Numbered from the stretch's first letter, positions 1-25,499 are shown. The stretch: 25,499 bases of DNA from a virus (IMGVR_UViG_3300045051_000571:1-25499), one strand, 5' to 3'. Notes: generated by a model not told the origin, from the sequence alone. Translations and numbers: made by a program.

Positions 1-58
1 GGTCCGCGCTTCGCAGGTCCGCGCTTCGCAGGTTCGCGCCTCCCAGGTTCGCGCCCGG
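1..58 (-). repeat. 15-bp tandem repeats encoding pentapeptide units
   Basis: On the plus strand the unit GGTCCGCGCTTCGCA occurs twice in a row, followed by two diverged units beginning GGTTCGCGCC. The 15-bp period equals five codons, so each unit encodes one A(D/N)L-R-S type pentapeptide. The array continues past the left edge. Confidence 0.8.
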
Positions 59-478
59 AAGAATGGAGACGATCCGTCCGCGGGAAAGCTTCTTGATCAC
101 GCCGCCGCTGGCGACGATCCAGCACCCGCCGAGCACCGTTGCTCGCTTTTCGCTGACGACCATGTGCCGCACCCGATCCGCCAACGAGGTTCGCACCCCC
201 GCCTCAGCATCGGCCCACCATGCCGGAGCGCTCCCTTCGTCGAGACGCAGCGTCCACCTGTCCACATCGGCGAACACGGCGCGCTCTTCCGGCTTGGCGT
301 CGGGTGGGATCTCCGGCGGCGTGAACTCGACGCGCACGAAAGCGGCGGCGCGCGTCGCCGACCTGCCGCTGTCGTCGAGACCGAACGCCGAGATCAAATC
401 CTCGTGCGAATCGGTGTGTTCGGGGTCGCAGAGAATATCCCCGTTGCGAAGGACGATTGCTGAAAGAAAGTGGCACAT
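1..478 (-). CDS. Pentapeptide-repeat protein, 3' end beyond window
   Basis: Reads leftward from an ATG at 478 and stays open to base 1, so only the first 159 codons are visible. The product starts MCHFLSAIVLRNGDILC and continues with SHEDLISAFGL and FVRVEFTPP, an N-terminal domain I recall from many phage and metagenomic proteins that end in short repeats. From about residue 143 the sequence becomes tandem A(N/D)L-x-x units (GANLGGANLRSADL), the pentapeptide-repeat signature of a right-handed beta helix. At DNA level these units are near-perfect 15-bp repeats at 1-60. The start is supported by AAGGA 11 nt upstream and by an operator-bearing promoter at 527-555. The biochemical role is unknown; DNA mimicry is known for some pentapeptide proteins but nothing here shows it. 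Confidence 0.8.
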   Translation of the reverse strand, partial: MCHFLSAIVLRNGDILCDPEHTDSHEDLISAFGLDDSGRSATRAAAFVRVEFTPPEIPPDAKPEERAVFADVDRWTLRLDEGSAPAWWADAEAGVRTSLADRVRHMVVSEKRATVLGGCWIVASGGVIKKLSRGRIVSILPGANLGGANLRSADLRSAD

Positions 479-526
479 GGTCTTGAGATTCCTTTTTGGT
501 CGCGGGTTCGTTCAACTTCTGCGGCT

Positions 527-555
527 AGTCTAGCAACCTGCTAAGCGCTTGTCAA
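527..555 (-). promoter_or_regulatory. Promoter P1 with shared 20-bp operator
   Basis: Reading leftward, TTGACA (555-550) is followed by a 17-bp spacer and TAGACT (532-527), a near-consensus sigma70-type promoter. The operator GCAACCTGCTAAGCGCTTGT (plus strand, 533-552) covers the last three bases of the -35 box and the whole spacer, so a bound protein would block polymerase. The stop codon of the upstream gene (557-559) lies just beside the -35 box. The predicted leader runs about 40 nt to the ATG at 478 and contains GAACGAACCCG, also found in the P2 leader. Confidence 0.75.
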
Positions 556-556
556 G

Positions 557-1546
557 CTACCCGTTCACCGTGCGGTCGACGACCTTGATCGCCTCGCGCA
601 CCTTGTCGAGGGCGGCGAGGGGGAAGTCGACGCGCCGCAGGTGCTCACCCCAGAACGCGACGACCTCGGGCGCGGCGGAGAGCTTGCGCTCGACCTCGAT
701 CAACAGGTTGAGCACCGACCGCAGGTCGGCGTCGGGGGCGGGCTCTTCGATCACCTTCACCGCGCCGAACCGATCCGCCATCGCCTGGATCGCTTCCGCG
801 CGCGAGCCCCACTCGCCAAAGAACCGCGCGCCGCTCTCCGCGTCGAACGCCAGCCACCGCAGGCCCGAGCACTCGAGCCGCACCGGCTGCGGGGTGGAGC
901 GCGCGGGCTTCGGCGGGGCCGCCGGCTTCCACGCCTGCGCCAGCGGGTCGACGGCGGGCTCTTTGCCGGTGCCGTCGCAGCGCTCGCAGGACGCCCACCG
1001 AAGGCCCGCGGGATTGGTGGGCGACGCTCCGGTTCCGTCACAGCCCGTGCACGCGCCCGCCGCGCGGAGATCCGCCGGCTCGCCGATCCCGTCCACCGAC
1101 GACTCGCACACGCCGGGGATCGCATCGCCGCCCGGCACCGTGGCGGGGGCTTGGAGAGACCGGGAGAGCGCCACGTGCTCGCGCACCTGTCGTCCCAATG
1201 CGGTGCGCACCTGTCGTCCCAATGCGGTGCGCACCGGCACATTTTGTAGGTTCGGCTCGGACGCCTTCCGCCCGGTGAGGCTCGGCTCGCGCGCCGCCCA
1301 CCGCTCGAGGCATCCGCCTTCACCCTCGCACCGGGTCAGGTCGTCGACGCAGCTCTGCAGGGCGTCGTGGGCAACCGTGCGGCCGCAGGTCGGGCAGCGC
1401 ACGGTCGCGGGGTACTTCGCCGCGCAGCGCTTGCAGGTGACGGCGGCGCGGTCGGTCGTGAGCCGCAAACCATCGTTCAAGCGCCCGTTGCAGGCGTTGA
1501 ACGGTTGGCAGGCTTCGAGGCGGTAGTGGATGATCGGTGCGGGCAT
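557..1546 (-). CDS. Zinc-cluster protein with a Pol I-like signature peptide
   Basis: 329-aa protein of unknown function. The N-terminus has CxxC pairs (C38/C41, C51/C54) suggesting zinc ribbons. Residues 166-194 hold two CxxCxGxG motifs (CTGCDGTG, CERCDGTG) like those of the DnaJ central zinc domain. Residues 91-113 read TGRKASEPNLQNVPV then RTALGRQV, closely matching the conserved TGRLSS-xxPNLQNIPxR segment that precedes motif A in family A DNA polymerases, but the DYSQIE motif that should follow is absent. An 8-residue unit RTALGRQV is repeated twice. The last 100 residues look helical. The start uses GGAG 9 nt upstream of the ATG. It is probably co-transcribed with the 1563-1952 gene from promoter P2, 16 bp separating the reading frames. 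Confidence 0.75.
   Translation of the reverse strand: MPAPIIHYRLEACQPFNACNGRLNDGLRLTTDRAAVTCKRCAAKYPATVRCPTCGRTVAHDALQSCVDDLTRCEGEGGCLERWAAREPSLTGRKASEPNLQNVPVRTALGRQVRTALGRQVREHVALSRSLQAPATVPGGDAIPGVCESSVDGIGEPADLRAAGACTGCDGTGASPTNPAGLRWASCERCDGTGKEPAVDPLAQAWKPAAPPKPARSTPQPVRLECSGLRWLAFDAESGARFFGEWGSRAEAIQAMADRFGAVKVIEEPAPDADLRSVLNLLIEVERKLSAAPEVVAFWGEHLRRVDFPLAALDKVREAIKVVDRTVNG
1181..1235. repeat. 24-bp exact tandem duplication inside the zinc-cluster gene
   Basis: The 24-bp unit starting GCGCACCTGTCGTCCCAATG occurs at 1181-1204 and again at 1205-1228, followed by a 7-base partial third copy. It is in frame and duplicates eight residues (RTALGRQV) within the Pol I-like segment. Exact identity suggests a recent slippage duplication. 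Confidence 0.95.
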
Positions 1547-1562
1547 GGTCTCGGGCTCCGGT

Positions 1563-1952
1563 CTAGAAGCTGAAATCGTAGTACCGATCGCGCTCGCCGA
1601 TGCGCAGCCCCAGACCCTTGGCGACGTTCCAGCGCCCGGTCTCGGGGTTGAGGCTGACCTGCTGCCAGCGGCCGTTCTTCGCTTGCTTGAAGGTGTAGAG
1701 GGCTCCCTCGGGGTTCGGGCTGAACTTGTAGCTCTGGCACTCGCTCATACCATTGCCGTCGGTGCGCTCGTACTTGTCGACCTGCACCGTCAGGAGGATC
1801 GCCTTTCCGAGATTCTCCACCTTGACGATCGTGGCGGGGTCGCGGTCGCTCCAGTGAAGGATCGTCGCGCCCATTCCGACGGTCGGGGTCGGCTGTCCGA
1901 TCACGCCCGCGGCGTCGAGGTGGTTGGTCAGGCTTCCGAACTGTTGCGACAT
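1563..1952 (-). CDS. Small phage protein, unknown function
   Basis: 129-aa protein beginning MSQQFGSLTNHLDAAGV and ending RIGERDRYYDFSF. The central part (ILHWSDRDPATIVKVE, then YTFKQAKNGRWQQV) looks like a small beta-rich domain; the ending with YYD and aromatic residues recalls other phage hypothetical proteins, but I cannot give a function. A longer frame opens upstream at 1997, but that start lies inside promoter P2, between its -10 and -35 boxes, so it cannot be on the transcript. The ATG at 1952 has GGGAG 6 nt upstream, which decides the start. First gene of the P2 unit, followed by the zinc-cluster gene. Confidence 0.75.
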   Translation of the reverse strand: MSQQFGSLTNHLDAAGVIGQPTPTVGMGATILHWSDRDPATIVKVENLGKAILLTVQVDKYERTDGNGMSECQSYKFSPNPEGALYTFKQAKNGRWQQVSLNPETGRWNVAKGLGLRIGERDRYYDFSF

Positions 1953-1987
1953 GGTGGGCTCCCGGGTTCGTTCTGCGTTCTGAGAGG

Positions 1988-2016
1988 ATACTAACAAGCG
2001 CCTAGCGGGTTGTCAA
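1988..2016 (-). promoter_or_regulatory. Promoter P2 with shared operator, inside the end of the clamp-like gene
   Basis: Leftward TTGACA (2016-2011), 17-bp spacer, TAGTAT (1993-1988). The operator on the plus strand is ACAAGCGCCTAGCGGGTTGT (1994-2013). The last codons of the upstream gene (L-T-T-R-stop) are made from the -35 box and operator, so coding and regulatory sequence overlap. The operator is in the opposite orientation to that in P1 and P4. Predicted transcription start about 1980, giving a leader of roughly 28 nt. Confidence 0.78.
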
Positions 2017-2589
2017 GTGCACCGGCATGAGCATCGCGATCTCGCCCGACTGCCCGCCGATGCGGCGCACCGCGATCGGGCCCGTCGTCTCGCCCGCGGT
2101 CTTCCCTTCGGTGTCGGGCTTCACAGTCAAGACGAGCTTGCCCTTCTTGTCCCCGAGCGCCTCGGCGATCTGCACGAGCAGGGCGAGGTCGAAAGCCACC
2201 TCGAAGGTGCCCGGCTCGCCCTTCTGCGGCGTGCTGATCTCGCGCCACGCGGGGAACGTCTCGCCCTCACCACGCAGCGTGCGGGGCATCGTCGACCCGT
2301 CGGCGAAGGTGTAGTGGTCTGCGGCAAGAAGGATCTCGGCTTCGGCGAGCTTCTGCGCCTTGGCGAGCTTGCGCGCCCGCTCCAACGCTTCGGCGCAGAC
2401 CGGGCCCGACGGCTTCGGGTAGTCTTCGAGCACGTTGACGGGCAGAGCGACGAGGGTGTACCCGTCGACGGCGACGATCCGCCCGCTGCCGTCGGGCTCG
2501 ACCTCTACCTCGGCGGTGCGGAGCGCCTTGCGGCGGCTCACGTCGTCGGAAATGCATGTCTCGGGCTTGTACTCAACAGGGATCTTCAC
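2002..2589 (-). CDS. Putative short DNA sliding-clamp-like protein
   Basis: 195-aa protein starting at GTG 2589 (VKIPVEYKPETC) with AGGAG 6 nt upstream; the same frame continues upstream through the neighbouring gene but only in low-complexity arginine-rich shadow sequence. Features resembling beta clamps: a mid-chain VDGYTLVALP (compare the ATDGxRL element of DnaN), FPAWREI near residue 113 (compare the yPdw segment before domain 2), a helix FDLALLVQIAEALG followed by a beta strand, and a C-terminal GEIAMLMPVHL resembling the DnaN ending VMPMRL. It is about half the length of a bacterial clamp and close to phage clamps such as T4 gp45. If correct it would act as a polymerase processivity ring. 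No clamp loader or polymerase gene lies in this window. The assignment rests on motif resemblance only. Confidence 0.5.
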   Translation of the reverse strand: MKIPVEYKPETCISDDVSRRKALRTAEVEVEPDGSGRIVAVDGYTLVALPVNVLEDYPKPSGPVCAEALERARKLAKAQKLAEAEILLAADHYTFADGSTMPRTLRGEGETFPAWREISTPQKGEPGTFEVAFDLALLVQIAEALGDKKGKLVLTVKPDTEGKTAGETTGPIAVRRIGGQSGEIAMLMPVHLTTR

Positions 2590-2608
2590 GGTGGACTCCT
2601 GGGGGAAA

Positions 2609-2630
2609 GGGGCCCGAGCAGCCGGGCCCC
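2609..2630 (-). promoter_or_regulatory. Perfect 8-bp stem hairpin between two early genes
   Basis: GGGGCCCG, loop AGCAGC, CGGGCCCC. In the leftward direction it is followed by TTTCCCCC and then the ribosome site of the clamp-like gene. The T run is too short for a confident terminator; it could be an attenuator or a transcript-stabilising stem that lowers expression of the downstream gene. Confidence 0.5.
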
Positions 2631-2645
2631 GGGAGGGTTGAGCTG

Positions 2646-2969
2646 CTACAGGCTGAGGGCGAGCCCGGTGTGCGCCTCGATCAGGCGCTTCAAGTCGGCC
2701 GCGTGCACCCCGTGCTCGGCGACGATCTCGCGCGGGGTGGCGGTGACGGCGCGGGGGATGTGCCAGAAGTGCAGCGAGTAGGTGTCGCTGCCGGCGTCGA
2801 GGTCGATCTCGATGTGGTTGATCTTGTCGGCCGCCTTCGCCGAGAAGCGGATCCCCACGCCGTCGGGGCGGGCGAGAGCGTGCCTGACGCCGATCATCGC
2901 CGCGAACCGGTTCCCGCCGAGCTGCTCGAGGATCGTCTGCGCCACGTCGCTGCCCTTGGTCTCGTTCAT
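2646..2969 (-). CDS. Widespread phage protein of unknown function (TILEQLGGNRF family)
   Basis: 107-aa protein starting MNETKGSDVAQTILEQLGGNRF, with IRFSAKAADKINHIEIDLD and a C-terminus LKRLIEAHTGLALSL. I recognise this arrangement (ILEQLGGNKF... INYVKITL ... TGLYTSL) from many phage genomes, where no function is known. Upstream in-frame ATGs at 3005 and 2999 exist. The first lies before the expected transcription start of promoter P3; the second would be leaderless. The 2969 start is preferred because the 30 nt before it match the P2 leader (GAACGCAG..CGAACC..GAG), where they are non-coding. First gene of the P3 unit, with the clamp-like gene downstream. Confidence 0.75.
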   Translation of the reverse strand: MNETKGSDVAQTILEQLGGNRFAAMIGVRHALARPDGVGIRFSAKAADKINHIEIDLDAGSDTYSLHFWHIPRAVTATPREIVAEHGVHAADLKRLIEAHTGLALSL

Positions 2970-3005
2970 GGTCTCGCTCTCGGTTCGCGCTGCGTTCATG
3001 GTCAC

Positions 3006-3034
3006 AATCTAACAAGCGTCTAGCGGGTTGTCAA
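3006..3034 (-). promoter_or_regulatory. Promoter P3 with shared operator
   Basis: Leftward TTGACA (3034-3029), 17-bp spacer, TAGATT (3011-3006). The plus-strand operator is ACAAGCGTCTAGCGGGTTGT (3012-3031), 19 of 20 identical to that in P2. An ATG sits 6 nt after the -10 box (2999), so a leaderless start is possible, although a second ATG at 2969 follows a leader shared with P2. A TTTTTT run at 3048-3053 upstream could end transcripts from the preceding gene, but no clear stem precedes it. Confidence 0.78.
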
Positions 3035-3074
3035 GTCTTACGGGCAGAAAAAAGCGCCACGACTGACGATCTGT

Positions 3075-3401
3075 TTAAGTGCCTGATTTTACTGAGGGCG
3101 AGGGAAGTACTTTTGCCTCTTGCCCGCGGCGGACACACGCGCGCCGGCAGAAGCGCCCCGTCTTCTTGCCGCTCGCCAGCTCGCTCGGGTAGACGGTGAA
3201 GGCGCGGCCGCAGGTCTCGCACCGGCAAGGGATGCCCTTACGCTTGCCGCGCTCGGCGGTGAGCGCCCGCACCTGCGTCTCGAGCTGCTCGACCTCGGCA
3301 ACGAGCACCGGCACGAGGGGCAGGATCGCCGCCGCGGCGTCGAGCCCGGCGGCGGGCAGGTGTTCGAGGGCGGCGCGGATCCTGTCGAGGGCGTTGCTCA
3401 C
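3075..3401 (-). CDS. Coiled-coil plus FCxxxC zinc-ribbon protein
   Basis: 108-aa protein from GTG 3401, which overlaps the stop of the upstream regulator gene as GTGA, implying translational coupling. Residues 1-55 are helical and heptad-like (LVAEVEQLETQVRALTAERG). The C-terminal half reads CRCETCGRAFTVYPSEL then GRFCRRACVRRG, the treble-clef-like pattern (CxxCGkxF...G.FCSxxC) found in phage DNA-binding and HNH-associated proteins. A DNA- or RNA-binding role is likely; no nuclease residues are visible. A longer frame from 3527 is only shadow sequence of the upstream gene. Confidence 0.7.
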   Translation of the reverse strand: MSNALDRIRAALEHLPAAGLDAAAAILPLVPVLVAEVEQLETQVRALTAERGKRKGIPCRCETCGRAFTVYPSELASGKKTGRFCRRACVRRGQEAKVLPSPSVKSGT

Positions 3402-3790
3402 CGGCTCACCGTCGGGGGCAGGTGATAGGCGAAGGCGGGCGCGCCGCCCGTGGCGATCGGCGTGCGCGCCAGCAGCCCCTCGTCGAGCATGTGCCGGAGC
3501 ACGGCGATCACCGTCGGCCGGCTCCAACCCGTCGTCTGCTCGACCTGCCGCACGGTGAGGCTCGGCTGGTCGAGCAGCAGCCCCAACACGGTGTCGGCGT
3601 TGCGGTCGACGGCGCGCGGGCGGGTCATGGTCGCCGGGAACGCTGGGGGCGCCTTGGCTGGCATGGGCACGGCTTCGAGCGCCTGCCGCAGGTAGCGCTC
3701 GGCGATGGCGTGCACCGACCCCCGCTCGGCGACGGCAAGAGCGCCCAGCTTGCGGATCAAATCCTCGTCGGTGAGCTTTACATTTAGCAT
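3398..3790 (-). CDS. Ribbon-helix-helix / winged-helix regulator
   Basis: 130-aa protein. Residues 1-40 (MLNVKLTDEDLIRKLGALA, then SVHAIAERYLRQAL) resemble an Arc/MetJ-type ribbon-helix-helix segment. Residues 62-120 form a winged helix: NADTVLGLLLDQPSLTVRQV, EQTTGWSRPTVIAVLRHML, DEGLLART, with a recognition helix SRPTVIAVLRHM. This suggests a DNA-binding transcription factor, possibly of the divergent control region next to it or of the shared operator. The start at 3790 has AAAGG 8 nt upstream and a promoter at 3821-3849. It is the first gene of a two-gene unit with the zinc-ribbon protein. Confidence 0.7.
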   Translation of the reverse strand: MLNVKLTDEDLIRKLGALAVAERGSVHAIAERYLRQALEAVPMPAKAPPAFPATMTRPRAVDRNADTVLGLLLDQPSLTVRQVEQTTGWSRPTVIAVLRHMLDEGLLARTPIATGGAPAFAYHLPPTVSR

Positions 3791-3820
3791 GTGTCGAACC
3801 TTTCTGTTAGGGTTTGGTTG

Positions 3821-3849
3821 TCTCTAACACATTGCGAACGGGCGAACAA
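3821..3849 (-). promoter_or_regulatory. Leftward promoter of the regulator gene, without the shared operator
   Basis: TTGTTC (3849-3844), 17-bp spacer, TAGAGA (3826-3821). The -10 box resembles those of P1-P4, but the spacer has no CTAG-centred operator; it holds the direct repeat TTCGCCCGTTCGC. Leader to ATG 3790 is about 24 nt. Direct repeats could bind the regulator itself; this is inference. Confidence 0.5.
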
Positions 3850-4051
3850 GTGCCGATCCAAGCCCGATCCGGACAAAAACAGGGGTGAAGAGGGATCCCT
3901 TTTACCTCGAAAACTCGAAAAACAGATCAAGTATGAAGTATAAATAATAGATCAGTCACATGAGAATTGGGGGTAGGGTTCCAGACCTTTCAAGTGGTTG
4001 AACCACTTTCGGGCGCCCGCCGGCCGTTCGTTGCCGAACACCGTTCAGAGC
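3850..4051. other. Non-coding divergent control region with an AT-rich patch
   Basis: Between the leftward regulator and the terminase promoter no reading frame can be supported. It contains an AT-rich stretch (about 3900-3960) that stands out in a very GC-rich window, a tandem CTCGAAAA direct repeat (3906-3921), and the palindrome at 3992-4008. Its position beside the small terminase gene makes a packaging (pac or cos) site a reasonable guess, and an operator or replication site is also possible. None can be shown from sequence alone. Confidence 0.5.
3992..4008. promoter_or_regulatory. Perfect 17-bp inverted repeat, candidate operator
   Basis: AAGTGGTT, centre G, AACCACTT. The arms match over all eight bases. 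No T run follows, so a terminator is unlikely; a dimeric regulator site or a terminase recognition element is more plausible. It sits 44 bp before the -35 box of the small terminase promoter. Confidence 0.55.
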
Positions 4052-4081
4052 TTGACGCCCCCTCGACGAGCAGGTTAGGCT
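4052..4081 (+). promoter_or_regulatory. Late-type promoter L1 (leaderless small terminase)
   Basis: TTGACG (4052-4057), 18-bp spacer, TAGGCT (4076-4081), then 7 nt to the ATG at 4089. Transcription would begin at or next to the start codon. Same architecture as the promoters before the methyltransferase, portal and prohead protease genes. Confidence 0.6.
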
Positions 4082-4088
4082 CGCTCGC

Positions 4089-4628
4089 ATGGTCGCAGTC
4101 CGAATGCCACGCGATCCTGTGATCGCGCCCTCAACACGTGCCGAGCGCACGGATCGGGACGCGCTTGGTCGTTGGCGCCCGGGCGGCCCGACCGCGAACC
4201 CCAAGGGGCGGCCGCCGGGCTTCCAGGCGTTGATCCGCGCTCGGCTCGGTCGCAACGGCGAGAAGCTCGTCGACTTCCTGTGCGCGGTGCTCGACGGCAC
4301 CGCGGAAGTCGACGCGCTCGCGACCGTGCGCGACGGCGCCGAGACGCGCGCCGAGATCGTGCGCTGCGGCCCCACCATGCGCGAGCGGCTCGAGGCGGCG
4401 AAGATGCTGCGCGACTCGGGCTTCGGGCGGCCGGCGCTCGCCGTCGAGGTCAGCGGGCCCGACGGCGGCCCCATCCCGACGGCGCGCGCGGTCGACGTGG
4501 ACCGCTACGACGACGCCCAGCTCGCGCAGCTCGAGGCGCTGCTCGAGCGCGGTGCGCCGCAGCTCCCCGCGGCCGGCGAGGTCGTCGAGGGCGAAGTGCT
4601 CGACGAGGAAGCCGAGGGCGACGAGTGA
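4089..4628 (+). CDS. terS: Small terminase subunit
   Basis: 179-aa protein. N-terminal segment GRWRPGGPTANPKGRPPGFQ is the NPxGRPxG pattern of many phage small terminase-like proteins, followed by helices (LIRARLGRNGEKLVDFL, then MRERLEAAKMLRDSGFGRPA). The C-terminus is acidic (VEGEVLDEEAEGDE). It lies two genes upstream of the large terminase, where small subunits normally sit. It would recognise phage DNA and load it on the motor. The start is supported by promoter L1, which places the ATG at the predicted transcription start. The stop overlaps the next start as GTGA. Confidence 0.75.
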   Translation: MVAVRMPRDPVIAPSTRAERTDRDALGRWRPGGPTANPKGRPPGFQALIRARLGRNGEKLVDFLCAVLDGTAEVDALATVRDGAETRAEIVRCGPTMRERLEAAKMLRDSGFGRPALAVEVSGPDGGPIPTARAVDVDRYDDAQLAQLEALLERGAPQLPAAGEVVEGEVLDEEAEGDE

Positions 4629-4816
4629 ACGCGCACGGGCTGCTCGCGCTTGCCGCGCTCTGTTCTTCTGCCCCGCCCGCTGAGCGGCGGCGCTGCTACA
4701 GCGCCGCCCCCGCCGCCGTAGCGGAGGATCGACAACGACGCAAGCGCGAGCGTCGACGCGAGAAGCGCCACAAGAAAGCGCGGCTCCGACAGCTCGAACG
4801 CGAGGGGAAGCTGTGA
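4625..4816 (+). CDS. Small very basic protein between terminase genes
   Basis: 63-aa protein from GTG 4625, which overlaps the small terminase stop (GTGA); its own TGA overlaps the next GTG start in the same way. The C-terminal half is almost all R, K, E and Q (RQRRKRERRREKRHKKARLR), suggesting a charged helix that binds nucleic acid. The N-terminus VNAHGLLALAALCSS is hydrophobic, but too short and without a proper lipobox, so export is not supported. The frame continues upstream through the small terminase gene only as shadow sequence. Function unknown; a packaging accessory is a guess based on position. Confidence 0.55.
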   Translation: MNAHGLLALAALCSSAPPAERRRCYSAAPAAVAEDRQRRKRERRREKRHKKARLRQLEREGKL

Positions 4817-5118
4817 CCGACAAGCCCCTGCACGGGATCAAGCTCCTGATCGTCAACTCGCCTGACGATGCGTCAAGGAAGCTCTTCGCCGACCTCGCGC
4901 GAGCACTCGGCGCCGAGGTGCACGAGGTCGAGCTGCAGCCGGGCGTCGACGGGCCGCCCCAGCTCGACGCGCTCGCCCTGATCGGCCCGCCGCCCAAGCT
5001 CAAGTGCGCGGGCTGCGGCGTCGAGCACGAGGTGATCCGCGACGGCCGGCTGGTGCAGGTCACGCCGTCGGCCGACCCGGGCGTGGGCTTGTGTGGCCGC
5101 TGCCTGGGGCGCGGGTAG
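4813..5118 (+). CDS. Small zinc-ribbon protein between terminase genes
   Basis: 101-aa protein from GTG 4813, coupled to the gene before it. N-terminal half: IKLLIVNSPDDASRKLFADL then GAEVHEVEL, resembling a small alpha/beta fold. C-terminal half has CAGCG and CGRCLGRG, two CxxC pairs that probably bind zinc. No family recognised. Confidence 0.65.
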   Translation: MTDKPLHGIKLLIVNSPDDASRKLFADLARALGAEVHEVELQPGVDGPPQLDALALIGPPPKLKCAGCGVEHEVIRDGRLVQVTPSADPGVGLCGRCLGRG

Positions 5119-5122
5119 CGCG

Positions 5123-6703
5123 GTGCCCGGGCTTCGCATTGCCGAGGTGGACGCGGCACAGGCGCTCGAGCAGGTGCGCGCCGAGCGCACCCGGCGCTCG
5201 TTCAGCTACTTCGCAGCTCGAGCCTGGGAAGAGGTCGACCCGGCGCCGCTCGTGTGGGGCTGGCACATGCAGGCGATCTGCGACCATCTGCAAGCCGTCA
5301 CCGAAGGGAAGATCCGCCGGCTCTTGATCAACGTCCCGCCCGGGCACGCGAAGTCAATGCTCGTCTCGGTCTTGTGGCCGGCGTGGTCGTGGCTTCGCAC
5401 CCCGTCGTGGCGCTCGCTGTTCGCGAGCTACGCCGACGAGCTGGTACTCCGCGACGCGCGCAAGTGCCGCACGCTGATCGAGTCGGCGTGGTATGGCGGG
5501 CTGCGCGCCACGCTCGCGCGCATGGGCAAGCTCACGCCGTGGGCGCTCGTTGACGACCACAACCAAGTCGGCTACTACGCCAACACCGCGCTGGGCGAGC
5601 GCAAGGCGCTGGCGGTGAAGGGGCAGGGCACGGGGTTTCGCGGCGACACGATCGTCGTCGACGACCCGCTGAAAGCGCAGGACGCCCACAGCGAGGCGGC
5701 GCGGAAAAACGTGCTCACGTGGTGGGATGAGACCATGAGCAGCCGCGCCAACGACCTCGCCACGGGGTCGAAGGTGATCATCATGCAGCGCCTTCACGAG
5801 GCGGACCTCGCGGGGCACGTGCTCGGCAAGAGCGGGTGGGATCACCTTTGCCTGCCCAGCGAGTTCGAGCCGGGCGGCGTCTGCAAGTGCGAGAGCTGCG
5901 CCCGGGGCGCGACCTCGATCGGCTGGCGCGACCCGCGCAAGGCGGCCGGCGAGCTGCTCTTCCCCGCGAAGTTCTCGCGCAAGGTGCTCGACGAGGCGCG
6001 CGTCGACCTGGGGACGTTCGCCTACGCCGCGCAGCACAGGCAGAGCCCGGTGCCTGAGGGCGGCGGGCAGCTCAAGAGCGCTTGGTTCCGGCGCGTGTGG
6101 CGCGCGCCCGGCGAGCCCGAGCACGCCGCGGGGCAGTTCGAGGCGCAGTTCGAGGTGCGCACGCTCACCGCCGACCCGCGCGCGGTGAAGTGGCACGAGC
6201 TGATCGCCGTCATGGACGCGACCTTCAAAAAGACCGACGACGCCGACAAGGTGGCGATCGGGATCTGGGGCCGGCTCGGGCCCGACATGTACCTGCTCGA
6301 TCTCTTCTGGGATCGGGCGGGGTTCGTCGCGACCGTCGAGGCGTTCCAGGGGCTTTGCCGCAAGTGGCCGCGCGTGGGCGCGAAGCTGATCGAGGACAAA
6401 GCGAACGGGAGCGCGGTGATCGACGTGCTTCGGAGCAAGATCCCCGGGATCATCCCCGTCAACCCTCAGGGCGGCAAGGAGGCGCGCATCGCCGCGGCGT
6501 CGCCGTTCGTCGAGGCGGGCAACGTGTGGCTGCCCCTGAACGCGGAGTGGCGCACCCGCGCGGTTGCCGAGTGCGCCAGCTTCCCCAACGCCCCCAACGA
6601 CGACTTCCCCGACATGATGGCCTACGCCGTCATGCGGTTCGCCCCGAAGCTCGGGATGGCCGCGCTTCGGGTCGAGACGCTCAAGAAAGCGCTGGGCGGT
6701 TAG
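5123..6703 (+). CDS. terL: Large terminase subunit
   Basis: 526-aa ATPase-nuclease that pumps DNA into the prohead. The Walker A-like motif is VPPGHAKS (residues 71-78), the Walker B is TIVVDDPLK (about 174-182). The C-terminal RNase H-like nuclease has its acidic residues at MDATFKKTD (about 364), LIEDKANGSA and NDDFPDMMAYAVMRF. Internal CKCESCARG (about 252) is a CxxC pair in the linker. Length is typical. The GTG at 5123 follows the preceding stop by 4 bases; a GTG at 5093 would add ten residues by overlapping the upstream gene and seems less likely. Confidence 0.93.
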   Translation: MPGLRIAEVDAAQALEQVRAERTRRSFSYFAARAWEEVDPAPLVWGWHMQAICDHLQAVTEGKIRRLLINVPPGHAKSMLVSVLWPAWSWLRTPSWRSLFASYADELVLRDARKCRTLIESAWYGGLRATLARMGKLTPWALVDDHNQVGYYANTALGERKALAVKGQGTGFRGDTIVVDDPLKAQDAHSEAARKNVLTWWDETMSSRANDLATGSKVIIMQRLHEADLAGHVLGKSGWDHLCLPSEFEPGGVCKCESCARGATSIGWRDPRKAAGELLFPAKFSRKVLDEARVDLGTFAYAAQHRQSPVPEGGGQLKSAWFRRVWRAPGEPEHAAGQFEAQFEVRTLTADPRAVKWHELIAVMDATFKKTDDADKVAIGIWGRLGPDMYLLDLFWDRAGFVATVEAFQGLCRKWPRVGAKLIEDKANGSAVIDVLRSKIPGIIPVNPQGGKEARIAAASPFVEAGNVWLPLNAEWRTRAVAECASFPNAPNDDFPDMMAYAVMRFAPKLGMAALRVETLKKALGG

Positions 6704-6760
6704 CTCTCGACCGGCGGCACCTTCCGACCTCAAGCGCTCCAAGACCGCCCGCGCGCTCGC

Positions 6761-6790
6761 TTGACTGTTTACCAGCCGACCCTGTAGGGT
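6761..6790 (+). promoter_or_regulatory. Late-type promoter L2 (leaderless methyltransferase)
   Basis: TTGACT (6761-6766), 18-bp spacer, TAGGGT (6785-6790), then 7 nt to ATG 6798. The AGGG of the -10 box could also serve as a ribosome site 8 nt before the ATG, but if the promoter is real it would not be in the transcript. Confidence 0.6.
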
Positions 6791-6797
6791 GCTCGAC

Positions 6798-7622
6798 ATG
6801 TCCGCCGCCCTCGAGCTGGTGCCCGACCCCCAAGACCTCGACGAGCCGCGCGAGGTGGCGCCGCAGCCTTTGCCGCCCCCGCGCGTGCTCGCGCCCTACT
6901 TCGACGACGACCGCGCGGCGCTCTTCCGCGGCGAGGCGCTCGGGATCCTGTGCGACCTGCCCGGCGGGTGTGTCGACGCGGTGATCACCGATCCGCCCTA
7001 CAGCTCCGGCGGCGCGTTCCGCGGCGATCGGATGCTCAACACGACCGCCAAGTACGTGAACACCGACGTTCAGAAGACGCACCCCGACTTCTCCGGCGAC
7101 AACCGCGACCAGCGCAGCTTCGCCGTGTGGTGCGCGCTGTGGCTCTCCGAGTGCCTGCGCATCGCCAAGCCCGCGGCGCCGATCTGTGTCTTCACCGATT
7201 GGCGCCAGCTCCCCAGCGTCACCGACGCGATCCAGGCGGGCGGGTGGATCTGGCGCGGGATCGGCGTCTGGGACAAGACCGAGGGCGTGCGCCCGTTCCT
7301 TGGCCGCTTCCGGCAACAGGCCGAGTTCCTCGTGTGGGGCACGAACGGCCCCGCGCCGCTGCGGCCCGAGGTCGGCGCGCTTCCCGGCGTGTGGCGGCAC
7401 AGCTCGAAGGGCGCGCGCAAAGAGCATATCGCCGCGAAGGACGTCGACCTCATGCGGCAGGTCGTGCGGATCTGCGACCCGGGCGGCGTGGTGCTCGACC
7501 CCTTCAACGGCTCAGGCTCGACCGGCGTTGCCGCGCTGCTCGAGGGGCGGCGCTACTTGGGGATCGAGCTGCACGAGCACAACCTGCAGGTGAGCGTGCG
7601 GCGCCTGTGCGAGGTCGGCTAG
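6798..7622 (+). CDS. DNA N6-adenine or N4-cytosine methyltransferase
   Basis: 274-aa amino-methyltransferase. Motif IV AVITDPPYSSGG has DPPY at residues 65-68; the cofactor motif DPFNGSGSTG lies near residues 234-243, so the catalytic motif precedes the AdoMet-binding motif, the beta-class order. DPPY does not settle adenine versus cytosine. No restriction endonuclease is adjacent, so it is an orphan enzyme, probably protecting phage DNA from host restriction or marking it for packaging or regulation. ATG 6798 is preferred over GTG 6789, which lies inside the -10 box of promoter L2. Located between terminase and portal genes. Confidence 0.9.
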   Translation: MSAALELVPDPQDLDEPREVAPQPLPPPRVLAPYFDDDRAALFRGEALGILCDLPGGCVDAVITDPPYSSGGAFRGDRMLNTTAKYVNTDVQKTHPDFSGDNRDQRSFAVWCALWLSECLRIAKPAAPICVFTDWRQLPSVTDAIQAGGWIWRGIGVWDKTEGVRPFLGRFRQQAEFLVWGTNGPAPLRPEVGALPGVWRHSSKGARKEHIAAKDVDLMRQVVRICDPGGVVLDPFNGSGSTGVAALLEGRRYLGIELHEHNLQVSVRRLCEVG

Positions 7623-7633
7623 CGCGTCGGCGC

Positions 7634-7663
7634 TCGACTGTCAACGGGTGGGCATCGTATCCT
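7634..7663 (+). promoter_or_regulatory. Late-type promoter L3 (leaderless portal)
   Basis: TCGACT (7634-7639), 18-bp spacer, TATCCT (7658-7663), then 7 nt to ATG 7671. Aligned with L2 the two share GACTGT after the -35 region, GTA at the -10, and CGAC just before ATG. There is no Shine-Dalgarno sequence before the portal start, which supports a leaderless transcript. Confidence 0.55.
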
Positions 7664-7670
7664 CGACGAC

Positions 7671-9722
7671 ATGAGCCCGACCCCCGCCCCCCTTGCCGCT
7701 CTCAAGACCGCGGCCAGCAATCCCGACAACCTCGTGCGGCTCGCGCAGTTCGCGCGCCGGCTCGACGGCTGGCAGAACGCCTTTACCGGCTTGGGCACCT
7801 CGCGCGACAAGCGAGAGGCGACAGCGATCGGGGCGACCACCAAGATCCCCTTTGAGGTGCTCCGGGACATGTACCGGAGCGATTTCCTCACCGCGCGGAT
7901 CGTTGACAAGCCCGCCGCCGAAATGTGCCGGGAGTGGATCGAGGTCCGGATCCAAGATCAGAAGGAGGCGGGGGAGGCGTGCGACCAATGGCTCGACGAC
8001 CTCGACGCCCGCGCCGCGTTCGAGCTGGCGCTGCAATGGCGTCGCGGGTACGGGGGCGCGGGGATCCTGCTCGGGATCAATCGTGACAACCCGCCGACGC
8101 CCGAGCAAATGGCGGCGCCGCTCAACCCCGGCGACATCCGGACGATCGACCACCTCACCGTGTTCTCCGCGCGGGAGTTGCAGACGGTCGCCTACTACTC
8201 CGACCCGCTCTCGCCGAAGTTCGGGCAGCCCGCGGTCTACCGCATCGTGCCCCAGGTGCCCTTCGGAATCTCGGGGCAGGCGATCATGTCGTTCGGCGCG
8301 ACCATGCTGGATCCCGTCATGGCGGGCGCGCCGACGCACCCCTGGTCAATCCTCCCCGAGGTGCACGAGAGCTGGATCCTGCGGTTCGACGGCGCGGTGG
8401 TCGACCGCCGGCAGCGGCTCGAGAATTGGGGCTGGGGCGACGCGGTGCTTCAACGCTGCTACGACATCATCCGCGACGTGGGGTCGAGCTGGGGATCGAT
8501 CGCCAACCTGTTGCAGGACTTCGCGCAGGGCATCTTTTCGATGCCGGGTCTTATGGACGCGCTCGCGTCGGACAACGAAGGGCTGATCCAGAAGCGGCTC
8601 GAGCTGCTCGACCTGACCCGCTCCAATCAGCGGATGATCGCGCTCGACGGCGGGCGCGAAGACGGCGGCGGCAAGGAGGAGTTCAAGCGCGAGGTGGCGA
8701 CCCTGACCGGCGCCGCTGAAGTGCTCAACAGCATGTTTCAGCTCTTGAGCGCCGCCGCCGATCAGCCTCTCACCATGCTGCTCGGTCAGAGCCCGAAGGG
8801 CTTGGGCAATGAGGGCGAGAGCGACATGGAGCGGTGGCGCGATCACGTCGCCGACCTGCAACGCTCCGACATGTTGCCTCAGCTCAAGCGGCTGATCGAG
8901 CTGGGCATGACGGCGACCAAGGGCCCGACGGGTGGCAAGGTCTACACCGAGCCGACCGAGGGGAGGAACGGCAAGAAGAGCGGGCGGCGCCCGTGGTCGA
9001 TCTACTTCCGGCCGCTGCGCCAGCTCGACGAGCAGGAGCAGGCCACCCTGCGCAAGACGATCGCCGAGACCGACCAGATCAACATCGCACAGGGGATCTA
9101 CACGCCTGAGGAAGCGCGCACCTCGCACTACGGGGGCGACGGGTTCTCGGTCGAGGTGCAGCTCGATCACGAGACGCGCGAGGCGTTTGAGACGACCGAC
9201 CCCGCCGAGGGCGCGGGGATGTGCCCCGACTGCGGCGTGCCGTGCGAGCCGGGCAAGCCGTGCCCGAAGTGCGGCGCGGTCGCTCCCGAGGCGCCGGCCG
9301 CCCCGCCGCCGGGGACGCTCGAGCAGGAGGGCGAGGAAATGCCCGCGACCGGAGCGCCGGCCAAGCCCGGCGAGTCGGCGACCGCGCCCGGCGGCGCCGA
9401 CCTGCAAGCGCTCGCCCTGAACGGCGCACAGATCACCGGCATGGTGGCGATCCTCGCCGCGGTGCGCGACGGCAGCCTCCCGCCCGAGTCGGCGATCGTC
9501 GCTCTGCAAGTGAGCTTCCCCGCGCAGATCGATGCGGAGAAGGCGCGCAAGCTCGTGACCCCGATCGAGGTGAAGGAGCCGCCTGCGCCGCCCGACCCGC
9601 TCGAGCTGGCGAAGGCGAGGGCGGCCGGCGCGCCCCCGCCCCCGGGCGCTCCGGGGAAGGCGCCGCCGTTCGGCAAGCCGGTCGCTGGGGACAAGCCCGT
9701 GGGCGGTGAGCCGAAGCCGTGA
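7671..9722 (+). CDS. Portal protein (DUF1073-like) with a C-terminal zinc ribbon
   Basis: 683-aa portal, the ring at the head vertex through which DNA passes. Family signatures: DGWQNAFTGLGTSRDKR (about 32-48), RSDFLTARIVDKPAAEMCRE, GGAGILLGI, the conserved NWGWGDAVLQRCYD (about 252-265), and LLGQSPKGLGNEGESD before the C-terminal stem. The core ends near residue 500. The tail is unusual: CPDCGVPCEPGKPCPKCG (about 518-535), a zinc-ribbon pattern, followed by proline/alanine-rich linker and a short helical region, making the protein longer than typical relatives. The stop overlaps the next GTG start (GTGA at 9719-9722). Confidence 0.9.
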   Translation: MSPTPAPLAALKTAASNPDNLVRLAQFARRLDGWQNAFTGLGTSRDKREATAIGATTKIPFEVLRDMYRSDFLTARIVDKPAAEMCREWIEVRIQDQKEAGEACDQWLDDLDARAAFELALQWRRGYGGAGILLGINRDNPPTPEQMAAPLNPGDIRTIDHLTVFSARELQTVAYYSDPLSPKFGQPAVYRIVPQVPFGISGQAIMSFGATMLDPVMAGAPTHPWSILPEVHESWILRFDGAVVDRRQRLENWGWGDAVLQRCYDIIRDVGSSWGSIANLLQDFAQGIFSMPGLMDALASDNEGLIQKRLELLDLTRSNQRMIALDGGREDGGGKEEFKREVATLTGAAEVLNSMFQLLSAAADQPLTMLLGQSPKGLGNEGESDMERWRDHVADLQRSDMLPQLKRLIELGMTATKGPTGGKVYTEPTEGRNGKKSGRRPWSIYFRPLRQLDEQEQATLRKTIAETDQINIAQGIYTPEEARTSHYGGDGFSVEVQLDHETREAFETTDPAEGAGMCPDCGVPCEPGKPCPKCGAVAPEAPAAPPPGTLEQEGEEMPATGAPAKPGESATAPGGADLQALALNGAQITGMVAILAAVRDGSLPPESAIVALQVSFPAQIDAEKARKLVTPIEVKEPPAPPDPLELAKARAAGAPPPPGAPGKAPPFGKPVAGDKPVGGEPKP

Positions 9723-10588
9723 CCCGTCAAGACCTGATCGCCCTGATCCGGCACAGCGGCCTGAGGCGCGCCCCGCGGCGCCGCCCCCGGCGCATGTTGC
9801 CGCCCGACGCGATCCGGCTGCGCTACTTCGCCGCGCTGCGCTCCGGGTTCCTGCACGACCTGCGCGAGCTGATCCGCAACAGGCTGATCCCCAGGTTGCA
9901 GACCCTCGCCGCCAACGTCTCGGCGCTGCGGCAGGATGCCGGGGAGTTCGACGACGGCGACCTGCACGACACGCTCGAGCAGCTCGCCGATCAGCTCGCC
10001 GAGAAGTGGACCGCGCGCCGCTTCGCGCAGGTCGTGCAGCCCTTCGCGCAGGACACCGCGCGCTACTCGCGCGAGCAACTGATCGGCGTCATGCGAGACC
10101 AGATCGGGATCGACGTGCTCGCCTCCGAGCCTTGGCTGCAGGCCGAGGTCTCGCGGTGGACTTCCCAAAACGTCGCCCTGATCAAGACGGTCCCCCAGAC
10201 GTTCTTCGCCGACATCGAACGCCGGCTGGTCGACGGGCTGCACAGCGGCGAGCGCTGGGAGAACCTCGCCGACATGCTCGAGGAGCGGATGGGCGTCGCC
10301 GAGTCGCGCGCGAACCTGATCGCCCGCGACCAAGTGGGGAAGCTGTTCGGGCAGCTCAACGAAAAGCGGCAGACCGAGTTGGGCGTTACCGGCTACGTGT
10401 GGCGCACCGTGCACGACAACCGCGTGCGCGAGCTGCACGAGGATCGCGACGGGCAGCACTTCGACTGGAACGATCCGCCGGAGGAGACGCCCGACGACGG
10501 GCACCCGGGCACACCGATCCAGTGCCGGTGCTACGCGGAGCCCGACCTCACCGAGATTTTCGGAGAGGCTCTCAGCGAGCCTTCTTGA
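9719..10588 (+). CDS. Phage head morphogenesis protein (Mu gpF / SPP1 gp7 family)
   Basis: 289-aa minor head protein, coupled to the portal gene. The C-terminal family signature is clear: YVWRTVHDNRVRELHEDRDG (about 225-244) followed by HPGTPIQCRCYAEP (about 261-274). Upstream helices include AESRANLIARDQVGKLFGQLNEKR. The N-terminus is basic (RRAPRRRPRR). Such proteins bind the portal and are packaged in small numbers in the prohead. The 3' end overlaps by 17 bases the end of a convergent gene. Confidence 0.9.
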   Translation: MTRQDLIALIRHSGLRRAPRRRPRRMLPPDAIRLRYFAALRSGFLHDLRELIRNRLIPRLQTLAANVSALRQDAGEFDDGDLHDTLEQLADQLAEKWTARRFAQVVQPFAQDTARYSREQLIGVMRDQIGIDVLASEPWLQAEVSRWTSQNVALIKTVPQTFFADIERRLVDGLHSGERWENLADMLEERMGVAESRANLIARDQVGKLFGQLNEKRQTELGVTGYVWRTVHDNRVRELHEDRDGQHFDWNDPPEETPDDGHPGTPIQCRCYAEPDLTEIFGEALSEPS

Positions 10589-10922
10589 CGTGCAGGAGCT
10601 TGGTAATCGCGTCGTTGACAACGACCGGCGCCAGCTCCCCGCCCGGCAGGTTGAAGAGCGCTCGAGCCGCTAGGCACATGACGCTGCCCTCGTGCACGCG
10701 CCGGCAGATTGCCGGGCGCCGTTCGTAGATCGAGCACCGCACCTGCTCGCCGATCATCCCGCGCAGGGCGATGCAGCGGTAGTTCGTCTCCGCCGGTGGG
10801 GTGGGGCTGTTCTTCATGGTGAGCCGGGGCCCGATGTGCTCGCGTGGGATCTCGTCGCCATCCTCGAGGCGGACTTCGGTGCAGCAACAGGCGCCGCAGG
10901 TGCGGCAGTCGAAGGGCTTCAC
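10572..10922 (-). CDS. YkgJ-type cysteine-cluster protein
   Basis: 116-aa protein from GTG 10922. FDCRTCGACC near the N-terminus, RCIAL, then CSIYERRPAICRRV and a late MCLA follow the FxCxxCGxCC...CxIYxxRPxxCR pattern of the zinc or iron-sulfur cluster family UPF0153/YkgJ. Biochemical role in phages unknown. It is the last gene of a leftward cassette, and its GTG overlaps the TGA of the zincin gene (10919-10922). The convergent overlap with the head morphogenesis gene shows how tightly the cassette is fitted. Confidence 0.85.
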   Translation of the reverse strand: MKPFDCRTCGACCCTEVRLEDGDEIPREHIGPRLTMKNSPTPPAETNYRCIALRGMIGEQVRCSIYERRPAICRRVHEGSVMCLAARALFNLPGGELAPVVVNDAITKLLHVKKAR

Positions 10923-11407
10923 GGGGCGACCTCAGGGCGGTGGCAACGGTCGCGGTGCGCGCCGTGCTCGGTGATCCACTTGTCGTTGGCGATCACGAGC
11001 GGCCAGATCGGATCGCTGTGGTCGAGGTCGGGCCGCCCGGCGCATTCGAGCAGGTGGTGCGCCAGCTCATGCGCGAAGGCGGAGTGATAGGCACAGCGCC
11101 GGGTCGCCAGCTCGACCTCGCCGCGCCCGTGGTGCAGCCCGTAGCAGGCGAAGCGCTCGGGCGAGCCGGCGGGGCAGGGGAGCACGCGCGCGGGGTGCAC
11201 GGTGACGGCGAGCCGGGGCAGGCACTCGGCGAGGCGCTCGAGGGGCACGCCCCACGCGCCCGCGGCGGTGCGCAGGGTCAGCTCTTCCAGCTCCGCCAGC
11301 TCGTCGGCGTGCAGGTTGCCGGGGCCATAGACCGCCACGCCGTGCCCCGTTACGAGGTCGGGGGCGCGGCAGGCGACGAGGGCGAGCAGGAGCAACGCGG
11401 GGCGCAT
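10919..11407 (-). CDS. Lipoprotein with HExxH zincin motif
   Basis: 162-aa protein. The start at ATG 11407 is fixed by AGGAGG 4 nt upstream; an earlier in-frame start at 11503 would add 32 arginine-rich residues and destroy the signal peptide. MRPALLLLALVAC gives a short signal with lipobox LVAC (C13), so the protein should be lipid-anchored. HSAFAHELAHHLLE contains HELAH (113-117), the zinc metallopeptidase motif, with H130 a candidate third ligand. Six further cysteines (C62, C78, C88, C105, C122 and one near the C-terminus) could form disulfides outside the cytoplasm. No exact family recognised. Could modify the envelope of the infected cell, assist lysis, or block superinfection; these are inferences. 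Confidence 0.7.
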   Translation of the reverse strand: MRPALLLLALVACRAPDLVTGHGVAVYGPGNLHADELAELEELTLRTAAGAWGVPLERLAECLPRLAVTVHPARVLPCPAGSPERFACYGLHHGRGEVELATRRCAYHSAFAHELAHHLLECAGRPDLDHSDPIWPLVIANDKWITEHGAHRDRCHRPEVAP

Positions 11408-11415
11408 GGTGCCTC

Positions 11416-11667
11416 CTAGTCTACGATCGCCTTCGCGCCGTCGACCACGTAGCAGATCCGCAGGTCGTCGACCGCGTAGACCTGGGGCTTGAGATCCCGC
11501 CAATGCTCGAACTTTTCGAGGGCGGTTTGGTGCGCCAAAGCGCTTGCCTTGGTCGAGTGCTCACCGAGCACGCGCAGCACGCCGATTTCAGGGTCAGTAA
11601 TCACGGCGAGAATGTAGCGGGTTCGCGGGTCGCGCTTGAGAGCGTAGGCGGCTGCGTAGTTCATCAT
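11416..11667 (-). CDS. Small hypothetical protein in the moron cassette
   Basis: 83-aa protein MMNYAAAYALKRDPRTRYIL... ending RICYVVDGAKAIVD. GGGAG lies 10 nt before the first ATG and 13 nt before a second ATG (11664). It looks like a small alpha/beta domain; no family recognised. It is 8 bp before the zincin gene and 21 bp after the gene upstream, consistent with one transcript. Confidence 0.6.
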   Translation of the reverse strand: MMNYAAAYALKRDPRTRYILAVITDPEIGVLRVLGEHSTKASALAHQTALEKFEHWRDLKPQVYAVDDLRICYVVDGAKAIVD

Positions 11668-11688
11668 GGGGTCGGTTCTCCCTTCAAG

Positions 11689-12072
11689 CTACCGCGTCGC
11701 CTTGAAGGCGGCGCGGGCGGCGGCGAACCCGCCGAGGTAGTTGATCTGCGCGAGGCGGTTGGGCTTGCCGTCGAAGTCGGCGGGGACGGCCGAGCGGGGT
11801 GCCCGCGCGTCGAGGAACGCCTGCCATTCGGCGTCGTGCTTCTCGTAGGCGGCGCGGCGAGCCGCTTCCGCGGCCGCGCGCTTGGCGTCGTCGGCGATCT
11901 TGGTCTCGCTCTTCACGATCTTGGCGCTGGTCTTGAGGGCGCGGGCGGCACAGACGACGCCGTAGTGCACCACGTTGCCGGCCGCCGTCTCAATCGCAAC
12001 CGTCGACTTGAGGTCGATCTTGCCGCAGCAATCACACACCGTCACGCTGTCGTCGGTCCCGAGGAATCGCAT
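11689..12072 (-). CDS. Zinc-binding phage protein with CxxCG motif
   Basis: 127-aa protein MRFLGTDDSVTVCDCCGKID, then VVHYGVVCAARAL, a combination I recognise from small phage and plasmid proteins (CxxCGKxxL ... YGxxCAARAL), probably one zinc site. A long charged helix follows (KSETKIADDAKRAAAEAARR). The ATG at 12072 has GGGAG 5-6 nt upstream and a leader resembling P2. In-frame ATGs at 12102 and 12099 sit at the predicted transcription start of P4 and could give a leaderless longer form. First gene of the moron cassette. Function unknown. Confidence 0.75.
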   Translation of the reverse strand: MRFLGTDDSVTVCDCCGKIDLKSTVAIETAAGNVVHYGVVCAARALKTSAKIVKSETKIADDAKRAAAEAARRAAYEKHDAEWQAFLDARAPRSAVPADFDGKPNRLAQINYLGGFAAARAAFKATR

Positions 12073-12108
12073 TGCCGCTCCCGTGTTCGCGTTGTTCATC
12101 ATGGCGCT

Positions 12109-12137
12109 ACTCTAACAACCTGCTAGGCGCTTGTCAA
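12109..12137 (-). promoter_or_regulatory. Promoter P4 with shared operator, driving the moron cassette
   Basis: Leftward TTGACA (12137-12132), 17-bp spacer, TAGAGT (12114-12109). The plus-strand operator ACAACCTGCTAGGCGCTTGT (12115-12134) is the reverse complement, with one mismatch, of the P2 operator. Lies about 9 kb from P3, inside the late region. Confidence 0.78.
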
Positions 12138-12191
12138 GTGTCTAGAAACAGGAAAGCGAGAATCCCAAAAACTGTTAAGGATCTCAGGGGC

Positions 12192-12221
12192 TTGCACGGT
12201 TGCCCGCCCTACATGTAGGAT
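12192..12221 (+). promoter_or_regulatory. Late-type promoter L4 (leaderless prohead protease)
   Basis: TTGCAC (12192-12197), 18-bp spacer, TAGGAT (12216-12221), then 8 nt to ATG 12230. It is divergent from P4 with about 55 bp between the two -35 boxes, so the cassette and the capsid operon start from one short intergenic region. AGGA in the -10 box could alternatively be a ribosome site 9 nt from the ATG. Confidence 0.5.
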
Positions 12222-12229
12222 TTTGGGCA

Positions 12230-13357
12230 ATGGCAACGGTACGACGATACGACGCCGCCAGCTTCGGCAAGGCGGTGCGGCGGGAGAACGGGACGCTTAC
12301 CGCGCCCGCGACCCTGACGCGGATCGGCGTCTTTGCCTACCAGCGCGCCGACGGCACGACCCGGTTCGAGCTACGGCCGCCCGAGGAAGTCTTCAAAGAG
12401 GACTCCCTCTCGAGCTTCGGTCTTGTGCCCGTGACCGAGGATCTCGGCGGGTTGGGCAAGGGGCACCCGCGCGAAGGGCACGTGACGCTGGCGAACCTCA
12501 AGCGCGTGCAGGTGGGCGCCGTCGGCGAGAACATTCGGCAGGACGGCGACCACGTGGTCGGCAATCTCCTGATCACCGACCCCGACACGATCAAGCGCAT
12601 GGACGCGGGGAAGGTGTTCGTCTCGTGCGGCTACTCGGCCGACTGCGAAGAGACCCCCGGCGTGTGGCGCGGCCAGCGCTACGACGCGATCCAGCGCAAC
12701 ATCCGCGGCGACCACGTGGCGATCGTCGACGCGGCCCGCGGCGGCCCGAGCTGTCGCGTTCGACTCGACGGCGCCGACGCCGTGCAGGTGGACAACGAGA
12801 CCGCCGCCGACGCGGCGCAGAAGGAAGGGAAGAACATGCGAAAGTTCGTGATCGACGGGATCGAGTTCGAGGTGAGCGAGCCGGCCGCGCAGGCGTTCGA
12901 GAAGGCGCAGAAGGCGAGCACCGCCGAGATCGCCACGCTCAAGACCGACGCCGAGAAGGCGACCGCCCGCGCCGACGCCGCCGAGCGCAAGCTCGCCGAG
13001 ACCGAGAAGGCCCGCGCCGACGCCGCCGACCCCAAGCGCTTCGAGGCGGCCGTCGCTTCCCGCGTCGAGCTGCTCAGCAAGTCGCGCGAGGTGCTCGGGT
13101 CGGAGTTCAAGACCGATGGGCTCGACGACCGCGGGCTGCGCCTCGCGGTGATCGCCAAGCTCGACCCCGAGTTCAAGGCGGACGGCAAGAGCGACGACGC
13201 GGTGTCGGCGACCTTCGACGCCGCCTTGAAGTTCCGCACCGCCCGCGCCCCCGCGGTCGTGCGCGTCGACGCCGGCCCCGCCGACGGGCAGATCGTCGAC
13301 CGCCGCGCCGCGTTCCAGGCGGCCGCCGAGAAGGCGTGCGAGGGCGGCAAGAAGTAG
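12230..13357 (+). CDS. DUF2213-type prohead protease/scaffold protein
   Basis: 375-aa protein. The N-terminal half carries DUF2213-like landmarks: GVFAYQRADG, FELRPPEEVF, LVPVTEDLG, GNLLITDPDTIKRMDAGKVF, SCGYSADCEETPGVWRGQRYD, and GDHVAIVDAARGG (a GY..D/NHVAIV pattern). The second half (about 215-290) is a long charged coiled coil (EKAQKASTAEIATLK, TARADAAERKLAETEKA) typical of scaffolds. Together these suggest a prohead maturation protease fused to a scaffold. MRKFVIDGIEF (ATG 12837, with AAGGAAGGGAAG upstream) could be an internal start giving the scaffold alone, as known for other phages. The 12200 TTG start is rejected because it lies upstream of the -10 box of L4. Confidence 0.8.
   Translation: MATVRRYDAASFGKAVRRENGTLTAPATLTRIGVFAYQRADGTTRFELRPPEEVFKEDSLSSFGLVPVTEDLGGLGKGHPREGHVTLANLKRVQVGAVGENIRQDGDHVVGNLLITDPDTIKRMDAGKVFVSCGYSADCEETPGVWRGQRYDAIQRNIRGDHVAIVDAARGGPSCRVRLDGADAVQVDNETAADAAQKEGKNMRKFVIDGIEFEVSEPAAQAFEKAQKASTAEIATLKTDAEKATARADAAERKLAETEKARADAADPKRFEAAVASRVELLSKSREVLGSEFKTDGLDDRGLRLAVIAKLDPEFKADGKSDDAVSATFDAALKFRTARAPAVVRVDAGPADGQIVDRRAAFQAAAEKACEGGKK
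12837..13357 (+). other. Possible internally initiated scaffold form
   Basis: In the same frame as the DUF2213 protein, ATG 12837 is preceded by GAAGGAAGGGAAGAAC, a purine-rich ribosome site, and opens a segment (MRKFVIDGIEFEVSEPAAQ) that begins a separate scaffold-like domain with coiled coil. Nested scaffold genes are established in lambda-like phages (C/Nu3). Here it is inference from the ribosome site and domain boundary. Confidence 0.45.
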
Positions 13358-13372
13358 CGCGGCCCCGAGAGA

Positions 13373-13469
13373 TTGCTCCGACGGCTCGCCCTCGCAAGGG
13401 GCGGGCCTTTGGAGTCAGAAGGGCAACGACGCCCGCGGGAGTTCACCTCTCCAAATCCGAAAGGCAGGC
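13373..13469 (+). repeat. 97-bp duplicated leader, copy 1, with hairpin
   Basis: Identical by eye to 14222-14318. It contains a hairpin GGCTCGCCC (13383-13391), loop TCGCAAG, GGGCGGGCC (13399-13407) with one G-U pair, followed by TTT, then GAAAGGCAGG as a ribosome site. The copy lies just before the decoration gene. Confidence 0.92.
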
Positions 13470-13474
13470 AACAC

Positions 13475-14206
13475 ATGTCCCAGCTCAGCTATCTGCAGGA
13501 GCACGTCGCGGGGTACGCGGGCGACCTCGCCGACAGCGACCTCGACAAGCGCATCCTCGCGATGCGCAACAACAGCGGCGCCGATCTGCCGTTCGGTCGC
13601 ATGGTCGCCAGCGCCAAGGCGGACACGGGCGGCAGCGACATCGCCGCGCGGCTCCCCGGAACCGCCATGACCGACACCCTGATCGGGATCGCCGTGCGCA
13701 GCGCCGCGCGCGCCGCCGGCCCGATCGACACCACCGGCACCGACGGGGTGCGCGACGACGACATGTTCGACGTGCTCACCAAGGGCGGCGCCTACGTGGC
13801 GCCCGAGGTCGACATCACCGCGCCGACCGACGGCGTGTTCGTGCGCATCGGCCCCGGCACCGCCACCGACGGCAGCATGGACGCCCCGGGCACCTTCCGC
13901 AACGACATCGACGCCCACACGGCGTGGGTGCGGAAGACCGCCTACAGCAAGCTGGATCGCCGCAGCTACAACGGCAAGGTCTACCAGTGCATCACCGCGG
14001 GCACCTCGGAAGACGCCGCCGATCCCTCGGGCATCGTGGGCGCCCCGACCGGCGCGGCGATCACCGACGGCACCGCCGTGTGGAAGTACCTCGGCGTGTG
14101 CGACGCCTCGACCCGCGCGAGCGCGGTCGCCGTGACCGGCGCCAAGTGGCGCGTCAGCGGCACCGCGGCGAGCAAGCTCGCCAAGGTGGAGCTGAACCTC
14201 CCCTAG
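13475..14206 (+). CDS. Capsid decoration/cement protein with a chitin-binding-like insert
   Basis: 243-aa protein starting MSQLSYLQEHVAGYAG at ATG 13475 (AAAGG upstream). The N-terminal 130 residues (DLADSDLDKRILAMRNN, LPFGRMVASA, LIGIAVRSAARA, VLTKGGAYVAP) resemble the structural cement proteins that precede the major capsid gene in DUF2213/DUF2184-type phages. Residues about 149-207 are a separate module, AWVRKTAYSKLD, KVYQCITAGTSED, ITDGTAVWKYLG, a CBM5/12-like (chitin-binding-like) pattern. The same module occurs in the tail sheath protein in this window. It would be displayed on the head surface, where it could bind polysaccharide. Cement function is inferred from position and motif. Confidence 0.75.
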   Translation: MSQLSYLQEHVAGYAGDLADSDLDKRILAMRNNSGADLPFGRMVASAKADTGGSDIAARLPGTAMTDTLIGIAVRSAARAAGPIDTTGTDGVRDDDMFDVLTKGGAYVAPEVDITAPTDGVFVRIGPGTATDGSMDAPGTFRNDIDAHTAWVRKTAYSKLDRRSYNGKVYQCITAGTSEDAADPSGIVGAPTGAAITDGTAVWKYLGVCDASTRASAVAVTGAKWRVSGTAASKLAKVELNLP

Positions 14207-14221
14207 TCCGCGGGAGCTGAT

Positions 14222-14318
14222 TTGCTCCGACGGCTCGCCCTCGCAAGGGGCGGGCCTTTGGAGTCAGAAGGGCAACGACGCCCGCGGGAGTTCACCTCTC
14301 CAAATCCGAAAGGCAGGC
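14222..14318 (+). repeat. 97-bp duplicated leader, copy 2, with hairpin
   Basis: Second copy of the leader at 13373-13469, offset 849 bp, ending just before the major capsid start. The hairpin is at 14232-14256. The two copies flank the decoration gene, so recombination between them would delete it. Confidence 0.92.
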
Positions 14319-14322
14319 CAAC

Positions 14323-15300
14323 ATGGATCCCAAGATGCATCAGGACGCGGGCGCTCTGTGCCAGAAGTACCGGCTCGACGCGCGCGGCGATCAGTACCTC
14401 GACGCCGCGAACACCGTCTTCTTCGCGCGCCAGCTCGAGGAGATCGACGCGCAGCTCTACGATGTGAAGTACGCCAAGCTCGAGGCGTTCGAGCTGGTGC
14501 CCGTCAAGACGCTGCACCCGGGCGCCGAGACCTACACCTACCGCCAGTTCGACGGCGTGGCGGTGGCGAAAATGACCAGCAACTACGCCACCGGCTCCCC
14601 GCGCGCCGACGTGAGCGGCAAGGAGTACACCGCGCGCGTGCGCGGCGTGCGCAACTCCTACGGCTACAACGTGCAGGAGATCCGCGCCGCCTCGCAGGCC
14701 AACGTGCCGCTCGAGAACATGCGCGCGGTCGTCGCCCGCCGCGGCATCAACGAGAAGATCAACCGGGTCGCGCTGCTCGGCGACACCGAGCACGGGATCG
14801 TCGGCCTGTTCGGGCAGTCCAACGTGCCGACCGTCTCCGCCGGCACCGACGGCACCGCCAGCCCCAACACCCTCTGGTCGGGCAAGACCGCCGCGTCGAT
14901 CCTGACCGACCTGTTCAACCTCGTCGACTCGATCCCGACGCTGACCAAGGAGGTCGAGCACGCCAAGCGGCTCCTCCTGCCCTACGCCCGGCTGCGCTAC
15001 ATCAGCCGCGTCAAGATCGACTCGGTGAGCCCGATCACCGTGTTGCAGTTCTTCATGGAGAACCGGCCGGGCGTCGAGGTCCGCGGGGCGCTGTTCCTCG
15101 ACACCGCGGGCGCGAATGGCGTCGCGCGCGCGATGGCCTACGACCCCGCGCGCGAGAACCTCGAGCTGCTCCTGCCGGTGGCGTTCGAGAGCTTCCCGCC
15201 CGAGCGCCGCGGCATGGAGTACGTGGTGGAGAACCACGCGCGGGTCGGCGGCGTGGTCTACCGCTACCCGCTGAGCGCCGCCTACATGGATGGAATTTGA
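14323..15300 (+). CDS. Major capsid protein (DUF2184-like, HK97 fold expected)
   Basis: 325-aa protein MDPKMHQDAGALCQKYRLDA. Landmarks: ALVPVKTLHPG-like segment (FELVPVKTLHPGAETYTY), QFDGVAVAKM, SYGYNVQEIRAASQANVPLE, and AVVARRGINEKINRVALLGD then GIVGLFGQSN, the pattern of DUF2184 capsid proteins. Length and location between cement protein and connector genes agree. About 415 copies are expected in a T=7 head, which would fit the strong leader, but the T number is not known here. The 3' end overlaps the HNH gene start by 11 bases. Confidence 0.88.
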   Translation: MDPKMHQDAGALCQKYRLDARGDQYLDAANTVFFARQLEEIDAQLYDVKYAKLEAFELVPVKTLHPGAETYTYRQFDGVAVAKMTSNYATGSPRADVSGKEYTARVRGVRNSYGYNVQEIRAASQANVPLENMRAVVARRGINEKINRVALLGDTEHGIVGLFGQSNVPTVSAGTDGTASPNTLWSGKTAASILTDLFNLVDSIPTLTKEVEHAKRLLLPYARLRYISRVKIDSVSPITVLQFFMENRPGVEVRGALFLDTAGANGVARAMAYDPARENLELLLPVAFESFPPERRGMEYVVENHARVGGVVYRYPLSAAYMDGI

Positions 15301-15841
15301 CGGAGCGTTAAGCGCTTTGTCAATCTGTCCGAAATGCGGGGCACCGCGAAAAGGTAAGCGGTGCCCCGCATGTCTAGCGGCCTACATGCGGCGGTACTAC
15401 GCGACGCACCCTGAGTACCGGAAACACTTGCGTGAGCAGGAAGCGAAACGGCGGCAAGAGAACCCCGAGCAGCGGCGCAAGCACGATGCCGCCTATCGAG
15501 AGCGAAACGCCGAGCAGGTACGCAAACGCAGGCGGGAGTGGCAGAAGCAACACCCCGAGTCGGTCGAGGCGTCGAACGCCAACCGGAGAGCGAGGAAGAT
15601 GCGGGCGCAGGGTACGCACACGCAAGCCGAGGTCGTCGAGTTGTTCCGCGACCACGCGGGGCTGTGCGTCTACTGTCTCGCGCCAGCAACCACGGTCGAT
15701 CATGTGGAGCCGCTCGCGAACGGCGGGAGCAACAGGGTTGAGAATCTCGCGCCTTGCTGTGCAGCCTGCAACAGTTCAAAATGCGACCAGGGGCTTTTGG
15801 TTTGGCTGGCCCGCGGAGGAAGATTGACACGCGCGGCGTGA
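15290..15841 (+). CDS. HNH endonuclease, probable free-standing homing enzyme
   Basis: 183-aa protein from ATG 15290, overlapping the capsid stop. N-terminal zinc ribbon CPKCGAPRKGKRCPAC (C13, C16, C25, C28), then a charged helical linker rich in R, K, E and Q (YRERNAEQVRKRRREWQ), then an HNH domain: CVYCLAPATTVDHVEPLANG (C126, C129, D137-H138), NRVENLAPCCAACNSSK with the late Asn and CxxC. Such enzymes often sit beside phage structural genes and nick intronless alleles of the neighbour. No intron is visible in the capsid gene. No Shine-Dalgarno was needed if translation is coupled to capsid. Confidence 0.85.
   Translation: MEFDGALSALSICPKCGAPRKGKRCPACLAAYMRRYYATHPEYRKHLREQEAKRRQENPEQRRKHDAAYRERNAEQVRKRRREWQKQHPESVEASNANRRARKMRAQGTHTQAEVVELFRDHAGLCVYCLAPATTVDHVEPLANGGSNRVENLAPCCAACNSSKCDQGLLVWLARGGRLTRAA
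15334..15371 (+). repeat. Perfect 14-bp inverted repeat within the HNH gene start
   Basis: ATGCGGGGCACCGC, loop of 10 (GAAAAGGTAA), GCGGTGCCCCGCAT. The arms pair without mismatch and encode the zinc ribbon CPKCG...CPAC. The stem forms 33 nt after the capsid stop, so in RNA it could terminate, protect or process the capsid transcript. No T run follows. Confidence 0.85.
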
Positions 15842-15877
15842 GGAAGTGGCGCGCACGTCGCGGTCGCGCCTGCCCGA

Positions 15878-15905
15878 GCCCGCTCCCCGCACGCCGGGGG
15901 CGGGC
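15878..15905 (+). promoter_or_regulatory. Intergenic hairpin in a diverged third copy of the structural leader
   Basis: GCCCGC-T-CCCC (15878-15888), loop GCACGCC, GGGGGCGGGC (15896-15905); a 10-bp stem with one bulged T. The following GGGAGTCAGAGGGGTCAAC aligns with GGAGTCAGAAGGGCAAC in the 97-bp leaders, so this is a third, diverged leader, separated from the capsid gene by the HNH insertion. Confidence 0.7.
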
Positions 15906-15958
15906 TTCGGGAGTCAGAGGGGTCAACCGCGACGCCCTCGAACTGAGAGGATCCCCAC

Positions 15959-16363
15959 ATGTCCAGCGAGAAGATCAAGATCGTTTCCCACCTGTCCCGC
16001 CTGCACACGCTGCCCCACAACGGCACCCTGCACACCCTGATCCCCGGGCCGAACCTGATCGGCGTCGAGGTCGTCGAGGCGTACGTGAAGAGCGCCGAAC
16101 TGCGCGACCTGTTGTTCAAGGGCGCGATCGGCGGGCTCGAGATCGTGGGCACCGAGGAAGACGGCAAGCTGCACCCGCTCGACCACGAGACCGCCCTGCG
16201 CAACCTGTTCCCCGAGGGCGAGATCCCCAGCGCCGTCGAGCGCGCCACCAAGGCCGCCGCCGCGGTGTCGAGCGACGCCGGGCAGGCGATCGAGCCGGGC
16301 ACCAAGCCCGAAGACAGCGAGACCGACAACGCGACCGGCGAGCCGGCTCCGGCGAACAGCTAG
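15959..16363 (+). CDS. Hypothetical head-region protein
   Basis: 134-aa protein MSSEKIKIVSHLSRLHTLPH with GAGAGG 8 nt upstream. Residues 1-90 look like a compact domain (TLIPGPNLIGVEVVEAYVKS, IGGLEIVG); the last 40 residues are Ala/Pro/Glu-rich and probably disordered. It follows the capsid cluster and precedes the connector genes. No family recognised; a minor head protein is possible. Confidence 0.65.
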   Translation: MSSEKIKIVSHLSRLHTLPHNGTLHTLIPGPNLIGVEVVEAYVKSAELRDLLFKGAIGGLEIVGTEEDGKLHPLDHETALRNLFPEGEIPSAVERATKAAAAVSSDAGQAIEPGTKPEDSETDNATGEPAPANS

Positions 16364-16387
16364 GCGGCGCGGCTGTCGACGTGTTCC

Positions 16388-16414
16388 GGGGCGCCCTCGA
16401 ATCGGGGGCGCCCC
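16388..16414 (+). promoter_or_regulatory. Intergenic hairpin before the DUF4054-like gene
   Basis: GGGGCGCCC (16388-16396), 9-nt loop, GGGCGCCCC (16406-16414): a perfect 9-bp stem, followed by GCGTTGTAAGGAG with the ribosome site of the next gene. No T run. Part of a series of stems at structural gene junctions. Confidence 0.65.
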
Positions 16415-16435
16415 GCGTTGTAAGGAGAGCACTTC

Positions 16436-16783
16436 ATGGCGATCGAGTGGACGCGCGCCGAGTTCGACCTGCAGATCCCGGAGCTGTCGGGGGTCTCGGT
16501 CAACGCCTACAACGCCGCCGCGGCGGCGGCGGATCTCCAACTCAACCGCGCCGCGTTCGGATCCAAGATCAAGCTGGCGGGCTGCTACATGACGGCGCAC
16601 ATCCTCGCGCGCAACCCGCCCGCGGGCGCGACGCCTCAGGGCGCCCCCGTCGCGTCGGAGTCGATCTCCGGCGGCCCGTCGGTGAGCTACGCCGTGCGCG
16701 CGGCCGCGCCGGGCGAGACGGTTTACCTCGTCGAGCTGCGGCGCCTCTCGCGGCCGGGCGTGATCGGGGGTCTCGTGCCGTGA
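16436..16783 (+). CDS. Head completion / head-tail connector protein (DUF4054-like)
   Basis: 115-aa protein MAIEWTRAEFDLQIPELSGV with a helical AAAAAADLQLNR segment and GCYMTAHILARNPP, the hallmark AHxLa helix of DUF4054 connector proteins. AAGGAG lies 10 nt upstream of the ATG. It would attach to the portal ring. Its stop overlaps the next GTG start (16780-16783). Confidence 0.75.
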   Translation: MAIEWTRAEFDLQIPELSGVSVNAYNAAAAAADLQLNRAAFGSKIKLAGCYMTAHILARNPPAGATPQGAPVASESISGGPSVSYAVRAAAPGETVYLVELRRLSRPGVIGGLVP

Positions 16784-17403
16784 GCGTCAAGCCGCTCTTC
16801 TCGGTCTCGAACGTGGGGCCCGGGCTCGACGAGCTGCGGAAGGCTTTGCGCGCGATCACCGTCGGCAACGCCTGCGTTGCCGCGGGCGTAGTCGGGAAGG
16901 GCGCGGCCGCGGTGCGAGGTGAGGAAGGCGGCGAGCCGCTCACGAACGTCAAGCTCGCGCTGATTCACGAGTTCGGCGCCCCGGCGAAGGGCATCCCCGC
17001 GCGCCCGTTCATCCTCGCGTCGTTCGCAAAGAACCGGGAGCGCTACCGCGCCATGCTGACGGTCGCCGTGCGCCGGGGGATCATTGCCGGCGTCGCGCGC
17101 GGGTTCGAGGGCGCGCAGGAGTACCTGCGCCTGCTCGAGCTGATCGGCGCGCAAATGGCGGCGGACATGAAGGCCTACGTGACGCAGGGTCCGACCATCC
17201 CCCCGCCCAATGCGCCCGCCACCCTCGCACGCAAGCTCGAGCGCGGGAAGGCGGAGCTGGCGCGGCGCCAGCGTAAGGCGCTCAAGCGAGGCGACGACCC
17301 GCGGCAGGTCAAGGTCGCCGAGCCTCGAACGCTGGTGGACACCGGCCGCATGGTGAACTCGATCACCTGGGAACTTCGCGGCGTCGGAAAGGATCCCACA
17401 TGA
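16780..17403 (+). CDS. Neck/tail completion protein (Mu gpG or HK97 gp10-like)
   Basis: 207-aa protein starting VSVKPLFSVSNVGPG at GTG 16780, coupled to the gene before. VKLALIHEFGAPAKGIPARP and FILASFAKNRERY are typical of the gp10-like family (ihEFGt...iPaRPFl). The C-terminal TLVDTGRMVNSITW is the conserved LvdTGrL..SI ending. An insertion of basic residues (KLERGKAELARRQRKALKRG) precedes it. Overlaps the next gene by ATGA. A longer open frame upstream is only shadow sequence. Confidence 0.8.
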   Translation: MSVKPLFSVSNVGPGLDELRKALRAITVGNACVAAGVVGKGAAAVRGEEGGEPLTNVKLALIHEFGAPAKGIPARPFILASFAKNRERYRAMLTVAVRRGIIAGVARGFEGAQEYLRLLELIGAQMAADMKAYVTQGPTIPPPNAPATLARKLERGKAELARRQRKALKRGDDPRQVKVAEPRTLVDTGRMVNSITWELRGVGKDPT

Positions 17404-17750
17404 GGCTCCAGGGATTGGTCGGGGTGATCTCGCGCTTCGCCACCGAGACGATCACGATCACGCGCCCGGGCGCGGCGACCTTCGACACGAACGGCACGGC
17501 GACCTTCGGCGCGTCGTCGACCCTCTCGACTGCGGCGCACGTGCAGCGCCCGGCGGGGTTCTCCGACCTCGCCCACTTGCCGGAGGGCGACCGCGTGCGC
17601 CGCTCGTGCGTCGTGTTCGCGCCGCTCGAGCTGCGGCACCGCGATGTGGTGACGATCGGCGACGGGGAGCGGTACGAGCTGCAAGGCGTCGAGCCGTGGG
17701 GCCTGCTCGGCGGCTACTGGCGCGCGGTGGGGTTGAAGGCTCAGCAGTAG
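17400..17750 (+). CDS. Head-tail adaptor / head closure protein
   Basis: 116-aa beta-rich protein: ISRFATETITITRPGAATF, DTNGTATFG, AHVQRPAGF, and VTIGDGERYELQGVEPWGL then GGYWRAVGL. This order (ETITITR...G......V...D.v.i.g..Y.v..v..w) is that of head-closure adaptors such as SPP1 gp16-like proteins. ATG 17400 overlaps the previous stop (ATGA), with AAAGGATC just upstream. Confidence 0.75.
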   Translation: MRLQGLVGVISRFATETITITRPGAATFDTNGTATFGASSTLSTAAHVQRPAGFSDLAHLPEGDRVRRSCVVFAPLELRHRDVVTIGDGERYELQGVEPWGLLGGYWRAVGLKAQQ

Positions 17751-17764
17751 AGGCGATCCCGTGG

Positions 17765-17770
17765 TAGGAT
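17765..17770 (+). promoter_or_regulatory. Possible -10 element before the exported cassette
   Basis: TAGGAT matches the -10 of L4, but no -35 box is visible 17-18 bp upstream. The first gene of the cassette starts 33 nt downstream with its own ribosome site (GAGGAAAGG). This is weak and may be chance. Confidence 0.25.
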
Positions 17771-17802
17771 CGTTGCGCTCTTGACAGAGGAAAGGATCTC
17801 AC

Positions 17803-18405
17803 ATGAACAAGCTTTCGCTCGGGGGCCGGATCGCGATCCTGGCTCTTCTGACAGCACTGACGGGCGGCGTCGCGCTCGCCGTCAACTACAACGACAGCAC
17901 GCCGGTTCAGGGTGCGCAGCCCAAGGGGTCGGGCGTCGTCACCAATCCGTTTCTCATGGGGGTTCAGGCTCCCGACGGCAGCGTGCAGCCGTTGCAGGGA
18001 AACGCCTCGGGGGTTCCGCTCGTCGACCCCTCCGGCGTGACCGCACCCGTGCGCCCCACCGATGTCGTGATCACGGGGATCGGGCCGAGCGCGTGCGCGG
18101 CGGGTCTCGACGGCGGGACCGTCGCCATCGACCCCTCGCTCCCCTACCGCATGTTCACCACCGGCAGCGGATGCCTCAACCTCTCCGGCCCGGTGACGAG
18201 CTGCACCCAGGGATCTATCGCCACTCCGAGCACGGTGATCCGGTTCGGGGACCACCAAGGAGAACCGTGGAGCGCCGAGGGGGCAACTCCGGTTCCGAGC
18301 GACGGCGGGATCGACGGCGGCCCCAGCGACGCGGCGGTCTACTACATCGCGGGCGAAGGCTCCGGCACCACCTGCGTTCAGTTCAAGCTTATGCGCCCGA
18401 AGTGA
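17803..18405 (+). CDS. Exported or membrane-anchored protein, structural region
   Basis: 200-aa protein. MNKLSLGGRIAILALLTALT followed by GGVALAVNYND is a signal peptide or anchor. The mature part has repeats of the type GVQAPDGSVQPLQGN and SGVPLVDPSGVTAPV, reminiscent of virion surface proteins, and ends in GSGTTCVQFKL. Four cysteines, all after the signal, suggest two disulfides. GAGGAAAGG precedes the ATG. First of three genes with signal sequences inserted between head-tail adaptor and tail terminator. Function unknown. Confidence 0.65.
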   Translation: MNKLSLGGRIAILALLTALTGGVALAVNYNDSTPVQGAQPKGSGVVTNPFLMGVQAPDGSVQPLQGNASGVPLVDPSGVTAPVRPTDVVITGIGPSACAAGLDGGTVAIDPSLPYRMFTTGSGCLNLSGPVTSCTQGSIATPSTVIRFGDHQGEPWSAEGATPVPSDGGIDGGPSDAAVYYIAGEGSGTTCVQFKLMRPK

Positions 18406-18415
18406 GGTTGAGCCC

Positions 18416-20389
18416 ATGCATGTTGCTGCGCTACTGGCTGCCCTGACGCTGAGCGCCGGGTTGCCTTACAAGTCGACCACCACGCGAACCACCGCCCGAA
18501 CCGCTGGGAGTGTGCCCGCGTCGCTGTCGGCGTGGAGCTTCAACTACTCGGGCCCGGTGTTGCAGGAACCCGCCGGGACGGTCGCCCACGTTTACAGCAA
18601 CGGCAGCGCCCTGGTGGACACCAAAGGCAACACCTGGATCGAGGGCGGCACCGTCGCGAAGAACGCGGCACAGGGAGTCCTCTACCCGAACGGATTCTCG
18701 GCGGCGAGCCGCAGCGGGTTCTCGGGATTCAACGGGTCCAACTTCTTCAAGCTCGACCCCAGCGGCAACGGCAACGACCCCCTCGACTTCGCCGGGGACT
18801 TCGGCCTGTGCCTTGTCATGGTCGGCACGCCCACCGTGCTCGCGGCCCCAGTTGGCAACATGACCGCCAACTCGGGCTGGGGTTACATGATCAACACCCT
18901 GTCGGACCACCGCCTGCGGTGGGCGGATGCCGGTGGCTACCACGATCAGAGCTTGAGTGGCTCGCTGGTGCAGGGTGGCGTCAACCTCGTCTGCTTCGGT
19001 CGAAACGGAGGGACGGGGATCTCCAAGGTCAACGTGAACGCGGCGACGACCGGCGGCGCGCACACGCCTACCGCTGCGACCACCGCCCCCATGTATATCG
19101 GGACGCATTCGCTGATCGGCTCGTTCAATGCTGGCGCCATCATGGAAGTGCTCGCTTGGAGCGGGTCTCCTAGCTCGGCGCAGTTCGACGCCATCGCCGC
19201 GCAGTTCTTCGGGCTCAACGCGGGCGGCTACGGCCCCTCCGCGCTGAGCGTCAGCCGCGCCGCGAGCGAAGCGTGTCAGGTCGCGGGCGGGCCGCTGTTC
19301 TACGTCCCCGCCAACACCCTCTGCGTGACGAACAAGGGAGTGCAGAGGTTTGGGGCGAACCGGCAGCTTCTCTTGAACTCCAACACGTTCACCTCGTCGT
19401 GGACGACGAACAATCTCGCGACGCCGCTCAAGAACGCCACCGGCCCGGATGGCGTGGCGAACTCCGCGTGGACCCTCCAGACGACCAACAGCAACGGAGA
19501 GCACCGCATCTACCAGGGTTACACCATGACGAACGGAACCAACTACACCTGCTCCGGCTACGGCAAGGCGGGAAACATTAGTTGGCTCGGGGTCATGGAC
19601 AACAGCGGGGTCGGCTTCGGTTCGGTGGATTTTTCGACCTGCACCAAGGGAGTGACCGACACGGCGGTCGAAGTGGAGAACCTTGGGAACGGGTGGTGCC
19701 GGTGGTGGCTGTCGCGCGTGCCGATCAACAGCGTGACCAACTACTGCACGCTCAACATCGCCGACACCGAGGCACACGCCCGATTTGGCGTCGCCTGGGC
19801 CTCCAACGGGACGCACTACCTCCTGCTGGCAAACACCAAGGCTGTAGCCGAAAAGGTTCCGAGCCCATACGTCGAGAGTGCCGGGTCGCAGGTTGACCAG
19901 CCCGCCCTCATCGCCAGCTTCGACCAGCCGCTCACCGGAGCGCCGACCTCATGGTGCGTGACGACCGTGGGGACGCAGGCGAAGTGGCAGACCGGGGTAG
20001 CCCGCCTGTTCTGGTCCTTCGGCGTCTCTGGAGACAGCAGCATTTGGGGATCGCTGTTCGGAAACACCTCCGACAACCTGACGATCCGGGAGTACGAGCC
20101 GGGCACCGGGAACTTCAACCAATACGAGACGGCCGCTACCGTCAACGCCTGGGCAGACGGGTCCACGCACACCGTCACCATTTGCAGCAACGCGGGGACC
20201 AGAACCGCCGCCGCCGATGGCGCCGCATTCGGAGACATGGCGCTGATTTCCGGCAACGCAGGGGCAGCCAGCCAGTTTAGAACCCCCATCTACATCGGCT
20301 CCCGCAGCGGCGGTGACCTGTCGTTCAACGGGTACATCTCCCGCATCCGCCTCTGCAAAAGCGGAGCGAACTTCGCGAGGTGCCCATGA
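18416..20389 (+). CDS. Large exported lectin-like (LamG/ConA-type) protein
   Basis: 657-aa protein. MHVAALLAALTLSAG looks like a short signal peptide. Three modules follow: a ConA/LamG-like domain (about 35-270, FNGSNFFKLDPS ... MYIGTHSLIGSFNAGAIMEV, LAWSGSPSSAQFDAIAAQFF); a middle beta-sandwich (about 320-490, LLLNSNTFTSSWTTNN ... YTCSGYGKAGN ... NLGNGWCRWWLSRV) of the carbohydrate-binding type often seen in phage tail proteins; and a second LamG-like domain (about 500-657, YIGSRSGGDLSFNGYISRIR). Twelve cysteines, all after the signal, an even number. Codon use looks less GC-biased by eye than neighbouring structural genes, suggesting transfer. Could be a virion fibre or an exported adhesin. 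Stop overlaps the next ATG. Confidence 0.75.
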   Translation: MHVAALLAALTLSAGLPYKSTTTRTTARTAGSVPASLSAWSFNYSGPVLQEPAGTVAHVYSNGSALVDTKGNTWIEGGTVAKNAAQGVLYPNGFSAASRSGFSGFNGSNFFKLDPSGNGNDPLDFAGDFGLCLVMVGTPTVLAAPVGNMTANSGWGYMINTLSDHRLRWADAGGYHDQSLSGSLVQGGVNLVCFGRNGGTGISKVNVNAATTGGAHTPTAATTAPMYIGTHSLIGSFNAGAIMEVLAWSGSPSSAQFDAIAAQFFGLNAGGYGPSALSVSRAASEACQVAGGPLFYVPANTLCVTNKGVQRFGANRQLLLNSNTFTSSWTTNNLATPLKNATGPDGVANSAWTLQTTNSNGEHRIYQGYTMTNGTNYTCSGYGKAGNISWLGVMDNSGVGFGSVDFSTCTKGVTDTAVEVENLGNGWCRWWLSRVPINSVTNYCTLNIADTEAHARFGVAWASNGTHYLLLANTKAVAEKVPSPYVESAGSQVDQPALIASFDQPLTGAPTSWCVTTVGTQAKWQTGVARLFWSFGVSGDSSIWGSLFGNTSDNLTIREYEPGTGNFNQYETAATVNAWADGSTHTVTICSNAGTRTAAADGAAFGDMALISGNAGAASQFRTPIYIGSRSGGDLSFNGYISRIRLCKSGANFARCP

Positions 20390-21162
20390 CCCCCTCGCGC
20401 TACGCCGCTCTCCTGCTGCTCGCCGGCGCCGGAGTCGGCCTGTACCTGGTCAACAGCAGCGGCGCGCCGACCGCCGACCCCGCGCAGGCCGCGCGCGTCT
20501 GCGGGCTGCCCAGCATCGGGCCGGCCTCGTTCTATTCCGCGCTCGGCGTCCCCATTCCGACGCTCGCCGATGGGACCGCGTCGGACGCCGGGGTCGGCGA
20601 CTGCCTGCCGCCCGACGACGCCGAGGACCTGCTCCGCAAGGCGCGCATCGCCGCCAGCATCCTGCCGGCCTGGCGCGCAGCGTCGCTCACCGCCGGCCAG
20701 TGCGCGGCGGGAATCGTCACGGTAGAGTTCGCCGACCCCGTGGCCGACGCCGCTGCCAGCCATGAGGAGTTGATCCAGGTCTGCGGCCCCGCGCCCGCCG
20801 CCGCAAGCACCGAGACCATCGAGCAGCTCCGGCGCCTGCCGGGCACGGCGGTGGACCTGGGCTTCACGTTCGGGCCCTACGCCAGGCCGGACGGCGGCCC
20901 CATCATCCGCCGCTGGCCCGAGGGCTCCTTCCCAGCCGCCGCGCAGCAGCTCTACCCGTGCGCCTGCCGCAACCGCACGGACGGCGGCGCCTGCTCCTGG
21001 TCTCCGGGCGTGGGCGTCGACGCCGGCCCAGCGCCCTACGACACCACGCTGGGCGCCGGCACCTGGAGCGGCGCGGGCTGCGTCCGCAAGCTCTGCTCCG
21101 AGGCGGCGGGGATCACCGGCCGGCGCGGCCTGGGCTATTCGATGCCGGCAAGCTGCCGGTGA
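20386..21162 (+). CDS. Exported cysteine-rich protein
   Basis: 258-aa protein from ATG 20386, overlapping the previous stop as ATGA. MTPSRYAALLLLAGAGVGLY is an N-terminal membrane segment or signal. The rest has ten cysteines (for example PCACRN, GACSWS, GCVRKLC, PASCR), an even number consistent with five disulfides outside the cytoplasm. There is PDGGPIIRRWPEGSFPAA in the centre. No family recognised. Third gene of the exported cassette, 9 bp before the tail terminator gene. Confidence 0.65.
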   Translation: MTPSRYAALLLLAGAGVGLYLVNSSGAPTADPAQAARVCGLPSIGPASFYSALGVPIPTLADGTASDAGVGDCLPPDDAEDLLRKARIAASILPAWRAASLTAGQCAAGIVTVEFADPVADAAASHEELIQVCGPAPAAASTETIEQLRRLPGTAVDLGFTFGPYARPDGGPIIRRWPEGSFPAAAQQLYPCACRNRTDGGACSWSPGVGVDAGPAPYDTTLGAGTWSGAGCVRKLCSEAAGITGRRGLGYSMPASCR

Positions 21163-21171
21163 GGCGAGACG

Positions 21172-22059
21172 ATGGCGCTCTTCGATTGGGCAGCGGCGGA
21201 GAACAAGATCGCGCAGGTGCTCGCCGCCGCGGCGAACATCGGCGCGGGGAAGATCCTCTGGGAGGGTCAGGGCGCCCCGCGTCCCGCGCTGCCCTACGTG
21301 TCGCTCTTCCGCGACGCCGAGGAGTGTTTGAGCTTCACGCCGGAGGTCGTTTCCGGAGTCAACCCCAGCGGAGCCGCGGGGACGCCGACGCAGATCGCCG
21401 GAGCCATGCGCCTGTCGGACGGTCCGGGCGGCGCGTCGCTGGTCGTCTCCGGCTACTCCGGGAGCCTGACTAGCTTGGTGGTGACGGCTCTCGCGTGGGA
21501 CGCTGTTCACTTCATGCTGCACCCGATCGTCAACGGTGTTGAGGGGAATTACTACCAAGTCGCCGACGGGGAGGCGCTACACCTGTCGGGAACGGATTCC
21601 GCGGGACGTGCTTACGCTCTCGATGTCACCCCGAGCGGCCTGCTATCGCTCGGCGACGGGGTGAGCACGTACCTTCACCACGCGGATCCCGTCGTCGGAA
21701 CTGAGCTGCTGATCGACTACACCACACCGGCCGAGTTCATGCTGCGCGTGCAGGTCTTCACCGCCGAGGTGCGCGGCAACAGCGCCGCCCCTGCGCTGCT
21801 CTCCAAGATCCACAGCTACTTGGAGACCGAGACCGCGCGCGACGCGCTCGCCTCCGCGGGGCTCGTCGTGATCGACCGCGGATCTATCCAAAATCTGACG
21901 GCTCTGGTAGAAACTAGGTTCGAGGGCAGAGCCTCGCTCGACATCCGCATGAGGTTCGCTGACGGCGGGCAGGAGACCGCTACCTATATCGGGTCGGTGG
22001 AGTTGACGCCGACCGTTGACGAGGTGACGGGGACCACGTTCGCCGTCAAGCTCGAGTAA
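21172..22059 (+). CDS. Tail terminator / neck protein (LIC_12616-like)
   Basis: 295-aa protein. N-terminus MALFDWAAAENKIAQVLAAA and ILWEGQGAPRPALPYVSL match the phage neck family LIC_12616 (ENxIxxxL ... PRPxxPYVxL). The C-terminal half has LRVQVFTAEVRG, ETETARDALASAGLVVIDRG and FEGRASLDIRMRFADGG, YIGSVEL, the family ending. An additional region of about 130 residues (roughly 60-190, including SLVVSGYSGSLTSLVVTALA and GNYYQVADGEALHLSG) separates the two halves and looks like an insertion domain. Usually located directly before the sheath gene, as here. Confidence 0.78.
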   Translation: MALFDWAAAENKIAQVLAAAANIGAGKILWEGQGAPRPALPYVSLFRDAEECLSFTPEVVSGVNPSGAAGTPTQIAGAMRLSDGPGGASLVVSGYSGSLTSLVVTALAWDAVHFMLHPIVNGVEGNYYQVADGEALHLSGTDSAGRAYALDVTPSGLLSLGDGVSTYLHHADPVVGTELLIDYTTPAEFMLRVQVFTAEVRGNSAAPALLSKIHSYLETETARDALASAGLVVIDRGSIQNLTALVETRFEGRASLDIRMRFADGGQETATYIGSVELTPTVDEVTGTTFAVKLE

Positions 22060-22071
22060 GGAGCCGCACAC

Positions 22072-23571
22072 ATGGGAAGCCTCGCCGACATCGTGTCGAT
22101 CCAGATCACCACGCAGACCGCCGCCGCCAAGCGCGCCGGCTTCGGCGTGCCCCTGATCGTCGGCGCGCACTCCCGCTTCGCCGAGGTCGTGCGCAGCTAC
22201 AGCGACCCCGCCGACATGCTGACCGACGGCTTCCTCGCCACGGATCCGGAGTACCTCGCCGCGTCCAAGCTCGTCGCGCAGAACCCCCGCCCGTCGAACT
22301 TCAAGATCGGCCGGCGGGCGAGCCTGCCGACCCCGCAGGCCAAGCTGACCCCGACGGCGATCAACTCCAAGCTCTACCGCGTCAACCTCGACGGGGTGGC
22401 GGCGGAGTTCACCTCCGACGCGACGGCGGCTGTCGCCGAGATCACCGCCGGGCTCAAGAGCGCGATCGACGCGCTCGCGCCGGCCGCCTGGGTCAAGTCG
22501 ACCGCCTACGCCGTCGGCGACAAGGTGTCGAACAGCGGCCGCAAGTACCAGTGCACCACCGCCGGCACCTCGGCGGGCGCGGGCGGCCCGACTACGCAGG
22601 CGGGCAGTATCACCGACGGGACCGTCGTGTGGAAGTACCTCGGCGGCGTGCCGGCGGTGGTCGACGCGACCACCTACCTCACCGCCACCGCGGCCAACGC
22701 CGGGGATTGGTTCCGGCTCGAGGTCGACGACGACCCCGCCACCGCCGGGCACGCCGGGCTGAAGGTGGAGTGGCCGCACGCGGACCCGGGGCTCTCCGCC
22801 GACCTCGACGCGATCAAGGCGGCCGACCCCGACTTCTATGGGGTCATGCTCACCACCTGCGGCAAGGCGGAGATCACCGCCGCCGCCGCGTGGATCGAGA
22901 CGAACAAGCGGATCGGCGTGCAGGCGTCGAGCGAGACGGCGATCATCACCACCGTTCTCGCGGGCGCGACCGACATCGCCGCCACGCTCAAGACCAACAA
23001 CGAGTTCCGGACGGGGATCATCTTCCACAACGACCCCGGCGAGTTCGCCGACGCTGCGTGGCTCGGCTCCCGCCTGCCGCTCGACGCCGGCACCGAAGAC
23101 TGGAAGTTCGCGCAGCTCGCGGGCGTGTCGGCCGACAAGCTCTCGGCGACGCACATCGCCAACCTCAAGGCGAAGAACGGCAACGGCTTCGCCGACTACG
23201 GGGGGATCGCGATCACGTTCGAGGGCGTGACGGCGGCCGGCGAGTTCCTCGACGTGATCCGCGGGCGCGACGCGCTCGAGTCGGACATGCAGGCCAACGT
23301 CTACACCGCGCTCGTCAACGCCGCGCGCGGCGGGAAGACCCCCTTCACCAACCGCGGGATCGCGACGGTCGAGGGGCAGACCCGGGCGAGCTTGCAGAAG
23401 TTCGAGCGGCGCGAGTTCCTCGCCCCCGGCGAGACCACGGTGACGGTCCCCGACGCGCTCGAGGTCTCCTCTGCCGACCGCGCCGCGCGCAAGCTCACCG
23501 GGATCACCTTCTCGGCGCGGCTGGCGGGCGCGGTGCACGCCGTCGAGTTGAAGGGCACGATCACCGTCTAA
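22072..23571 (+). CDS. Contractile tail sheath protein (DUF3383-like) with chitin-binding-like insert
   Basis: 499-aa sheath protein, showing that the phage has a contractile tail. MGSLADIVSIQITTQTAAAK then RAGFGVPLIVGAHSRF is the DUF3383 N-terminus; DPDFYGVMLTTCGKAEITAA, GIIFHNDPGEFADAAWLG, GNGFADYGGIAITFEG and GKTPFTNRGIATVEG continue the family pattern. Residues about 138-190 are an insert, AAWVKSTAYAVGDKVSNSGR then KYQCTTAGTS and ITDGTVVWKYLGG, of the CBM5/12-like type, closely related to the module in the decoration protein. AAGGAG precedes the ATG. Confidence 0.9.
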   Translation: MGSLADIVSIQITTQTAAAKRAGFGVPLIVGAHSRFAEVVRSYSDPADMLTDGFLATDPEYLAASKLVAQNPRPSNFKIGRRASLPTPQAKLTPTAINSKLYRVNLDGVAAEFTSDATAAVAEITAGLKSAIDALAPAAWVKSTAYAVGDKVSNSGRKYQCTTAGTSAGAGGPTTQAGSITDGTVVWKYLGGVPAVVDATTYLTATAANAGDWFRLEVDDDPATAGHAGLKVEWPHADPGLSADLDAIKAADPDFYGVMLTTCGKAEITAAAAWIETNKRIGVQASSETAIITTVLAGATDIAATLKTNNEFRTGIIFHNDPGEFADAAWLGSRLPLDAGTEDWKFAQLAGVSADKLSATHIANLKAKNGNGFADYGGIAITFEGVTAAGEFLDVIRGRDALESDMQANVYTALVNAARGGKTPFTNRGIATVEGQTRASLQKFERREFLAPGETTVTVPDALEVSSADRAARKLTGITFSARLAGAVHAVELKGTITV

Positions 23572-23582
23572 CCCTCGAGCTG

Positions 23583-23606
23583 GGGGCCGGCTTCACCGCC
23601 GGCCCC
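23583..23606 (+). promoter_or_regulatory. Intergenic hairpin between sheath and tube genes
   Basis: GGGGCCGGC, loop TTCACC, GCCGGCCCC: perfect 9-bp stem, followed by TCGGCGTGAAAGGA with the ribosome site of the tube gene. No T run, so it probably tunes expression or mRNA stability rather than stopping transcription. Confidence 0.7.
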
Positions 23607-23630
23607 TCGGCGTGAAAGGAATCACCTCCC

Positions 23631-24062
23631 ATGAACAACCCCACGCACACCTTCGACCCGGCGCAGGTGCTCGTGTCGTTCCACGGCTACCAGCTCAGCG
23701 GCTTCGCGGACGGCACGTTCATTCAGGCGGAGCGCGACTCCGACAGCTTCTCCAAGGTCGTCGGCGCCGACGGCGAGGTCGCCCGCGTGAAGAGCGCCGA
23801 CGACAGCGGCGTGATCACCTTCACCGTGTTGCAGACCTCGACGGCCAACGACATCCTGTCGGCGGAGCTGGCGAAGGATGAGCTTTCGGGCGCCAACATT
23901 GGGCCCGTGTTCGTCAAGGATCTGCGCGGCCGCACCCTGATCCAGGGTGACGAGGCGTGGCTGGTCAAGCCCGCCTCGGTGAGCTTCGGCAAGGAGACCT
24001 CCGATCGCGAGTGGAAGATCGCGGTGGCGCACATGCGCCTGAACGTGGGCGGCAACACCTAG
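23631..24062 (+). CDS. Tail tube protein (DUF3277-like)
   Basis: 143-aa protein MNNPTHTFDPAQVLVSFHGY, then GFADGTFIQAERDSDSFSKV, VGADGEVARVKSADDSGVIT and DILSAELAKDELSG, the pattern of DUF3277 myophage tail tube proteins (DG.fi...rd.d.f....G.dGe....k..D..g.v). It directly follows the sheath gene, as in related phages, and would form the inner tube. AAAGGA lies 10 nt upstream. Confidence 0.87.
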   Translation: MNNPTHTFDPAQVLVSFHGYQLSGFADGTFIQAERDSDSFSKVVGADGEVARVKSADDSGVITFTVLQTSTANDILSAELAKDELSGANIGPVFVKDLRGRTLIQGDEAWLVKPASVSFGKETSDREWKIAVAHMRLNVGGNT

Positions 24063-24099
24063 AACCGCCCGGCTCCCGCGACGAGCTGAGTCAAACCCC

Positions 24100-24126
24100 G
24101 CGGGCCGGCGCAACTTGCCGGCCCGC
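24100..24126 (+). promoter_or_regulatory. Intergenic hairpin after the tube gene, terminator-like
   Basis: GCGGGCCGGC, loop GCAACTT, GCCGGCCCGC followed by TTGCTTAG. The 10-bp stem is perfect and is followed by a modest T-rich tail, so it may partly terminate transcription, giving more tube than tape-measure mRNA. Confidence 0.65.
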
Positions 24127-24149
24127 TTGCTTAGAAGGAACCGATCCAC

Positions 24150-24617
24150 ATGGCGTGCGAAACCAAGGAAGTGCGAATCAAGATGATCGGGGGCGAGCGC
24201 CGGGCGCTGGTCTCCCAGCTCCCCGCGATGCGATCCCTGCGGCTGTTGACCCGGCTCGGGCGCGTGGTCGGCCCGTCGCTCGGGCTGCTCTTCAAGGGCG
24301 ACGACGCGCAACTCGGGGAGGCGATCTCCGCGCTCTTCGCGCGGCTCGACGAGAACGAGGTGGAGCACCTCGTGTCGGAGCTGCTGTTCGAGAGCGGCGC
24401 GCGGATCGAGGTCGGCGGGCAGCTCGCCGAGGTCAAGTCGGTCTTTGCCTCCGAGTTCGCCGGAGACCTCGGCGCCGTCGGCGCGCTCGTGCTCGAGGCG
24501 TTGAAGGTGAACTACTCAAGTTTTTTCGCCGACCTCGCCGCCCGCGCGCCCGAGGGCAAGGCGGCGGTGTTGAAGTTCAGCAAGTCGAGCACCTCGTCTG
24601 GCCCGTCGAACGGCTGA
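24150..24617 (+). CDS. Tail assembly chaperone, zero-frame product
   Basis: 155-aa protein MACETKEVRIKMIGGERRAL, LPAMRSLRLLTRLGRVVG, FARLDENEVEHLVSELLF. The order beta strand, RxxLVSQLPAMRSLRLLT, long helices resembles myophage tail assembly chaperones that coat the tape measure during tail assembly. AGAAGGAA lies upstream. The zero frame ends in a low-complexity FSKSSTSSGPSNG tail. A slippery heptamer at 24521-24527 would divert a fraction of ribosomes to the -1 frame. Confidence 0.8.
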   Translation: MACETKEVRIKMIGGERRALVSQLPAMRSLRLLTRLGRVVGPSLGLLFKGDDAQLGEAISALFARLDENEVEHLVSELLFESGARIEVGGQLAEVKSVFASEFAGDLGAVGALVLEALKVNYSSFFADLAARAPEGKAAVLKFSKSSTSSGPSNG

Positions 24618-24760
24618 TCGTCGAGCGGGTCGCGCTGCGCTGGGAGATTCAGGAGAAGTGGTCGATCGATGATGTGGCCGACGCGAACGACGCCCTCGAC
24701 GCCTGGAACGACGCGAAGCGTAGGCAGGCCGAGGCGGACGCCAAGAAGAACCGAGGCTAA
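24150..24760 (+). CDS. Tail assembly chaperone, -1 frameshift product
   Basis: Read as 24150-24527 joined to 24527-24760, giving about 203 aa. The -1 frame continues RRPRRPRARG, then WPVERLIVERVALRWEIQEK and WSIDDVADANDALDAWNDAK to TAA 24760. The extension is a helical domain (RWEIQEKW, DANDALDAW) of the kind expected for the gpT-like part of chaperone fusions. In the -1 frame there is no ATG, GTG or TTG between the slip site and GTG 24672, so independent translation of the domain is unlikely. The tape measure gene starts 4 bases after its stop, the usual arrangement. Confidence 0.72.
24521..24566 (+). promoter_or_regulatory. -1 ribosomal frameshift signal
   Basis: T_TTT_TTC (24521-24527) lies in the correct register in the chaperone frame (AGT TTT TTC). 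After an 8-nt spacer comes CGCCGCC (24536-24542), paired with GGCGGCG (24560-24566) as a 7-bp stem, which could stimulate slippage. Both elements match the general X_XXY_YYZ plus downstream hairpin rule. Confidence 0.7.
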
Positions 24761-24763
24761 GCC

Positions 24764-25499
24764 GTGATCATTCAAGAGCTGGCCGCGAAGCTGGGGCTCG
24801 AAATCGACGAGGGCGCCTTTGCCGTCGGCGAGGCGATCGTCCACAAGCTCGAGAGCGGCCTGCTCGGAATCGGCGCGGCCCTCGGCGCCTACGCCGGGGG
24901 CATCCAAGCTCTGATCCACTCGACCGCCAACGCCGCCAGCGCCGCGCGCAAGGCGGCGGTTCGCACCGGCATGTCGACCGATGCGATCCAAGAGCTGAGC
25001 GCCGCCGCGGACAACTCGGGGCTGAGCGCCGAGACGCTCGAGACTGGGCTGATCCGTCTCGCGCGCGCGACCTATGCGGCGTCGACCGGATCCCAGGAAG
25101 CGCAGGACACGTTCTCAGCGCTGGGGGTCTCGTTCTATCAGGCGGATGGCAAACTCAAAGCAACCGACGTACTCCTGCAGGAGGTCGCCGACAAGTTCGC
25201 CACCATGCCCGACGGGATCCAGAAGACCGCGCTTGCCCAGCGTGCCTTCGGACGCGGCGGCGCGGAGCTGCTCCCGTTCCTGAACAAGGGCGCGCACGGC
25301 ATCGAAGCCATGCGCGAGGAGGCGCGGGAATTCGGGCTGGTGCTCGACACCGAGACGATCCAGGCGGCGAAGGAATACAAGGCGGCCAACAACGACCTCG
25401 AGGATTCCTTCCGCGGGCTCAAGTACGCGATCGGTGGGCCGCTGTTGAAGGGCGCGGGCGACCTCGCCAAGGCGTTCGCGCAGCTCGTCTCGCGCAATC
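24764..25499 (+). CDS. Tape measure protein, 5' part only
   Basis: Starts at GTG 24764 with GAGG 7 nt upstream and stays open to the right edge (245 codons seen). VIIQELAAKLGLEIDEGAFA, an Ala/Gly-rich hydrophobic segment (LLGIGAALGAYAGGIQAL), then ARKAAVRTGMSTDAIQELSA, AADNSGLSAETLE, FSALGVSFYQADGKLKATDV and ADKFATMPDGIQKTALAQRA followed by FGRGGAELLPFLNKG. The sequence (T)GMS...iQeLsaAa..sGls.e and lrfGRgGaeLlpfLn is the conserved start of phage tape measure proteins. It sets tail length and is usually one of the largest phage proteins, so most of it lies outside the window. Confidence 0.88.
   Translation, partial: MIIQELAAKLGLEIDEGAFAVGEAIVHKLESGLLGIGAALGAYAGGIQALIHSTANAASAARKAAVRTGMSTDAIQELSAAADNSGLSAETLETGLIRLARATYAASTGSQEAQDTFSALGVSFYQADGKLKATDVLLQEVADKFATMPDGIQKTALAQRAFGRGGAELLPFLNKGAHGIEAMREEAREFGLVLDTETIQAAKEYKAANNDLEDSFRGLKYAIGGPLLKGAGDLAKAFAQLVSRN

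Follow-up and report, generated by a model that had tools for sequence, protein, structure and literature searches.

The window analysed here, i.e. the complete IMG/VR record IMGVR_UViG_3300045051_000571 of 25,499 bases, is a phage fragment with a GC content of about 69%. Genes for TerL, portal, head morphogenesis, protease, MCP and tail sheath are recognisable, as in a myovirus-like phage; the plus strand carries the structural genes and the minus strand the early-type genes. As the 25,499-base record is a fragment in which neither an integrase nor a classical repressor is seen, a temperate life style cannot be claimed. A search for TerL relatives in bacterial genomes returned none. CTAG occurs 17 times in the whole window compared to about 73 occurrences expected from base composition, and the decoration-like and MCP genes are preceded by a direct repeat of about 100 bp (13370-13475 and 14220-14323).

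On the minus strand, a pentapeptide-repeat gene (1-478) is incomplete and runs off the left edge. Next to it lies an early gene at 557-1546, whose zinc-ribbon-like product carries a short DNA polymerase A motif (residues 90-124 match DNA polymerase family A, E 6e-5) and which contains a tandem 24-bp duplication near 1187-1234. Beyond it are early genes of the phrog_33370 family (1563-1952) and of the phrog_9437 family (2646-2990, function unassigned), with a gene at 2002-2589 between them. The latter had been labelled clamp-like in a previous sequence-only reading of the same DNA, a label which our comparisons left unconfirmed (no PDB match, PHROGs matches only weak) and which is kept here as a name. 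Far from this early cluster, a distal minus-strand cassette adjoins the protease gene; it comprises a first gene at 11689-12102 and, at 10572-11667, the genes of an 83-aa protein, a HExxH metallopeptidase-like protein and a CxxCxxCC protein.

Four minus-strand promoters precede these genes. P1 (TTGACAAGCGCTTAGCAGGTTGCTAGACT, 555-527) would drive the pentapeptide-repeat gene, which starts at 478, P2 (TTGACAACCCGCTAGGCGCTTGTTAGTAT, 1988-2016) the genes at 1563-1952 and 557-1546, P3 (TTGACAACCCGCTAGACGCTTGTTAGATT, 3006-3034) the phrog_9437 and clamp-like genes, and P4 (TTGACAAGCGCCTAGCAGGTTGTTAGAGT, 12109-12137) the distal cassette. The sequence-only reading had placed promoters at just these positions, which we can confirm: TTGACA-N17-TAGNNT has exactly four matches in the whole record, all on the minus strand, where shuffles predict none. 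In a general sigma-70 scan of positions 1-20000, P1-P4 rank as the four strongest promoter-like sites, and all four possess the TG of an extended -10. Between -35 and -10 each of them holds a 20-bp core (533-552, 1994-2013, 3012-3031 and 12115-12134 for P1 to P4, respectively), which thus overlaps the promoter elements; the P4 core, read on the plus strand, equals the previously given consensus exactly. Allowing up to three mismatches, the 20-mer has four matches, with none expected and zero elsewhere in the whole record, i.e. the motif is confined to the four promoter spacers. Scored with a PWM, P1-P4 reach 28-31 and the best other place 11, while random windows reach 17; a putative fifth site at 15301-15325 (TTGACAAAGCGCTTAACGCTCCGTCAAAT, minus strand) was rejected, its score lying inside the random range. 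One motif hence recurs at several distant promoters of a single phage, in the manner of dispersed operators. The claim that 17-19 of 20 bases are preserved holds for all pairs of cores except one, which shares 16. As also proposed before, the P2 site (TTGACAACCCGCTAG) doubles as coding sequence for the end of the clamp-like gene: it reads L-T-T-R-stop, which puts the stop codon TAG of that gene at the centre of the P2 operator. CTAG stands at the centre of three of the four operators. Since transcription would start downstream of the core, a role of the latter at the RNA level was considered unlikely.

Promoter-like sequences of a second class are found upstream of 4089, 6798, 7671 and 12230, i.e. 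before structural genes (4052-4089, 6761-6798, 7643-7671 and 12202-12230). They show similar boxes (TTGNCN-like, with a TAGGNT-like -10) at a spacing of about 18 bp and have unrelated spacers. Thus, the core is not demanded by the host sigma factor and is peculiar to the minus-strand class. Since the -10 of the structural-gene promoters ends only 7-8 nt ahead of the ATG start codon, the corresponding mRNAs would be leaderless; terS and the protease gene of a related phage (G001, see below) are preceded by the same leaderless-type arrangement.

Relative to transcription, the cores of P1 and P4 point one way (A-B) and those of P2 and P3 the other (B-A). Compared in the same direction, P1 and P4 share 18 and P2 and P3 19 of 20 bases; between the orientation groups, 16-19 bases agree when one core is inverted versus 12-14 in direct comparison. 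When the ACA and TGT ends, which the -35 box and the extended -10 dictate, are left out, the inner 14 bp of opposite-orientation copies match at 11-13 positions inverted versus 7-8 direct, and a single shuffle in 200,000 reaches the observed inverted identity, for P2-P4 as well as for P1-P2. The orientation flip at fixed spacing described earlier is therefore real and independent of the promoter boxes, which shows that either core orientation is tolerated within the promoter. Less remains of the description of the cores as one near-palindrome. While the motif is indeed shared by all four, only 14 of its 20 bases are self-complementary (10 of 20 in P1, taken in this frame), four of the seven inner pairs are self-complementary (three in P1), and spacer shuffles equal the observed symmetry in 6.5% of cases (p ~0.07), which is moderate evidence at best. 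Promoter boxes account for six of the 14 symmetric bases (ACA in the -35, TGT in the extended -10), so that palindromicity taken by itself counts as weak evidence. Nor is the flip by itself proof of selection for a symmetric site, for which it had been taken as an argument: a neutral template-switch micro-inversion between the element ends could also yield it. Each of the four cores combines an A half (ACAAGCGC) with a B half (ACAACCYG), which suggests that a copied core was inverted, rather than four independent origins.

The 5' leaders of the promoters are homologous across orientations (P1-P2, p 0.002; P2-P3 and P3-P4, 0 of 500 shuffles). Given the differing core orientation, this homology indicates that the promoters are duplicated cassettes with the core turned round. 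In a rival explanation, no protein reads the core: a strong host-type promoter cassette was duplicated, and two of the four spacers were inverted by template switching between the ACAA/TTGT ends. The homologous leaders, the pairing of one A with one B half as in an inverted copy and the near-chance palindromicity all agree with it, as does a relative (L068) in which the duplicated module extends even to the start codon and the first codons. Moreover, template switching has been described to homogenise the arms and invert the spacers of short inverted repeats (PMC8604942). However, spacer inversion was seen only with arms longer than 9 bp (PMC8604942), and the perfect arms of the window core (ACAA/TTGT) measure 4 bp. 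Between duplicates, drift has gone further in the leaders than in the cores, the latter being 16-19/20 identical in their best orientation, and in each of three relatives one or two cores, kept independently, join early cluster and distal cassette. We regard duplication and inversion without a core-binding protein as unlikely.

New here is that three related contigs each repeat an early-promoter core of their own, different in sequence. Hereof, G001 (IMGVR_UViG_3300027985_001048) was reached through the MCP (61% MCP identity), and L068 and L070 are TerL relatives with identities of about 50% and about 49%, respectively. In G001, seven promoters are built alike but around another core of 21 bp (commonest form GACAGCCGCCGGGCGAGCGTC), with the same centre and conserved leaders. 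Its cores are 12-16/20 self-complementary (spacer-shuffle p 0.013), and one promoter, located on the opposite strand, immediately precedes the protease gene, which corresponds to the position of P4 in the window. L068 carries six repeats of its own core, which is not palindromic, with two spacer types and one repeat beside the protease gene. These types (8462, 9087 and 6404, 9476, 18956 (minus)) have the right half and the leader in common and differ in the left half; the GGGTG centre of one appears as CACCC at the mirrored position of the other, possibly another partial flip. In L070, TTGACANNNCCCGGG is present three times, once in the cassette before the protease gene, where the site lacks a clear -10 at 17 bp; this cassette also encodes, at the same place, a homolog of the 11689-12102 protein of the window. 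In all four phages, one core copy thus belongs to a cassette on the minus strand that is flanked by the genes for head morphogenesis and protease. Among the 47 TerL loci for which 3 kb or more of upstream sequence was available, repeated TTGACA cores were found in only four, i.e. in G001, L068, L070 and the unrelated L081.

The link between the early genes and a distant "moron" cassette, as it had been called, accordingly stands with respect to the shared core, but not with respect to the name: the syntenic position in four phages and the L070 homolog of the first protein speak for a long-standing slot and not for a recent insertion. Among the relatives, early cluster and distal cassette remain linked although the core sequence changes, which is what phage-specific operators would lead one to expect. 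Within IMG/VR, the exact 18-mer core has two matches, in unrelated phages and neither with TTGACA at promoter spacing, and the degenerate promoter-plus-core pattern has nine, of five distinct kinds, in unrelated phages and each in single copy; searches with the phrog_9437 or winged-helix protein gave no new relatives. The divergence of the cores also bears on whether a host regulator, e.g. a LexA-type SOS repressor, binds them. Phages often borrow host operators, but here the core sequences differ completely between related phages, and when 84,980 genomes of bacteria and archaea were scanned for a related pattern, only two single sites turned up; these are orthologous, lie ahead of a probable kdsB gene in Gemmatimonadota and are near the number expected by chance. 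Binding by a host protein hence appears very improbable.

A possible binder is encoded on the minus strand at 3398-3790. The protein gives a MarR_2 match (E 1.5e-7), and its best Foldseek matches are winged-helix regulators; its N-terminus is modelled, at low confidence, as a two-helix hairpin following residues 1-7, with weak profile matches to MazE and CopG chains, i.e. RHH-like. G001, L068 and L070 encode orthologs in the corresponding position, adjoining terS and on the opposite strand; the remaining fetched loci yielded none. Co-occurrence of the winged-helix protein with repeated cores agrees with a role as binder, yet it is confounded by shared ancestry, which explains it too. The 20-mer search of the record revealed no core copy at the promoter of this gene itself, a point against the model given below, and comparison of the winged-helix and clamp-like proteins with named phages gave no match. 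The RHH-winged-helix protein is the best candidate for the binder of the core, an assignment that may be right but that we make tentatively. Between the winged-helix gene and terS of G001 (locus L066, 11017-11354), GTGCAGGGTT/AACCCTGCAC repeats are densely arrayed, about twelve in number, together with a 100-nt inverted repeat (85%); this region might be an origin or an array of operators for the regulator itself. Upstream of the L068 gene (7312-7457) lies a 25-nt inverted repeat, 92% complementary and 96 nt apart, and the same interval of the window holds the palindrome AAGTGGTTGAACCACTT near 3990-4008. L070 encodes a sigma-factor-like protein (3109-3918) adjoining its winged-helix gene.

When promoter-only location, orientation flip and divergence among relatives are taken into account, the core is probably a phage-specific dispersed operator embedded in early promoters and bound by a phage regulator acting as repressor; that the core is bound, that binding represses and which protein binds are what we infer here from sequence. 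Hereby, a phage-specific DNA-binding protein would occupy the space between -35 and -10 of the minus-strand early-type promoters and sterically exclude RNA polymerase, so that the three early units and the distal cassette would be switched together by coordinated repression, be it for lysogeny or to shut off the early genes. Of the earlier proposal that a single repressor does so, the restriction of the motif to promoter spacers and the link between early cluster and cassette are borne out. The regulator would be dimeric when bound, roughly two-fold symmetric around the midpoint of the promoter, which would allow the core to sit in either orientation in the four duplicated promoter-leader cassettes. 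Alternatively, an activator or a polymerase-associated phage factor could read the core and boost the early promoters. Small DNA-binding candidates are present in the early cluster, and the sigma-like protein of L070 lies beside its winged-helix gene. The boxes of P1-P4, however, are near consensus (TTGACA, 17 bp, extended -10), so that these promoters should not need activation, and a site filling the promoter spacer is the classic position for a repressor. Activation is thus an improbable function of the core.

Within the phage family, promoter boxes and positions are kept and the core sequence is swapped, probably as the specificity of the regulator changes. In the strongest form of the model, which we put forward as a doubtful though conceivable proposal, the spacer would be an exchangeable and reversible operator slot in a standard promoter-leader cassette. 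The core would flip within a genome and be replaced wholesale between relatives against a constant background of boxes and positions, among them the slot ahead of the protease gene, and it would be read by a new kind of fused RHH-winged-helix regulator. The system offers a compact natural test of the constraints on operator orientation and sequence inside a promoter, with the same promoter and leader carrying the core both ways in one genome and unrelated cores in the same slot of related phages. Should the RHH-winged-helix protein turn out to be the binder, these four phages would make a ready series in which the joint change of repressor and operator specificity can be followed.

Regulation by dispersed or spacer-borne phage operators has precedents. 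In phage P22, the RHH repressors Arc and Mnt recognise an operator of about 21 bp that is partly symmetric and sits between -10 and -35. The window core likewise is partly symmetric, if only moderately, and lies in the -10/-35 spacer, but Arc controls one locus, whereas here four scattered promoters are concerned and the candidate, with its putative RHH hairpin, has an additional winged-helix domain. The C1 repressor of phage P1 has many scattered operators, several over promoters, in which respect the window resembles it; these are asymmetric sites of 17 bp, in contrast to the partly symmetric 20-bp cores, and a C1 homolog was not noticed in the window. In SPbeta, SPBRE elements, a 15-bp motif, occur at several intergenic regions and are bound by a single master repressor, the recombinase-fold protein MrpR (PMC10516654). 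The window shares the repetition of a phage element at several places, but its cores are fixed in the promoter spacer, a placement which is not the feature reported for SPBRE, and no recombinase-fold master repressor was noticed among the gene products scanned in this incomplete record. A further precedent is given by the cluster A mycobacteriophages (L5/Bxb1), whose repressor sites are dispersed over the genome, some within early promoters, with a motif that varies between related phages together with the repressor (PMC6550527). Scattered sites in one phage and a motif differing among related phages are likewise found here. The cluster A sites, however, are 13 bp long, lack dyad symmetry, lie mostly outside promoters and mostly in one orientation, and are bound by a monomeric repressor with two DNA-binding domains (PMC9283540). 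The window sites comprise 20 bp with partial dyad symmetry, all in promoters and two in each orientation, and the candidate regulator matches MarR-type winged helices, the cluster A repressor being one with an HTH plus a Stoperator domain. The window system is thus no member of this group, even though it would work alike. Within known dispersed-site regulation, it is set apart by fixed placement in the promoter spacer, the use of both orientations and the wholesale replacement of the core between relatives.
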